From assembly GCA_002271215.1 (NCBI GenBank), contig CP018628.1, positions 2,728,001-2,792,000 of the forward strand: 64,000 bases of DNA, in the 5' to 3' direction. Made by a program: the position numbers and the translations under genes. Each line of letters starts with the position of its first letter. The first letter of the stretch is position 1. Source of the DNA: Lelliottia jeotgali (GTDB taxonomy: Bacteria > Pseudomonadota > Gammaproteobacteria > Enterobacterales > Enterobacteriaceae). The notes below the pieces were generated by a model, which ran no database searches, was not told where the DNA came from, and worked only from the letters and a program-made list of their open reading frames with translations. Shown one piece after another: positions 1 through 64,000 of the stretch.

Positions 1-1
1 C

Positions 2-1189
2 GTGGTGGTGAACCACAAAATGGGCGCAGATGAGAAAGAGTCGATCCGCGTGCAGCGGGTGAATGAGCAGGACAGAACGCAGATTGACGACGAGGTGATC
101 GAATGTGAGGCCTGGACGCGGTACACCTTCCCGGTTCGCGCCGGGCAGTATTCCGAGTTTATCTGGGATTACAAATGCTTCAGCGGCATCGATCACATTG
201 AAAACCCCAACGAAGACAGCATCTTCAAAATCGTGAATGATTACACCGGCGACGGCTGGAACGATCAGGTCGATGATGAGATGGGGAATTTCGACTACCT
301 GATGGGCGAAAACATCGATTTTCGCAATCATGCAGTCACCGAAGAATTGAAATACTGGGCGCGCTGGGTGATGGATCAAACGCACTGCGACGGTTTTCGC
401 CTCGATGCGGTAAAACATATTCCCGCATGGTTCTATAAAGAGTGGATCGAACACGTTCAGGAAGTTGCGCCCAAGCCGCTGTTTATTGTGGCCGAATACT
501 GGTCGCATGAAGTCGACAAACTGCAGCAATATATCGAGCAGGTGGAAGGCAAAACTATGCTGTTCGATGCGCCATTGCAGATGAAATTCCATGAAGCGTC
601 CCGCCAGGGCCGCGACTACGACATGAGCCAGATTTTCACCGGCACGCTGGTCGAAGCCGATCCGTTCCACGCCGTGACGCTGGTCGCCAACCATGACACT
701 CAGCCGTTACAGGCGCTGGAAGCCCCGGTCGAATCCTGGTTTAAACCACTGGCCTACGCCCTGATTTTGCTGCGTGAAAATGGCGTGCCGAGCGTATTTT
801 ATCCGGATTTATTCGGTGCCAGCTATGAAGATACCGGCGGGGATGGTGAAACCTACCCTATCGTGATGCCGGTTATCGAACAGCTCCACGAACTGATCCT
901 CGCACGCCAGCGCTTTGCCCACGGCGTGCAGACGCTATGGTTTGATCATCCGAACTGTATCGCCTTCAGCCGCAGCGGCACGGATGAAGATCCGGGCTGT
1001 GTCGTCGTGATGTCCAACGGGGACGATGGCGAAAAAGTGCTGTGTCTGGGGGAGAATTACGGTAACAGGAGCTGGCGAGATTTCCTTGGCAACCGTGAAG
1101 AAACCGTCACCACCGCCGCCGACGGCGAAGGGACATTCACCTGCAAAGGCGGCAGCGTGAGTATCTGGGTAATGGAGGATGTGTTGTAG
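2..1189 (+). CDS. amyA: Cytoplasmic alpha-amylase AmyA (5' end missing)
   Basis: Hydrolyses internal alpha-1,4 bonds of maltodextrins and glycogen-type glucans in the cytoplasm (GH13 family). The reading frame enters from the left edge, so about 100 N-terminal residues are missing (E. coli AmyA has about 495 aa; about 395 codons are present). Visible GH13 signatures are the VVVNHK block at the left edge, GFRLDAVKH (nucleophile Asp), a FIVAEYW acid/base Glu block and [10 protein letters not shown] with the substrate-binding His-Asp pair. The sequence follows E. coli AmyA almost residue by residue, so the assignment is secure. A REP-like palindrome follows the stop codon. The neighbour yedD is convergent, as in E. 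coli. Confidence 0.96.
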
Positions 1190-1203
1190 CCTGGGGAAAT
1201 TTT

Positions 1204-1261
1204 GCCGGGTGGTGGCTGCGTCTTACCCGGCCTACAGTCCGATCTGTAGGCCGGATAAGCG
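1204..1261. repeat. REP/BIME-type palindromic repeat
   Basis: Between the convergent amyA and yedD genes lies a GC-rich imperfect palindrome. It has the GCCGGGTGG...TACCCGGCCTAC and GTAGGCCGGATAAGCG halves typical of enterobacterial REP units in opposite orientation. Such elements sit between 3' ends, where they can stabilise transcripts or bind gyrase or IHF. The class is recognised from the motif only. Confidence 0.75.
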
Positions 1262-1268
1262 AAAAAAT

Positions 1269-1685
1269 CTACTTCACCTGGCTCTCAAGCGGATTCTTGG
1301 TCAGGTAATCGGCGCATTCTACCGTCGGACGGTCGACGCGCTGCAATTCCATTCCATCATATTCCAGGGTGTTGCCATTGCGTTCAAGTGGGTAGATATC
1401 TAGCTTGCGGGTGACGTTATAAAAATCATCAGAACGCAGCATGATTTTACCGGGTACCGCCACCACGCGCTGCCACTGACGGCAGTCGAGAGTATCGCCC
1501 TCCTCCGTCACCACCAGCGTAGCAATCGCTTCCGGGCTGACCATTTTACTTTGCGGCCCTTTCGACTGCCAGTAACCCGCCAGATTTGAAGGAACAGGAT
1601 GCTTGATCACGTCCTGATAATTATCGACCTGTACACAACCGGTTAACGCCAGCAGTGCGCCAACCACAATACTTTTTTTCATCAT
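1269..1685 (-). CDS. yedD: YedD-family lipoprotein
   Basis: Small predicted outer-membrane lipoprotein of 138 aa (E. coli YedD 137 aa). The N-terminus is a short basic region plus a hydrophobic stretch ending in a lipobox, LALTGC, with lipidated Cys at about residue 16. Conserved family blocks include LAGYWQSKGPQ, SPEAIATLVVT, GDTLDCRQWQRV and a C-terminal ERVDRPTAEC-like segment. The start may be the second ATG three bases downstream, which has better spacing to AGGAAA and matches the E. coli N-terminus. No biochemical function is established for the family. Confidence 0.9.
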   Translation of the reverse strand: MMKKSIVVGALLALTGCVQVDNYQDVIKHPVPSNLAGYWQSKGPQSKMVSPEAIATLVVTEEGDTLDCRQWQRVVAVPGKIMLRSDDFYNVTRKLDIYPLERNGNTLEYDGMELQRVDRPTVECADYLTKNPLESQVK

Positions 1686-1765
1686 CTTTCCTGCCTGCGA
1701 AGAAAAAAAGATTGTGGCATTAAAGCGTTAAAGCCGCCAGCGTAAGATGGTTTTCGTCGCAGGAA

Positions 1766-2083
1766 CTACACCTGCATGCCCATGACTTCCTGGTAAGCCG
1801 TCACCAGCTTGTTACGTACCTGAATCCCCATCTGCAAAGAGACCGATGATTTTTGCAAATCGGTCATCACATCATTGAGCGCCACACCCGGTTCGCCGAG
1901 GGAGAATTTTTCTGCCTGCACGCGGGCCGCGTTTTGTGTGTCGCTGATGCGATCGAGTGCGGCGTGCAGTTGCCCTGCAAAGCTGACCGTCGATTGCGTA
2001 TCCGCCGAAACGTCCTGATTGCGGGCCGTCATCGCCGTTGCCTGCAACTGACCGATCACCCCTTCAATGCCCTGTATAGCCAT
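1766..2083 (-). CDS. fliE: Flagellar hook-basal body protein FliE
   Basis: FliE (105 aa; E. coli 104) is a periplasmic adaptor between the MS ring and the proximal rod and an early type III export substrate. The C-terminal half carries the rod-protein signature [22 protein letters not shown], and the N-terminus begins [17 protein letters not shown] as in E. coli. It is a single-gene unit transcribed divergently from fliF across about 230 bp, the standard arrangement, where both promoters are class II and FlhDC-dependent. Nothing unusual is seen. Confidence 0.97.
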
Positions 2084-2311
2084 GACTCTCCCCTGGATGG
2101 TTTTTTACGCGGTCAAGACTAGCACCTTGTCAATAAGATAATGGCGGTAAATAGCGTTAAAAAACCAGGTTATTTGACGCATAGAAAATCCCGAATCATC
2201 AAATAATGGCAGGGCCATCAATATGGACCTTTTGTCGTGTTTGCCGACCCGGGAGTCAGTTTTGTTTCACTACACGAATCACGTAATCCACATCGAGCCT
2301 AGAGGTGCGCT
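2084..2311. promoter_or_regulatory. Divergent fliE / fliF flagellar class II promoter region
   Basis: This 228-bp AT-richer gap separates the divergent starts of fliE and fliF. In E. coli and Salmonella the corresponding gap holds FlhD4C2-activated promoters for both operons. I could not place the FlhDC boxes or the -10 elements with confidence by eye, so the call rests on position and family knowledge. Confidence 0.6.
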
Positions 2312-5684
<3,373 letters not shown>

Positions 5685-5685
<1 letters not shown>

Positions 5686-7055
5686 TGACCGCCCGTCTCA
5701 CGCGCTGGCTCACCACTCTCGATAACTTTGAAACGAAGATGGCGCAACTGCCGTCTGTTCGTCGTTATGGGCGTCTGACCCGTGCCACCGGGCTGGTACT
5801 GGAAGCCACCGGCCTCCAGCTGCCGCTCGGTGCGACCTGCGTGATCGAACGCCAGGACGCCAATGAAACCCGCGAAGTCGAAAGCGAAGTCGTCGGCTTT
5901 AACGGACAACGCCTGTTTTTAATGCCGCTCGAAGAGGTGGAAGGCATTCTGCCCGGCGCGCGGGTGTACGCCAAAAATAATACCGGCGACGGGCTGCACA
6001 GCGGCAAACAATTGCCCCTCGGTCCGGCGCTGTTAGGCCGCGTGCTTGACGGTGCGGGTAAACCGCTCGACGGACTGCCTGCTCCCGACACCACCGAAAC
6101 CGGCGCGCTGGTAACTCAGCCCGTGAACCCGCTGCAACGAACGGCGATTGAACACGTACTGGACACCGGCGTGCGTCCGATCAACGCCCTGCTGACCGTC
6201 GGTCGCGGGCAGCGTATGGGCCTGTTTGCCGGTTCGGGCGTCGGGAAATCGGTGCTGCTCGGCATGATGGCGCGTTACACCGAAGCCGACGTGATTGTCG
6301 TTGGCCTTATCGGTGAGCGTGGTCGCGAAGTTAAAGATTTTATCGAGAACATTCTTGGCGCTGACGGACGTGCGCGTTCGGTGGTGATTGCCGCTCCGGC
6401 GGATGTGTCTCCCCTTCTGCGTATGCAAGGGGCGGCATACGCCACCCGTATCGCCGAAGATTTCCGCGATCGCGGCCAGCACGTATTGCTGATTATGGAT
6501 TCTCTGACCCGTTACGCGATGGCGCAGCGTGAAATCGCGCTGGCGATCGGCGAACCACCGGCGACCAAAGGCTATCCGCCGTCGGTGTTTGCCAAACTGC
6601 CTGCCCTGGTTGAACGCGCGGGTAATGGCGTGAGCGGCGGCGGTTCCGTCACTGCATTTTATACGGTACTGACCGAGGGCGATGACCAACAGGACCCGAT
6701 TGCCGACTCGGCACGTGCGATCCTCGACGGTCATATCGTGCTTTCCCGCCATCTGGCAGAAGCGGGTCACTATCCGGCGATTGATATCGAAGCCTCGATC
6801 AGCCGTGCGATGACCGCCCTGATTACCGAAAAACATTACGCCCGCGTGCGTAACTTTAAACAATTACTTTCAAGCTTCCAGCGCAACCGCGACCTGGTGA
6901 GCGTCGGGGCTTATGCCAAAGGCAGCGATCCGATGCTCGACAAAGCGATTACGCTCTGGCCGCAGCTGGAAGCTTTCTTGCAACAAGGTATTTTTGAACG
7001 TGCCGACTGGGAAGACTCGCTTCAGGCTTTAGAGATTATTTTCCCGCAGGTGTAA
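5685..7055 (+). CDS. fliI: Flagellum-specific ATP synthase FliI
   Basis: ATPase of the flagellar type III export apparatus, homologous to F1 beta. The start at 5685 overlaps the fliH stop by one base (TGATG) and yields [16 protein letters not shown], matching E. coli; total 456 aa (E. coli 457). The P-loop GSGVGKS is at about 183-189. The [12 protein letters not shown] catalytic-Glu motif and the [11 protein letters not shown]alker B segment are clear. All functional motifs are intact. Confidence 0.98.
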
Positions 7056-7076
7056 CACAGGTGGAGGGCGAAGATC

Positions 7077-7520
7077 ATGGCGCAAAATGGCGCGTTAGCT
7101 ACGCTAAAAGATCTGGCTGAAAAAGAAGTTGATGATGCCGCATTGCAGCTTGGCGCAATGCGACGAGGTTATCAGCAGGCTGAAGAACAGTTGACGATGT
7201 TAATCGACTATCAGCATGAATATCGCACCAACCTCAATACCGATATGACACAGGGCATTGGCAGTCAGCGCTGGATTAACTATCAGCAGTTTATCCAGAC
7301 GCTGGAAAAGGCGATAGAACAGCATCGCCAGCAGTTGTCCCAGTGGGACCAGAAAGTTGATAAGGCGCTGAATTTCTGGCGTGAGAAAAAGCAACGTTTG
7401 CAGGCCTGGACGACGTTACAGAACCGCCAGGCTAGCGCGACACTGCTCGCCGAGAACCGCCTTGATCAGAAGAAAATGGATGAGTTTGCCCAGCGCGCAT
7501 CAATGAGGAAACCGGAATGA
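7077..7520 (+). CDS. fliJ: Flagellar export chaperone FliJ
   Basis: General export chaperone and central-stalk-like subunit inserted in the FliI hexamer (147 aa, same as E. coli). It is almost wholly alpha-helical, rich in Gln, Glu and Lys, and predicted to form an antiparallel coiled coil. An AGGTGGAGG ribosome-binding site sits just before the ATG. Its stop overlaps the fliK start (ATGA). Confidence 0.95.
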
Positions 7521-8734
7521 TCACACTGCAACAACTGCTGATGACCGACACTGACCTGTCCGGCGGTACGCAGGCTGGAAAAGGCGCTGACGGCGCACAA
7601 GATTTTCTGTCTTTGCTGGCGGGCGCTTTAACCGACACCGCAGGCCAGGGTAAAGAGGCGCCGCTGACGTTGGCCGATCTCAAGGCCGCTGGCAGCAAGC
7701 TGTCAAAAGCTGCACTCCTGAAGGACGGTGACAGCGCCGTTCCGACCAAACTCGCCGCTTTGCTGGCGCGCCAGGATGTGCTCACTGCCGCCGATGACAC
7801 GGCTCAGACCGCAACTTTGCAAAGCCTGGTATCAGGATTACTGCCTGCCACTCACGGCGATGCGCTGAAATCACTCACAGCAACGGCACAGAAAGACGAT
7901 GCCAAAGCGGATCTGAGCGAAGAAGAGCTGGCCGGGCTTAGCGCGCTGATGGCTATGTTGCCGCATCAACAAACGGCCACTGCCGCAGCATCACAGGCAG
8001 TTGATGCCAGTCCGGTGACGACGCAGCCGACGACCGCACAAACGGCTGCGGGACGCGGTTCGTTGTTGAGCGCGGATGTGCCTCTGCGCGGCAAAGCGCA
8101 GGAGAGCCACACGGATACCGACAACGGTGCCCTGTCCGCCGGTGCACAGTTAACGCCCGTCGCCGCCGCAGCAGCTGCGAAGCAGGAAGCGGTAAGCGCT
8201 GCATCGTCTTCGTCACCGACGGCTACGCTCGCGCCCATCATGACCAGTCACGTGAGCGCCCCGCCCGCTGCGACCGTAGCCACTGCGCCGGTTATCAGCC
8301 AGCCGCTGGGCACGCACGAATGGCAGCAGGCGATCAGCCAGCACGTTACGCTGTTCACCAAACAGGGCCAGCAAAGCGCTGAACTGCGCCTGCATCCGGA
8401 AGACCTGGGACAAGTGCAAATTTCGCTTAAACTTGATGAAAACCAGGCTCAGCTACAGATGGTTTCGGCTCATGGCCACGTGCGTGCTGCACTGGAAGCC
8501 GCCCTGCCTATGCTGCGCACGCAGCTGGCGGAAAACGGCATTCAGCTGTCGCAAAGCAGCATCAGCAGTGAAAGCTTCGCCGGGCAGCAACAGTCTTCAT
8601 CCCAGCAGCAACAGCAGGCTTCCCGTTCCGGCCAGACCGGTGGATTTAATGATGAAACGGATGAACTGCTGGCAACCCCTGCTGCATTGCAGTCCGCAGC
8701 GCGTGGAAACAGCGCCGTAGACATCTTTGCCTAA
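7517..8734 (+). CDS. fliK: Flagellar hook-length control protein FliK
   Basis: Secreted molecular ruler that ends hook growth and switches export specificity through FlhB. It has 405 aa (E. coli 375). The N-terminal and central part is low-complexity, Ala/Thr/Gln/Asp-rich, as expected for an extended ruler. The compact C-terminal domain at about 275-360 carries the conserved core [19 protein letters not shown], followed by a Gln/Ser-rich tail. The greater length compared with E. coli falls in the variable ruler part. It is the last gene of the fliF operon. Confidence 0.95.
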
Positions 8735-8748
8735 ACGCCAGAGGTAGC

Positions 8749-8803
8749 GTGATTATCTCCGTCTTTTCCACGCTTTGACCAAAGCAGGACACGGGATAAT
8801 CAC
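8749..8803 (+). promoter_or_regulatory. Inverted repeat in the fliL promoter region
   Basis: In the 104-bp gap between fliK and fliL, GTGATTATC (8749-8757) is repeated in inverted orientation as GATAATCAC (8795-8803), with the flanking CCGT/ACGG also paired. The gap is where the class II fliL operon promoter must lie, so the repeat may be an activator site or an attenuating hairpin. A ribosome-binding site, AGGAAG, follows before the fliL ATG. The role is inferred. Confidence 0.45.
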
Positions 8804-8838
8804 TCTATTAGCTGTACCAAACAGGAAGCTCGTATCAG

Positions 8839-9306
8839 ATGACTGACTCCGCTATCACCAAAAAAGGCAAGCGCTCCATCTGGGTCCCGCTGCTGGTGTT
8901 AATTACGCTCGCCGCGTGCGCGACCGCTGGCTATAGTTACTGGCGTGCACAACAAGCGCCGTCAGCCGCTGCCAAAGCAGAACCCCCGCCGCCTCCGGCC
9001 CCGGTCTTTTTCGCACTGGATACGTTCACCGTTAACCTCGGTGATGCGGATCGCGTGCTGTATATCGGCATTACCCTGCGTCTGAAAGACGAAGCGACGC
9101 GTACCCGTCTGAGCGAATATCTGCCAGAAGTACGTAGCCGTCTGTTACTGCTTTTCTCTCGCCAGGACGCCTCCGGGCTGGCAACCGATGACGGTAAGCA
9201 GAAGCTGGTTGAAGCCATCAAGCAGACGCTGGCACCGCCACTGGTAACCGGTCAATCTAAGCAGGAAGTCACTGACGTTCTGTACACAGCTTTCATCCTG
9301 CGGTAG
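8839..9306 (+). CDS. fliL: Flagellar basal body-associated protein FliL
   Basis: Single-pass inner-membrane protein (155 aa; E. coli 154) near the stators that supports torque under load. A transmembrane helix lies at about 11-31 ([21 protein letters not shown]), followed by a Pro-rich linker and a periplasmic domain ([11 protein letters not shown], a stomatin-like fold in the family). It ends VLYTAFILR like E. coli. It is first in the fliLMNOPQR operon, 4 nt before fliM. Confidence 0.97.
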
Positions 9307-9310
9307 AGAC

Positions 9311-10315
9311 ATGGGCGATAGTATTCTTTCTCAAGCGGAAATCGATGCGCTGCTTAATGGCGACAGCGACAAGAACGATGATCCTCAACCGGGACTGGGC
9401 GGCGAACCTGATATTCGCCCCTATGACCCGAATACCCAGCGTCGCGTGGTGCGCGAGCGCCTGCAGGCGCTGGAGATCATCAACGAACGATTTGCGCGTC
9501 AGTTCCGTATGGGACTGTTCAACCTGCTGCGTCGTAGCCCGGACATCACCGTCGGGGCGATCCGCATTCAGCCTTATCATGAGTTTGCACGCAACCTGCC
9601 GGTGCCAACCAACCTTAACCTGATCCACCTGAAACCGCTGCGTGGCACCGGGCTGTTCGTGTTTTCTCCGAGCCTGGTGTTTATTGCCGTGGATAACCTG
9701 TTTGGCGGTGATGGACGTTTTCCGACGAAAGTCGAAGGACGCGAGTTCACCCATACCGAACAGCGCGTGATCAACCGTATGTTGAAGCTGGCACTGGAAT
9801 CCTACAGCGACGCGTGGAAAGCGATTAACCCGCTGGAAGTGGAGTATGTGCGCTCGGAGATGCAGGTGAAGTTCACCAACATCACCACCTCGCCAAACGA
9901 CATCGTGGTAAATACGCCGTTCCATGTGGAAATCGGCAATCTGACCGGTGAATTTAATATCTGCTTGCCGTTCAGCATGATCGAGCCTCTGCGCGAAGTG
10001 CTGGTGAACCCGCCTCTGGAAAACTCGCGCAATGAAGATCAAAACTGGCGCGAGAATCTGGTACGTCAGGTTCAGCACTCACAGCTTGAACTGGTGGCGA
10101 GCTTTGCGGATATCCCGCTGCGCTTGTCCCAGATCCTGAAATTACAACCCGGCGATGTTCTGCCGATAGAAAAACCCGACCGCATTATTGCCCATGTGGA
10201 TGGCGTACCGGTATTGACCAGCCAGTATGGCACTGTGAACGGTCAGTACGCGTTGCGCGTTGAGCACTTGATCAATCCGATATTGAATTCGCTGAATGAG
10301 GAACAGCCCAAATGA
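9311..10315 (+). CDS. fliM: Flagellar motor switch protein FliM
   Basis: C-ring component (334 aa, same as E. coli) that binds phospho-CheY to reverse rotation. The N-terminal CheY-binding peptide (ILSQAEIDALLNG) is intact at residues 5-17. The middle CheC-like domain includes a GGxG-type segment (DNLFGGDGRFPTKVEGREFT), and the C-terminal SpoA-like domain binds FliN. It overlaps fliN by 4 nt. Confidence 0.98.
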   Translation: MGDSILSQAEIDALLNGDSDKNDDPQPGLGGEPDIRPYDPNTQRRVVRERLQALEIINERFARQFRMGLFNLLRRSPDITVGAIRIQPYHEFARNLPVPTNLNLIHLKPLRGTGLFVFSPSLVFIAVDNLFGGDGRFPTKVEGREFTHTEQRVINRMLKLALESYSDAWKAINPLEVEYVRSEMQVKFTNITTSPNDIVVNTPFHVEIGNLTGEFNICLPFSMIEPLREVLVNPPLENSRNEDQNWRENLVRQVQHSQLELVASFADIPLRLSQILKLQPGDVLPIEKPDRIIAHVDGVPVLTSQYGTVNGQYALRVEHLINPILNSLNEEQPK

Positions 10316-10725
10316 GTGACATGAACAATCCGTCCGATGAAAACAGCGGAGCACTGGACGATCTGTGGGCTGATGCGTTAAACGAGCAACAGGCAACCCC
10401 GAGCAAAAGCGCGGCGGACGCGGTGTTTCAACAGCTGGGCGGCGGCGACGTCAGCGGCACGCTGCAGGACATCGACCTGATTATGGATATCCCGGTCAAG
10501 CTGACCGTCGAACTGGGCCGTACCCGCATGACCATTAAAGAACTGCTGCGTCTGACGCAAGGTTCCGTCGTGGCACTTGACGGTCTGGCCGGTGAGCCGC
10601 TGGATATTCTGATCAACGGCTATCTGATTGCTCAGGGCGAAGTTGTCGTCGTGGCCGATAAATACGGCGTGCGTATTACTGACATCATCACCCCATCCGA
10701 ACGTATGCGTCGTCTGAGCCGTTAA
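10312..10725 (+). CDS. fliN: Flagellar motor switch protein FliN
   Basis: C-ring base protein (137 aa, same as E. coli) that docks FliH-FliI. The acidic, variable N-terminus is followed by a SpoA domain at about 55-135 containing IDLIMDIPVKLTVELGRT and the VADKYGVRITDIITPSERM end. The start overlaps the fliM stop. Confidence 0.98.
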   Translation: MSDMNNPSDENSGALDDLWADALNEQQATPSKSAADAVFQQLGGGDVSGTLQDIDLIMDIPVKLTVELGRTRMTIKELLRLTQGSVVALDGLAGEPLDILINGYLIAQGEVVVVADKYGVRITDIITPSERMRRLSR

Positions 10726-10727
10726 GC

Positions 10728-11102
10728 ATGAAAACTCAGGCAACGGTATCACAACCCTCTGCGGTTCCCGGCTCGCCGCTGCTGCAAGTCAGCGGTGCGC
10801 TGTTCGGTATTATTGCCTTTATTCTGATCGCGGCGTGGCTGGCTAAACGTTTTGGCCTGGCGGGTAAAACCGCCCACGCGCGCGGCCTGAAAGTCAGCGC
10901 CAGTACGTCGCTCGGCCCGCGCGAACGCGTCGTTATCGTTGATGTGGAAGACGCCCGCCTGGTGTTGGGCGTAACCGCATCACAGATCAATGTGTTGCAT
11001 AAACTGCCTCCTGCGCCGGAAACAGCGTCAGAGAACGCAGAGAATCCAGCGGATTTTCAGTCCGTTATGAAGAGTTTGCTTAAGCGTACCGGGAGATCGT
11101 GA
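10728..11102 (+). CDS. fliO: Flagellar export gate assembly protein FliO
   Basis: Small membrane protein (124 aa; E. coli 121) that stabilises FliP during assembly of the export gate. One transmembrane helix lies at about 22-42 ([23 protein letters not shown]). A cytoplasmic segment follows with the conserved block [28 protein letters not shown]. It lies 2 nt after fliN, and its stop overlaps the fliP start (TGATG). Confidence 0.95.
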
Positions 11103-11839
11103 TGCGCCGAGTGTTGTCCCTTACGCTTGCAGGCCTTGGCCTGTTTGCTCCTTCCGTATATGCGCAATTGCCTGGTCTTATCTCTACGCCTATCGCGGGT
11201 GGAGGACAGAGCTGGTCCCTGCCGGTGCAGACGCTGGTTTTCATTACCGCGCTGACCTTTATCCCGGCCATTTTGCTGATGATGACCAGCTTCACCCGCA
11301 TCATCATCGTCTTTGGTTTGCTGCGAAATGCGCTGGGTACGCCCTCTGCGCCGCCAAACCAGGTGCTGCTCGGATTGTCCCTGTTTCTGACCTTCTTTAT
11401 TATGTCGCCGGTTATCGACAAGATTTACGCCGACGCCTATCAGCCGTTCAGTGAAGACAAGATTTCGATGCAGGAAGCGCTGGAAAAAGGCGCTCAGCCG
11501 CTGCGTGAATTCATGCTGCGTCAAACCCGCGAAGCCGACCTCGCGCTGTTTGCCCGCCTGGCAAATGCCGGGCCAATGCAAGGGCCGGAAGCGGTGCCGA
11601 TGCGCATTCTGTTGCCCGCTTACGTGACCAGTGAGTTGAAAACTGCATTCCAGATTGGCTTCACTATTTTTATCCCGTTCCTGATTATCGACCTGGTGAT
11701 TGCCAGCGTCCTGATGGCGCTCGGTATGATGATGGTGCCCCCCGCCACCATTGCCCTGCCCTTTAAGATAATGCTTTTTGTACTGGTCGACGGCTGGCAG
11801 TTGCTGGTCGGTTCACTGGCGCAGAGCTTCTACAGTTGA
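11102..11839 (+). CDS. fliP: Flagellar export gate protein FliP
   Basis: Core of the FliPQR export channel (245 aa, same as E. coli). The ATG at 11102, overlapping the fliO stop, is chosen over a GTG one codon upstream because it reproduces the E. coli N-terminus. A cleavable signal peptide ([21 protein letters not shown]) precedes the mature start QLPG. Four membrane segments follow, and the FliP signature [16 protein letters not shown] is present. Confidence 0.97.
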
Positions 11840-11849
11840 GGCGCCCTCG

Positions 11850-12119
11850 ATGACTCCTGAATCGGTCATGATGATGGGCACGGAAGCGATGAAAGTCGCC
11901 ATTTCCGTTGCCGCGCCTCTGCTGTTGGTGGCTCTGGTCACCGGTCTGGTGATCAGTATTTTGCAGGCAGCGACGCAGATTAACGAAATGACGCTGTCGT
12001 TCATTCCAAAAATCATTGCCGTTTTCGTGACCATTATCGTCGCCGGGCCGTGGATGTTAAACCTGTTGCTGGATTACATGCGCAATCTGTTTACCAATCT
12101 GCCGTACATCATCGGCTGA
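11850..12119 (+). CDS. fliQ: Flagellar export gate protein FliQ
   Basis: Two-helix subunit of the export gate (89 aa, same as E. coli). The ATG at 11850 gives MTPESVMMMGTEAMKVA, identical to the family start. An in-frame upstream start inside fliP would add residues with no counterpart. Helices lie at about 18-38 and 55-75. Confidence 0.97.
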   Translation: MTPESVMMMGTEAMKVAISVAAPLLLVALVTGLVISILQAATQINEMTLSFIPKIIAVFVTIIVAGPWMLNLLLDYMRNLFTNLPYIIG

Positions 12120-12127
12120 AAATCTGA

Positions 12128-12922
12128 ATGCTACACTTCACCAGCGATCAGTTTATCCAGTGGCTTGGGCTCTATTTCTGGCCGCTGCTACGCGTGATGG
12201 CGCTGATCATGACGGCGCCAATCCTCAGCGAAAAATCGATTCCCAAGCGCGCTAAAGTCGGGCTGGGGTTGCTGATTACCTTTGTCATTGCGCCTTCACT
12301 GCCGCCGGTTGACGTGCCGATTTTCTCCCCGCAGGCAATCTGGCTTGCGCTGCAGCAGGTGCTGATCGGCGTGGCGATTGGCTTTACCATGCAGCTGGCG
12401 TTTGCAGCAATACGTACCGCCGGTGAGCTGATCGGCCTGCAGATGGGTTTGTCGTTCGCTACCTTTGTCGATCCGGCCAGCCATCTCAACATGCCGGTGC
12501 TGGCACGCCTCATTGATATGCTGGCGATGCTGCTGTTCTTATCGTTCAACGGCCACCTGTGGCTCATCTCAATGCTGGTTGACACCTTCCACACGCTGCC
12601 GGTCGGCGGAAATCCGGTCAACAGCAACGCGTTTCTGGCGCTGACGCGTGCCGCAGGGCTGATTTTCCTCAACGGGCTGATGCTGGCGCTGCCGGTCATT
12701 ACCCTGCTCCTGACCGTCAACCTCGCGCTGGGCTTGCTGAACCGCATGGCGCCACAGCTTTCCGTATTTGTCATCGGTTTCCCGGTTACGCTGACCGTTG
12801 GCATGATATTGATGGCGCTGTTAATGCCACTTATCGCTCCTTTCTGCGAACATTTATTTGGTGAACTATTTAATTTGTTGGCCGATATTGTTCACGAACT
12901 ACCCCAAAATAATAATCCCTGA
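12128..12922 (+). CDS. fliR: Flagellar export gate protein FliR
   Basis: Polytopic export-gate subunit (264 aa; E. coli 261) completing the FliP5Q4R1 complex. About six hydrophobic helices are visible. Family blocks include [26 protein letters not shown] and a C-terminal segment ending in [17 protein letters not shown]. It is the last gene of the fliL operon. A 409-bp gap with regulatory sites for rcsA follows. Confidence 0.97.
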
Positions 12923-12939
12923 TGTTTATATTGTCTCTC

Positions 12940-12953
12940 TAAGGATATTCTTA
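12940..12953 (+). promoter_or_regulatory. RcsAB box upstream of rcsA
   Basis: TAAGGATATTCTTA closely fits the RcsA-RcsB heterodimer consensus (TAAGAATATTCCTA) and is nearly palindromic. In E. coli a related box upstream of rcsA mediates positive autoregulation. Here it lies about 380 bp before the rcsA ATG, with an ERIC element in between, so the rcsA transcript may have a long leader. Confidence 0.75.
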
Positions 12954-13121
12954 AAATAAAACATGAAAAACATCTACCAGGATATATCTGGTGCGGTTTA
13001 TTTGTTTTTATGCCCCTCACAATACTCAACATTTACTTTACTTTAAGATGATTCCTGGCAAATTATACGTAACTTTACGGGATAGTGAGTCCGCCTGAAA
13101 GTCTTTGTATTGCTCACAGGT

Positions 13122-13248
13122 AATACCCGAAATAATTCGAGTTGCAGGAAGGCGGCAAGCCTGAGAATCCCCAGGAGCTTACTCAAGTAAGTGACTGGGA
13201 TGAGCAGGCGCAGCCAACGCACCTGCAGCTTGAAGTATGAAGGGTATA
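13122..13248. repeat. ERIC (IRU) intergenic repeat
   Basis: About 126-bp palindromic element. The core GAATCCCCAGGAGCTTAC ... AAGTAAGTGACTGGGATGAG corresponds to the conserved ERIC centre, and its ends are inverted (TACCCGAAATAATTCG-type left end, AGTATGAAGGGTATA right end). It lies between the RcsAB box and rcsA, so it would be transcribed in the rcsA leader and could fold into a long hairpin. Confidence 0.88.
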
Positions 13249-13331
13249 TACTTTTTATTCCATCCCGTATGGCTGTTATGAGCTCTCAGGCAGGTGGTGA
13301 ATTATCGTTACGCATTGAGTGAGGGTATGCC

Positions 13332-13955
13332 ATGTCAACGATCATTATGGATTTATGCAGTTACACCCGGCTAGGGCTAACCGGGTATCTGGCAAGCAGA
13401 GGGGTTAAAAAGCGAGACATCAACGATGTGCATGATGTTGGTGAACTTGAAGCCGCTTGTGACACTTACAAGCCTGGCGTGGTGTTTATTAATGAGGACT
13501 GTTTCATTCACGATCCAGCCAACAGTCAGCACATTAAGCAGATCATTAATCAACATCCTAAAACCTTGTTTATTGTTTTTATGGCTATTGCGAATATCCA
13601 TTTTGATGAATATTTGCTGGTACGTAAAAATTTATTGATCAGTTCTAAATCAATTAAGCCCGAGTCGCTGGATGACATTTTGGGTGATTATTTGAATAAA
13701 GAGACAAAGAGTGTAGCGGAATTTAACTTACCCACGCTATCATTAAGCCGCACTGAATCGAGCATGCTCAGAATGTGGATGGCGGGACAAGGGACAATTC
13801 AAATATCCGATCAGATGAATATCAAAGCTAAAACGGTATCGTCACACAAGGGTAATATTAAAAGGAAAATAAAAACGCATAATAAACAGGTTATCTATCA
13901 TGTTGTTCGTCTGACGGATAATGTGACCAACGGTATTTTTGTCAATATGCGCTAA
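13332..13955 (+). CDS. rcsA: Capsule synthesis co-activator RcsA
   Basis: LuxR-family auxiliary regulator (207 aa, same as E. coli) that pairs with RcsB to activate capsular polysaccharide genes and repress flhDC. The C-terminal helix-turn-helix at about 140-195 ([18 protein letters not shown], then [20 protein letters not shown]) is nearly identical to E. coli. RcsA is a Lon substrate and is H-NS-silenced in E. coli. The DsrA sRNA gene, which counteracts H-NS, lies nearby. An intrinsic terminator follows. Confidence 0.98.
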
Positions 13956-13980
13956 TTATTTATCTCTTCACACAACATCA

Positions 13981-14008
13981 ATCTCTGGCCTTGCCAGAGA
14001 TTTTTCGT
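13981..14008 (+). terminator. Intrinsic terminator of rcsA
   Basis: The stem ATCTCTGGC / GCCAGAGAT with a 3-nt loop is followed by a T-rich tract, 25 bp after the rcsA stop. Confidence 0.85.
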
Positions 14009-14052
14009 TTTCTACGGCCGGGCAAGTCGACGCTTACCCGACGCGCAGCGAT

Positions 14053-14247
14053 TCATTCAGAGTCGGACAGTTCCACAAAGATGCCATCTGAATGGCCAAT
14101 CTCGTTAAAGAACCAGATTCCGAGCGGGTAATCTTCCAGCGACACCAGGTACATGATGCCTTCGTTGAACTGTTCCACTGCCAGTACTACGCCTGGGCGG
14201 CGCGGTCCGCCGTCCGTCTTGACGGTGACCCGATCGTTGACCTTCAT
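14053..14247 (-). CDS. dsrB: DsrB family protein
   Basis: Small protein of 64 aa (E. coli 62) of unknown function, reported in E. coli to be RpoS-dependent. The ATG at 14247 follows AGGAGG with good spacing and gives [19 protein letters not shown], matching E. coli; an upstream in-frame ATG would add unrelated residues. The family resembles a small beta-barrel (SH3/KOW-like) fold, but this is only a sequence impression. Confidence 0.93.
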
Positions 14248-14375
14248 AAAATCCTCCTGTGGTTTTGAGCCAGTGTAGAACAAAACGCAGCAACTGACAG
14301 CGGGCGCGAGCGTGAGTGGCGCTTTTGTGGGCAGTCTATACTTAACGCTGGAGACGGCGAAATGAGGTATGAGGA

Positions 14376-14603
14376 ATGAAGACCGCGAAAGAGTACAGCG
14401 ACACCGCGAAACGCGAAGTCAGCGTCGATGTCGATGCCCTGCTGGCCGCGATAAATGAAATCAGCGAAGGTGAAGTTCGTCGCGCCGAGGATGACCCCAC
14501 GCGCGTCAGTATCGATGGGCGGGATTATCACACCTACCGCGAACTGGCCGAGGCGTTTGAGCTCGACATTCATGACTTCAGCATCAGCGAAGTGAATCGT
14601 TGA
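14376..14603 (+). CDS. yodD: YodD family stress-induced protein
   Basis: 75 aa, the same length as E. coli YodD, beginning [20 protein letters not shown] and ending [14 protein letters not shown]. In E. coli yodD is induced by peroxide and acid stress. Its mechanism is unknown. It is transcribed towards the dsrA terminator. Confidence 0.93.
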
Positions 14604-14608
14604 GGCGA

Positions 14609-14698
14609 AAAAAATCCCGGTCATGGGGATGACCGGGATCAAACTTGCTTATGCAAGAAGCACTTGTAAATTCGTTACACCAGGAAATCTGATGTGGG
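14609..14698 (-). ncRNA. dsrA: DsrA small regulatory RNA
   Basis: Read on the minus strand, the segment starts CCCACATCAGATTTCCTGG and matches E. coli DsrA (87 nt) through the first stem, the rpoS-pairing stretch, the GTGCTTCTTGC...AAGCAAG stem and a final GC-rich hairpin with a T tract. The terminator hairpin sequence has changed while pairing is kept (ATCCCGGTCAT / ATGACCGGGAT). DsrA is Hfq-dependent, activates rpoS translation and blocks hns. Its position beside dsrB and yedP is the same as in E. coli. Confidence 0.93.
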
Positions 14699-14702
14699 AT
14701 TT

Positions 14703-14731
14703 ACCTTATCCCCAATAAAATTGCATGACAA
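14703..14731 (-). promoter_or_regulatory. dsrA promoter
   Basis: On the minus strand, TTGTCA (-35, 14726-14731) and TAAGGT (-10, 14703-14708) are separated by exactly 17 bp and place the start at the expected DsrA 5' end. The E. coli dsrA promoter is temperature-sensitive. Confidence 0.75.
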
Positions 14732-14893
14732 GGATATATTCCTATCGCAAATGTATTTTGCGATAACCGTCAGTTTTGATTATGAATCGCGCCCCTTACT
14801 GTGCGCGGGTCAGCGGGATCGGTTCCAGAAATGGGTAAGCTGATACGAAATTCGTTTTAGGATTAATCTCAGGTGAATCACTCAGGAGACGCT

Positions 14894-15721
14894 ATGTCCT
14901 TACTCAAGGAGACGCTGCTAATTTTTACCGATTTGGACGGTACGCTGCTGGATATCCACACCTACGACTGGCGCCCCGCTACGCCGTGGCTGAATAAATT
15001 GCAGGACCATCAAATCCCGGTGATTTTGTGCAGCAGTAAAACGGCAGCGGAAACTCTCGAAATCCAGCAGGATTTGGGGCTGGAAGGTTTGCCTTTTATT
15101 GCCGAAAACGGGGCGGTGGTGCAGCTGGATGTGCGCTGGGACGATCACCCGAATGCACCGCGCCTGATTAACGGTACGCCGCACAGCGAAATTTGCAGCC
15201 TGATCGATCCGATTCGCGAACGCGCGGGGTATAAGTTCACCACTTTCGATGATGTCGATGAACGGGTGATCGGCGAGTGGACCGGGCTGAGTCGGGAACG
15301 TTCGGCGTTAGCGCGTCTGCATGAGGCTTCCGTCACGCTTATCTGGCGTGACAGCGATGAGCGTATGGCACAGTTTGAAGCTGAACTGGTGCAATTAGGC
15401 TTTAAATTCGTCCAGGGCGCACGTTTCTGGCACATTCTGGACGCACGCGGTGGAAAGGATCAGGCGGTTAACTGGCTGATTGACGAGTATCGCAAGCGCG
15501 AGGGATTTGTGCCGACGACTATCGGGCTGGGCGACGGACCCAACGACGCCCCTCTGCTCGATAATGTCGATTACGCCGTGGTGGTGAAAGGCATTAACCG
15601 CCACGGGATCCAGCTGCAGGATGATATTCCTGAGCGGGTCTATCACACCACCCAACCAGGGCCGGAAGGCTGGCGTGAAGGGCTGGATCATTTCTTATCC
15701 GCGTCGCGCCACACCACCTGA
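14894..15721 (+). CDS. yedP: Mannosyl-3-phosphoglycerate phosphatase YedP
   Basis: HAD-superfamily phosphatase (275 aa; E. coli YedP 271). Motif I is [10 protein letters not shown] (nucleophile Asp), motif II CSSKT, and the metal-binding motif [12 protein letters not shown] lies near the C-terminus. The ATG at 14894 follows CAGGAGAC with correct spacing and fits the E. coli N-terminus better than an ATG 21 nt upstream. The substrate assignment comes from the family. The last 34 bp overlap the convergent dgcQ. Confidence 0.94.
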
Positions 15722-17379
15722 TTTCTCCCCTGCTGTTTCGCCACATAGAGGCGCCCATCGGCAATGGACTGCAACTGCTCAAAGTCGAAATTATCGTTCT
15801 CCTCTGTGCTGCTCACGCCCATTGAAGCACTGATCCGCGTGGTGGTACTCTTTTTCACCAGAATCTCTTTACTGCTGATATAGGCACGAATGCGCTCGGC
15901 CACTTCAGCAGCCTGCTGCGTCGTCGCGCCCGGCAGTACAACGCAAAACTCCTCGCCACCCACGCGACCCGCAACGTCGGTGCTACGCAAGGCTCTGGCA
16001 ATCAGTCCGGCGGTGTGACACAGCACTTTGTCACCGGCCTGATGACCGAATTGATCGTTAATACTTTTGAAATGGTCCAGATCGAGCTGAATCACTGAGA
16101 ACGGTATCTTCTGTTGACGGCACTCTTCGGCCAGCGTTTTTGCTCTGTCGAACAATGCTCCGCGATTGTTCAGCCGGGTCAGCGGGTCGTGCCACGCCTG
16201 CCATTGCAGCGAGTTTTGCAGGCTGTACATGTTGCTGACCATCCGGCGGATTACCAGCCACGAGATCAGCAGCATCGCGGTAAAGAGCGCCCACAGTAGG
16301 GCCAGCGCAATGCTAATACTGCCGAAGTCGCCGTTAACGCCTTCCTGTAACGTGTGGACGCGCAGCACCACGCCGTCAAAATGATCCAGCCGCTCCCAGC
16401 TGATATAGCGCGAGTTCAAACGAATGCCGCCCTGAGTATCGCCTTCAATGGCGTGAGCAATCTGCGCCCGCTCGCGCTCGTCGAACTGATTAATCAGCCC
16501 CTCCGGTGGCTCGGAGGTGGTAATCAAATTCAGGCGGCTGTCATAGAGCTGATATTCCCCGTCCGTGCGTTTATCCACGGCATCCGTGAGCAGTTGCTTC
16601 ATCGTCGGGAGGGTAAAATCCATCGCCAGCACGCCGTACCAATAGTGATCCAGATAGACCGGCAGGCTGGCGGTGATGACTCTCTCTTCCTGAGCGCCGG
16701 ACGAGGGCGCCATAAACCAGCGCACGCCACGTGAGCGGTTTTGTCGTTCGGTTTGTTGGGTAAACCACGGGCTCGTGACCAAATCATAGTAACGGGATAT
16801 CACGGTATGATTTTGCGCGGTGGGTTCGGTCGAGAGAAAAAAGCCTGCCCGCGAGACATAATAGACGCGTTTTTCCTTCCCGGTGGTCGAGGTGGCGAGG
16901 CGCAGTAAATACCCGACTTCCAGCGCCGCAGAGAGTTCATTGCCGATGCGCTGATTGTCTCGCGCCAGGAGCGTGGTGCGCTCTACGGTAGCATCAGAGA
17001 CGCCGCTGATGGGCAGCGTGCGCTGCTGATCGACATCCAGTTGCCAGAAAGGCTCGGCGCGTAAGCGATTAAAGCTGCCAACAGCATCCTGCAATACGCG
17101 AAAGCCGAGCGGCGTTTGCAGCGCATCTCCCATGCTATGGCGAAAAAAGAGCAGTTTATCAATACTGAACTGGAGCTGTCTGTCGAGCGAGCTGGCTACA
17201 TTTTTCAGATGGTTTTGCTGGCTTGAGATGTAGGCATCTTCCAGCACCACCACTTCTCGCCAGGTGAGGATCGTTGAAAAAACAAGGACTACCACAAAGC
17301 AGAGATTGACGATTTTCCCTGGGTGGTGACGCAGCCGTTCCAGAAAATGTGTTTTGGCTTTAAAAACATCGCGCTGCAC
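15688..17379 (-). CDS. dgcQ: Diguanylate cyclase DgcQ (YedQ)
   Basis: Inner-membrane cyclic-di-GMP synthase linked in E. coli to cellulose regulation. It has 563 aa from the GTG at 17379, chosen for its spacing to AGGGAG; a GTG two codons upstream would give 565 aa (E. coli 564). Two membrane helices (about 25-45 and 360-380) flank a periplasmic sensor. The C-terminal GGDEF domain has a catalytic GGEEF at about 474-478, with an RxxD inhibitory I-site (RSTD) five residues before it, so active and product-inhibited. It overlaps yedP tail to tail by 34 bp. Confidence 0.95.
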
Positions 17380-17474
17380 AGACACTCCCTGCTGAAAACT
17401 TGCAACATCCGCACAAAAGCAAAGCCCGGCGGTTCCGATATCCTAAGACAAGCATTACGTACAATGATAGTCAA

Positions 17475-17500
17475 CAAAAACGCCCGGACATGCCGGGCGT
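17475..17500 (-). terminator. Intrinsic terminator downstream of yodC
   Basis: On the minus strand the stem ACGCCCGGC / TCCGGGCGT is followed by TTTTTG, just past the yodC stop at 17508. Confidence 0.8.
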
Positions 17501-17507
17501 TGCGTGA

Positions 17508-17690
17508 TTAAGCCGTGTCTCGCCGTTGTCGTCCATCACCGGGCAGAAGTTCGTCTTCACGAAACGCTTCCCGCTTGATGCCGTACCCGTCGTACCACCG
17601 ACATTCCACCATGCCACTGGAATATCCGGTGACAATCATCGGTGGACCACCGTTTTTTGACTTAACTTCATCACTGACCACAAAGACCAT
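17508..17690 (-). CDS. yodC: YodC family small protein
   Basis: 60 aa, the same length as E. coli YodC (DUF2158). The conserved core GGPPMIVTGYSSGMVECRWYD is nearly identical to E. coli. The ATG at 17690 follows GGAGGCGG. Function unknown; the core resembles a small beta-barrel. Confidence 0.92.
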   Translation of the reverse strand: MVFVVSDEVKSKNGGPPMIVTGYSSGMVECRWYDGYGIKREAFREDELLPGDGRQRRDTA

Positions 17691-17768
17691 AACCGCCTCC
17701 AGTATCAGGGTGAAACTGTTTCAATCTAGACGAGGAACGGTGTTTTTGCATAATCATCTGTGGAGCAA

Positions 17769-18680
17769 TTAGTGCGAAACTCCGCGCACTTTTTCGATGC
17801 CCTTTACGGCCGCAATGACGATGGCACCAATGATAAAGCCGATCACCAGATTCGCTATCACCGGTAATACCGCCGCTATCACGGCCCCGTGCTCTGCGGA
17901 AAAATGCTCAATCGCATGGTGCAACGGCGCAATGCCGTGAACCACAATCCCACCGCCGACCAGGAACATCGCCAGCGTGCCGATAATGGTGAGTGATTTC
18001 ATCAGCCACGGAGCCAGCACCAGCAGGCCTTTACCGACCGCTTTCGCCAGCGCGTTGGATTTTTTCTCCAGCCAGTAGCCCATGTCGTCGAGTTTGACGA
18101 TCACGCCCACCAGGCCATACACGCCCACGGTGACCAGAATCGCGATACCTGAAAGCACCAGCACCTGGTTGAGCAGCGGGGATTCGGAGACGATACCTAA
18201 CGTAATCGCCACAATCTCTGCCGAAAGAATAAAGTCGGTGCGGATCGCCCCTTTCACTTTATCGCGCTCAAAGGCCATCGGGTCCTGCGCGGCAAGCGCT
18301 TCCAGACGCTTCTGGCGTGCCTGCGGGGTCTCTTCGTCCTTATGCGAACCAAACGAATGCAGCACTTTTTCGACGCCTTCGTAGCACAGAAACGCACCGC
18401 CAATCATCAGCAGCGGCGTGATCGCCCACGGAATAAACGCACTGATCAACAGGGCCAGCGGGACCAGAATCACTTTGTTGATAAACGACCCTTTCGCTAC
18501 GCTCCACACCACCGGTAGCTCACGGTTGGCGCGCACGCCCGAGACCTGCTGCGCATTCAGCGACAAATCATCCCCCAGCACACCGGCCGTCTTTTTCGCC
18601 GCCAATTTTCCCATCACCGAAATGTCATCCAGCAAGGTGGCAATATCATCGAGCAATGTTAATAAGCTACTTCCTGCCAA
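17769..18680 (-). CDS. yedI: DUF808 inner-membrane protein YedI
   Basis: Polytopic membrane protein of 303 aa (E. coli YedI 305), starting [20 protein letters not shown] from a TTG codon preceded by AAGGA. Several hydrophobic helices span about 70-300 (for example [20 protein letters not shown] and [20 protein letters not shown]). No function is established for the family. Confidence 0.93.
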
Positions 18681-18857
18681 AATCTGATCCTTCTTATTTT
18701 GATAATTAAGTGAATAGTATGGAGCAAAAAGCGAAACCCTGAAACAGGCAGCTCAAGTCAACAAATAATTCACACCATCGATACAATTAAAGGACTCGCC
18801 AGCCCGATAGTTTTCACGTTTACTATGAGCGACCTTTTTAAATCGCTGTGAGGGATT

Positions 18858-19772
18858 ATGCGTTTCCGGCAATTATTACCCCTTATTGGAGCGCTGTTTT
18901 CGCTCTACATCATCTGGGGTTCGACCTATTTTGTGATTCGTATCGGCGTGGAGAGTTGGCCACCGCTGATGATGGCGGGCGTGCGTTTTCTCTCTGCTGG
19001 CGTGCTGCTTCTGGCATTTCTGCTGATGCGTGGGCATAAACTCCCCTCGCTGCGCCCAATGATGAACGCGGCGCTTATCGGCCTGTTATTGCTTGCCGTG
19101 GGTAACGGCGGCGTGACGGTGGCAGAGCATCAGAACGTGCCGTCCGGAATTGCGGCGGTGGTGGTTGCCACAGTGCCGCTATTTACGCTGTGCTTTAGCC
19201 GTCTGTTCGGCATCCGCACGCGCAAACTGGAGTGGATGGGCATCGGCATTGGGCTGGCTGGGATTATTCTGCTCAACAGCGGCGGGAATCTGAGCGGCAA
19301 TCCGTGGGGCGCGGTGTTAATTCTGATTGGCTCCATGAGCTGGGCCTTTGGTTCGGTATTGGGTTCACGGGTGGAACTCCCTTCCGGGATGATGGCAGGC
19401 GCCATTGAGATGCTGGCAGCGGGCATTGTGCTGTTGATAGCCTCAACCGTATCCGGTGAAAAGCTGACCGCGATGCCAGCGCTTTCCGGCTTCCTGGCGG
19501 TCGGTTATCTGGCCATTTTTGGCTCGATTATCGCCATTAACTCTTATATGTTCCTGATCCGCAACGTCAGCCCTGCCGTTGCCACCAGCTACGCCTACGT
19601 TAACCCGGTGGTTGCTGTATTACTCGGCACCACGTTTGCGGGCGAGGTTTTATCGTCCGTTGAGTGGTTAGCGCTGGGAGTGATCATCATGGCAGTAGTG
19701 CTGGTGACGCTCGGGAAGTATCTGTTCCCGGCTAAACCGGTGGTTACGCCGTGTGAGGTGGAGAAGTTGTAA
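18858..19772 (+). CDS. yedA: EamA-family transporter YedA
   Basis: Ten-helix drug/metabolite transporter superfamily protein (304 aa; E. coli YedA 306) with two EamA repeats. It begins MRFRQLLPLIGALFSLYIIWG and has the typical SWAFGSVLGSR and NPVVAVLLGTTFAGE blocks. The substrate is unknown. The 3' end overlaps the convergent vsr by 29 bp. Confidence 0.93.
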   Translation: MRFRQLLPLIGALFSLYIIWGSTYFVIRIGVESWPPLMMAGVRFLSAGVLLLAFLLMRGHKLPSLRPMMNAALIGLLLLAVGNGGVTVAEHQNVPSGIAAVVVATVPLFTLCFSRLFGIRTRKLEWMGIGIGLAGIILLNSGGNLSGNPWGAVLILIGSMSWAFGSVLGSRVELPSGMMAGAIEMLAAGIVLLIASTVSGEKLTAMPALSGFLAVGYLAIFGSIIAINSYMFLIRNVSPAVATSYAYVNPVVAVLLGTTFAGEVLSSVEWLALGVIIMAVVLVTLGKYLFPAKPVVTPCEVEKL

Positions 19773-20235
19773 TCGGGCTTATCCCCATCGTATCGATCTG
19801 CGCGGTTTGACCGCCGCCGCAGATCCACTCTTCCAGCCGCTCCGTCAGCGAAGCATCATCAAGTTTTAATCTGCCCCGCAGCGCACATTCCCAGACGATA
19901 AGAACACGCCAGCCCTGTGCCAACAGCGTGGTGATATCTCGCTGGTCACGCGCCACATTCTTGCCAATTTTCTCCAGCCAAAAATCGGTGCGCGTCGCCG
20001 GGACGTTAAACAGATAACAGTCGTGATGATGCCAGAAGCAGCCGTGGGTGAAGATAATGCAGTGATAATCATCGAGGATAAAATCAGGGCGGCCTGCCAG
20101 CGCCGCATCCTGGACGCGAAACTCAAAACCGCTGTGGGTCAAGAGTCCTGCCAGCCGTCTTTCAATAGCGGTATCACGCGTGCCGATGGCACGCATGTTT
20201 TTGCTGCGGGTCGCCTTATTGTGCACATCCGTCAT
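19744..20235 (-). CDS. vsr: Very short patch repair endonuclease Vsr
   Basis: Strand-specific nickase at T:G mismatches arising from deamination of Dcm-methylated cytosine. The ATG at 20235 gives [18 protein letters not shown] (163 aa; E. coli 156) and overlaps the dcm 3' end by 20 bp, as in E. coli. The catalytic Asp region ([10 protein letters not shown]) and the zinc/active-site motif [15 protein letters not shown] are intact. The C-terminus is a few residues longer than in E. coli and overlaps yedA. Confidence 0.96.
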
Positions 20236-21649
20236 TGACGGCCTCACTCAGGCGTTGTTTTACGGCTAATTTGATGCGCGATTCGAGCAATTTCGCCACC
20301 GCCGCAAACGCAGGCACGACAACGGAATTACCAAACTGGCGATAAGCTTGGGTGTCTGAGACCGGAATACGGAAATGATAACCCTGCGGGGATTCAAAAC
20401 CCATCAGACGCCCACACTCGCGCGGCGTTAAGCGACGCGGGCGATGACGTTGATTATTGGGATCGTCGAAATCCACTTCACCCAGCGCTTTATCCCAACC
20501 TCTGTCGATCAGGATCTCGGCCCCGTCTTTGTAATAGCGGGCCGACAGCGTACGGGTCACGCTGCGAGGATTGGTCGGATCAACCATCCCAAAACCAAAG
20601 CCATTGCCTTTCGCCTGATGCTTTTTGGCATAGCGATAGAGATATTTCCACAGCACTGGCGTGAGGATAAATTTAGCGTCAACCACCGGCTCCAGCAGCT
20701 CGGCAACGGAAGGCCGATGTGCCGGATAGAGTGACGGAATATCACGCAGCGTGAAGTTGCCTTTCAGATTCAGATCGCGTCGGAACCCCACCAGCACAAT
20801 GCGCTCACGGTGCTGCGGCAGGAAGTGTTTGCCATCAATGATTTTAGGATCGTCTGCGCCCATGTCCTGCGCATCTGCTACGTCGTAGCCCAGTTCATCA
20901 AGCGTTTGCATGATGATGCGGAAGGTTTTTCCGCCGTCGTGGCTTTTGAGGTTTTTGACGTTTTCCAGCACAAAAATGGGCGGACGACGGGCGTCGATAA
21001 TCCGTACTACGTCAAAAAACAGCGTGCCCTGCGTATCGCAGGCAAAACCGTGGGCGCGGCCCAACGCGTTCTTTTTCGACACGCCCGCAAGGGAAAACGG
21101 CTGGCATGGAAAGCCCGCCAGTAACACGTCATGTGGCGGAATATTTTGCCGGATATTATCCGCAGCCTCTTCGTCGCTGACGCCTGGTTTATGGCTCAGG
21201 GTGACGTCGCGGATATCTTCATTGAAATGGTGCGTGTTGGGATCGCAATACCAGTTGGCTTTGTAAGTGCGTACCGCGTGTTTGTTCCATTCACTGGTAA
21301 ACACGCACTGTCCGCCGATCGCCTCAAAGCCGTAACGAATGCCACCGATACCGGCAAACAGGTCAACAAAGCGAAAAGCGTAGTTAGGATGGGCAGCAGG
21401 CGGGCGTGGAAGCAGGTTTTGCAGGAAGGTAAATTCCCCTTCGCTAAGGCGGTGCCCTGCCCGATCGCTGGTGACCAGTCGCTTGAGGATCGCCGGGCTC
21501 CAGTGGCTTTCCCCTTGGGCATTGAGTTCGTTCACCAGCGTTTTTGCATCATAGATGGTCAGCAGTTTGCTGAGTAAAGCCTGCACCGTGGCCGTTGATT
21601 TCTCTGCCTGCGCAAACGCGGGCTGTAACACTGATCGTTTTTCCTGCAT
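20216..21649 (-). CDS. dcm: DNA cytosine methyltransferase Dcm
   Basis: Orphan C5 methyltransferase for CCWGG sites (477 aa; E. coli 472). Motif I is [16 protein letters not shown], motif [13 protein letters not shown] with catalytic Cys, motif [11 protein letters not shown], motif [15 protein letters not shown] and motif [15 protein letters not shown]. It is coupled with the downstream overlapping vsr. All motifs are intact. Confidence 0.97.
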
Positions 21650-21698
21650 ACCTTTAACCGGACGAAAGAGACTGAGGACAGATTACCATAGTTAAGCT

Positions 21699-22394
21699 TT
21701 ACAGCGTGCGCTGGAATCGGCTCAGGACCTGCGCATCCATACCGAGGCAATCCCCCTGCAACTCCGCGCTCAGTTTCGCCATAAACTGCACTAAAAAGTG
21801 AGCGTTATGACGGGCAAGCTCACGCCCAGGTTCGGTTTGCATCGTGTCCGGCAGGCGCAACAGCTTGGTCTGGAAATGGTCGAGAGCAAACTGTTTGTCG
21901 TTTAACGTGCGCGCATCGGCAAACGGATCGTCGGCATCGAACAACGCCACGCCCAACGAACCTGATACGGCGAAGACGCGCGCCAGACCAATTGCGCCCA
22001 ACGCTTCGAGTCTGTCGGCGTCCTGAACTATTTTGGCTTCAAGAGTCTGCGGTGCAATCCCGGCACTGAAACTGTGCGCTTCGATCGCATGTTCCACTGC
22101 GGGAATAAGGCTCTCGGGGAAATCGGGGAAATAATCAGAGAGGATCTGTCGGGTTTTGCGCGCCGCCAGCTGCGAAGACTGGCTGCGTTCAGGATGATTT
22201 TTGGGCAGACTGACGATGTCATGGAAATAACAGGCGGCCAGCACCACTAGCGCATCGACGGACTGACCCGCCATCATGCGCTGGGCGGTCATCCATACAC
22301 GGCGGAAATGTGAAATGTCATGTGCGGCATCATCCGTGGGATGATGCGCGGTTAACCAGGCTTCGAAGCGTTGCTGCCAGTCGGTACGTTCCAT
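21699..22394 (-). CDS. yedJ: HD-domain phosphohydrolase YedJ
   Basis: 231 aa, the same as E. coli YedJ. HD superfamily metal ligands are [10 protein letters not shown] (His-Asp at about 24-25), [17 protein letters not shown] (about 52-53) and [13 protein letters not shown] (Asp-Ala-Asp). The physiological substrate is not established. Confidence 0.93.
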
Positions 22395-22442
22395 GATTTC
22401 TCCTTCATAAAACGCTCACCTTAACAACTTTGTGCAGGCCTT

Positions 22443-22712
22443 TCACTCGTTGCTGCCGCGCGGGCGCGTGTACCAGGCGATGGCCCCCAGAATCAGCCCC
22501 ACCGAGCCCAGCACCAGAAAACCAAGAATAGCGCCGAGCCACTTCCCGCTGGTTGATCCCAAATCACCTTCCATTACCAAATCCGGCGTCGAGGGGATTT
22601 TACTGACCACCCACAGATAGCGGAGCATCGCCCAGACAAAGTATCCGCAAAATGCGTAAAACGCCCACAGAGCGAGTTTGCCTCCCAGGCCACGAGTGTT
22701 GTTCTGTTCCAT
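22443..22712 (-). CDS. yedR: YedR-like membrane protein
   Basis: Short protein of 89 aa with two hydrophobic segments (about 12-31 and 58-80). The sequence MEQNNTRGLGGKLALWAFYAF and the end AIAWYTRPRG resemble my recollection of E. coli YedR, whose annotated start is further upstream. Function unknown. It lies just upstream of yedJ on the same strand. Confidence 0.75.
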   Translation of the reverse strand: MEQNNTRGLGGKLALWAFYAFCGYFVWAMLRYLWVVSKIPSTPDLVMEGDLGSTSGKWLGAILGFLVLGSVGLILGAIAWYTRPRGSNE

Positions 22713-22880
22713 GTTTAACCTTTACTGCAGCGGTAAAGACGTTACCGCTCTCACATTGCGTGCTCAAAAGTGTGAATAAAGTCACATTTTGACACTCTTT
22801 GCGTTGTCATGCGACGGTAAAGGCGATTGGATTTACCTTAAGTTGATCGGACGCAATTAAACTTCAGAATATCTCAAACA

Positions 22881-22908
22881 CTAAAGGCCGCAGCAGCGGC
22901 CTTTTTGT
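22881..22908 (+). terminator. Intrinsic terminator with no obvious gene upstream
   Basis: The stem AAAGGCCGC / GCGGCCTTT with a short loop is followed by TTGTTC on the plus strand. Both neighbours upstream (yedR, yedJ) are on the minus strand, so this does not end a recognised plus-strand gene. It may end a short RNA from the yedR upstream region. Alternatively it slows transcripts running into the MurQ-like gene. Confidence 0.65.
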
Positions 22909-22923
22909 TCATAATTTCAAGGA

Positions 22924-23787
22924 TTACGGCGCTTCCTGCAACGCGACGCGAATAAATCCGTTGTTTTGGTCAAGTAAATCACGCGCCTGCCAGGCATCCA
23001 GCCCGGTCATGACCATCAACACGGCAGTTTTACAGTGGTGATTGCAGCTTTCCAGCGCCGTTTTGGCGACGGTACGCGTACATCCTCCGGCTTCCATCAC
23101 AATCGCAATCTGCCTTTCAGACCACTTGATACTTTTGGCTTCCAAATCCACGCGCATATTGCTGTAAACCCGGCCGGTACGGACGGCTAATCCTGTGGCG
23201 ATCATATTCAGGATCAGTTTTTGCGCCATGCCTGCTTTAGCGTTATTCCAGCCTGCCACCACGTCTGCCCCGGTTTGTGGCGCTATCACCATGCTCGCCA
23301 GATGCGCGGCTTCGCTTTGCTCGTCGCAGGTAATGATGGCAACCGGTGAGCTCAGGGACCAAGCGTGGCGCATCGCGCCCCAGACCCACGGCGTTTTACC
23401 GCTGACGGAGAGCGCAAGCATCATGTCGTGCTCGCCAAAATTCATCGCCTGGAGATCGGCCACACCGCGATCGTAATTTCCTGCGCCGTCTCCGGCATCA
23501 AGGCCAATAACCGGATGTTTGCCCGGCGCATACTCCATCGCCGCATGTAGCGCCGCTCGGCCAGATGGTCCAGCGCCGACAATAAACAGCCGTCCGCCGT
23601 GGCTCATTGTGGCCGCAGCATTATCCACTACGCGGGCGATGACGGGTAAAAAAGGAGTAATGGAGTCGGTAATGTACTTATCATCCTGATGAATGACATT
23701 CAGCATGTCCAGGGTCGACAACCTGTCGATATCCGCCGTATCCGCGTGACGTCTCTCCGTGACCAAACCGTTCAGCTTAACGCTCAT
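22924..23787 (-). CDS. MurQ-like SIS-domain protein
   Basis: 287 aa, related to N-acetylmuramic acid 6-phosphate etherase (E. coli MurQ 298 aa). The ATG at 23787 follows AAGGAGGCAG. The sugar-isomerase (SIS) core is clear: GGRLFIVGAGPSGRAALHAA at about 64-83, LALSVSGKTPWVWGAM, and AKAGMAQKLILNMIATGLAV. The residue aligned with catalytic Glu83 is kept (Glu85), but the segment holding Glu114 of E. coli MurQ is shortened by about 10 residues and that Glu is absent. It may be a divergent etherase or have another phosphosugar role. No murP or RpiR-type regulator adjoins it. Confidence 0.75.
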   Translation of the reverse strand: MSVKLNGLVTERRHADTADIDRLSTLDMLNVIHQDDKYITDSITPFLPVIARVVDNAAATMSHGGRLFIVGAGPSGRAALHAAMEYAPGKHPVIGLDAGDGAGNYDRGVADLQAMNFGEHDMMLALSVSGKTPWVWGAMRHAWSLSSPVAIITCDEQSEAAHLASMVIAPQTGADVVAGWNNAKAGMAQKLILNMIATGLAVRTGRVYSNMRVDLEAKSIKWSERQIAIVMEAGGCTRTVAKTALESCNHHCKTAVLMVMTGLDAWQARDLLDQNNGFIRVALQEAP

Positions 23788-23951
23788 AAACTGCCTCCTT
23801 GTTATGAATTCCCCCACACTATAAAGTGTTTTATATGGATGACCTGCGAGGGGGGTCACGAAAAGAGCAGCATTCGTCAGCTTTTACATCGCTTTAAGAA
23901 AGCGCCGTCATCAGCGATAATTACCCCTTTCTAATTATCCACGGGGTTTCG

Positions 23952-25568
23952 ATGAGCGATTTGCAGCCTTTAGCCACGACGCGCAAGCGCCCAATGAAGC
24001 TCAACACGCTGGTCACGCTGATGGTGTGTAGCGTGATTGGTTCGGTTTTACTGGTCATTTTTGCGCTCTACTTTGTGCAGGTTACCCGCGCGACCCGCGA
24101 TGGCGTAAAGGACACCGCGCTCGCCATCGCCCGCACGCTGGCCGACAGCCCCGACGTGAAACGCGGTCTGCAATTCTCGCCGGAAAACAGTCCAATTCAG
24201 TCTGTCGCTGACGCGATCGCCCGCCGCAACGATCTGCTCTTCGCTGTCGTTACCAATATGCAGGGCGTGCGTTATTCCCACCCGGACAATACCCTGTTGG
24301 GTAAACATTTTATCGGCGAGGACATCAAACCAGCGCTTGAAGGAAAGGAAAATGTCTCGGTCAACCACGGCGTACTGGCCGAGGCCCTGCGCGTGTTCAC
24401 CCCGGTTTATAATGACCAGCATCAGCAGATCGGCGTAGTCGCCATTGGTATTTCGCTCAACAAAGTGGATGAGCAGATCAGCCGCAGCCGCTGGAACGTT
24501 ATCTGGACAGTGCTGTTCAGCGCGCTGATGGGAACGCTCGGCACCTGGGGACTGGTGCATCTGCTCAAACGGATTTTGTTCGGGCTTGAGCCTTACGAAA
24601 TCTCCGCCCTGTTCGAGCAACGTCAGGCGATGCTGCAATCACTGAAAGAGGGTGTCATCGCGGTCGACAGCCAGGGCCGCGTGACGATGATTAACCACGC
24701 CGCCCGCCAGATCCTGCTGCTGCCCGCACACAGCGCCGACGAGCCGCGCCACATGCCGATGCTCGCCTCTCTGCGTCGGGTTTCGCAGACCGGAAAAGCG
24801 CTACAGGATCAGGAGATCGACTGTAACGGGCGTTTGCTGCTGTGCAATACCTTCCCGGTCAGGAGTCAAAGCGCGGTGATTGGCGCAATCAGTACCTTCC
24901 GCGACAAAACTGAAGTCCGTGAGTTAATGCAGCGGATGGATGGCATGGTGAGTTACGTCGATGCCCTGCGCACCCATTCCCACGAATTTATGAACAAGCT
25001 GCATGTGATCCTCGGCCTGTTGCATATGAAACGTTACGATAAGCTGGAAGAATATGTTCTTCAGACCGCGCAGAATTATCAGACTGATATCGGCGCGATT
25101 CAGAATAAAATTAAATCACCGGTCATCGCCGGATTCCTGCTGGGGAAAATCAACCGCGCCAAGGAAGCCGGATTTACCCTGACGCTGGCGGACGAGTGCC
25201 AGGTGCCGGACACGCCCAATACCGAGCAGGTCACAGTACTAATTACCGTGCTGGGCAATCTTATCGAAAATGCGCTGGATGCCATGAGCAGCCAGGCCGA
25301 GGGCGAAGTCGGCCTGCTGATGCATTATCAGAATGGCTGGCTAAGCTGTGAAATCAGTGACGACGGCCCAGGAATTGACCCCGCGCGGCTGGAAAATATT
25401 TTTACGAAGGGTTTTTCTACTAAAGGTGAAAACCGGGGTGTGGGACTCTTCCTTGCTCGCCAACAGCTCGAAAAACTCGGCGGTGATATTACCGTCGAAT
25501 CTGAGCCAGGCGTATTTACTCAATTTTTTGTTCAGATCCCCTGGGATAGCGAGAGGAAAATCGCGTGA
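23952..25568 (+). CDS. DcuS/CitA-type C4-dicarboxylate sensor histidine kinase
   Basis: 538 aa, very close to E. coli DcuS (543). Order: cytoplasmic tail, TM1 (about 19-42), periplasmic PAS (about 43-180), TM2 (about 183-205), cytoplasmic PAS, then the kinase with phospho-acceptor His in RTHSHEFMNKLHVILGLLH, an N-box NLIENALDAM and G-boxes. The four fumarate-binding residues of DcuS are present at identical positions (Arg107, His110, Arg147, Phe149). It overlaps the response regulator by 4 nt. It is probably a second DcuS paralogue dedicated to the adjacent fumarate genes. Confidence 0.93.
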   Translation: MSDLQPLATTRKRPMKLNTLVTLMVCSVIGSVLLVIFALYFVQVTRATRDGVKDTALAIARTLADSPDVKRGLQFSPENSPIQSVADAIARRNDLLFAVVTNMQGVRYSHPDNTLLGKHFIGEDIKPALEGKENVSVNHGVLAEALRVFTPVYNDQHQQIGVVAIGISLNKVDEQISRSRWNVIWTVLFSALMGTLGTWGLVHLLKRILFGLEPYEISALFEQRQAMLQSLKEGVIAVDSQGRVTMINHAARQILLLPAHSADEPRHMPMLASLRRVSQTGKALQDQEIDCNGRLLLCNTFPVRSQSAVIGAISTFRDKTEVRELMQRMDGMVSYVDALRTHSHEFMNKLHVILGLLHMKRYDKLEEYVLQTAQNYQTDIGAIQNKIKSPVIAGFLLGKINRAKEAGFTLTLADECQVPDTPNTEQVTVLITVLGNLIENALDAMSSQAEGEVGLLMHYQNGWLSCEISDDGPGIDPARLENIFTKGFSTKGENRGVGLFLARQQLEKLGGDITVESEPGVFTQFFVQIPWDSERKIA

Positions 25569-26284
25569 TAAATGTCTTAATTGTCGATGATGATGCCATG
25601 GTGGCCGACCTTAACCGTCTGTATGTTAACCGGGTTGAGGGTTTTAGCTGCTGCGGCGTAGCCTCCACGCTGAACCAGGCCGAAGCGGTCATTAATAATC
25701 CCGCGCAGCCTGTCGATCTGGTGCTGCTCGATGTCTATATGCAGCAGGATAACGGCCTGGATCTGCTGCCGGTGATTCGCGCCTCTGGTCGCCCGATCGA
25801 CGTTATCATGATTTCTTCGGCCTCAGATGCCACGACGATCCAGACCTCGATGCATTACGGGGTGGTGGATTATTTGATTAAGCCTTTCCAGTTCCCGCGT
25901 TTTGAAGAAGCGCTGAACGGCTGGAAGGAGAAGAAGCAGCTGATGGGCTCGCATCAGTATTACGAGCAGGCGGACGTCGACCGTATTCTGCACGGCGGCG
26001 CGCCGGAGCTGGCGGACAGCAAGCGTCTGCCGAAAGGCTTAACCCCGCAGACCCTGCGCACGATTTGTCAGTGGATTGACGGGCACCCCGATGCGGAATT
26101 TTCCACCGACGACCTGGCTAACGCGGTCAGTATCTCCCGCGTTTCGTGTCGTAAATACCTGATTTGGCTGGCACAGATTACGATTCTCTTCACCAGCATC
26201 CACTACGGGGCCACCGGGCGCCCGGTGTATCGCTACCGATTACAGCCGGAACAGGTCGGGCTGCTCAGGCAATATTGCCAGTAA
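25565..26284 (+). CDS. DcuR-type response regulator
   Basis: 239 aa, the same length as E. coli DcuR. The receiver domain has the acidic pair Asp8-Asp9 and phospho-acceptor Asp56 (LVLLDVYMQ). The C-terminal DNA-binding half is strongly conserved (RLPKGLTPQTLRTICQWID, ISRVSCRKYLIWL). Partner of the preceding kinase. It probably activates the divergent and downstream fumarate genes. Its 3' end overlaps apbE, which is convergent, by 20 bp. Confidence 0.93.
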   Translation: MINVLIVDDDAMVADLNRLYVNRVEGFSCCGVASTLNQAEAVINNPAQPVDLVLLDVYMQQDNGLDLLPVIRASGRPIDVIMISSASDATTIQTSMHYGVVDYLIKPFQFPRFEEALNGWKEKKQLMGSHQYYEQADVDRILHGGAPELADSKRLPKGLTPQTLRTICQWIDGHPDAEFSTDDLANAVSISRVSCRKYLIWLAQITILFTSIHYGATGRPVYRYRLQPEQVGLLRQYCQ

Positions 26285-27227
26285 GGCGATAGCGGTTATC
26301 CAGCAGCCGGAAGCGAAAATGCTGCATTGACGAGAGCACGACCTCTTTGGATTTAGTCACAAAGATCGCTTCAATATCAGGCCGCGTGCGCAGCGCGGCA
26401 CAGCCCTTCTCCACGCCCATCCCGTAAATCAGCGTGGTCCAGATATCGCCGTCGATGGAGTTGGTAGAGATGATCGTCACGCTGTCGAGTTCGTTATCCA
26501 GCGGATAGCCGGTACGCGGGTTAAGAATGTGGTGATAGCGCTTGCCGTCATGTTCAAAGAAGCGTTCGTAAGTGCCCGATGTCACCACCGATTTATTTTC
26601 CACCACCAGCGATCCCACTAATTCATCCGCGCCGCCGAAGGGCGTTTTGATGCCGAGTGACCAGCCGCCCTCCGGCGCGCCGAGGGTCTGAATATTGCCC
26701 CCAAGGTTAATCAACCCGAGCGTTTCGCCCTCTTTGCGCAGGTAGTCTCGCACCCGGTCGGCGATGTAGCCTTTGGCGATGGCACCGAGATCGATCTCCA
26801 TACCCGGTTGGGTCAGAAACACGCTGCTGGCATTGTCGTCGAGCAATACGTCGGCTGGATTGGTGATCGCCAGCAGTGCCGTAATCTCTTCTGCGGGCGG
26901 GACGCTATCGCCCTTGAAGCCAATCTTCCAGCGTTTTACCAGCGGGCCAATCGCGAGGTTGAAGGCGCTGTTCTCAAGCATGCTTGCGGCTTTCGCCACG
27001 CGGATCAATTCATAAACCGGACGGCTGACGCTGACCGCATGTTTTCCGGCAGCGTGGTTAATGTCCATCACCTGCGAGGGTGCGCGGTTGACGGTAAGCA
27101 GATCTTCGTACTGTTTGATGAGGCGAAACACGCGTGAGGCGAGCGCTTCGTTACTGGAGAAAAGCTTCAGGAGAATGGGGGAGCCCATCAGGGTGGCGGT
27201 ATAGCTGTAGACGCAGTTATCAGACAT
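26265..27227 (-). CDS. apbE: FAD:protein FMN transferase (ApbE family)
   Basis: Attaches FMN covalently to Thr/Ser in D-x-x-T/S-G-A-T/S motifs of target proteins. It has 320 aa and no signal peptide, so it would act in the cytoplasm. Family motifs are EIDLGAIAKGYIADRV, INLGGNIQTLG and HHILNPRTGYP. It lies directly downstream of the fumarate reductase, which carries such a target motif, so that protein is the likely substrate. This pairing is known for soluble NADH-dependent fumarate reductases of Klebsiella. Confidence 0.93.
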   Translation of the reverse strand: MSDNCVYSYTATLMGSPILLKLFSSNEALASRVFRLIKQYEDLLTVNRAPSQVMDINHAAGKHAVSVSRPVYELIRVAKAASMLENSAFNLAIGPLVKRWKIGFKGDSVPPAEEITALLAITNPADVLLDDNASSVFLTQPGMEIDLGAIAKGYIADRVRDYLRKEGETLGLINLGGNIQTLGAPEGGWSLGIKTPFGGADELVGSLVVENKSVVTSGTYERFFEHDGKRYHHILNPRTGYPLDNELDSVTIISTNSIDGDIWTTLIYGMGVEKGCAALRTRPDIEAIFVTKSKEVVLSSMQHFRFRLLDNRYRLTGNIA

Positions 27228-27248
27228 GGTAATGCCCCTCGGTTAAAT

Positions 27249-27280
27249 TGCCGGATGGCGCTGCGCTTATCCGGCCTACA
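27249..27280. repeat. REP-type palindrome
   Basis: The TGCCGGATGGCG...GCTTATCCGGCCTACA palindrome between the fumarate reductase and apbE is a typical REP unit. It may modulate the ratio of the two products by stabilising upstream mRNA. Confidence 0.8.
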
Positions 27281-27286
27281 AAACCG

Positions 27287-27306
27287 TGCCCGGCAACCGC
27301 CGGGCA
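27287..27306 (-). terminator. Hairpin after the fumarate reductase gene
   Basis: On the minus strand the stem TGCCCGGC / GCCGGGCA is followed after a few bases by TTTT. It lies 7 nt past the reductase stop and before apbE, and is probably a partial terminator within the operon. Confidence 0.6.
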
Positions 27307-27312
27307 TTGATA

Positions 27313-30090
27313 TTACTGTTTTGCGCGCATCGCCGCCTGATGTCCGGCCAGAGTACCAAAAATAATGATATCTGCCACGGCGTTACCGCCGATACGGTTC
27401 CCGCCGTGGATGCCGCCGACCACTTCACCCGCCGCAAATGCGCCCGGAATCACCTGTTTGTCGCTATTCAACACGCAGGTTTGAGTGTTAATGGTCACAC
27501 CGCCCATCGTGTGATGCACGCCTGGGGCGATACGGATTGCGTGGAACGGGCCTTCGTTGACTGGCGCGCGCAGTGCAGTGGTGCGGCCAAAATCATCGTC
27601 ATGCTGTTTTGCGACAAAACCGTTGTAGCGTTCCAGCGTGTCGAGGAAGGTGTTTTTATCCATGCCCAGCGTTTTTGCCAGCGCTTCTGGCGAGCTGGCG
27701 CTGGTGACCAGACCTTTGGCAATGTACTCATCCGCCGCTTTGTTTTTCGCGCGAACGTGCTCATCAAACACGATGTAGGCGTATTTTTCCGGCAGGGCGA
27801 TGATCTGCGCCGAGACTTTGTCGCGGGTTTCCATTTCGTTGAAGAAACGGCTGCCCTTCTGGCTAACCAGGATAGCGCCACCGCCACGAATAGATTCGGA
27901 AATCAGATACGACGTGTTTTGCTCCACGGTCGGGTGGATCTGAATTTCGCCCATATCCACAGTGCCTGCGCCAATACGTTCCAGCAGCGCGATACCACCA
28001 CCGGTGGCCCCTTTGTGGTTGGTGGTGACAAAACCGTCCAGATCCGGGCGATATTTGACGACCATGCTGCTGTTGGCGCTGAAACCGCCAGTCGCCATGA
28101 TCACGCTGCGAGTTGAAACGGTGACCGTTTCGTTCTCTTCGGTGGTCAGACGCACCCCTTTCACTTCGCCATCTTCAAAAATAATGTCGCTGACGGAGGT
28201 ATCAAGCATCACGTCGATATTGCGTTTGTTGACATTACGCACCAGACCGCTGATCAGATATCCGCCTACCGCAGAGCCGTCTTTTGGACGGTGAGTACGT
28301 TCGATGCTCATCCCACCGGTGGTCGTGATACCGTTCAGCATGATCCCGCGAGTTGCCAGCCATTCAATCGCTTCTGGCGCGTTTTCCACAAAGCGACGCA
28401 GCAGTTCTGGATTGTTCTTGTTGTGACCGCCTTTCAGGGATTCCTGGTAGAACAGCTCTTTGCTGTCCTGGATGCCTTGTACGCGCTGGAAGCGTGTTTC
28501 TGCGGCGTTCATCCCGGCAGATGCTTTAATGGTGTTCCCGCCGATGGTGGGCATTTTCTCGACGATCAGCACGCTGGCCCCTTCATCATGCGCCTGAATC
28601 GCGGCCGCCAGACCAGCACCACCGGAACCGACAACCACGACATCAAACTGTTTCGCTTCGTTCGGATCGACGCCCTCTTCTGCCGCCAGTACTTTGCTGG
28701 ATTTCAGCATCGCTTTGGAAACCGCTTTTTTCACGGCTTCGCTCTGGCTGGTCGCGCCGGTGATGGCATCCACGTGCGGGGTGTTGGCATCAAGAATACG
28801 GCTGCGGATCTCTTCAAAGCTGCTGACAAATTCCACATCCTGAGTCGGGCCAGATGCCAGTTCGATGTCAGCGATACGGTCCGTTTCGAGACTCACGTTA
28901 ATCACTAATTCGTTAACATCGTCCTGCACAGTTTCGGTGAACAGGCCAGCTTTAAATTTCGATTCGCCCATGCTCATGTCGCGGATCATCGCTTCCACCA
29001 GCGAGAAACGCCACAGCGGTTCTGGGATGTTCAGCGCTTCGCGTTGGGTGCTGTCCATAAACAGCTCCAGCGTTTCGCCGTCGCGAATACGGTCGGTCCA
29101 GTCGGGATAGGCGATAGTCGCGCGACCCACGGCAATCAGATCGTAACCGTGGTCCAGCGCCTCGTTCACATCGGCGGCGTTCACTACGCCACCCACCCCC
29201 ATCACCGGAATTTGCGCGAGCGTTTCGGAACGCATGGCGCGGTATTTCTCGATAAGTGGCGTTGGGTCCTGGGTGTCGACGATGGACGGGCGCAGCGTTG
29301 CGCCAACGGAGAAGTGCAGGTAATCCAGACCGCGTGCGGCCAGTTTTTCCAGCAGGTACAGGGTGTCGTCAAAACGAATACCGGGGACTTCCATCTCTTC
29401 TGGAGAGAAGCGGTAGCCGATAATGAACGCGTCATCCGCATACTGACGAACCATTTTGTGAGTGATTTCAAGCACTGCCAGCGGGAATTTTGCGCGGTTG
29501 TCGCGGCTGCCGCCCCACTCGTCTTCACGCTGGTTGGAGTTCGGGGAGTAGAACTGCTGAATCAGATAGGTGTTCGCGCCGTGAATTTCGACGCCGTCAA
29601 AGCCCGCCTGAATTGCACGACGAACCGCTTCACCGAACTTGCCGATCATGCCTTCCACTTCTTCAGTGGTTAATGCCACCGGAGTAGCTGCGCCATCGCG
29701 CGGTGCGGCCACGGCGCTTGGGCCGACCGGGGTACGGCCACCAATCAGTTTCGGGTCGACCATGCGACCGCCGTGGTAGATCTGCAGCAGCGCTTTAGAG
29801 CCTTTAGATTTAATCGCGTCGGCAATTTTTGCCAGCCCGGCGATTTTCTCATCGTTATCGATACCGATAGCGCCAGGGAAAGCCAGGCCCAGATCGTCAA
29901 CAAAGCAGCATTCAACGATGATGGTACCGATGCTGCCGGAGCGCGCACGGTAGTATTCCACCAGCTCGCTGGTCACCGTGCCGTCGTAATAACCGGTACA
30001 GGTGGTCATCGGTGCCATTAACAAGCGGTTTTTGAGTTCGGTACCATTCGGTAATGTGAAAGGACTAAGGATGCGTTCGTTAGTGCTCAT
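27313..30090 (-). CDS. Soluble three-domain fumarate reductase (OYE-FMN_bind-FAD)
   Basis: 925-aa cytoplasmic flavoprotein. Residues 1-360 form an old-yellow-enzyme-type FMN barrel (NRLLMAPMTT, GFDGVEIHGAN, DEWGGSRDNR). About 375-460 is an FMN_bind domain with the ApbE motif DAITGAT at 441-447, Thr447 being the expected FMN anchor. About 480-925 is a fumarate-reductase-type FAD domain (GSGGAGLAAA at 488-497, HHTMGG, GNRIGGNA). No signal peptide is seen. Known homologues pass electrons from NADH to fumarate without quinol. Its neighbours apbE, fumarase, carboxylate transporter and DcuSR-type genes support a role in anaerobic redox balance. Confidence 0.93.
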   Translation of the reverse strand: MSTNERILSPFTLPNGTELKNRLLMAPMTTCTGYYDGTVTSELVEYYRARSGSIGTIIVECCFVDDLGLAFPGAIGIDNDEKIAGLAKIADAIKSKGSKALLQIYHGGRMVDPKLIGGRTPVGPSAVAAPRDGAATPVALTTEEVEGMIGKFGEAVRRAIQAGFDGVEIHGANTYLIQQFYSPNSNQREDEWGGSRDNRAKFPLAVLEITHKMVRQYADDAFIIGYRFSPEEMEVPGIRFDDTLYLLEKLAARGLDYLHFSVGATLRPSIVDTQDPTPLIEKYRAMRSETLAQIPVMGVGGVVNAADVNEALDHGYDLIAVGRATIAYPDWTDRIRDGETLELFMDSTQREALNIPEPLWRFSLVEAMIRDMSMGESKFKAGLFTETVQDDVNELVINVSLETDRIADIELASGPTQDVEFVSSFEEIRSRILDANTPHVDAITGATSQSEAVKKAVSKAMLKSSKVLAAEEGVDPNEAKQFDVVVVGSGGAGLAAAIQAHDEGASVLIVEKMPTIGGNTIKASAGMNAAETRFQRVQGIQDSKELFYQESLKGGHNKNNPELLRRFVENAPEAIEWLATRGIMLNGITTTGGMSIERTHRPKDGSAVGGYLISGLVRNVNKRNIDVMLDTSVSDIIFEDGEVKGVRLTTEENETVTVSTRSVIMATGGFSANSSMVVKYRPDLDGFVTTNHKGATGGGIALLERIGAGTVDMGEIQIHPTVEQNTSYLISESIRGGGAILVSQKGSRFFNEMETRDKVSAQIIALPEKYAYIVFDEHVRAKNKAADEYIAKGLVTSASSPEALAKTLGMDKNTFLDTLERYNGFVAKQHDDDFGRTTALRAPVNEGPFHAIRIAPGVHHTMGGVTINTQTCVLNSDKQVIPGAFAAGEVVGGIHGGNRIGGNAVADIIIFGTLAGHQAAMRAKQ

Positions 30091-30706
30091 AATAGAAACT
30101 CCAAACTTTTAAAATTGAAATCTGAGAATTCTTTATCGGATTTTGTTTCTGGTTAATTTTTTTGCCGATGTCATGGCATTAATATAACGATATTTTTAGT
30201 TACTAAAGTAATTACGTTAGTTATAAAAGTATTTAATCCCTGCAATAACATTATTACTACATTGGTGTTATTGATATTAGGGTGATGCGTTCACAATAAT
30301 ATAAACATCGTTAACCTTTTAGTTACTTTTTTATTTGACGCAAAACAACCCAACGCATTGATTAATCATGGTTATTTATTTAATAATCATTTTTACGCAT
30401 TATCTATTCAACGATTTCAAACAGTCGACAGGGATAATATCCACATAACTCAATGTGGTTATTTTAATTAGTATAAAAATACTCCTGCATTTCTATTTTA
30501 TTGATCGCGATCAATTCCACTGGCATCGAAAGGCGCAGTATATAAACATCATCAATTTTTAATTTAACGCATCGTGAATCGCGTTAAATCGCTATTTACG
30601 AAATAACCAGAACGCACCTTAAATAACTAAAGAAAGTAAATAAATTAAAAAAGGCGCAGCGTTATTTCTTCAAAACCGAATTTTTGACAACTTAAGAAGC
30701 AAACCT
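30091..30706. promoter_or_regulatory. AT-rich divergent regulatory region of the fumarate module
   Basis: 616 bp with no supportable gene, lying between the divergent fumarate reductase and DASS transporter starts. It is strikingly AT-rich with short repeats such as AGTTACT and GTTA-containing motifs. The one site I can define is the FNR box described separately. DcuR-type sites are likely but could not be placed. Confidence 0.6.
30501..30544 (+). promoter_or_regulatory. FNR-dependent class II promoter
   Basis: TTGATCGCGATCAA (30501-30514) is a perfect FNR box (TTGAT-N4-ATCAA). An AGTATA/TATAAA -10 element lies at 30537-30544, the spacing of a class II promoter with FNR centred at -41.5 and a start near 30549. 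This implies oxygen-limited activation of the transporter and fumarase genes downstream. The leader would be about 160 nt. Confidence 0.82.
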
Positions 30707-32215
30707 ATGAATGATAAAACAGCTGTAACGCCCCCGGTGGCGAGCAAGCCGAAAGACGGAAACAACAAACGTCTGCTAATGATGGCACTGCCGATCATTG
30801 TTGCCGTGCTGCTCCTGTTTGTGCCGGTTCCTGAAGGGCTGCCACCTTATGCCTGGCACTACTTCGCTATCTTTGTTGGTGTGATCGTCGGTTTAATCTT
30901 CGAACCGCTGCCGGGTGCCGTGATTGGCCTGACCGGTGTCGTCGCCATCGCACTGTGTAGCCAGTGGGTGCTGTTCAGCCCGGAACAACTGGCTGACCCG
31001 AAATTCAAACTGGCCGGTGCTTCCTTTAAATGGGCGGTGAGCGGCTTCGGTAACTCCACCGTCTGGCTGATTTTCGGCGCGTTCATGTTCGCCGCGGGCT
31101 ACGATAAAACCCGTTTCGGCCGCCGTCTGGCGCTGATTCTGGTGAAATATCTCGGCCGTCGCAGCCTGACGCTGGGTTACGCGATCACCTTCGCCGATCT
31201 GCTGCTGGCCCCGTTCACTCCATCCAACACGGCGCGCAGCGGCGGGACTATCTACCCGATCATCGCTAACCTGCCGCCGCTGTACGGTTCAAAACCGAAC
31301 GACCCAAGTTCACGTAAGATTGGCTCTTATCTGATGTGGGTGGCAATCACCGCGGCCTGTATCACCAGCTCCATGTTCCTCTCTGCGCTGGCGCCTAACC
31401 TGCTGGCTCTGGCGCTGGTGAAAAGCATCGTTGGCATCAACATCTCCTGGGGTACCTGGTTCATCGCCTTCTTGCCAGTGGGCGTGCTGCTGATTCTGGT
31501 GATGCCGCTGCTGGCCTACTGGTTCTACCCGCCAGAAGTCAAAATCAACGACGAAGTGCCGCTGTGGGCGTGTCGTGAACTGGAGAAACTGGGCAAACTG
31601 TCGCGTAACGAAATCCTTCTGCTGGTCTTCGTATGCTGTGCGCTGATGATGTGGATTTTCGCCGCCGCGTGGATTGAACCGGCCCTGGCTGCCCTGCTGA
31701 TTGTTGGCCTGATGCTGTGGACCGGCGTGCTGGAGTGGAACGACATCACCGGCAACAAAGCCGCGTGGAACACCTTCGTCTGGTTCGCAACCTTGGTTGC
31801 CCTTGCGGATGGCCTGTCCTCCACCGGCTTCATCGCCTGGCTGGGTAAAGAAGGCGGCCTGCTGATGAGCGGTATCTCGCCGGGTGTTGCGACTATCGTC
31901 CTGCTGCTGGCGTTCTATCTGCTCCATTACCTGTTTGCCAGCACCACCGCGCACACCACCGCGCTGCTGCCAGCGATGCTGACCATCGCCGCCACTATCC
32001 CAGGCATCAACATGGAAGTGTTCGTCCTGCTGATGGTGACCTCGCTGGGTATCATGGGGATTATCACCCCGTACGGCACCGGCCCAAGCCCGATTTACTA
32101 CGGCAGTGGCTACCTCCCGACCAAAGATTACTGGCGTCTCGGTACTATCTTTGGCGCCATCTTCCTGGCGGCCCTGCTGCTGATTGGTTATCCGTGGATG
32201 TCCATGATGTTCTGA
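30707..32215 (+). CDS. DASS-family dicarboxylate/tricarboxylate antiporter (CitT/TtdT-like)
   Basis: 502 aa with about 12-14 membrane helices. Family signatures are SNTARSGGTIYPI (near residue 175) and LFASTTAHTTALLPAML plus TPYGTGPSPIYYGSGY near the C-terminus. E. coli relatives CitT and TtdT (about 487 aa) exchange citrate or tartrate for succinate. Here the neighbouring fumarase and fumarate reductase suggest uptake of malate, fumarate, tartrate or citrate with succinate export; the true substrate cannot be read from the sequence. It is first in a unit with the fumarase. Confidence 0.9.
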   Translation: MNDKTAVTPPVASKPKDGNNKRLLMMALPIIVAVLLLFVPVPEGLPPYAWHYFAIFVGVIVGLIFEPLPGAVIGLTGVVAIALCSQWVLFSPEQLADPKFKLAGASFKWAVSGFGNSTVWLIFGAFMFAAGYDKTRFGRRLALILVKYLGRRSLTLGYAITFADLLLAPFTPSNTARSGGTIYPIIANLPPLYGSKPNDPSSRKIGSYLMWVAITAACITSSMFLSALAPNLLALALVKSIVGINISWGTWFIAFLPVGVLLILVMPLLAYWFYPPEVKINDEVPLWACRELEKLGKLSRNEILLLVFVCCALMMWIFAAAWIEPALAALLIVGLMLWTGVLEWNDITGNKAAWNTFVWFATLVALADGLSSTGFIAWLGKEGGLLMSGISPGVATIVLLLAFYLLHYLFASTTAHTTALLPAMLTIAATIPGINMEVFVLLMVTSLGIMGIITPYGTGPSPIYYGSGYLPTKDYWRLGTIFGAIFLAALLLIGYPWMSMMF

Positions 32216-32220
32216 TTCTT

Positions 32221-32252
32221 AACCGCCGGGGGACACCCTTCGGCGGTTTAAT
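32221..32252 (+). terminator. Intercistronic hairpin between transporter and fumarase
   Basis: AACCGCCG (32221-32228) pairs with CGGCGGTT (32241-32248) and is followed by TAATTTT. It may act as a partial terminator or mRNA-processing site ahead of the fumarase. Confidence 0.55.
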
Positions 32253-32270
32253 TTTATGGAGTGATACGCA

Positions 32271-33920
32271 ATGTCGAACAAAGCCTTTTACTATCAGAAT
32301 CCCTTCCCTCTCGCACACGACGACACCGAATACTATCTGCTGACCAAAGAACATGTGTCTGTTGCCCACTTTAACGGCCAGGAAATTCTTCAGGTTGCGC
32401 CCGAAGCCCTGACTTTACTCGCTCAGCAGGCGTTCCACGACGCGGCCTTTATGCTGCGCCCTTCGCACCAGAAACAGGTTGCGGCGATCCTGAACGACCC
32501 ACAAGCCAGCGAGAACGATAAATACGTCGCTCTGCAGTTCCTGCGCAACTCTGAAATCGCGGCCAAAGGCGTGCTGCCAACCTGCCAGGACACCGGCACG
32601 GCGATCATCATGGGCAAAAAAGGCCAGCGCGTCTGGAGCGGCGGCGGTGACGAAGCGGCCCTGAGCCAGGGCGTGTACAACACCTACATCGAAGATAACC
32701 TGCGCTACTCTCAGAACGCGGCGCTGGATATGTATAAAGAGGTGAACACCGGCACCAACCTGCCGGCGCAGATTGACCTCTACAGCGTGGACGGAGATGA
32801 ATACAAGTTCCTGTGCATGGCGAAAGGCGGCGGTTCCGCCAATAAAACCTACCTCTATCAGGAAACCAAAGCGCTGATCACCCCGGCCAAATTGAAAAAT
32901 TACCTGGTCGAGAAGATGCGTTCCCTGGGAACAGCGGCTTGCCCTCCATACCATATCGCCTTTGTGATTGGCGGAACTTCCGCGGAAAGCACCCTCAAAA
33001 CGGTGAAACTGGCTTCGACTCGCTACTACGACGGCCTGCCGACGGAAGGTAACGAACACGGTCAGGCGTTCCGCGATGTTCAGCTGGAACAGGAGCTGCT
33101 GCTGGAAGCGCAGAACCTGGGTCTGGGTGCGCAGTTCGGCGGGAAATACTTCGCCCACGATATCCGCGTGATCCGTCTCCCGCGCCACGGTGCTTCCTGC
33201 CCTGTCGGCATGGGCGTCTCCTGCTCGGCCGACCGTAACATCAAAGCCAAAATCAACCGCGACGGGATCTGGATTGAGAAGCTGGAACACAATCCGGGCC
33301 AGTATATTCCTGAATCACTGCGCCAGCAGGGTGAAGGCGAAGTGGTCAGCATTAACCTGAATCAGCCGATGAGTGAAATCCAGGCGCAACTCTCTGCCCA
33401 CCCAGTTTCCACCCGTCTGTCCCTGAATGGCACCATTATCGTGGCGCGTGATATCGCCCATGCGAAGCTGAAAGAGTTGCTGGATAACGGCGAAGAACTA
33501 CCGCAGTACGTGAAAGATCACCCGATCTACTACGCGGGCCCGGCGAAGACACCTGAAGGGTATGCTTCTGGCTCTTTAGGCCCAACTACCGCAGGGCGTA
33601 TGGACTCGTATGTGGATTTACTGCAATCCCACGGTGCGAGCATGGTGATGCTGGCGAAAGGCAACCGCAGCCAGCAGGTGACAGACGCATGCCACAAGCA
33701 CGGCGGTTTCTACCTCGGCAGCATTGGCGGCCCGGCGGCGGTACTGGCGCAAAACAGCATTAAGAGTCTGGAGTGCGTGGCGTATCCTGAGCTCGGAATG
33801 GAAGCCATCTGGAAAATTGAAGTCGAGAACTTCCCGGCGTTTATCCTGGTGGATGACAAAGGCAACGACTTCTTCCAGCAGATCCAGAACAAGCAGTGCG
33901 CGGGCTGCGCGCAGCGCTAA
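32271..33920 (+). CDS. fumB: Class I fumarate hydratase (FumA/FumB type)
   Basis: Oxygen-sensitive [4Fe-4S] enzyme interconverting malate and fumarate. 549 aa (E. coli FumA and FumB 548). Cluster cysteines are at the expected places: Cys105 (LPTCQDTG), Cys224 (TAACPPYH) and Cys318 (GVSCSADRN). Context next to DcuSR-type genes, an FNR promoter and fumarate reductase fits the anaerobic FumB role (malate to fumarate), so the symbol is by context. FumA cannot be excluded from sequence alone. It ends in an intrinsic terminator. Confidence 0.9.
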
Positions 33921-33934
33921 GTCGTCCTAAAACT

Positions 33935-33967
33935 AAAAAGCCAGGCATCGCTGCCTGGCTTTTTTAT
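33935..33967 (+). terminator. Intrinsic terminator of fumarase gene
   Basis: AAAAAGCCAGGCA / TGCCTGGCTTTTTT hairpin, 15 bp after the stop codon, with a run of T. Confidence 0.9.
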
Positions 33968-33985
33968 TTCCGTAATGCGTCGTCT

Positions 33986-34384
33986 CTACCAGGTCATACA
34001 CGCCGCATTAAGAATGCCGCCCGCCAAAGCAAAAACGCCCATGAACACACCCGCAGCAATATGATTACTGGAAATCTTGTCTCCCAGCGCTGGCATGTAT
34101 AGCCTGACCCCTGCGTAAATCAGAAGCTGTACGACAAAGGCCACGCCGCCCCAGATAAGATAATCCAGAATACTGACCGAATTCACTGCCGCGCTGGAGA
34201 GAGGAATGACAAAACCCAGCAGCGTTCCGCTGAATGCCAGGGCAGCCGCTGCGTTATTATCTTTAATCAACTGCCATTCATCGTGTGGCGTCACTTTGGT
34301 GTAGACAAAAAGAAAAACAATCACCATTGCCACGCCGATAAAAAAGTAGGCTGAAAAGGCCAGTAAAGCATCCAGGATGTGCAT
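33986..34384 (-). CDS. DUF350 family membrane protein, YjfL-like
   Basis: 132 aa, the same length as E. coli YjfL, with a matching start (MHILDALLAFSAYFFIGVAM) and end (GGILNAACMTW). Four hydrophobic helices are apparent (about 5-27, 46-68, 75-97, 108-130), corresponding to two DUF350 repeats. Function unknown. E. coli yjfL sits in another operon, whereas here the gene stands alone, so it may be a paralogue. Confidence 0.85.
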   Translation of the reverse strand: MHILDALLAFSAYFFIGVAMVIVFLFVYTKVTPHDEWQLIKDNNAAAALAFSGTLLGFVIPLSSAAVNSVSILDYLIWGGVAFVVQLLIYAGVRLYMPALGDKISSNHIAAGVFMGVFALAGGILNAACMTW

Positions 34385-34639
34385 ATTATCCCCTAAGCAG
34401 AAAAAAATTATTTTAACTTATCATTAGATTTCGCAACTGTTTGTTTACCTCTTTTTACGTTGCTCTCCGCATTTATATGCGCCAGTCGCGACGGGCTGAA
34501 TAAGTTCCACAATACCTTACGTAAGCCGAAGAGTTATTTACACTTCTACACTCTCCCTTCCCTACAATCAGGCGCAGTAAACACAGGCAGCCATGTAAAA
34601 ACAGAAACGCGGTAAATGTTTAATTTCTTAAGGTTTCAA

Positions 34640-35323
34640 ATGAAGATCATGCACCGGACCGCCTCTCTTTTCCCCCTTCTGCTACCGATGACCGTGACGG
34701 CTGCCCCAACGCCTGCCGAAAAAACTGATTATTTTAGCAAAATTAGCTTTCACTCCCCCAGCATGCCGGGGTTCCGTACTGCAGATATGTTGACGACCGG
34801 TTTTACCGGGGCACATGTCACGATGAGCAGTAATAGCAAATTTCTCAATCTCAACGATCTGCAATTTAGCGTGAACCATGACTGGATCAGGATTAAGGCA
34901 CAGCCTGTGGAAGGACGGGTCCAGCTTCAGATGGTCAGGCAACCGAAGGCTAATGAAAGAGAGATGACGTTAACGCTGAAGAACCTCAAAACAGGTCATA
35001 CTCAAACTCACGTCTTTCACCTCAATATCTGGCTGACGGGCGACGGCATTCTGGATAAAAACTTCGCCAACGCGCGTGAACACTGTGCCCGTCTGGGCGG
35101 CAAGCTGCTGAATACCCAACAGTTCAGAGCAGTTTCTCGACAATGGTTCGGTCTCAGCAGCGGGCAACTACGCACTTTTTACCCTGACGCGGGGATTTTT
35201 AATGATCAGATGCAGGCAGGTGACAGTTTCTGGGTGCATGAGGCGAAATCGCTCTATCTGCACACTGGCATGAAAAGCAACAAACGTAACGTCGGGACAC
35301 TTTGCCGATATGAGTATAAATGA
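34640..35323 (+). CDS. Predicted secreted protein with adhesin-like C-terminal domain
   Basis: 227 aa from the ATG at 34640, which follows TAAGG; an upstream ATG at 34616 would add 8 residues. The N-terminus is a signal peptide (RTASLFPLLLPMTVTAA). The C-terminal 95 residues (ANAREHCARLGGKLLNTQQF ... FWVHEA ... NVGTLCRYEYK) resemble the terminal lectin-like domain of intimin/invasin-type adhesins, with two cysteines that could pair. No beta-barrel anchor is present, so it would be a stand-alone periplasmic or secreted protein. Function not recognised. Confidence 0.7.
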   Translation: MKIMHRTASLFPLLLPMTVTAAPTPAEKTDYFSKISFHSPSMPGFRTADMLTTGFTGAHVTMSSNSKFLNLNDLQFSVNHDWIRIKAQPVEGRVQLQMVRQPKANEREMTLTLKNLKTGHTQTHVFHLNIWLTGDGILDKNFANAREHCARLGGKLLNTQQFRAVSRQWFGLSSGQLRTFYPDAGIFNDQMQAGDSFWVHEAKSLYLHTGMKSNKRNVGTLCRYEYK

Positions 35324-35490
35324 CTTAAAAGCTAGAGTTCTCTCTCAAGTTGCATAAAACATCAATGACTTGAGAAAGTACACAGGCTAGACTCCTGCGA
35401 CCTTCCGCTGCATCTTGATGCTTATTTCAGCCAGAATGACTGATACGGCTGGTTGTCCGAAGAAGGTATGAATAAGATTACGTGATGAAG

Positions 35491-35580
35491 TGGCGGAGAG
35501 AGGGGGATTTGAACCCCCGGTAGAGTTGCCCCTACTCTAGTTTTCGAGACTAGTCCGTTCAGCCGCTCCGGCATCTCTCC
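35491..35580 (-). tRNA. serU: tRNA-Ser (CGA)
   Basis: On the minus strand a 90-nt class II tRNA begins GGAGAGATGCCGGAGCGGC and ends CTCTCTCCGCCA with encoded CCA. It has anticodon CGA in TCTCGAAAA, a long variable arm and a GGTTCAAATC T-arm. It is nearly identical to E. coli serU and lies next to mtfA as there. Confidence 0.97.
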
Positions 35581-35673
35581 GTTTTAGTGGTTGCCATGAT
35601 GCCAGGTAATTTGGCATTTTAACAGAACCTTATCCTGCATTTTTGTTCAAGTGATGAGTTTGCGAGCGAAGTG

Positions 35674-36471
35674 ATGATTAAGTGGCCCTGGAAATCGAAC
35701 GAAACCGCACCGAACGCGATTCTCCCGTGGGAAGAGGCGCTGGCAATTCCTGTTCTCGCCAGTCTTAACCCCGACGATCTCGCCCGACTGGTTCAACTAG
35801 CCGATCGTTTTTTACAGCAAAAACGCCTCGTCCCGCTGCAAGGTTTTGAGCTGGATGCGCTCAAAAGCACGCGTATCGCCCTGCTCTTCTGTTTGCCGGT
35901 GCTTGAACTCGGCTTTGAGTGGCTGGATGGCTTCCATGAAGTGCTGATTTATCCCGCCCCTTTCGTCGTCGATGACGAGTGGGAAGATGATATTGGGCTG
36001 GTGCACAATCAGCGCGTTGTGCAATCGGGTCAAAGCTGGCAGCAAGGGCCAATCATCCTGAACTGGCTTGATATTCAGGATTCCTTTGATGCCTCCGGTT
36101 TTAACCTGATTGTGCATGAAGTAGCCCATAAACTGGACACCCGCAACGGCGATCGCGCCAGCGGTGTACCGTTTATCCCTCTGCGCGAAGTGGCAGGCTG
36201 GGAGCATGACTTGCACGCCGCCATGAACAATATTCAGGATGAGATCGATCTGGTGGGTGAAAGCGCGGCCAGCATTGACGCGTATGCAGCGACAGATCCG
36301 GCGGAGTGCTTTGCCGTACTGTCGGAATATTTCTTCAGCGCACCTGAACTGTTCGCCCCGCGCTTCCCGGCGTTGTGGCAACGTTTTTGCCATTTTTACC
36401 AGCAAGATCCCCTGCAACGTTTGCGTGAAAATGCAGGGTCTGACGGTCATTCGTCTTCTCAAGTACACTAA
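35674..36471 (+). CDS. mtfA: Mlc titration factor A / zinc peptidase MtfA
   Basis: Cytosolic peptidase that binds the Mlc repressor and so modulates ptsG expression. 265 aa, the same as E. coli, starting MIKWPWK at the ATG at 35674 (a GTG one codon upstream is less likely). The zinc-binding motif HEVAH lies at about 148-152, with a downstream Glu in the [12 protein letters not shown] region. It is flanked by serU and tRNA-Asn as in E. coli. Confidence 0.97.
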
Positions 36472-36571
36472 AACAGCAGGTTGAGTCTTAATTAATCATT
36501 TGAATCAGCATGTTGAATTTAGTGTTGACACAAAATGGCGAGGCCATTAACATGCGCCTCGTTCACACGAT

Positions 36572-36647
36572 TCCTCTGTAGTTCAGTCGGTAGAACGGCG
36601 GACTGTTAATCCGTATGTCACTGGTTCGAGTCCAGTCAGAGGAGCCA
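36572..36647 (+). tRNA. tRNA-Asn (GUU)
   Basis: 76-nt tRNA starting TCCTCTGTAGTTCAGTCGG, anticodon GTT in CTGTTAATC, T-arm GGTTCGAGTCC, encoded CCA at 36645-36647. It is identical in form to E. coli asnT/U/V/W; the position beside mtfA corresponds to asnT. It is the integration site of the adjoining element. Confidence 0.98.
36632..36647 (+). other. Probable attachment site (attL) of the integrated element
   Basis: CCAGTCAGAGGAGCCA, the 3' end of tRNA-Asn, is the core used by HPI- and ICEKp-type integrases at asn tRNA genes. The integrase gene begins 161 bp further right. The matching right-end repeat is outside the window, so the boundary is inferred. Confidence 0.7.
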
Positions 36648-36808
36648 TATTCTCGTTTTCATGCCTCTTTGCGAATCCTTATCTAATGTTGGTTCAATAA
36701 GTTAGCGTGAAAAATCTTCCCGATGCATTTTGATTTTACTCTCTGCATCGGAAGAATTTGGTGGTCAGATTTGGGGTCAGTTTGGTTCGATTATGGAGTG
36801 ACCCCCAT

Positions 36809-38077
36809 ATGTCTCTCAACGACACGAAAATCCGCAGTATCAAGCCTTCTGAAAAATCCTTCAAAGTCTCCGATTCACACGGTTTATACCTCCTGGTCAA
36901 TCCAGGCGGCTCACGTCTTTGGTATCTTAAGTATCGAATTAACGGTAAAGAATCCCGCCTTGGCTTAGGCGCTTATCCCGATGTATCCCTTTCCGACGCC
37001 CGGCAACAACGAGACGGTATCCGCAAGTTGCTGGCGCAGAACATTAACCCCGCTCAGCAACGTATAGCCGAAAGAGCCGCCCGCTCACCGGAAAAGGTCT
37101 TTAAGACAGTGGCGCTGGCGTGGCATAAAAGCAATAAAAAATGGTCGCAGAACACCGCCGACCGTCTGCTTGCCAGCATGAACAGGCATATCTTCCCGGT
37201 CATCGGGCATCTGTCCGTTACGGAGCTTAAACCCCGTCATTTCATTGACCTGCTGAAAAGCATTGAGAAAAAAGGTCTGCTGGAAGTCGCGTCCCGCACG
37301 CGGCAGCACCTCTGTAACATCATGCGTCATGCGGTTCATCAGGGATTCATTGACAGCAACCCGGCGGCAAACCTTGACGGCGTGACAGCGCCCCCCGTTA
37401 AGCGCCACTACCCCGCCCTGCCGCTGGAACGCCTGCCGGAATTGCTGGGGCGCATTGATGGTTATCAGCAGGGACGAGAGTTAACCCGTCAAGCGGTCCT
37501 TCTGACCCTTCACCTGTTTATCCGTTCCAGTGAACTGCGTTTCGCCCGATGGAGCGAGTTTGATTTCAGGAACTGTATCTGGACCATCCCCGCTACCCGC
37601 GAAGCTCTTCCCGGTGTTCGTTATTCCGGACGCGGAGCCAAAATGCGCACGCCCCACATTGTTCCATTATCCCGGCAAGCCATCGTTATCCTGAAACAAG
37701 TAGAGGAAATCTCAGGTCATCTGGAACTGGTGTTCCCCGGTGACCATAACCCTTACAGGCCAATGTGTGAAAATACAGTCAACAAGGCACTGCGACTGAT
37801 GGGCTATGACACAAAAATGGACATTTGCGGCCATGGCTTTCGGGCAATGGCATGCAGCGCCTTAATGGAATCCGGACTCTGGTCAAAGGATGCTGTTGAA
37901 CGCCAAATGAGTCATCAGGAACGCAACAGCGTGCGGATAGCTTATATCCACAAAGCTGAACATCTGGAAGCCCGCAAAGCGATGATGCAGTGGTGGTCTG
38001 ATTATCTTTATACATGCCGGGAAAACTATGTTCCCCCATATATATATAGTAAAAATATCAGTCATGAAGCTACCTGA
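36809..38077 (+). CDS. int: P4-type tyrosine integrase
   Basis: Site-specific recombinase for the element in tRNA-Asn. 422 aa from the ATG at 36809; further in-frame upstream codons look non-coding. The N-terminal DUF4102 arm-binding domain (LNDTKIRSIKPSEKSFKVSD ... LGLGAYPDVSL) is followed by a core-binding domain at about 95-190. The catalytic domain has Arg in FIRSSELRFARW, HGFRAMA (His-x-x-Arg) and the Tyr nucleophile in RIAYIHKAEH. Short inverted repeats precede it (GGGGTCA 36773-36779 with TGACCCC 36799-36805), possibly self-regulatory. A strong terminator follows. Confidence 0.95.
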   Translation: MSLNDTKIRSIKPSEKSFKVSDSHGLYLLVNPGGSRLWYLKYRINGKESRLGLGAYPDVSLSDARQQRDGIRKLLAQNINPAQQRIAERAARSPEKVFKTVALAWHKSNKKWSQNTADRLLASMNRHIFPVIGHLSVTELKPRHFIDLLKSIEKKGLLEVASRTRQHLCNIMRHAVHQGFIDSNPAANLDGVTAPPVKRHYPALPLERLPELLGRIDGYQQGRELTRQAVLLTLHLFIRSSELRFARWSEFDFRNCIWTIPATREALPGVRYSGRGAKMRTPHIVPLSRQAIVILKQVEEISGHLELVFPGDHNPYRPMCENTVNKALRLMGYDTKMDICGHGFRAMACSALMESGLWSKDAVERQMSHQERNSVRIAYIHKAEHLEARKAMMQWWSDYLYTCRENYVPPYIYSKNISHEAT

Positions 38078-38104
38078 GTCAGCAAAAAACTAATCAGGAT
38101 TACG

Positions 38105-38147
38105 ATAACAATAGCATCTGACAACGCAGATGCTGTTGTTATTTTTC
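38105..38147 (+). terminator. Intrinsic terminator of the integrase gene
   Basis: ATAACAATAGCATCTG pairs with CAGATGCTGTTGTTAT (one mismatch) and is followed by TTTTT. Confidence 0.88.
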
Positions 38148-38256
38148 TGTATCTTCTTCATGGTATTTCCCCTTCCATTTGTCCTTGTCAGTTGGTATTA
38201 AAATCCGCCCTGTAATTTTAGAACAAAACAATGAGGGGTATGATATTCACAGAGGG

Positions 38257-38649
38257 TTATAACTCATCACGCTTTATACCAGAACTCTTTTTCAGAACAG
38301 GTTTATTCCTTCTGACAGCCCCTGGTGTATGATGCATTTCATTTCTCATCGCTCGGGTAAATACCTGCTGACTGGTAAACCCGAGCATAAAGCACACCTC
38401 TATGACGGGTATATCCGTATTCTCCAGTAAAAAACAAGCACGTCTTAGTTTTTCAAGCTTTATATATTTCCCTAGACTTATTCCTGCCACCTCCTTGAAC
38501 ATCCGTTGAAAATGCCATTTAGAATAACCAGCTTTTGCGGAAACATCCTCAACCTTCAGCGGCTCCTCCAGATGCTCATCAATCCATTGCATAATTTCAT
38601 ACACCACAAGCCGGTTTATATTTTTCTTTCGTATTTTATTTATATCCAT
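38257..38649 (-). CDS. Small AraC/XylS-family regulator (MarA/SoxS/RamA-like)
   Basis: 130 aa from the ATG at 38649, preceded by a G-rich ribosome-binding site. It consists almost only of the two helix-turn-helix motifs (VEDVSAKAGYSKWHFQRMFK and the IPVIEVCFMLGFTSQQVFTR block), like MarA, SoxS, RamA and TetD. It has no ligand-binding domain, so it would act by abundance. It lies 51 nt after cyoD on the same strand, last in the efflux-oxidase gene train. Members of this group activate efflux genes. Confidence 0.88.
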   Translation of the reverse strand: MDINKIRKKNINRLVVYEIMQWIDEHLEEPLKVEDVSAKAGYSKWHFQRMFKEVAGISLGKYIKLEKLRRACFLLENTDIPVIEVCFMLGFTSQQVFTRAMRNEMHHTPGAVRRNKPVLKKSSGIKRDEL

Positions 38650-38700
38650 ATCCCCCCCACAATGAGGCAGTCTGGAATAACAGAAAGACAGCAATCCTTC

Positions 38701-39024
38701 TCATACCATCCGGTGATTAAGATTCCACATGATCCATAACGACCCGGTAATCACGATAAAGATAATGACCGCGGTAAAGACAATAACCACAAGGTTCCAT
38801 CGTGTTTCAGAAGCGGTATTTAGATGCAGGAAATAGATAAGATGCACCAACACCTGAACAACAGCACACACCAGAACGCCTCCCAGGATGGATCCCTCAG
38901 TGGTGCCCCTACCCATAACCAGCCAGAACGGAATTGCAGTCAGCATGACCGACAGGAGAAAACCGGTCATATAAGACTTCACACTGCCGTGCGCGGCCCC
39001 TTCCGTATTTACAGAGTGATTCAT
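38701..39024 (-). CDS. cyoD: Cytochrome bo3 ubiquinol oxidase subunit IV (CyoD)
   Basis: 107 aa (E. coli CyoD 109) with three membrane helices at about 16-36, 42-65 and 76-98. The family block [25 protein letters not shown] is clear. The ATG at 39024 overlaps the cyoC stop (ATGA). Subunit IV assists assembly of the CuB site. It is diverged from a typical chromosomal enterobacterial CyoD, consistent with an accessory, transferred copy. Confidence 0.93.
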
Positions 39025-39638
39025 GACATGACCCCCATCAGGTAAACGATACTGAATACACAAATCCAGATAACATCTAGGAAGTGCCAGAACAGGCTCA
39101 GGCACATAAGACGGGTGCGATTGATCTCAGACAGGTCCCGTCGGGCAATCTGATACATCAGGACCAGCATCCAGATCAGTCCGCAGGTCACATGCAGACC
39201 GTGAGTCCCCACCAGGGTAAAAAGCGCCGACAGAAAGCCACTGTGCTGCGGACCAAAATCCTCAGCAATCAGGTGACTGAACTCCCAGATTTCCATTCCG
39301 ATAAAGCCCAGACCGGACAGAAATGTCAGGGTCAGCCAGCCAAGAACTCCCCCTTCACTGTTTTTGTCCATGCTGATAACGGCAAAACCATAGGCAATCG
39401 AACTCAGCAGAAGCAGTGCGGTTTCCACCAGGACAAACGAGGGTTCGAAGATATCTTTACCCGACGGGCCACCTGCGATGTTGTTTACCATGACGCCATA
39501 AGTCGCGAACAGAGTGGCGAAGATAATGCAGTCGCTCATCAGGTAGATCCAGAAGCCAAAAATCTTACTGTTTCCTGGCTCCTGATGCCCGTGCACTGCA
39601 CGGGCGCGATCAGATGAATGCAGGGCTTCACTTACCAT
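39021..39638 (-). CDS. cyoC: Cytochrome bo3 ubiquinol oxidase subunit III (CyoC)
   Basis: 205 aa (E. coli 204), five helices. Characteristic segments are [35 protein letters not shown] and [14 protein letters not shown], and the end is [18 protein letters not shown]. The start lies within the last 11 nt of cyoB. Confidence 0.95.
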
Positions 39639-41625
39639 ATGTCACACCGGCTTTGCTTATTTCTGCAAAACGCTGATCCTCGATTTTTTGGATCTCGGGC
39701 ACTGGCACATAATAATCCACATCTTCATCGAAACTTTTAATCACCCACGTCAGGATAATCCCGAGGAATGACAAGCCCGCAAGCCACCAGATATGCCAGA
39801 TAGCCCCGAAGCCAAACCCGATACAAAGCAGACCAATAATCAGCCCCGCCCCACTGTTTTTCGGCATATGAATTTCTTCATAGCGGGCTGGCTGTTTGTA
39901 CACGTCGCCTTTTTCCTTCATTTCCCAGAACGCATCACGTTCACGGACAACGGGCACCTCAGCAAAGTTATAGAACGGCGGCGGGGAAGAGGTAGACCAT
40001 TCCAGTGTCCGTCCACCCCACGGGTCCCCGGTCAGGTCACGGTTTTCGTGACGATCGCGCACTGACACCCAGAACATAATGACCTGGCACAGGATCCCAC
40101 AGGCGATCAGCGCTGCACCGCCAGCGGCCACAACCAGCAGGGAATGGAACTGGGGGTCAATATTCTGACTCAGACGGCGGGTCATCCCCATGAACCCCAG
40201 TACATACAGCGGCATAAAGGCCACATAAAAACCAATGATCCAGAACCAGAAAGCCCGCTTGTTCCATTTTTCATTCAGGGTGAAACCTGTCGCTTTCGGG
40301 AACCAGTAGGTCACCCCAGCCATACTGCCGAACACCACCCCGCCGATAATCACATTATGGAAGTGGGCAATCAGGAACAGACTGTTGTGCAGAACGAAGT
40401 CAGCTCCTGGAACAGCCAGCAGGACCCCGGTCATTCCCCCTATGGAGAAAGTGACGATAAAGCCTATTGTCCATAACATGGAAGAGTGCATCTGAATGCG
40501 CCCCTGATACATGGTGAACAACCAGTTGAAGATTTTCACACCCGTCGGGATGGCAATAATCATCGTCATGATCCCGAAGAAGGCATTCACGTTCGCACCG
40601 GCTCCCATGGTAAAAAAGTGATGCAGCCATACCAGAAAGGAGAGCACCGTGATGGCGACCGTTGCCCAGACCAGTGAGGTATAATCGAAAAGGCGTTTTT
40701 TAGAGAAAGTTGCCACCACTTCCGAGTAGATCCCGAAGACCGGCAACACCAGGATATACACTTCCGGATGGCCCCACGCCCAAATCAGGTTGACGTACAT
40801 CATCATGTTGCCGCCCATATCATTGGTAAAGAAATGGAAGCCCAGATAGCGGTCAAGGGTCAGCAATGTCAGCGTGACGGTCAGCACAGGGAAAGAGGCG
40901 ATAATCAGTACGTTGGTACACAACGACGCCCAGGTGAACACCGGCATCTTAAACATCGTCATACCCGGTGCACGCATTTTCAGTATGGTGACGAAGAAGT
41001 TAATCCCGGTCAGTGTGGTCCCGATCCCCGACAGTTGGAGTGTCCATATCCAGTAATCCACCCCGACACCGGGACTGTACGCTAACTCCGAAAGCGGCGG
41101 ATATGCCAGCCAGCCGGTGGTCGCAAACTCCCCCACTCCCAGGCAAAGATTAACCAGCACCACGCCTACCACCGTTAACCAGAAACTCAGGTTGTTCAGG
41201 AAAGGGAAAGCCACATCACGCGCACCAATCTGCAAAGGCACAACAATATTCATCAGGCCGATAACGAAAGGCATCGCCACGAAAAAAATCATGATTACAC
41301 CGTGACCCGTAAAAATTTGATCATAGTGCCAGGGCGGCAGATACCCTGCCCCTTCCACTCCAGATGAGGCCAGTACCTGCTGGCTGCGCATCATGATTGC
41401 ATCGGAAAAGCCGCGCAGTAACATCACAAACGCGACGATGATATACATGATCCCGAGCTTTTTATGGTCAACGGAGGTCAGCCATTCGGACCATAAATAT
41501 TTCCACTTACCGTAATATGTGATGGCAGCAACAATTGCCACACCAAGTATCAGAATAGCAACGATCGTCACCCTGACAATCGGGTCCTCAGGTATGGCAT
41601 CCAGCGTCAGTTTTCCTGTAAGCAT
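39628..41625 (-). CDS. cyoB: Cytochrome bo3 ubiquinol oxidase subunit I (CyoB)
   Basis: Catalytic subunit reducing oxygen to water while pumping protons; binds heme b, heme o3 and CuB. 665 aa (E. coli 663). Quinol-site residues Arg71, Asp75, His100 and Gln103 (E. coli 71, 75, 98, 101), the TGHGVIM heme-b ligand, the D-channel [23 protein letters not shown] (CuB His and Tyr-His crosslink Glu/Tyr), [10 protein letters not shown] (CuB His pair), the K-channel [10 protein letters not shown] and LIAHFHNV (heme ligands) are all intact. It is therefore expected to be functional, using heme O made by the host's own cyoE, which is absent here. Confidence 0.97.
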
Positions 41626-41627
41626 AA

Positions 41628-42554
41628 TTAATTTCCCCGCGCTCTGTGTGAGAGGTGTTGTTCCGGCTCTGACCCAGTCATGCCCGTCTCCTTATCGTGA
41701 TCGTGTGCTTTAAATTTTTTAGTCACGTATCTGAACAGCGTCGGATCGACGACAGAGAAGAATTCAACCGAGTGGTTTTCGTCAGGCTCAGCCAATTTTT
41801 CAAAATCAGCCGGACCAAGCAGCATATCCGGTGATTTCTTCACATCAGCGATCCACTGTTCAAACGCGGTATTATCCGGTACGGCAGTCGCTTTAAATTT
41901 CATGCCGGAAAAGCCCCTGCCGCTGTAACTGGACGAGATTCCATTGAAGGTTCCCGTTTCACCGGCGATCAGATGCAGCCGGGTCTGCATGCCCGGCATC
42001 GCATAAATCTGGCTGCCGAGTGCCGGAATAAAAAAGCCGTTCATCACGGAATTGGATGTAATACGCAAATTCAAGGGGGTATTTATCGGGAATACAATCT
42101 GATTGACGGTGGCAATACCCTGTTGGGGATAAATAAACAACCATTTCCAGTCCAGGGAGATGACTTCGATATCGATGGGTTTCACCGCAGAGGTCAGTGG
42201 CCTGGATGGGTCCAGCGCATGGGTAGACTTCCATGTCAGCACGGCCAGAAACAGAATAATCAGGACGGGCACCGTCCAGACCACCGCCTCCACTTTATTG
42301 GAGTGGGACCAGTCAGGCGTATATTTCGCCGTGGTATTCGTGGCCCGGTATTTCCAGGTAAACACAACTGCCATCAGAACCACAGGAATAACGACCACTA
42401 ACATCAGACAAAATGCCGTAATGATTAGCGCCCGTTGTTCAATAGCGATTTGCCCTTTGGGATCAAGTAAAACGGCATGACATCCGCTCAGTAATAACGT
42501 CCCTGTTATTACCGGCAGGCACTTCACAATGGTCTTATATTTATGATGTCGCAT
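41628..42554 (-). CDS. cyoA: Cytochrome bo3 ubiquinol oxidase subunit II (CyoA)
   Basis: 308 aa (E. coli 315). A lipoprotein signal with lipobox LLLSGC is at the N-terminus, then two helices (about 43-65 and 90-110) and a periplasmic cupredoxin-like domain without the CuA cysteines, as expected for a quinol oxidase. [21 protein letters not shown] and [20 protein letters not shown] are typical. It starts 105 nt after the MFS gene, with no evident terminator between. It is 2 nt from cyoB. Confidence 0.95.
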
Positions 42555-42659
42555 GGGACAACCTCATTTCACGGACTTGCAGACCGGCAATAAATAATGA
42601 AACCTTTTCACGGGGAGACGCTCTGCCCTTCTCATTCCCGCTACCGCCATTCCTGTTAT

Positions 42660-44192
42660 TTAATGGCCCGACATCTTCTGAAGCGGCCCTTTCGGTTTTT
42701 TGATTAGCCAGATAATGCCTATGGACCCCAGCATCAGAACGGTAGCCGACTGATAGAAATCGTTCGTTGCCAGCATGATGGCCTGACTATCGATCATTCT
42801 CGAAAACAGGGCCGCTGACGTGTCTGCCGGAATACCGGTCGCGCCCAGCGTGTTGCTGACAATCCCTGGCACGTCAGGATTGATTGCCGTCACCAGCTCC
42901 GCCCGGTTAAATTTTGTCATATGTTCCCAGTAGGTCTGGGTCAGGGAAGAGCCTACCGCCATGCACATGACACGCAGGAAGTTCTGCAGCCCGGAACCGG
43001 CTGCCACTTTCTCCGGCGGCAGTTCGGACACGCCCAGCGAGGTGAGCGTGATAAGGCAGGCGGGAACTCCGGCCCCCAGAACGAACATGGGAACGGCAAC
43101 TGACATAAAGTCAGCCTGCGACGTCAGCAGGGCACGCATCACAAAGGAGACCGCCAGCACCCCCATGCCATAGCTCACCAGCAGGCGGGGATCGACCTTC
43201 GGCAGCAGACGACCAATTATGGGCGAGCTCAGGACGGCCAGGATCCCCATGGGGCCCGTCGCATACCCGGCCCAGGTTGCCGTGTACCCCATCCATTGCT
43301 GTAACCAGAGGGGGGTCAGCACAATATTCCCGAAGAAAATACCGAACATCAGACAGAGCGTGACGGTTGATACCACCCAGTTACGTGACTTAAACACGCT
43401 CAGATCCAGCACCGGTTGCTCAGCGGTGAGCTCCCAGATAATCAGCGAGATCAGGGCAATAGCGGCCACAATGGCGCAGACAATGATGATATCCGAGGAA
43501 AACCAGTCCAGTTCACGCCCTTTATCCAGCATGATCTGAAAGGCTGCCACAAAGATGACGAGCAGACCCAGCCCCACGCTGTCCAGCCGGGAACGGCTGA
43601 TATGTGTTTCTTTCCCCTTCAGCACCCACCAGGTCCCAAACCCCACAATCAGACCAAAGCCGATATTGATGTAAAATACCCACTGCCAGCTCCAGTTATC
43701 CGAGATAAGCCCACCCAGTATCGGACCGAATATAGGCGCTACTACCGTCATCATTCCCCAGAGCGCCACGGCAATGTTGGCCTGTTTCTTCGGGAAGGCT
43801 GCAAGCAGTAACGTGGAAGAAAGCGGGATCAGCGGGCCACCGGCAAGCCCCTGTAGCACACGGAAAATGGCCAGGCTCGGTAGTGACCAGGAAAGACCGC
43901 AGCAGACAGAAAAAATCACAAATGCAACAACAGAAAAAAGGAATACGCGCACCTGACCGAACTGCATCGCCAACCAGCCGGTCAGCGGCACCGTGATGGC
44001 TTCAGCCACCGCATAGGCGGTGATGATCCAGATTCCTTCTGTTGTCGACACGCCCAGGTAACCGGATATTGTGGGCATCGCGACGTTAGTAATGGTGGTA
44101 TCGAGTACCACCATAAAATTCCCGAGCGAGAGCACGATTGCCGCAACCACCAGTTTGAATCCGGACAGAGGTGGAAATGCTGAACCAGACAT
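42660..44192 (-). CDS. DHA2-family MFS multidrug exporter (EmrB-like)
   Basis: 510 aa with 14 predicted helices, like EmrB (512). It begins with VVLDTTITNVAMPTISGYLG (motif D1) and holds the family signature GPILGGLISDNWSWQWVFYIN (motif C). It would pair with the adjacent membrane-fusion protein and outer-membrane factor to expel hydrophobic compounds across both membranes. It lies 3 nt from the adaptor gene. The substrate cannot be predicted; fatty acids, uncouplers or other hydrophobic acids are typical of EmrAB-type pumps. Confidence 0.92.
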   Translation of the reverse strand: MSGSAFPPLSGFKLVVAAIVLSLGNFMVVLDTTITNVAMPTISGYLGVSTTEGIWIITAYAVAEAITVPLTGWLAMQFGQVRVFLFSVVAFVIFSVCCGLSWSLPSLAIFRVLQGLAGGPLIPLSSTLLLAAFPKKQANIAVALWGMMTVVAPIFGPILGGLISDNWSWQWVFYINIGFGLIVGFGTWWVLKGKETHISRSRLDSVGLGLLVIFVAAFQIMLDKGRELDWFSSDIIIVCAIVAAIALISLIIWELTAEQPVLDLSVFKSRNWVVSTVTLCLMFGIFFGNIVLTPLWLQQWMGYTATWAGYATGPMGILAVLSSPIIGRLLPKVDPRLLVSYGMGVLAVSFVMRALLTSQADFMSVAVPMFVLGAGVPACLITLTSLGVSELPPEKVAAGSGLQNFLRVMCMAVGSSLTQTYWEHMTKFNRAELVTAINPDVPGIVSNTLGATGIPADTSAALFSRMIDSQAIMLATNDFYQSATVLMLGSIGIIWLIKKPKGPLQKMSGH

Positions 44193-44195
44193 ACC

Positions 44196-45395
44196 TTATT
44201 TCTCCGTGTGGTCATCTTTGGCATTCGATGTCAGGTCCACCGTAACTTCCATGGACAGCCCGATGCGCAGAGGATTTTTACGCAGTTCTTCCCGCTCCAG
44301 ACGAACGCGCACCGGCAGTCGCTGCACGACCTTAATCCAGTTACCCGTGGCATTCTGCGCCGGTATCAGTGAAAGCGCGGAACCGGAGCCGCCGTCAAAT
44401 CCCTGAACCACGCCGTGATAAACAACACCGCTGCCGTACAGGTCTGAAGTCAGCTCTACCTTCTGGCCCGGTCTGACGTCGCTGAGCTGACCTTCCTTGA
44501 AATTCGCATCAACATAAATATCCTCGATGGGCACAACCCGCATCAGCCGGTTTCCGGCCTGAACATGCTGCCCGATATCCACTGAGCGCTGTGTTACCAC
44601 TCCATCCACCGGGGCCCGGATAACCATACGCGCCAGGTTTATACGGGCCTGATCGAGACGGGTTCTGGCCGCCACCACAATGGGGTTAGTTTCAACGGTA
44701 CTGTTTAGAAACAGGGCCTCGTTCGCCTGCCGGGATCCTTTTGCTTCGACACTGCCAGCGCGAGCAGCTTTCAGACTGGCTTCCGCTTCTCCCAGCGCGG
44801 CCGTTGCCTCCCGTAATTCTGTCTGCGCATCCGTAAAATCCTGCTCAGATACGGCCCCGGCTTTCACCAGATTCCGGCGACGTCGCTCATCAAGGGTGGC
44901 CTTATCAAACCGGGCCCGTGCCCTCGCCACATCATGTTCGGCGCTCTGAATACCTGCTTCACGCGAATCAAGCTGTCCGCCCAGAGCGGTGTCATTGGCC
45001 ATAATCTGCATCACCTTCCGCCGGGCGCTGCCAAGCTCAGCTTCAGCCTGTGACACCGCAATTCTGGCGTCCGTATCATCAAGCACGACCAGTACATCAC
45101 CGGCATGCACAAGCTGCGTGTTGACCACATTTACTTTCTTCACCGGTCCGCCGACAAGCGGCGTGACGTCTGCGACTTCGGCAGCGGTATAGGCGTTATC
45201 CGTTGAGACGGATTTACCGGCAAAGAAAATCAGCCAGATGGCATAACCGATGGCGATAAGAATCAGGACGCCACCAAACAAAGCGAATAATTTACGGCGA
45301 TGCTTTTTTTTATCACCGCTATCCGGTTTTGCATTCGTGTTATCCAGAGCCCTGTCCATATCCTGTGGGCCGTTTTTATCTTTATCTTCAGTCAT
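44196..45395 (-). CDS. HlyD/EmrA-family membrane fusion protein
   Basis: 399 aa (EmrA 390). Cytoplasmic acidic/basic head, one membrane helix at about 36-56, then the lipoyl half-motifs (VADVTPLVGGPVKKVNVVNT ... VIRAPVDGVVTQRSVDIGQHV) flanking a long Ala/Glu-rich coiled-coil hairpin at about 100-215. The C-terminus is a beta-barrel. It overlaps the outer-membrane factor stop by one base, so the two are co-translated. Confidence 0.93.
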   Translation of the reverse strand: MTEDKDKNGPQDMDRALDNTNAKPDSGDKKKHRRKLFALFGGVLILIAIGYAIWLIFFAGKSVSTDNAYTAAEVADVTPLVGGPVKKVNVVNTQLVHAGDVLVVLDDTDARIAVSQAEAELGSARRKVMQIMANDTALGGQLDSREAGIQSAEHDVARARARFDKATLDERRRRNLVKAGAVSEQDFTDAQTELREATAALGEAEASLKAARAGSVEAKGSRQANEALFLNSTVETNPIVVAARTRLDQARINLARMVIRAPVDGVVTQRSVDIGQHVQAGNRLMRVVPIEDIYVDANFKEGQLSDVRPGQKVELTSDLYGSGVVYHGVVQGFDGGSGSALSLIPAQNATGNWIKVVQRLPVRVRLEREELRKNPLRIGLSMEVTVDLTSNAKDDHTEK

Positions 45396-46894
45396 TACAG
45401 TTTCACCTGCGCATCAAATGTTGAACTGGATTCAAATCCGCCCCCAAGGGCTTTGACGAGTGACACATCCAAGACATAACCCCGGGAATGCATGGCTGTA
45501 TTCGCCAGCTCAGCCTGGAGTAACGCATCTTCAGAAATGAGAACTTCCTGATAATCGGCCAGCCCACCCTGATACCGGGCTTTTGCCAGCTGATAAGCTT
45601 CCTCGCTGTGGGACAAAGCAGATGCGGTTGCTTCTGACCTGCCCACCAGAGCAGCAAGGCTCCGTGTAACATCAGCTGTTTCACGTAATGCCTGTGTCAG
45701 CGCCTCGTTATACGACGCCACCGCATATTCATATTCCGCTCTCGCACCTTTATAGTTAGCGCCTAAACGCCCGCCTTCAAAAAGGGGTAAGCTGATGGCA
45801 GGCCCGACGCTCCCGATATCAGAGCCCGAGCTGAACAGGTTATTCAGCCCCAGTGACTGGTATCCGACGAAGGCCATCAGGTTCACGTTCGGGTAAAACT
45901 GCGCTCTGGCAACACCGATATTGCTGGCGGCGGCTTCAACCCGCCACCGTGCGGCCACCACTTCCGGATTGCGTCCGAGCAGGTTTGCGTTCAGCGCATC
46001 AGGTAATCCGACAGGGCGGCGCATCTGCAACCGGGGTCTGAGGATATCCAGCCCTCTGTCCGGCCCCCGGCCCAGTAAAGCCGCGATGCCGTTTTGGGTT
46101 AATTTGATTTGCTCATCGGCTTCAGCCAGCGCCGCTCTGGCGGCATCCAGCCGGGCACCGCTTTCTTCCACGGAGACTCTGGAATCGAGTCCCTGAGCAT
46201 GGCGTAACTGCACCAGCCTGACGGTATCCGTCCGGTTACGCAGCTGTCGGGCCGCAATATCACGACTGTCATACTGGTACTGCAGACGGATATAAGCGTC
46301 CGCGAGCATCGTCGTCAGCATCAGTTTCGCGGCGGCGGCATCTGCCTCAGCGGCGCTGGCTTCGGATGTCGCGGCACGCAGCGCATCCTGGTTTTTACCC
46401 CAGAAATCCAGTTCCCAGCTAAAGTTGAGGCTGGCCCGCCCCATATCATTCCATCCGTGCGGCACGGCTGTTTTAGGGTAGATGTAGTTGTAGCTGAGCT
46501 TCTCTTTATCAATGGACGCGCTGGCGTCCATTGACGGGTATAACCGGGAACGGGCGACACCGGTTCTGGCCGTGGCTTCACGCACCCGGGCTTCTGCCTG
46601 TGCCAGAGAAGGTGAATGCGCGGTGGCTTCACTCATCAGCTGGTTAAGCTGCGTATCGCCGAAGGCCATCCACCATTTTTCCTGCGGCCAGTCAGCATGT
46701 GGAGCGGAAAAACTGCGTTGTGAAATCAGCGCCGCAGCCTGCTCCGGCTGAGGAGCAGTTCCCAGATCGGGGATCGCAGCACATGACCCCAAAGCAAGGC
46801 TGAGCACGGAGATAACACATCCTTTCAGATAATGCGGACGGTACCTTACTGACTTCGTCCCATGTGCAAATCTGTAACCTGACACACACCTCAT
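45395..46894 (-). CDS. NodT-family outer-membrane efflux factor
   Basis: 499 aa, TolC-like, carrying its own lipoprotein signal (VISVLSLALGSCAAIPDL). Two OEP repeats are seen, with DTQLNQLMSEATAHSPSLAQA and the second-half PEVVAARWRVEAAASNIGVARAQFYPNVNL. The ATG at 46894 is the only ATG near the signal, but the N-terminus is long and a nearby GTG is possible. It is the first gene of the leftward train. A promoter with an embedded operator lies 39-66 bp upstream. Confidence 0.92.
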   Translation of the reverse strand: MRCVSGYRFAHGTKSVRYRPHYLKGCVISVLSLALGSCAAIPDLGTAPQPEQAAALISQRSFSAPHADWPQEKWWMAFGDTQLNQLMSEATAHSPSLAQAEARVREATARTGVARSRLYPSMDASASIDKEKLSYNYIYPKTAVPHGWNDMGRASLNFSWELDFWGKNQDALRAATSEASAAEADAAAAKLMLTTMLADAYIRLQYQYDSRDIAARQLRNRTDTVRLVQLRHAQGLDSRVSVEESGARLDAARAALAEADEQIKLTQNGIAALLGRGPDRGLDILRPRLQMRRPVGLPDALNANLLGRNPEVVAARWRVEAAASNIGVARAQFYPNVNLMAFVGYQSLGLNNLFSSGSDIGSVGPAISLPLFEGGRLGANYKGARAEYEYAVASYNEALTQALRETADVTRSLAALVGRSEATASALSHSEEAYQLAKARYQGGLADYQEVLISEDALLQAELANTAMHSRGYVLDVSLVKALGGGFESSSTFDAQVKL

Positions 46895-46932
46895 TCTTGA
46901 TCGCCCTGTTTATTCTAGTTTATGGCGAACAA

Positions 46933-46960
46933 AGTAAACCGATCGGTTCGGTACAGTCAA
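46933..46960 (-). promoter_or_regulatory. Promoter of the efflux-oxidase operon with TetR operator in the spacer
   Basis: On the minus strand TTGACT (46955-46960) and TTTACT (46933-46938) are 16 bp apart. The perfect 12-bp palindrome AACCGATCGGTT (46937-46948) sits in the spacer and touches the -10, where a bound repressor would block RNA polymerase. A half-site TCGGTTCG here recurs, with one change, in a second operator at 47955-47970. Confidence 0.75.
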
Positions 46961-47079
46961 GGCCAAATTGCACTCAACTACGTCGCAAAAATACGCGAGT
47001 AGCACTCAGGCCTGAACGATATGATTTCGAGTTTCATCTTATGGTAAGATCAAGCTTTATTCCGGATAAGGAAGTGCAG

Positions 47080-47760
47080 ATGTCGGTATCAACAAAGACC
47101 TCAATTGACACTAGAAGAAAAAATAAAATACTTTCTAATGATATAGTTAGTAACTTACCTGAAAAAGCACAACGCGTGCTTGAAGGAGCAAAAGCTATTT
47201 TTCTGGAAAGAGGCTATGCAGCAGCATCAACAGATATGATCCAACAGGCTGCTGGGGTCTCAAAATCAACCGTATATGCATATTATCCGAATAAAGAAGC
47301 ATTATTTACAGCGGTGATTGAGATAGAATGCGAGCGTTTTCTTCAAAAAGTACATAAAATTAAAATTTCGGGAAAAGATATTTATGATAAATTATTTAAA
47401 ATAGCCCGAACGTATCTGGATATTGTGCTTTCTGAAAATGGCCTCGCCCTCTACCGTGTTGTAGCTTCTGAAGCACCGCGTTTTCCTGAATTAGGTAGAC
47501 GTTTCTATTTAGCAGGTCCAGAAAAGATAAATAACATTGTTGCAGAAATACTACAACAAGCTGAATCTAAAGGAGAAATTTCGTTAGGTGGTATTGGGCG
47601 AAATGCAGTTGCTTCCTTATTCGTGAATATGGTACGCGGTGAGCCTCAAATACAGTGCTTAATGCATCCAAAATCTTCCACTTCTGCTGCACAGCGTGAT
47701 CAATGGGCAAAGGATGCGGTCAATGCCTTTTTATTAGCCTTTCGTAAAGGATACTTATAA
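47080..47760 (+). CDS. TetR/AcrR-family repressor of the efflux-oxidase operon
   Basis: 226 aa from the ATG at 47080, preceded by AAGGAAG; longer in-frame extension upstream overlaps the divergent promoter and looks non-coding. The N-terminal helix-turn-helix (FLERGYAAASTDMIQQAAGVSKSTVYAYYPNKEALF) is typical. The C-terminal ligand domain resembles AefR/TetR_C types (LGRRFYLAGPEKINNIVAEI). It is divergent from the outer-membrane factor. The gene is visibly more AT-rich than the cargo it would control, suggesting a different source. Confidence 0.9.
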   Translation: MSVSTKTSIDTRRKNKILSNDIVSNLPEKAQRVLEGAKAIFLERGYAAASTDMIQQAAGVSKSTVYAYYPNKEALFTAVIEIECERFLQKVHKIKISGKDIYDKLFKIARTYLDIVLSENGLALYRVVASEAPRFPELGRRFYLAGPEKINNIVAEILQQAESKGEISLGGIGRNAVASLFVNMVRGEPQIQCLMHPKSSTSAAQRDQWAKDAVNAFLLAFRKGYL

Positions 47761-47923
47761 TCATCTGTTATAAAGAAATTAGAAGATGCTCAGGAGTTTA
47801 TAATATTATCAATTTGTTCCATATTATTATATGGAACACTACCATCAAGTGGATTACATTTTCCGAATCGTTCTTCTCTATAACTCTAGGCGACTAAATT
47901 TAGTTAGCGCCCTAACTTGCCTC

Positions 47924-47970
47924 TTGACAGAAATCTTGTCTATTCTGATCAAATCGAACCGTACCGTTCG
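47924..47970 (+). promoter_or_regulatory. Promoter-like site with a second TetR-type operator
   Basis: TTGACA (47924-47929) is followed at 17 bp by a weak -10 (GATCAA). Just downstream CGAACCGTACCGTTCG (47955-47970) forms a 16-bp near-palindrome with half-sites ACGGTTCG, nearly the same as in the operon promoter. It lies 21 bp before the next ATG, so the same TetR probably controls that gene too. Confidence 0.65.
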
Positions 47971-47991
47971 TTTTAGTCAGGAGACGTTAGC

Positions 47992-48468
47992 ATGATCGGA
48001 GTAGTAAGGTTTTCAGAACTAATGGAGCACTGGGAGGCAATTTCTCTACCAGCACCAGGAAGCATCTATGAGACAAAGCAGCGCTCAAGCAAATGCCTCA
48101 AACATAACCCTTGCAATATAAAAGATTGGATTACTATTGAATTCTCTCAACAGGGATCCTACAAACGAAAATATGAACATTTTCGCCATAAAGATCTTGT
48201 ACTACTACTCTTTATTATTTCTGCTCGACATTTTATTCATAGAGTTTTATCTTCATTAGTCTTAATATTATTCAGTTCATCCTTCATTATGCTCTTAGGA
48301 AATCGTCTCCTCATCCATAGTTACGAGAGAAAATTTCATAGCGAACTAAAAACTAGTTTAACAATTTTATTTTTAAACTCTTTACTTTATAAAATAGGAT
48401 TCATGTGTACATTATCGATAATATTCAGAAATAATGAAACAGTGAATCGTAATTTAAGTTTTGCATAG
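47992..48468 (+). CDS. Hypothetical protein downstream of a TetR-type operator
   Basis: 158 aa, not recognised. A good ribosome-binding site (AGGAG, 7 nt spacing) and an upstream operator-promoter support the start. The first about 55 residues are polar (MIGVVRFSELMEHWEAISLP ...). The remainder is hydrophobic and basic, with possible membrane helices at about 68-101 and 120-145, in very AT-rich DNA. The C-terminal half may be a frame-shifted or decayed remnant. The conserved unit may be only the N-terminus. Confidence 0.45.
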   Translation: MIGVVRFSELMEHWEAISLPAPGSIYETKQRSSKCLKHNPCNIKDWITIEFSQQGSYKRKYEHFRHKDLVLLLFIISARHFIHRVLSSLVLILFSSSFIMLLGNRLLIHSYERKFHSELKTSLTILFLNSLLYKIGFMCTLSIIFRNNETVNRNLSFA

Positions 48469-49247
48469 AAAAATATGTAAAAGGAGTTTTTCATGTTGAA
48501 AAGCAGCGAGATCATAAACGGTTCGCTTCCGAAACCTGACTGGGTAACCATACAAGAAGCCGTTAGCATAATTAATACAGAGAGCAACGAAAGAATCAAA
48601 GAGAGTGATATTTACCGTTATGCATTATATAATAAAATTAATCTCGCCATATACTTTCAATCTCCAATTATTCTGCGAAAAATAAAATATGCATTTCAAA
48701 AAGTAAAAATGCATCCAGCTAGAGGGACATTGATTCATCGTTTATGTCTGCTAGAAAAAAATAGCTTTATTAATGGATGGGACTCAATTTTCAGTACTGA
48801 GGGCAGATACGTCCACTCCACACAAAATATTATTGATACATCACTTATTGGATTTGAATGTATTTTGATAAAGCAATTTCTCGCATGCTCATTGAATATA
48901 CCATTACCAATTATTGGGAAAAACACGGTAAATTATGGCATCACTGTTACAATGTCCAATGAAGTTTTTCAGCTGTTTGAAAAAACAACCTGGAAGTGTA
49001 GAATTGATCATCAAATAAAAAACCTACCAACAGATCTGGCATTTGATATTATGGAGAGAATTTCTTCAGAGGGAACGATAAATCAAAATACAAAGCAAGA
49101 ATATTTCCCCCTCTATAATTTGCCTCAGGATTCCTGCTTTGTTATTCGTTACTCAGAGATTGAGAAACTAATTAGCACCCAGGTTACAGAGAAATCCCTC
49201 CCCTCTTCAACCAGAATATCCACGCCCTTGTCGGTAATGACTCCAAC

Positions 49248-49751
49248 TTACTGATAGTGTTTTATGTTCAGATAATGCCCGATGACCTTGTCATGCAGCT
49301 CCACCGATTTTGAGAACGACAGTGACTTCCGTCCCAGCCTTGCCAGATGTTGTCTCAGATTCAGGTTATGTCGCTCAATGCGCTGAGTGTAACGCTTGCT
49401 GATAACGTGCAGCTTTCCCTTCAGGCGGGATTCATACAGCGGCCAGCCATCCGTCATCCATACCACGACCTCAAAGGCCGACAGCAGGCTCAGAAGTCGC
49501 TCCAGTGTGGCCAGAGTGCGTTCACCGAAGACGTGCGCCACAATCGTCCTCCGTATCCTGTCATACGCGTAAAACAGCCAGCGCTGACGTGATTTAGCAC
49601 CGACGTAGCCCCACTGTTCGTCCATTTCAGCGCAGACAATCACATCACTGCCCGGCTGTATGCGCGAGGTTACCGACTGCGGCCTGAGTTTTTTAAGTGA
49701 CGTAAAATCGTGTTGAGGCCAACGCCCATAATGCGGGCGGTTGCCCGGCAT
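49248..49751 (-). CDS. insB: IS1 transposase frame B (InsB)
   Basis: 167 aa, DDE-type catalytic part of the IS1 transposase ([51 protein letters not shown]). It is expressed as an InsAB fusion by a -1 frameshift at A6C (minus strand, 49688-49694). It starts inside insA. Confidence 0.96.
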
Positions 49752-49945
49752 CCAACACCATTCATGGCCATATCAATGATTTTCTGGTGCGTACCGGGTT
49801 GAGAAGCGGTGTAAGTGAACTGCAGTTGCCATGTTTTACGGCAGTGAGAGCAGAGATAGCGCTGATGTCCGGCAGTGCTTTTGCCGTTACGCACCACCCC
49901 GTCAGTAGCTGAACAGGAGGGACAGCTGATAGAAACAGAAGCCAC
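49670..49945 (-). CDS. insA: IS1 InsA repressor/DNA-binding protein
   Basis: 91 aa with a zinc-finger-like N-terminus ([20 protein letters not shown] ... [10 protein letters not shown]) and a helix-turn-helix ([20 protein letters not shown]). Alone it represses transposition; by frameshift it forms InsAB. Confidence 0.96.
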
Positions 49946-50240
49946 TGGAGCACCTCAAAAACACCATCATACACTAAATCAGTAAGTTGGCAGCATCACC
50001 GCCCTTGTCAAGGTTATTTTGGCTCGCTTGTAGGCACAATGATGTTATCAGCCCATTAATAAAACAACCCTATAAATTATTGACAATTTTTGAAGAATGG
50101 GCGGCAGCTGATGGCATCACTGACCGTCTAAGCGGTGATACTTTAAAAACAGCACTAGAGCGTGGTTCCCCTCCTTCCTCATCCTTATTAAATTGATATT
50201 GTGTTTATCTGTCAATAATATGATCCCGTATTTAGTTTAT

Positions 50241-50263
50241 TAAACCCCGTAATACGGGGTTTA
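50241..50263 (+). terminator. Hairpin after the IS1-split gene
   Basis: TAAACCCCGT / ACGGGGTTTA with a 3-nt loop, 45 bp after the split gene's stop. It has a weak T tract, so it is a likely but not certain terminator. Confidence 0.55.
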
Positions 50264-50342
50264 CCACTACCACTTCTCCTTCCGTTATGCTTTTTTATTA
50301 TCTCCAGACATACCAATGTTTGTTTTGCTACAGGAGACAATC

Positions 50343-50528
50343 ATGACATCACATCAGTTATTACGCTTAAAAAAGGTTGAAGAAAAAACCGGCTTGAAAC
50401 GTTCACAAATCTATCTGTATATGAAAGAGGGTACATTTCCTCGTTCAATAAAAATCGGCCCAGCCAGTGTGGCCTGGCTGGAATCAGAAATTGACGAATG
50501 GATCAATATTAAATTGTCCCGGCGCTAA
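50343..50528 (+). CDS. AlpA/excisionase-family regulator
   Basis: 61 aa starting MTSHQLLRLKKVEEKTGLKR, preceded by AGGAGAC. One MerR-like winged helix-turn-helix with the family end FPRSIKIGPASVAWLESEIDEWI. AlpA proteins in P4-like islands and ICEs act as excisionase or as activators of integrase expression. It likely helps excision of this element. Confidence 0.92.
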   Translation: MTSHQLLRLKKVEEKTGLKRSQIYLYMKEGTFPRSIKIGPASVAWLESEIDEWINIKLSRR

Positions 50529-50649
50529 AGGCGGTCAAGGGAAGGCGAATCAAAGCCACTGATTCGACTAAATGCCCTCCGACAGGCTACATACCAAGAT
50601 ATTTCTGCATCTATCTTGCCTGTTGGACAAAATATACGGAGTACATATT

Positions 50650-51237
50650 ATGATCCCTTCACTAAATTACGCCGTGCTCACCAATGCCCTGCAGGCGCTT
50701 AATGAAGGCAATATTCGTCACTGTGAAGAACTCGGTTTCACATTTGACGAAATGAATGCCCTCAGCCAGCTCTCGCCAGATGCACTCTTTACGCTGAGCC
50801 GAGCAGCCGCGCCTTTTATCGCGGTCTCGCTACGCCACGATGTTCTGCACCAGTTGCTGGCCCATTCTGGTCAGGAAGAACAGCGCCGACAACTGATTGA
50901 CCGGGCCATACGACTGGGTGGCTCCATCGCACTGCTGAACCACTATTTCGGTCTCACCTCCAATGAAGTCTGCCTTCGCCGTCGGTTGCTGGGTGTCAGC
51001 GTGCCGTATGGCCGAACCCCTGAGCCGGATGAAAAGACAGATGTGGCTATCTGGCTGCAATGGCAGCAGCGCAGGGTAGAAAACCTTGAATCGCCCGATG
51101 CACTGATCACCATGATGCAGGTGACGGAAATCCTGCAGCCAGAGGCCGAAGCGCTGTCACTCACCACGGTCTGGAAACGTATCGCACTGTGCGAACAGGG
51201 AGCCGCTACTGGCAGGAGGACTCTCCATGCCGGATGA
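50650..51237 (+). CDS. DUF2857-type conjugative-element protein
   Basis: 195 aa. It shows the helical pattern of the DUF2857 family found in many integrative conjugative elements: a central RQLIDRAIRLGGSIALLNHYFGLTSNEVCLRRRLLG resembling a DNA-binding helix-turn-helix. The start at 50650 is the first well-placed ATG. Its end overlaps the next gene by 11 nt. Function unknown; probably regulatory. Confidence 0.75.
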   Translation: MIPSLNYAVLTNALQALNEGNIRHCEELGFTFDEMNALSQLSPDALFTLSRAAAPFIAVSLRHDVLHQLLAHSGQEEQRRQLIDRAIRLGGSIALLNHYFGLTSNEVCLRRRLLGVSVPYGRTPEPDEKTDVAIWLQWQQRRVENLESPDALITMMQVTEILQPEAEALSLTTVWKRIALCEQGAATGRRTLHAG

Positions 51238-51436
51238 GATCGACCGCGATCAGGAATTTAATGAACAGCGACTGGAAGAGATGATTGAGCAAAACCGTTT
51301 TAAGCCGGGTTCAACACCATCATTATTTCACTGTCGTATATGTGGTAAACCTATTCCTGAAAAGCGACGGCAAACACTGCCGGGCATAACCACCTGTACA
51401 GAATGTCAGGAACAACTTGAGTATCGCAGACGCTAA
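51227..51436 (+). CDS. TraR/DksA-like zinc-finger protein
   Basis: 69 aa with a C4 zinc finger (CRICGKPIPEKRR ... TTCTECQ; Cys-x2-Cys-x17-Cys-x2-Cys) as in the DksA/TraR C-terminus, and a short acidic helical N-terminus (EIDRDQEFNEQRLEEMIEQN). Plasmid- and phage-borne versions bind RNA polymerase in the secondary channel. AGGAGGA precedes the ATG. A terminator hairpin follows at once. Confidence 0.9.
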   Translation: MPDEIDRDQEFNEQRLEEMIEQNRFKPGSTPSLFHCRICGKPIPEKRRQTLPGITTCTECQEQLEYRRR

Positions 51437-51446
51437 TAATAGCGAT

Positions 51447-51487
51447 AAAGACGTGCAGAGATATTATTTCCCTGCACGTCTTTCTGT
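51447..51487 (+). terminator. Intrinsic terminator after the DksA-like gene
   Basis: Perfect 12-bp inverted repeat AAAGACGTGCAG / CTGCACGTCTTT 11 bp past the stop, ending in T residues. It marks the end of the regulatory transcript before the T4SS operon. Confidence 0.85.
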
Positions 51488-51827
51488 TTCCATGAAAATA
51501 GAACTACTTCTTTATTATCTGTTCTGCATCCTTCTCCTTCTTTCCGCATCTGATAATCCTCGCCAGTTTATCTCTCTTTTTTTTGTTTTGAATTTATCGT
51601 TTATATCCCGCACTGAATATCTGATTCTGAAAATGCCATAACAACATGGTTGCCCTGATGGACGTTCATTCGTCCAGGCTGGGGATTGTTCTTTAACAAA
51701 TTGGATCGGGCTGTCACGTAACCACAATTCAGGGTGCCGCTGAATGTTCTCGCTGACCCGTTAAAACCGGAATGCAGGATCGGGATGTGACCAATGTTTC
51801 ACGCGCTTTTTTATCAGAGGAAAAATC
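51488..51827. other. Non-coding gap and likely promoter region of the transfer operon
   Basis: No convincing gene, though one short hydrophobic ORF crosses the terminator. The segment includes CTTTAACAAATTGGAT (51692-51707), a motif often seen ahead of plasmid and ICE genes. It must hold the promoter for the T4SS operon. I could not place -35/-10 hexamers with confidence. Confidence 0.5.
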
Positions 51828-52049
51828 ATGCGAAAACCCCTATATCACGTCTTTATCACTCAGGAAAGTCAGCCCGATGCACAGGGCGAGAAAAACACGT
51901 ACTGGACCCGGGTTGGTGTGGCCTTCGCACATAACGGTAAGCCTGGCCTGAATATCGTGCTGATCCCCGGTATTGCGGTTTCCGGCAGGCTGGTACTGCT
52001 CGAACCGAGAGAAGAGAGTGACATTTCACAGAATGCCGCAGCCGTTTAA
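51828..52049 (+). CDS. Small conserved-looking protein before virB1
   Basis: 73 aa, not recognised. AGAGGAAAAATC precedes the ATG. It is a soluble, beta-rich protein (YHVFITQESQPDAQGEKNTY, GVAFAHNGKPGLNIVLIPG) with no signal peptide. Small proteins of this type are common at the head of ICE and plasmid transfer operons. No function proposed. Confidence 0.7.
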   Translation: MRKPLYHVFITQESQPDAQGEKNTYWTRVGVAFAHNGKPGLNIVLIPGIAVSGRLVLLEPREESDISQNAAAV

Positions 52050-52119
52050 CCCGCTTTTGTCCTTCTCCCCGGTAACGTGTTTTTGTGTACGCTGCCGGAC
52101 CCACGGTTACGAGGCCACT

Positions 52120-52764
52120 ATGCTTTCCACCACAGCCTTTCTGGCGCTGGCGACGCAGTGCGCCATCACTGTTCACCCGTCCACGGCGCTTGATGTGGCA
52201 CGGGTCGAATCCGGTTTTCACCCTTACGCCATTGCTGAAATCGTGCCGGGCGGCAAAGGTGTGATTTCACATTTTCCCACGAGCCTGCCGGAGGCGATCC
52301 ACCTCACCAGACAGCTGGCTGCACAAGGCCGACACTATTCGGTCGGCCTGATGCAAATCACCAGCACCAATTTCCGCCATTACGGCGTCACGGCCAGCGA
52401 CCTGCTTAACCCTTGCATCAACCTGTCGGTATTTGAGCGCATTTTCGCCGACTGCTACCGGCGCGGCAGAACGCTGAAACGGGCGCTCAGTTGTTACTAC
52501 TCCGGCAACTTTGAAACCGGACAGCGACCGGAATCCACCTTTAACCAGACCAGCTACGTACAGCGCATTGGCTATGTCGTCCCGTCCACGCGGGAAGACC
52601 GTCAGCGTGACCCTGACCGGAATGCACAGCTGTCTGTCCGTTATCCCGCCGTTGTGCTGCGCGGCGCGCCTACCGGTGCCACTGCGCCGGTCCCGACTTC
52701 CCTGCAGTATCCCGGTTCCGTCATTCGCGGCGCTATCCCTGTTATCCCTGATGAGGAGAAATGA
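52120..52764 (+). CDS. virB1: T4SS lytic transglycosylase VirB1
   Basis: 214 aa. Goose-type lysozyme/transglycosylase fold with catalytic Glu in DVARVESGFHPYAI (about residue 28) and the RHYSVGLMQITSTNFRHYGV substrate loop. Opens gaps in peptidoglycan for T4SS assembly. The ATG at 52120 is chosen because the upstream in-frame extension lacks similarity. The stop overlaps virB2 by 4 nt (ATGA). Confidence 0.93.
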   Translation: MLSTTAFLALATQCAITVHPSTALDVARVESGFHPYAIAEIVPGGKGVISHFPTSLPEAIHLTRQLAAQGRHYSVGLMQITSTNFRHYGVTASDLLNPCINLSVFERIFADCYRRGRTLKRALSCYYSGNFETGQRPESTFNQTSYVQRIGYVVPSTREDRQRDPDRNAQLSVRYPAVVLRGAPTGATAPVPTSLQYPGSVIRGAIPVIPDEEK

Positions 52765-53039
52765 TCATGCGTAAACGCCGTTACTCCGCTGTTGCTTCCG
52801 TGCTGCTGTCTGCCCCGGTGCTGGCGGCAGACAGTGGTTTTAACAAGGCCAATGAAACACTGAGCAATACCTCGACCGGCCTGCTGGGACTGGCCGCCGT
52901 CACCATCACACTGGCGACTATGTGGGTTGGCTACAAGGTGCTGTTCGACGGCAAGAGCCTGCATGACATGCGTAACATCATCATCGGCGCGATCCTGATT
53001 GTCGGCGCGTCCGGCTTCGGTGCCTACTGGGCGTCATAA
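52761..53039 (+). CDS. virB2: T4SS major pilin VirB2
   Basis: 92 aa TrbC/VirB2 pilin precursor. A signal peptide ends in VLAA at about 23, followed by two hydrophobic helices (TGLLGLAAVTITLATMWVG and NIIIGAILIVGASGFGAYW) with a short charged loop (FDGKSLHDMR). Confidence 0.93.
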   Translation: MIMRKRRYSAVASVLLSAPVLAADSGFNKANETLSNTSTGLLGLAAVTITLATMWVGYKVLFDGKSLHDMRNIIIGAILIVGASGFGAYWAS

Positions 53040-53050
53040 GGGAGGCAACG

Positions 53051-55798
53051 ATGGCTACGCTGAATAAAGCACTGACGCGGCCTGCCGCCATTATGGGTAT
53101 TCCTCTGGTGCCGTTCGTTCTCGTCAGCGGGGCCATCGTCCTGCTGGCAGTCTATGTCAGCTATTACCTGGCGATTCTGCTCATTCCTGCCTGGGCGGAA
53201 ATGAAAAATAAAACCCGAAAGGACATTCATTATTTCAGTCTGCTCTGGCTGGCGTTTAAAACCCGTGGACGGCTTTTCACCAATACCCATTTTGGCGCGA
53301 ATGCCCTGCTGGCAAACCAGTACGATAACGTTGATGTCTCGGAGTTTATTCAGAAAATGAAATTAAGCGAGCGTATTACGCTGGATAAATATATTCCGTA
53401 TTCCTCCCATATTCACCCCTACGTCATCAGAAACCGTCACCGTGATTTGGTTGCCACCTGGGAGCTGGGCGGCACAGTCTTTGAATGTGAAGACGAACAT
53501 CACCTGACCCTGATGGCTACGCACCTGAATAACGTTATTCGTTCGTATGAGGGTCTGCCGGTAACATTCTATATTCACCGGCTTCGTGAAAAATACCATG
53601 ATTCTTTTGAAGCCTGTTCGGGTATTCCCTTTTCCGATGACGTGACCCGGCGGTATTACCAGCCGGTAAAAGAAAAACCGTTCTGGCGGCACCGGCTGTT
53701 TTTCACCGTCTGCTACGCGCCGTTCTCTCAGATTGAGAAGAAAACCATGAAAGCGCAGTCGCACGGTAAACGCCAGGCAGCACTGGATGACGCGCTCAAA
53801 ATCATGCTGGAATACCGCGAAGCACTGGAATCTTCATTATCCCGCTATATGGCAACGCCGCTGGGGATATATGAAGAAAACAGGCGGGTGTATTCCTCAC
53901 AACTGGCGTTCTTCCATCGTCTGCTTACCGGTCAGTGGCAGAAGGTGGCCGTAACGCGCTCACCGTTTTATGAAACATTAAGTACGCCAGACGTCTTTTT
54001 CACCACCGACACTGGTGAATGCCAGACGGTCAGCGGTTCCCGTTTCTTCCGCAGCCTGGAGATTAAGGATTATTCCCCGGAAACCCATACCGGTATGCTG
54101 GATGCGCTGCTGTACGCCGAAAGCGAGTATGTTCTGACGCAGTCCTTTACCTGCATGGCACGGGATGAGGCGCAGAATCATATCCGTCTGGCGGAAAAAC
54201 GGCTTAACTCCACGGACGACGACGCGACTTCCCAGCGCGAAGAGCTGATTGTCCTGCGCGACCTGCTCCAGTCCGGACATGTGTCGTGCGGTAAATTCCA
54301 CTTTTCCCTGCAGATCTCCTCAGACAGTGCCGGACAGGTGGTGAAGGACACTAACGTTCTGGCCCAGCCCTTCGCCGAGCTGGGTATTATGACGACGCTC
54401 TCCACCCTGTCACTGCCCGCCGCGTATCTGGCGCAACTGCCGGGCGTGTATACGCTGCGACCCCGACTGGTAGCCGTCAGCAGCCAGAATTTTGCCGATA
54501 TAGCCTGCCTGCATAACTTCCATCCCCACAAACGCAGCGGTAATCCGTGGGGGGAAGCCGTCGCCATCCTCACATCTCCCGGCGGTGGCGGGTATTACCT
54601 GAACCTGCACGACAGCCAGGCCTGGCGGGATGACAGCGGTGAGAAAACGCCGGGGAATACGGCGATTATCGGAAAAACCGGCTCCGGCAAAACCCTGCTG
54701 ATGACCATCATGCAACAACTGATGCAGAAGTACCGTAACCCGGCGTCGTTTGCGCCTTCTGCCCCCCTCAAACGGCTGACCACGGTGTATTTCGATAAGG
54801 ACCGGGCGGCGGAGATGGCGATCCGCCAGGCGGGCGGGCGTTATTTCCGCATCCATACCGGCGAGCCCACCGGCTTCAACCCGTTTGCGCTGGAGCCAAC
54901 CCGCCGGAACATCAGTTTCATCAAACGGCTGGTGCGCATGCTGTGCCGCCGCAACGGTAAGCCGCTCGATCCGCGCGATGAGGAGCGGATCAGTGCCGCC
55001 GTGGACACTATCATGCTGGACTATCCGCCGGAGTACCGCCGGTACGGGATCACCCGGCTGCTGGAAGTGCTGCCGGAGCCGCCGACCACAGACGCCCGCA
55101 CCAACGGGCTGCGTATTCGCCTGAAACAGTGGGCGCAGGGGGGCGAGTTCGGCTGGGTGTTTGATAACGAGGCCGATACTTTCACCATCAGCGATGTCGA
55201 TAACTTTGGTATCGACGGCACCGAATTTCTGGATGATGACGATATTCGCGGCCCCGTGACCTTTTACCTGCTGTACCGTGTGACCAGTCTTCTGGATGGT
55301 CGCCGCCTGGTGATGTTTATGGATGAGTTCTGGCGCTGGCTGGCCGATGTCGAATTTTCCCGCTTCTCCCTCAATATGCTGAAAGTCATCCGAAAGCTGA
55401 ACGGTATCTTCGTTCCGGCAACACAGTCACCGGATGAAATCGTCAGACACCCCATCGCCCCGGCGATTATTGAGCAGTGCGGTACCCAGATTTTCCTCGC
55501 CAATCCGAAAGCAAGCTATGCGGATTACGTGGAGAAAATGAAAGTGCCGGACAGCGTTTATGAGACGGTCAGAAACCTTGATCCGGGCGAGCATTATATG
55601 GTCATCCTGAAAACACCGTTGCAGGCCGGAGAAACCCGCCCGTTTGTGGCAATGGCGAAAATGGATCTTTCCGGACTGGGTAAACTCACCCGGCTTCTCA
55701 GCGGCAGTGAGGACAACCTGAAAATATTCGATGCCATTTATCAGGACGGTATGCGACCTGATGAATGGAAAGACGCTTTCCTTGAGCGGGCAATCTGA
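53051..55798 (+). CDS. virB3-virB4: VirB3-VirB4 fusion T4SS ATPase
   Basis: 915 aa. The first about 90 residues are VirB3-like (TRPAAIMGIPLVPFVLVSGA, one or two membrane helices), fused to a VirB4 ATPase. The P-loop GKTGSGKTLLMT lies at about 540-550. The Walker B segment is RLVMFMDEFWRWLAD near 755. Such fusions are typical of IncX/R6K- and ICEKp-type transfer systems. This ATPase powers pilus and substrate transfer at the inner membrane. Confidence 0.94.
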   Translation: MATLNKALTRPAAIMGIPLVPFVLVSGAIVLLAVYVSYYLAILLIPAWAEMKNKTRKDIHYFSLLWLAFKTRGRLFTNTHFGANALLANQYDNVDVSEFIQKMKLSERITLDKYIPYSSHIHPYVIRNRHRDLVATWELGGTVFECEDEHHLTLMATHLNNVIRSYEGLPVTFYIHRLREKYHDSFEACSGIPFSDDVTRRYYQPVKEKPFWRHRLFFTVCYAPFSQIEKKTMKAQSHGKRQAALDDALKIMLEYREALESSLSRYMATPLGIYEENRRVYSSQLAFFHRLLTGQWQKVAVTRSPFYETLSTPDVFFTTDTGECQTVSGSRFFRSLEIKDYSPETHTGMLDALLYAESEYVLTQSFTCMARDEAQNHIRLAEKRLNSTDDDATSQREELIVLRDLLQSGHVSCGKFHFSLQISSDSAGQVVKDTNVLAQPFAELGIMTTLSTLSLPAAYLAQLPGVYTLRPRLVAVSSQNFADIACLHNFHPHKRSGNPWGEAVAILTSPGGGGYYLNLHDSQAWRDDSGEKTPGNTAIIGKTGSGKTLLMTIMQQLMQKYRNPASFAPSAPLKRLTTVYFDKDRAAEMAIRQAGGRYFRIHTGEPTGFNPFALEPTRRNISFIKRLVRMLCRRNGKPLDPRDEERISAAVDTIMLDYPPEYRRYGITRLLEVLPEPPTTDARTNGLRIRLKQWAQGGEFGWVFDNEADTFTISDVDNFGIDGTEFLDDDDIRGPVTFYLLYRVTSLLDGRRLVMFMDEFWRWLADVEFSRFSLNMLKVIRKLNGIFVPATQSPDEIVRHPIAPAIIEQCGTQIFLANPKASYADYVEKMKVPDSVYETVRNLDPGEHYMVILKTPLQAGETRPFVAMAKMDLSGLGKLTRLLSGSEDNLKIFDAIYQDGMRPDEWKDAFLERAI

Positions 55799-55820
55799 AA
55801 GCCAACAGGAGGTAATATCA

Positions 55821-56549
55821 ATGCGTACCCGGGATCATCTTCTGGCATTATTGTTATTTTTCTCGACGCAGGCATTCAGCGCCGGAATACCGGTTTTCGA
55901 TGCCGTGCAGAATACCGAATCCATTAATCAGTGGATGCAGAAACTACAGCAATGGGAGGATACGGTTACCCATTATAAAAGTGAACTTGATGCGTATAAA
56001 AAGCAACTGGCTACCGCAACCGGTGTGCGGGATATTCAGGGTTTTCTCAGAGATACCAGAAGCCTGAAAACCGATATTGATAATCTCCGTAAGAGCGGTA
56101 TTTCACTGGATGAACTGCTGACCACGCAGAACAGTTCATATTCTGCTGAACTGCAAAACCTTTACAGTAAATACAAATCGTTCAGCGTATGCAGCCCGGA
56201 ACAGGAAAGAATAAAATCTCAGGCTCTGGCCGACAGTTGCAAACAGATAATCCTCAATCAGGCAATGGCGATTGAGAATACCACCGACGTTGAAAACAGG
56301 ATCAACAGCACACTCAGCGATATATCAGACTTATCCGATCGTATATCGAATGCACAGGACTCGAAAGAGTCTCAGGATCTGGCTAACACCATCGCGGCGA
56401 AAAGCGTACAGTTAAATGCGCTGACGAATCAGTGGGAGATGTCTGTCAGACAGGCTGAACAGCGAACGACATTGCTGGAACAGCAAAGACACAAAGCCTT
56501 TGAACAGCAGCAGCTAACGGCACCTGTTGCTGACCTTAATAATTTATAA
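55821..56549 (+). CDS. virB5: T4SS minor pilin/adhesin VirB5
   Basis: 242 aa from the ATG at 55821, which follows AGGAGG. Signal peptide LLALLLFFSTQAFSA; mature protein is mostly helical coiled coil (NTESINQWMQKLQQWEDTV), as in TraC/VirB5. It sits at the pilus tip in characterised systems. Confidence 0.92.
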   Translation: MRTRDHLLALLLFFSTQAFSAGIPVFDAVQNTESINQWMQKLQQWEDTVTHYKSELDAYKKQLATATGVRDIQGFLRDTRSLKTDIDNLRKSGISLDELLTTQNSSYSAELQNLYSKYKSFSVCSPEQERIKSQALADSCKQIILNQAMAIENTTDVENRINSTLSDISDLSDRISNAQDSKESQDLANTIAAKSVQLNALTNQWEMSVRQAEQRTTLLEQQRHKAFEQQQLTAPVADLNNL

Positions 56550-56560
56550 GGAGGTTATCC

Positions 56561-56836
56561 GTGCTCAGATCCTTATTCACCTTATACACACTCTCAGGCG
56601 TGATATTACTGTCCGGCTGCAAAGAAACCAAATCCGAGGCCTGGTATAAGCAGCATCCTGACGAAACTTATGCGGTTTATACGCAATGCCTGAAGGAGGG
56701 TGAAGCAAGTGATAACTGCGAATTTGCCCACCGGGCAGCACTTATGTTCGCACAGGAAGGCCAGCCCGGGGTTAAGGAGAAATTTGAGGCGATATTTCAG
56801 CAGGAAGCTGAAAAACGAAATGCTGTGACACAGTAA
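56561..56836 (+). CDS. eexN: EexN-family entry-exclusion lipoprotein
   Basis: 91 aa from a GTG start, with lipobox VILLSGC at about 20. The mature part follows the EexN pattern (WYKQHPDETYAVYTQC, GEASDNCEFAHRAA). Expected to prevent redundant transfer between cells carrying the same element. A terminator-like hairpin follows it, inside the operon. Confidence 0.88.
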   Translation: MLRSLFTLYTLSGVILLSGCKETKSEAWYKQHPDETYAVYTQCLKEGEASDNCEFAHRAALMFAQEGQPGVKEKFEAIFQQEAEKRNAVTQ

Positions 56837-56849
56837 TTTTTCCTCCAGC

Positions 56850-56876
56850 AAAACAGGGAATTCTCCCTGTTTTTTA
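56850..56876 (+). terminator. Intra-operon terminator between eexN and virB6
   Basis: AAAACAGGGA pairs with TCCCTGTTTT and is followed by a T tract. It lies between eexN and virB6, so it may lower expression of virB6-virB11 relative to the first genes. Confidence 0.75.
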
Positions 56877-56907
56877 TTTCCTTTCTTTATATATCAGGTG
56901 AGGCACC

Positions 56908-57939
56908 ATGTCCGGTGGTATTTTTGTTGGTATGGACAAAAACATCATGGATGGACTGAATGCCGTACTGGAAGGCCAGTCTTCCACTTACGGCACGATG
57001 ATCAGCGTCATCATCGTCAGCTCTTTTACCTTATTTATACTGTTCCGCGGTTATCAGACGCTGGCTGGCAAACTCCGGACCCCGGTTGAAGATGTCGTCT
57101 GGGATGTGGGGCGAATGCTGCTTATCATCACCTTTGTGTTAAACCGGGATGGCTGGCTGGATATGGCAGTAGCGGCTATCCAGGGACTTAAAGACGGTGT
57201 CAGCGGCGATGATAATGTCTGGGCGCTGCTCGATACTGTCTGGGAAAAGGCACAGGCGCTGGGGCAAAAGTTATTTAATATGGACACCTCAACTTACGTC
57301 AAACTGAATGGCGGCCTTGCCGAAGTCCTGGTATGGGGCGGCTCTATTGTCCTGCTGATGGCAGCCACCTTTGTGAACCTGCTCGCCGAAATCACCATCC
57401 TGTTAATGACGACCACCGCGCCGCTCTTTATTTTCTGCCTGCTGTACGGTTTTCTTAAACCGATGTTTGATAACTGGCTGAAAACGATTTTCGCGGCAAT
57501 ATTAACGATCATGTTTGCTGCCTTATCCATCCGTATCGCCATTAATTACCTGAATAAAATACTGGATGCTGCAACAAAAACATCCGCTGAAACCAATATG
57601 GTCACGCTGGCGGCGCAATGCCTGCTGGCCGGAGTTGCGGCGGGTGTGGTGGTCTGGTTCTCCACGAAGCTCGCCAGCGCACTCAGCGGGGCCGCCGTAC
57701 AGGCGGTGCTACAGGGGGCAGCCATGAGTGGCCTGAGCGGAATGGCGAACAAATCTGCAAGCCTTACCGGGCCGGGCGCCAGGGGCGGTTCCCGCCTGGC
57801 TGCGAAAGGCGGCATGGCCGTCGCCGCGGCGACCGGCAGACTCACCGGCGCAGGCGCGGGTAAAACCGTGAGCGCCTGGCAGAAACGCGCCGCCGCCATC
57901 GAAAGCATGAAACGCCTGAACCGGCAGCGTCACCGTTAA
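56908..57939 (+). CDS. virB6: T4SS channel protein VirB6
   Basis: 343 aa TrbL/VirB6 family. About six to seven helices, including MISVIIVSSFTLFILFRGY, GSIVLLMAATFVNLLAEITI and LAAQCLLAGVAAGVVVWFS. The C-terminal tail is Ala/Gly-rich and basic. The start MSGGIFVGMDKNIM is the family N-terminus. Confidence 0.92.
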   Translation: MSGGIFVGMDKNIMDGLNAVLEGQSSTYGTMISVIIVSSFTLFILFRGYQTLAGKLRTPVEDVVWDVGRMLLIITFVLNRDGWLDMAVAAIQGLKDGVSGDDNVWALLDTVWEKAQALGQKLFNMDTSTYVKLNGGLAEVLVWGGSIVLLMAATFVNLLAEITILLMTTTAPLFIFCLLYGFLKPMFDNWLKTIFAAILTIMFAALSIRIAINYLNKILDAATKTSAETNMVTLAAQCLLAGVAAGVVVWFSTKLASALSGAAVQAVLQGAAMSGLSGMANKSASLTGPGARGGSRLAAKGGMAVAAATGRLTGAGAGKTVSAWQKRAAAIESMKRLNRQRHR

Positions 57940-58029
57940 TCCTCCCGACCCTTAATTTCCTTTCCCCGTCACGCCGTGGCCTGCGCCACCGGTGCGGCAT
58001 TCCTGCATCCATACGATAAGGGGGCTTCC

Positions 58030-58170
58030 ATGAAATTCAGCATCTTCCTTCTGATGCTGTGCGCGCTCACGGGCTGCGCACGGCATCAGGGCGACCTTCC
58101 GCCGGTATCCGGCGAACCCGAGCCGGTGAATTCCCCCGCCATCATTCAGGAGCTGACTCACCATGTCTGA
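58030..58170 (+). CDS. virB7: VirB7-like lipoprotein
   Basis: 46 aa. Signal peptide and lipobox LCALTGC (lipidated Cys at about 16), then a short Pro-rich tail (DLPPVSGEPEPVNSPAII). Its size, position between virB6 and virB8, and lipobox match VirB7, which stabilises VirB9. The stop overlaps virB8 by 8 nt. Confidence 0.85.
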   Translation: MKFSIFLLMLCALTGCARHQGDLPPVSGEPEPVNSPAIIQELTHHV

Positions 58171-58846
58171 TATTCAGAACATTATTAATGTTTCCCGCTC
58201 TTTTGAATCCATCCTGCTGGAAAAGGAAGAGCGTTCCCGAAAAACCGCCTGGCGGGTGGCCGCTGCCGGACTGATTCTGGCCGCAATGGCGATTGCGGCC
58301 ATTATTATTCTGTTGCCGCTGAAAACCACCGACATTGAATTATGGTCGGTGGATAAACAGACCGGTCGCTATGAGTATATGACCCGCATTAAGGCGCGGG
58401 ATATTGCCGCTGAAAAAGCGCTGGCACATTCACTGGCAGCACACTATGTCAGGCTGCGTGAAGGATATAATTATTTCTCCCTCCAGCGTGATTATGACGA
58501 CGTACAGTTATTTAACAGCGACAGCGTAAACCGGGACTATCTGGACGGGTTTAACGGCGACCAGGCACCGGACGTGATTTTTAACAAGGCCGAATATGTT
58601 GTTGATATCGACATTATTTCCAATGTGCATGCGCCTGCCACCGGGCCGGATAATCTGGCAACCCTGCGTATCAAGCGCACAATCCGCCGTATTGCTGATA
58701 ATTCCGTGAAAACGGATGTCTGGAATATCCGCCTCACATACCGCTACGTCCCGCACCGGCAACTGACCGACAGCCAGCGCGAAGTGAACCCGCTGGGCTT
58801 TATCGTCACCAGCTACCAGCGCGACAAAGAGCTGAGGGGGGAATGA
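58163..58846 (+). CDS. virB8: T4SS core protein VirB8
   Basis: 227 aa bitopic protein. One helix at about 30-52, then an NTF2-like periplasmic domain with the REGYNYFSLQRDYDDVQL helix and the C-terminal NPLGFIVTSYQRDKEL motif. Overlaps virB9 by 4 nt. Confidence 0.94.
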   Translation: MSDIQNIINVSRSFESILLEKEERSRKTAWRVAAAGLILAAMAIAAIIILLPLKTTDIELWSVDKQTGRYEYMTRIKARDIAAEKALAHSLAAHYVRLREGYNYFSLQRDYDDVQLFNSDSVNRDYLDGFNGDQAPDVIFNKAEYVVDIDIISNVHAPATGPDNLATLRIKRTIRRIADNSVKTDVWNIRLTYRYVPHRQLTDSQREVNPLGFIVTSYQRDKELRGE

Positions 58847-59733
58847 TGCTGAAACACATCCTGCTCCTCTCCGGCTTACTGGCGTCATGCGTGGCATGGA
58901 GCGCGGCGACACCACGCGGCAGCGCGTATGACAGCCGGATGCAGAACGTCACGTACAACAGCCAGAACGCCACGGTCGTCAGTACCCGCCCCGGCTACGT
59001 CACCATGCTGGTGTTTGATGACAATGAAACCGTTATCGATGCGCAGGCGGGCTTTCCCAAAGGCTGGACCGTGACGAAAAGCGATAACCGGGTGGGTGTC
59101 AGCCCGAATCCCATCGCCCAGCCGGTCACGGATGCCAGCGGCAACACCGTCAGCCAGGTCTTTCTGCCGACGGCAAAAGACTGGAAAACCAACCTGTTCG
59201 TGGTGACATCAAAGCGCGATTACAGCCTGGAACTGAACGTGCTGGATAAAGACTCGCCCGCCCAGGCCTTTGTTATCCGCTACCGCTATCCCGACGAACT
59301 GCGGAAAAAGTCAGCCGCCGCCAGTGCCACCCGCCAGCAACAACAGCAGGAAGCGCTGGACCGGCAGCGGATAGCGGCGGCATTCTGGCAGGCCACCACG
59401 CCGCGCAACTGGCGCTATACAAAACGGGTGGCAGCCGGTTCCGCCGCCATCGCCCCGGACTTTACCTGGGATGATGGTCGTTTTGTGTATATCGGTTTTT
59501 CCCCCACGAAAACCCTGCCTTCCGTTTTCCGGGTGGTGAACGGCCAGGAGCAGGCAGTCACGCCCGGAACGGTTAAACGGGGCAACTACACCATTATGGC
59601 GGTTCCGGCATCGCCGCAACTGGTTCTGCGCTACGGGAGCTCGGTGGTGGGGATCGAAAACGACGGATTCGGGCGCATCCCGCTGACCAACAGTGACACC
59701 GTTTCACCCTCCGTTATGCTGGAGGAAAAATGA
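58843..59733 (+). CDS. virB9: T4SS outer-membrane core protein VirB9
   Basis: 296 aa. Signal peptide ending at about 21 (CVAWSAA), an N-terminal domain (RPGYVTMLVFDDNETVIDAQ) and a Gln-rich linker at about 165-180. The C-terminal beta-sandwich has WDDGRFVYIGF. It forms the outer-membrane ring with VirB7 and VirB10. Overlaps virB10 by 4 nt. Confidence 0.94.
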   Translation: MMLKHILLLSGLLASCVAWSAATPRGSAYDSRMQNVTYNSQNATVVSTRPGYVTMLVFDDNETVIDAQAGFPKGWTVTKSDNRVGVSPNPIAQPVTDASGNTVSQVFLPTAKDWKTNLFVVTSKRDYSLELNVLDKDSPAQAFVIRYRYPDELRKKSAAASATRQQQQQEALDRQRIAAAFWQATTPRNWRYTKRVAAGSAAIAPDFTWDDGRFVYIGFSPTKTLPSVFRVVNGQEQAVTPGTVKRGNYTIMAVPASPQLVLRYGSSVVGIENDGFGRIPLTNSDTVSPSVMLEEK

Positions 59734-61046
59734 CCGACAAACATTTCCCGGATGAACCGGAAAAAACCACCGCAGAACGGGAAGCGGAAGCCCGTGAACG
59801 CGCCCGCGCGGCAATGGCATATCAGGAGCCGGAGCAGAAAACGCCGCCCGGCCAGCCGGAAGTGACCCGTTTCCGTAAGGCTTCCGGTCGCCGCACGCTG
59901 ATCGTCAGCCTGCTGAGTCTGGTCCTGGTCATCGCGCTGGCATCCGGTGGCGATCGTTTTCTCAGCGCCCTGAAAAGGGGCGATGAGAAGGAAACTGACA
60001 CAGCACCGCCGCCCTCCATCGGCGCGGTGCGGCAGGAGCGTAAAAATCTGGGTATGGACAGTAACCCGTTTGGCCTGTTCGGGCAGCGCAAACAGCAAAG
60101 CGCAGACCCGGCCAGTCAGACCGTCACTACTGGACCAGCCCTGCCAGCGGAACCGCCCGCCCTGAACAAGGCGGCAGCGCTGGCAGGCGGGCAGAACAGC
60201 GGCAGTACAACGGCTGGCGGCAATGCCCACACGTCCCGTAGCGAACCGCGCAACAGCGCGGGAACGTCGGACAGCCCGCCAGCCTCCACGGCGTACACAT
60301 CCTGTCAGTCGGTACTGATCAGAGGGGCGGATGGCCGCCTGCGCTGCCCGGATCCCGCCGCACCGGAAACCGCGTCGGATAAGCCTGACAGCGACTATCC
60401 GGGCGTCGCCCGTGTCACCGGTGTCAGACGGCTGGGCCTTGATCCCGATCTCTATATCTCGGTAGACCGCTATATTCCGTGTTCGATGATGCGGCGCTTC
60501 GTGTCCGATGTCGGTGGCCATATATCCTGCCTGATTGGGGAGGATGTCTGGAGCGCCAGTAATCATGTGAAGCTGATCCCGACCGGAACAGTCGCCCGTG
60601 GCGTCTACCGTACCGGGGCACTGCAACACGGGCGCAGCCGGATGTTTGTGCTGTGGACGGAGCTGCGCACGCCGGAGCCCGGCAGCCTGCAAATCCCGCT
60701 CACCGATACGCAGACCACCGGCCCGCTCGGTGAGGCGGGGATCGCAGGCTGGATCGACAGCCATTTCTGGGAGCGTTTCGGCAACGCCCTGATGCTGAGT
60801 ACCGTGCAGGACGTGGCGGCAGCGGCATCAGATGCCGCGCCGGGTAAAGACCGCAATACCGACTATACCGAAAACACCCGCGCCGCCACGGCGGAAATGG
60901 CGAAAACGACGCTGGAAAACAGCATCAGTATCCCGCCCACGATGTACCTGAACCAGGGCGATGTGATCGGCATCATGACCGGTACGGATATTGATTTTTC
61001 CTCTGTTTATAAACTAAAGCTGAAAAAGAAATGGTATGAGCGCTGA
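59730..61046 (+). CDS. virB10: T4SS core channel protein VirB10
   Basis: 438 aa. Cytoplasmic charged N-terminus, one helix at about 52-72 (TLIVSLLSLVLVIALASGG), a disordered Ala/Ser/Gly-rich linker, then the TrbI/VirB10 beta-barrel from about 185 (SVLIRGADGRLRC, with cysteines). The antenna region is near 340-410. Spans both membranes and responds to ATPases. Ends 11 nt into virB11. Confidence 0.94.
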   Translation: MTDKHFPDEPEKTTAEREAEARERARAAMAYQEPEQKTPPGQPEVTRFRKASGRRTLIVSLLSLVLVIALASGGDRFLSALKRGDEKETDTAPPPSIGAVRQERKNLGMDSNPFGLFGQRKQQSADPASQTVTTGPALPAEPPALNKAAALAGGQNSGSTTAGGNAHTSRSEPRNSAGTSDSPPASTAYTSCQSVLIRGADGRLRCPDPAAPETASDKPDSDYPGVARVTGVRRLGLDPDLYISVDRYIPCSMMRRFVSDVGGHISCLIGEDVWSASNHVKLIPTGTVARGVYRTGALQHGRSRMFVLWTELRTPEPGSLQIPLTDTQTTGPLGEAGIAGWIDSHFWERFGNALMLSTVQDVAAAASDAAPGKDRNTDYTENTRAATAEMAKTTLENSISIPPTMYLNQGDVIGIMTGTDIDFSSVYKLKLKKKWYER

Positions 61047-62055
61047 AAACCTGTCACTGGATTTTATGAAAAGCCGGCTGTTTGGTGATTTTCTTGCTCA
61101 GGATGGCCTGACAGAAATTGCTGTTAACCGACCGGGTGAGCTGCATACAAAAATTCGGGGAAAATGGCAAAAACAGGCCTCCCCCATCACGTTGCGTCAG
61201 TGTCATGCCTTTGCCAGAGCGCTGGCGTCCTGGCATGACGATAATATTGACGATACATCACCCATCCTTTCTGCAACATTAGGGTCCGGCGAACGTATTC
61301 AGGCGATTATTCCCCCGGCCTGTGAACGTAATACGGTGTCCATTACGCTGCGCAAACCCTCGTTTGAGCAGAAAGCACATCAGTCATGGATTGATGCTGG
61401 ATTTTATCAGCGCGTGGCCGGTCAGGAAAAAACGGAAAGCCAGGATAATGCACTGGTCCGGTTATATCACAGCGGGGATATTCCCCGCTTTATGGAAAAG
61501 GCTGTGGAATACGGCAAAACGATTTTTATTGTGGGTGAAACCGGCACAGGTAAAACCACCTATATGAAAACGCTACTGCATTATATTCCGCTGCATCTCC
61601 GGCTGGTAACGATTGAGGATAATCCCGAAATCCGTTTTTATCACCACGGCAATTATGTTCATCTTTTTTACCCGGCGGATGCCGGGGATAACGCCATTGT
61701 CACGCCAGGCAGGCTGATCCGTGCTAATTATCGTATGAACCCTGACCGGATATTACTGGCGGAAATTCGGGGCCGGGAAGCGTGGGACGCGCTGAAAATT
61801 ATCGGCTCCGGGCATGAGGGGTTAATCACCTCCCTGCATGCGGGCAGCCCGGAAGAATGTATTGAAGGGATTATTGACCGCTGCTATGAAAACCCCGACT
61901 GCCGGAACATTCCTTTCGATGTGCTGTTACGCAAGGTACTTAAAAGCATTGATGTCATCATCAGTATTGATATACACGGCGATGTGCGCCGGATGTGTGA
62001 TATTTACTTTAAGCCAGTTCATTTAAATAGCATGAAAGAGACATTCAGAAAATAA
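61036..62055 (+). CDS. virB11: T4SS hexameric ATPase VirB11
   Basis: 339 aa. Walker A VGETGTGKTTYMKTL at about 170-184, an Asp box (TIEDNPEI), Walker B ILLAEIRGREAWDAL and His box SGHEGLITSLHAGSP. It is complete and switches between pilus building and DNA transfer. Confidence 0.95.
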   Translation: MSAENLSLDFMKSRLFGDFLAQDGLTEIAVNRPGELHTKIRGKWQKQASPITLRQCHAFARALASWHDDNIDDTSPILSATLGSGERIQAIIPPACERNTVSITLRKPSFEQKAHQSWIDAGFYQRVAGQEKTESQDNALVRLYHSGDIPRFMEKAVEYGKTIFIVGETGTGKTTYMKTLLHYIPLHLRLVTIEDNPEIRFYHHGNYVHLFYPADAGDNAIVTPGRLIRANYRMNPDRILLAEIRGREAWDALKIIGSGHEGLITSLHAGSPEECIEGIIDRCYENPDCRNIPFDVLLRKVLKSIDVIISIDIHGDVRRMCDIYFKPVHLNSMKETFRK

Positions 62056-62115
62056 CTCCGGCAAATAACGTTATCCAGAATACGTAATCTTTCATTAATC
62101 ATAACGGTGACTGAA

Positions 62116-62418
62116 ATGAAAAAAGCAATATCCTCCGTATTATTGCTCTGCGTTATGGCGTTATGTTCAACATCTGTACTGGCTGCTGATGCCTGCGAAG
62201 TGGTGTTATGTATGTATGGTAAAGCAACCGGAAATGGCGGTGGCAGTGAATGTCACTCCGCTGAACGGGTATTCTTTAATATCGTAAAAAAGAATAAACA
62301 TGGTTTTCTTCCTGACCATACGGCCAATGCCAGACAATCATTTTTAAGTGAATGTGATTCGGCAGACCCGGCGGCTATCGGTCAAATCATCAGTAAATAT
62401 GGCCGCGTTCGTGATTAA
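62116..62418 (+). CDS. TrbM/KikA-family protein
   Basis: 100 aa. Signal peptide (ISSVLLLCVMALCSTSVLAA) and a cysteine-containing mature part DACEVVLCMYGKATGNGGGS ending ISKYGRVRD, the TrbM/KikA/MpfK pattern. These periplasmic proteins assist mating-pair formation. It is the last coding gene before the palindromic block. Confidence 0.88.
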   Translation: MKKAISSVLLLCVMALCSTSVLAADACEVVLCMYGKATGNGGGSECHSAERVFFNIVKKNKHGFLPDHTANARQSFLSECDSADPAAIGQIISKYGRVRD

Positions 62419-62455
62419 TACTGGCGAGACGGCACAGAGCATGACGGTTTTCAGG

Positions 62456-62578
62456 TTTTTACGGCTTCTGTTTTTCGCGGATTAAGGAGCGAAGAAACAG
62501 GGGCCGTAAAAATGAGGCGCGGTGCCTGAATTATTTTCGCGGGTTAAGGAGCGAAAATAATTCAGGCACCGCGCCTCA
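62456..62578. repeat. Two tandem hairpins with matching loops
   Basis: The first hairpin spans 62456-62512 (imperfect, arms beginning TTTTTACGGC and ending GCCGTAAAAA). It abuts a second of 62513-62578 with a perfect 28-bp stem (62513-62540 with 62551-62578). Their loops are near-identical: GGATTAAGGA and GGGTTAAGGA. Tandem palindromes with a conserved apex and diverged stems suggest a maintained structure; see findings. Confidence 0.85.
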
Positions 62579-62698
62579 CCTGCAAACAGCCGCGCCCACG
62601 CGGATTTTGCAGGCCGGGGGGAGCCGGATAAATTTCGCCGCCCCAGCGAGCGAAAAGCTGTCGCCCACGACAGCGGTTTATCTGGGGGGCATAGCCCC

Positions 62699-62868
62699 GC
62701 ACACCGTCGCGGCTAAGTCTCCGGCCTGAAGCCGGTAGCGTGGCGCGACCACCCCCTTTAAAGGTCAGCTTCCCTTTTATTCCCGCTGCGAGGAACGAGC
62801 AAAGGGAAGAAAAAGGCGAAAGCGACCGTCTTAAAGGGGGTGGTCGCGCGTAGCGTGCGACGGTGTGC
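62699..62868. other. Candidate origin of transfer (oriT) with nested inverted repeats
   Basis: An 18-bp perfect inverted repeat (62743-62760 with 62832-62849) lies inside a 12-bp perfect inverted repeat (62699-62710 with 62857-62868), with an inner TTCCCTTT (62770-62777) / AAAGGGAA (62801-62808). The right arm contains GGGTG-GTCG (62838-62846), like the CloDF13 nic site. It stands just before the coupling-protein gene, the usual ICEKp position. Nicking was not tested. Confidence 0.6.
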
Positions 62869-63117
62869 CGCCTTTGACGTTGGGGGTTTTGGCGCGGCGT
62901 CCAGCCGCGACATTACCCCCATGCGGAAGGCAATAAGGGCGTCCAGCCCGCATGTACTGGCGCACGCCGTTTCGTACCGGGAAGCATGCTTTCCGGCACA
63001 TGGCCGCACAGCGGTCACCTTCTTCGTCCCTTACGTTCGCCCCGCCTTTTCGCCCGACACCGTGGGGCGAATTGATGGGTCGATGTCATGGGACGAATCG
63101 CTGACGAAGGAGGCATC

Positions 63118-64000
63118 ATGATTTTAAATAAGCTTGCCGCTTCACTGTCACCGATAGTGAACGGGATGCTGGCGCTGCTCGCTTTTGTGCAACAGCAACA
63201 ACTGATACTGGCGTTATTAGCGGGGCTGACGATGCCGTTTTTTGCATCAATGAAAAGCGATGAACGGCAGAAAGCGCCGCTCTGGAAAAAGCTGATTATG
63301 GCTTTTTCCATGGTGTGTTTCCTCTCTGGCACACTGGCCCCGGTCGTTATCGGCTTTTTTCAGTGGCTGTATAAGACCAGACTCACCAGTGATAATACAG
63401 TACTGGCCTGGTCAGTACGGAGTGCTTTCACTGTAACCGGGATTATTTTTCATATTATGCTTCGCCGGATATTCACGCCGGAACTGGACAAAATAAAGAA
63501 ACGCCTTGTTAAAAAGACCACCCTTGAACGGGAATTGCGCACCGATGTCCGCACCGTAAAGTCCTTGTTGCCGGAAACACTGCATTATGATCCACTGGAT
63601 TATATCGACCTGAATAAAGGTATTTTTACTGGCATGGGCAGGGAGAACGAACCGATGTATCTCCCGTTAAAAGACTGGCAGAGACAACACGCGGATATTA
63701 TCGGCACCACCGGGGCCGGTAAAGGGGTTGCCGCTGGCATATTGCTTTATCAAAGCATTCTGGCCGGTGAAGGTGTCTTTGTTATGGACCCCAAGGATGA
63801 TGAATGGGCACCCCACCTTTACCGCAAAGCCTGCGAGGATGCAGGCAAGCCTTTTGCCTTAATTGACCTGCGGAAACAACAATACCAGTTAAACCTGATT
63901 GAAGATATCACGCCAGATGAACTGGAAGAACTGTTTGTTGCAGGGTTCAGCCTGGCGGAAAAAGGACAGGAATCGGACTTCTATCGTATTGATGACCGAA
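63118..64000 (+). CDS. VirD4/MobB-type conjugative coupling protein (3' end beyond window)
   Basis: The first about 294 codons of a DNA-pumping coupling ATPase. The N-terminal membrane part has about three to four helices at about 15-40, 58-84 and 95-120. The P-loop IIGTTGAGKGVAAG is near residue 198, and VFVMDPKDDEWAP follows. Linked to T4SS genes and a candidate oriT, it most likely recruits the relaxosome. Three or more helices and the oriT type recall CloDF13 MobB rather than TrwB. A relaxase is expected just beyond the edge. Confidence 0.88.
   Translation, partial: MILNKLAASLSPIVNGMLALLAFVQQQQLILALLAGLTMPFFASMKSDERQKAPLWKKLIMAFSMVCFLSGTLAPVVIGFFQWLYKTRLTSDNTVLAWSVRSAFTVTGIIFHIMLRRIFTPELDKIKKRLVKKTTLERELRTDVRTVKSLLPETLHYDPLDYIDLNKGIFTGMGRENEPMYLPLKDWQRQHADIIGTTGAGKGVAAGILLYQSILAGEGVFVMDPKDDEWAPHLYRKACEDAGKPFALIDLRKQQYQLNLIEDITPDELEELFVAGFSLAEKGQESDFYRIDDR

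Follow-up and report, generated by a model that had tools for sequence, protein, structure and literature searches.

Eight co-directional genes and a divergent tetR gene occupy positions 38257 to 47760 of the window, the 64,000-nucleotide stretch of Lelliottia jeotgali DNA analyzed here. In order of transcription on the minus strand, the eight encode a NodT/VceC-type outer-membrane factor (nodT, 45395 to 46807; longest open reading frame to 46894), an EmrA/HlyD-type periplasmic adaptor (emrA, 44196 to 45395), a DHA2/EmrB-type MFS pump (mfs, 42660 to 44192), subunits II, I, III, and IV of a cytochrome bo3 oxidase (cyoA, 41628 to 42554; cyoB, 39628 to 41625; cyoC, 39021 to 39638; and cyoD, 38701 to 39024, where 39024 is the annotated-type start and the longest reading frame reaches 39105), and a small AraC-type regulator with a MarA/SoxS/Rob-like DNA-binding domain (araC, 38257 to 38649; longest reading frame to 38694). 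The TetR-family regulator, which has an AefR-like C-terminal domain (PF14246), is encoded on the plus strand at 47080 to 47760. All eight leftward reading frames of the original prediction were recovered in place, with the same protein families. With the shorter starts annotated in Escherichia coli KFu022 (nodT 46807, cyoD 39024, and araC 38649), nodT and emrA share 1 base, emrA and mfs are 3 bp apart, and mfs is followed, after a gap of 105 bp (42555 to 42659, minus strand, with GAGGT ahead of the start codon as judged by eye), by cyoA; 2 bp separate cyoA from cyoB, cyoB overlaps cyoC by 11 bp, cyoC overlaps cyoD by 4 bp, and araC lies 51 bp beyond cyoD. A pattern scan listed no terminator-like and no minus-strand promoter-like match in the 105-bp and 51-bp gaps, which agrees with the earlier claim that neither holds a terminator, in a scan whose totals were close to the chance level (11 terminators where 9.4 were expected and 16 promoters where 10.7 were). 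The same scan listed a terminator-like hairpin (38104 to 38143) between the integrase gene and araC, whose tails are T-rich on both strands; it is a candidate end of the module transcript. The GC content is 38% in tetR and 40% in araC and lies between 51 and 58% in the other module genes.

An ICE-like element of about 49 kb, located at tRNA-Asn, carries the module as the greater part of its cargo. Its integration site is tRNA-Asn(gtt) (36572 to 36647, plus strand), the last 15 bases of which (36633 to 36647) are repeated 48.8 kb rightward, beyond the window; a tyrosine integrase gene follows (36758 to 38077, plus strand), and the VirB-type conjugation genes of the backbone, from a lytic transglycosylase to VirB11, lie at 51973 to 62055 on the plus strand. 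An integrase beside tRNA-Asn, a 15-bp direct repeat, and conjugation genes together identify an ICE, whose transfer is predicted from its genes. The cargo slot (38044 to 50016), most of which is taken up by the nine module genes, has no match in a related E. coli element, where the slot holds LysR, leuCD-like, FAH, hydrolase, and MFS genes; both of the related E. coli elements that were opened, out of four, carry unrelated catabolic cargo there, in each case a set resembling one pathway. We take the element to be akin to ICEKp: elements of the ICEKp/HPI type at tRNA-Asn have the same integrase site, cargo slot, and VirB-type system, but the cargo here is the pump-oxidase module rather than yersiniabactin genes or a leuCD-type set. 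That the module is the cargo of an ICE-like element goes beyond what had been claimed for it.

The whole module recurs in the river isolate E. coli KFu022, the single carrier among 5426 E. coli genomes, at 95.5% identity with 100% coverage and with no gene flagged as broken. Between the two elements dN is far under dS (dN/dS of 0.04 to 0.21 for eight genes, tetR left out), and the first 280 residues of CyoB are identical despite a dS of 0.094. The gene train is thus more than a chance arrangement, as it recurs in KFu022 with dN below dS. In KFu022, a 17-base search matched only tRNA copies, on the left.

Outside the ICE, five of five pump loci (two on plasmids, two in Pseudomonas, and one in Burkholderiaceae) are without cyo, and none of 80 cyo loci has such a pump within at most 10 kb on each side, some of these flanks being shortened by contig ends. 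The original prediction had rested in part on pump and oxidase not occurring separately in most relatives; they are joined in the ICE and in KFu022 and apart at the loci just described, which counts partly against it. Species-level draws of 392, 394, 369, 249, 249, and 17 genomes, with one genome per species, returned under strict MFS thresholds the genome itself, three pumps of 71% identity, and one of 47%; the full-length DNA matched only its own genome in one such draw, and a search for the TetR protein in three relatives did not find it. No plasmid record covered 80% of the module, and viral contigs yielded no MFS relative and one CyoA match of 45%. Protein clusters hold 197 members for the MFS, 89 for CyoA, and 138 for CyoB; members are not genomes, and these sizes suggest further carriers of module proteins. 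A literature search of partial coverage found no title on an ICE combining cyo with an EmrAB-type pump.

Some known loci resemble the module in part. In one Pseudomonas aeruginosa record, presumably the PAO1 locus PA1315-PA1321, a divergent tetR and an MFS gene are followed by cyoABCDE on the MFS strand, but the MFS is 29% identical, adaptor and outer factor are absent, 626 bp lie ahead of cyoA, and cyoE is present. A Stenotrophomonas locus has an MFS gene past cyoD, with 184 bits to the P. aeruginosa MFS, and in Snodgrassella a codirectional MFS gene (97 bits) stands 1.3 kb ahead of cyoA. The mobile island PFGI-1 of P. fluorescens Pf-5 carries a named cyoABCD cluster, and the paper describing it refers to a crucial role of cytochrome o in proton-dependent efflux in toluene tolerance (PMC2647930); the passage describing the cluster names no adjoining pump, and both host and island differ from those described here.

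The outer factor scores above the cutoff of TIGR01845 (NodT) and the MFS above that of TIGR00711 (EmrB-type DHA2), while the best model for the EmrA-type adaptor, TIGR00998, gives 353.7 bits, under its cutoff of 390.8; encoded together, the three constitute a VceCAB/EmrAB-type set. The nearest solved relative of the outer factor is 1yc9 (1e-110), listed as a multidrug resistance protein and which we take to be VceC, and that of the MFS is EmrB (8zal, 8e-136). Solved relatives of the TetR protein are 6g87/6g8h (3.5e-28), presumably FrrA, and NalC (8ke8, 1.6e-15); the ligands that we associate with 6g87 and NalC are an assumption of ours. The AraC protein scores highest against RobA, RamA, SoxS, and MarA (111.8 of 380 bits for RobA and 109.5 of 180 for RamA) and does not reach the MarA/SoxS/Rob equivalog cutoff; it is a relative of these proteins and a putative regulator. 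VceCAB-VceR of Vibrio cholerae and EmrAB of E. coli have the same types of outer factor, adaptor, and MFS, and VceCAB has a TetR-like repressor as well; here, by contrast, cyoABCD and araC follow the pump genes and the set lies on an ICE-like element, and to our knowledge neither VceCAB nor EmrAB has oxidase genes alongside. EmrAB and VceCAB handle CCCP, as substrate or inducer, and the TetR-controlled RmrAB and EmrAB systems of rhizobia answer flavonoids (PMC6780985). Judged by the relatives of pump and sensor, phenolic weak acids and uncouplers are no less indicated than inhibitors of the quinol site, and it is on this family resemblance that the predicted export of uncouplers or phenolics rests.

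A candidate TetR operator, AAACCGATCGGTTCGGT (46936 to 46952, plus strand), lies inside the putative pump promoter, where, on a minus-strand reading, it sits in the 16-bp spacer between a -35-like TTGACT and a -10-like TTTACT (promoter assigned by eye). Its 12-base core, AAACCGATCGGT, occurs once in the 4.6-Mb host genome, and the reversed control does not occur. Set within TTGAC-N16-TTTA, the box is found in the window and ahead of pumps whose MFS is 71% identical at three loci (L145, L146, and L156); box and tetR are both present in the window, KFu022, L146, and L156, and in L145 the box is present and a tetR gene of this kind was not recognized. At two loci with pumps of 69% identity (L117 and L118) the box is absent and the promoter sequence differs, and no copy of it lies ahead of cyoA in the 105-bp gap. 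We strongly infer that the divergent TetR would repress the pump promoter through the candidate box, and that a small hydrophobic, probably phenolic, ligand would release it. The single gene train, the divergent tetR, and this likely operator lend partial support to the overall interpretation proposed earlier.

CyoA to CyoD score above the cutoffs of TIGR01433, TIGR02843, TIGR02842, and TIGR02847 and fall narrowly under those of the PRK-type models NF007816 (CyoA) and NF007944 (CyoC). H106, H284, Y288, H333, H334, H411, H419, H421, D135, E286, K362, and T359 of CyoB, which we take to be heme and copper ligands and D- and K-channel residues, are intact. The members of the quinol-binding cluster, R71, D75, H98, and Q101 (PMC10256718), are likewise unchanged, and every position checked bears out the claim that the redox, quinol-site, and proton-channel residues of CyoB are preserved. 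As predicted, the unit has no cyoE, none being found in the window or in the adjoining 32 kb on the right; the chromosomal cyo locus of the host includes a cyoE whose product is 94% identical to K-12 CyoE, which would supply heme O. The host also has a cyoABCD of its own, which weighs against the defense reading given below: a second set has to be distinguished by its timing or by some property. The ICE oxidase groups with Erwiniaceae and not with that of the host; it shares CyoA-D equivalogs, gene order, and checked catalytic residues with cyoABCDE of E. coli K-12 and Erwiniaceae but differs in lacking an adjoining cyoE, in having residues close to the quinol site that are confined to its lineage, in the tetR and pump genes upstream, and in being mobile. 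The bo3 oxidase is complete and under purifying selection and is predicted to act as a quinol oxidase and proton pump.

We infer a functional link between pump and oxidase, and the reading that we tentatively favor, at a little short of an even chance, is that the module is an inducible, conjugative-element stress defense that acts by export and reenergization on exposure to a respiratory poison of the phenolic or uncoupler type. TetR would repress the pump promoter until released by a phenolic-type ligand, and the pump transcript would run on into cyoABCD and araC, since the gaps show no terminator-like match and no operator copy precedes cyoA; against such a joint unit, a weak promoter could lie within the 105-bp gap. 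Powered by the proton gradient, the NodT-EmrA-EmrB pump would expel the poison, and the additional proton-pumping bo3, outside host cyo control and using host heme O, would sustain the gradient drained by the poison and used by the pump. A further contribution may come from the efflux response of the host itself, brought in by the MarA/SoxS/Rob-like protein.

The original prediction was instead of a target bypass by a less sensitive oxidase: the poison would block the quinol site of the host bo3, the pump would lower its level, and the spare oxidase, altered around that site, would continue to respire. The proposed comparison of quinol sites is divided: the four binding residues are the same, which argues against an altered site, and their surroundings are unusual relative to 83 other CyoB rows. 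W97 (E. coli numbering), adjoining quinol-binding H98, is W in none of the 83, while G105 and C159 are Ala and Ser, respectively, in all 83; S74 is S in 14 of the 83 and in 0 of 19 Enterobacterales rows picked, D14 is shared with 5 of the 83, and the loop preceding the H98 helix is longer in the ICE protein. Among 205 aligned CyoB rows, W97, G105, and C159 are confined to 3, all of them ICE-type, and the identity of the first 280 residues in the two elements also counts in favor of the bypass. Two of 10 private residues lie at most 8 positions from a quinol residue, which is not a significant enrichment (P = 0.13; 200 of the 205 rows, P0241, P0243, P0249, P0251, and P0252 being dropped as fused or of odd length), and 6 of 197 other rows have at least two; because the clustering is not significant, the changes are not used as proof. 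Enterobacteria, moreover, also possess bd oxidases. A bo3 inhibitor does bind at R71/D75 in the quinol site, between TM0 and TM1-3 (PMC9731990). We regard this bypass of the target as rather unlikely, and as slightly less probable a conjugation-spread, two-way defense in which the TetR-sensed poison is expelled while the same transcript replaces the poisoned quinol oxidase with an insensitive bo3 variant of the W97/G105 lineage.

It is doubtful that pump and oxidase operons are two unrelated cargoes, each with its own promoter and neighbors in the slot by chance. They are found apart elsewhere among the loci examined, the two regulator genes are of low GC content, and the 105-bp gap has room for a promoter, but that gap has no promoter-like match on the coding strand, the gene order is kept in two elements of different species with the eight compared genes constrained, and both related elements opened carry a set resembling a single pathway. 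A response to a nondrug oxidase stress (copper, acid, or redox cycling) signaled through the SoxS/Rob-like AraC protein is very improbable, the resemblance of that protein to RobA, RamA, SoxS, and MarA being outweighed by the DHA2/EmrB type of the MFS, by TetR as the regulator with a candidate operator, and by a scan of the nine proteins, in which no copper-export or redox-defense system was recognized apart from generic adaptor and outer-factor domains that such pumps also have (copper and acid were judged by gene content alone).

Resistance elements move pumps, enzymes, or protected targets. The combination of a pump with a spare oxidase on a mobile element suggests a transferable defense against energy-metabolism poisons, and if export with reenergization is correct, a proton-pumping respiratory complex travels as pump co-cargo, so that bacteria would trade energy supply along with efflux. 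Whether terminal oxidases limit proton-driven efflux could then be tested in a single, removable natural unit. Because a mobile second oxidase exists, the module is also relevant to bo3 inhibitors as antibacterials, and it would indicate that environmental Enterobacterales encounter an energy-metabolism poison in their habitats.

The eight genes nodT, emrA, mfs, cyoA, cyoB, cyoC, cyoD, and araC were confirmed as open reading frames, in that order and all on the minus strand, where the original prediction had placed them. Profile searches assigned the nodT product to the NodT-type outer factor family and the mfs product to the DHA2/EmrB-type MFS proteins, and CyoA to CyoD all scored above TIGR cutoffs; the adaptor is EmrA-type, with a score slightly below the family cutoff, and the models closest to the AraC protein are RobA, RamA, SoxS, and MarA, at scores far under their cutoffs. 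The same searches identified an AefR-like domain (PF14246) in the TetR protein, whose gene starts near 47080 and is divergent from the module. With the shorter starts annotated in the related element of Escherichia coli KFu022 (nodT 46807, cyoD 39024, and araC 38649), neighboring genes overlap or lie 0 to 3 bp apart, with two exceptions, a gap of 105 bp upstream of cyoA and one of 51 bp upstream of araC. A pattern scan, with totals near chance, gave no terminator-like match in either gap, as predicted, and no minus-strand promoter-like match in the 105-bp or 51-bp gap; downstream of araC (38104-38143) it gave one hairpin, tailed on both strands. The GC content of araC (38257-38649) is 40% and that of tetR (47080-47760) is 38%, against 51 to 58% for the other module genes, and these AT-rich regulators suggest that the module was assembled from several sources.

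The module sits between a tyrosine integrase at tRNA-Asn and VirB-type conjugation genes, and the last 15 bases of the tRNA are found again 48.8 kb to the right, which gives the element a probable length of about 49 kb. The same element is present at tRNA-Asn in KFu022 (river water, Japan), where the module is 95.5% identical over 100%; a 17-base search did not find the right-hand repeat copy in the stretch of KFu022 read. KFu022 alone among 5426 E. coli genomes carries at least 80% of the module. Four further E. coli records cover 76% of the right-hand part used as query, with ~92% identity; in each of the two examined, an integrase lies at tRNA-Asn and the module's slot contains other cargo. 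This alternative cargo (L154, a related E. coli element, 14860-21522), with LysR, leuCD-like, fumarylacetoacetate hydrolase (FAH) family, alpha/beta hydrolase, and MFS genes, looks like an organic-acid catabolic set. Alignment of the window to one of these two elements is interrupted at 38044-50016. Judged by this break and the other gene set in the same slot, the variable part consists of tetR and the genes from nodT to araC, together with small ORFs and a copy of IS1, and the module is thus cargo. The IS1 copy (49233-50001) is missing at the corresponding place in KFu022. The right part of the KFu022 element (L159 2554-10466) has, by annotation, a SIR2-family gene adjoining an ATP-binding protein gene and, in addition, a Qat anti-phage system.

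The original prediction depended on pump and oxidase genes traveling together; they are joined in the window and KFu022 but apart in the loci examined outside the element. The genome sets searched contain one genome per species. All five loci with 69 to 71% identical pumps (Sphingobium pCHQ1, Tardibacter pHSL1, two Pseudomonas, and one Burkholderiaceae) are cyo-free within the ~19 kb read for each. A pump of this kind was found at none of 80 cyo loci (genome_contigs) with flanks of up to 10 kb per side, where the best ORF score was at most 184 bits against either MFS query, compared with 786 to 822 for the relatives in Pseudomonas (L145 and L146) and Burkholderiaceae (L156). One P. aeruginosa plasmid record (L121 7768-15555) has a divergent TetR gene and, on one strand, an MFS gene followed by cyoABCDE, but its MFS is 29% identical to that of the module and cyoE is present. 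Given the five pump loci without cyo and the 80 cyo loci without the pump, the pairing thus belongs, among the loci examined, to this lineage of elements, and P. aeruginosa offers a looser parallel. On pHSL1 (L118 4094-4474), the TetR genes of the homologous pump have as their neighbor a lone gene annotated as sdhC, for the cytochrome b556 subunit of complex II, a possible parallel of a pump plus a respiratory part. In Burkholderiaceae (L156 1-13869), a full nodT-emrA-mfs-TetR relative lies near Trb-like conjugation ORFs (named by eye only), so the module-type pump may be mobile elsewhere too.

The host chromosome has its own cyo genes, cyoE included, in a region 94.2% identical to that of Lelliottia nimipressuralis (L010), which marks the host as Lelliottia-like. 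Trees built for each of the two parts of CyoB from 35 hand-picked rows of 205 group the element-encoded lineage with Erwinia, Pantoea, and their relatives (support 95/87 and 100/95) rather than with the host. Every redox, copper, and proton-channel residue checked in the element's CyoB is intact, in agreement with the original prediction. Between the window and KFu022, dN/dS is 0.13 for cyoA, 0.06 for cyoB, 0.14 for cyoC, and 0.21 for cyoD; the pump genes give 0.04 to 0.15 and araC gives 0.20. CyoB residues 1-280 are identical at a dS of 0.094. Together, the intact residues, the grouping, and the low dN/dS argue for an oxidase that is under constraint, probably functional, and probably acquired from a source resembling Erwiniaceae. 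At 38600-40750 (araC N terminus to mid cyoB), identity to KFu022 is 70 to 95% per 100 bases, and mostly 95 to 100% elsewhere in the module, making replacement by a diverged cyo segment of the same element type probable.

It had been proposed that the pump expels a quinol-site or terminal-oxidase poison and that a less sensitive oxidase is supplied, with induction via TetR. If target bypass of this sort is at work, inhibitors should bind the oxidase in an altered way. A passage of PMC10256718 gives the bo3 quinol site as R71, D75, H98, and residue 101. Against 83 other rows (80 cyo loci plus host, K-12, and P. aeruginosa), the element's CyoB has W97 (H in 54, E in 28, Q in 1), G105 (Ala in 83/83), C159 (Ser in 83/83), S74 (shared by 14/83), and D14 (shared by 5/83), and its loop preceding the H98 helix is longer than in the enterobacterial rows shown. 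Among 205 rows, W97, G105, and C159 are confined to three proteins of this type (window, KFu022, and cluster P0242). Clustering of private residues near the quinol site is not significant (2/10, p = 0.13), and 6 of 197 other rows also have two or more there. The residues around the site are compatible with altered inhibitor binding and allow target bypass, but they fall short of proof.

A palindromic box, AAACCGATCGGTTCGGT (46936-46952), lies between nodT and tetR, is identical in KFu022, and falls, on the pump side, within TTGAC[T/C]-N16-TTTA, whose promoter elements were assigned by eye. The arrangement recurs upstream of the L145, L146, and L156 pumps (MFS 71% identical), with two copies of the box core in L156. 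The box is not present upstream of the 69% identical pumps of pCHQ1 and pHSL1, no copy precedes cyoA, and no TetR of the module's kind was recognized in L145. The 12-base core AAACCGATCGGT has a single occurrence in the 4.6-Mb genome (reversed control, zero). The window holds one exact box copy and one with three mismatches (chance expectation for such matches, 0.17); the latter, an operator-like box at 47958-47974 on the minus strand, overlaps the palindrome CGAACCGTACCGTTCG downstream of tetR and may control something to the right of the module. The module TetR is 66% identical to the L156 regulator and 53% to that of L146.

The closest solved relatives of TetR are 6g87/6g8h (3.5e-28), 8wrf, 3bhq, and NalC (8ke8, 1.6e-15); we take 6g87 to be the flavonoid-responsive FrrA, and NalC binds chlorinated phenols. 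Those of the outer factor and the MFS are 1yc9 (1e-110), presumably VceC of Vibrio cholerae, and EmrB (8zal, 8e-136). PMC4070704, which is not the source of the link to 6g87, reports that the TetR regulator FrrA, encoded next to FreCAB (an RND pump in its terms), may act with genistein. According to the review PMC6780985, CCCP elicits a response from EmrAB and VceCAB or is a compound against which they protect, and rhizobial RmrAB and EmrAB, under TetR control, answer flavonoids. The sensor and the pump suggest phenolic weak acids (classic uncouplers among them) or other hydrophobic respiratory poisons. Cytochrome o has previously been linked to proton-dependent efflux, in a passage of PMC2647930. 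The poison would be expelled by the pump and the gradient restored by the proton-pumping oxidase, in one joint, inducible response. Such a response would best explain the parts, between which we infer a functional pump-oxidase link.
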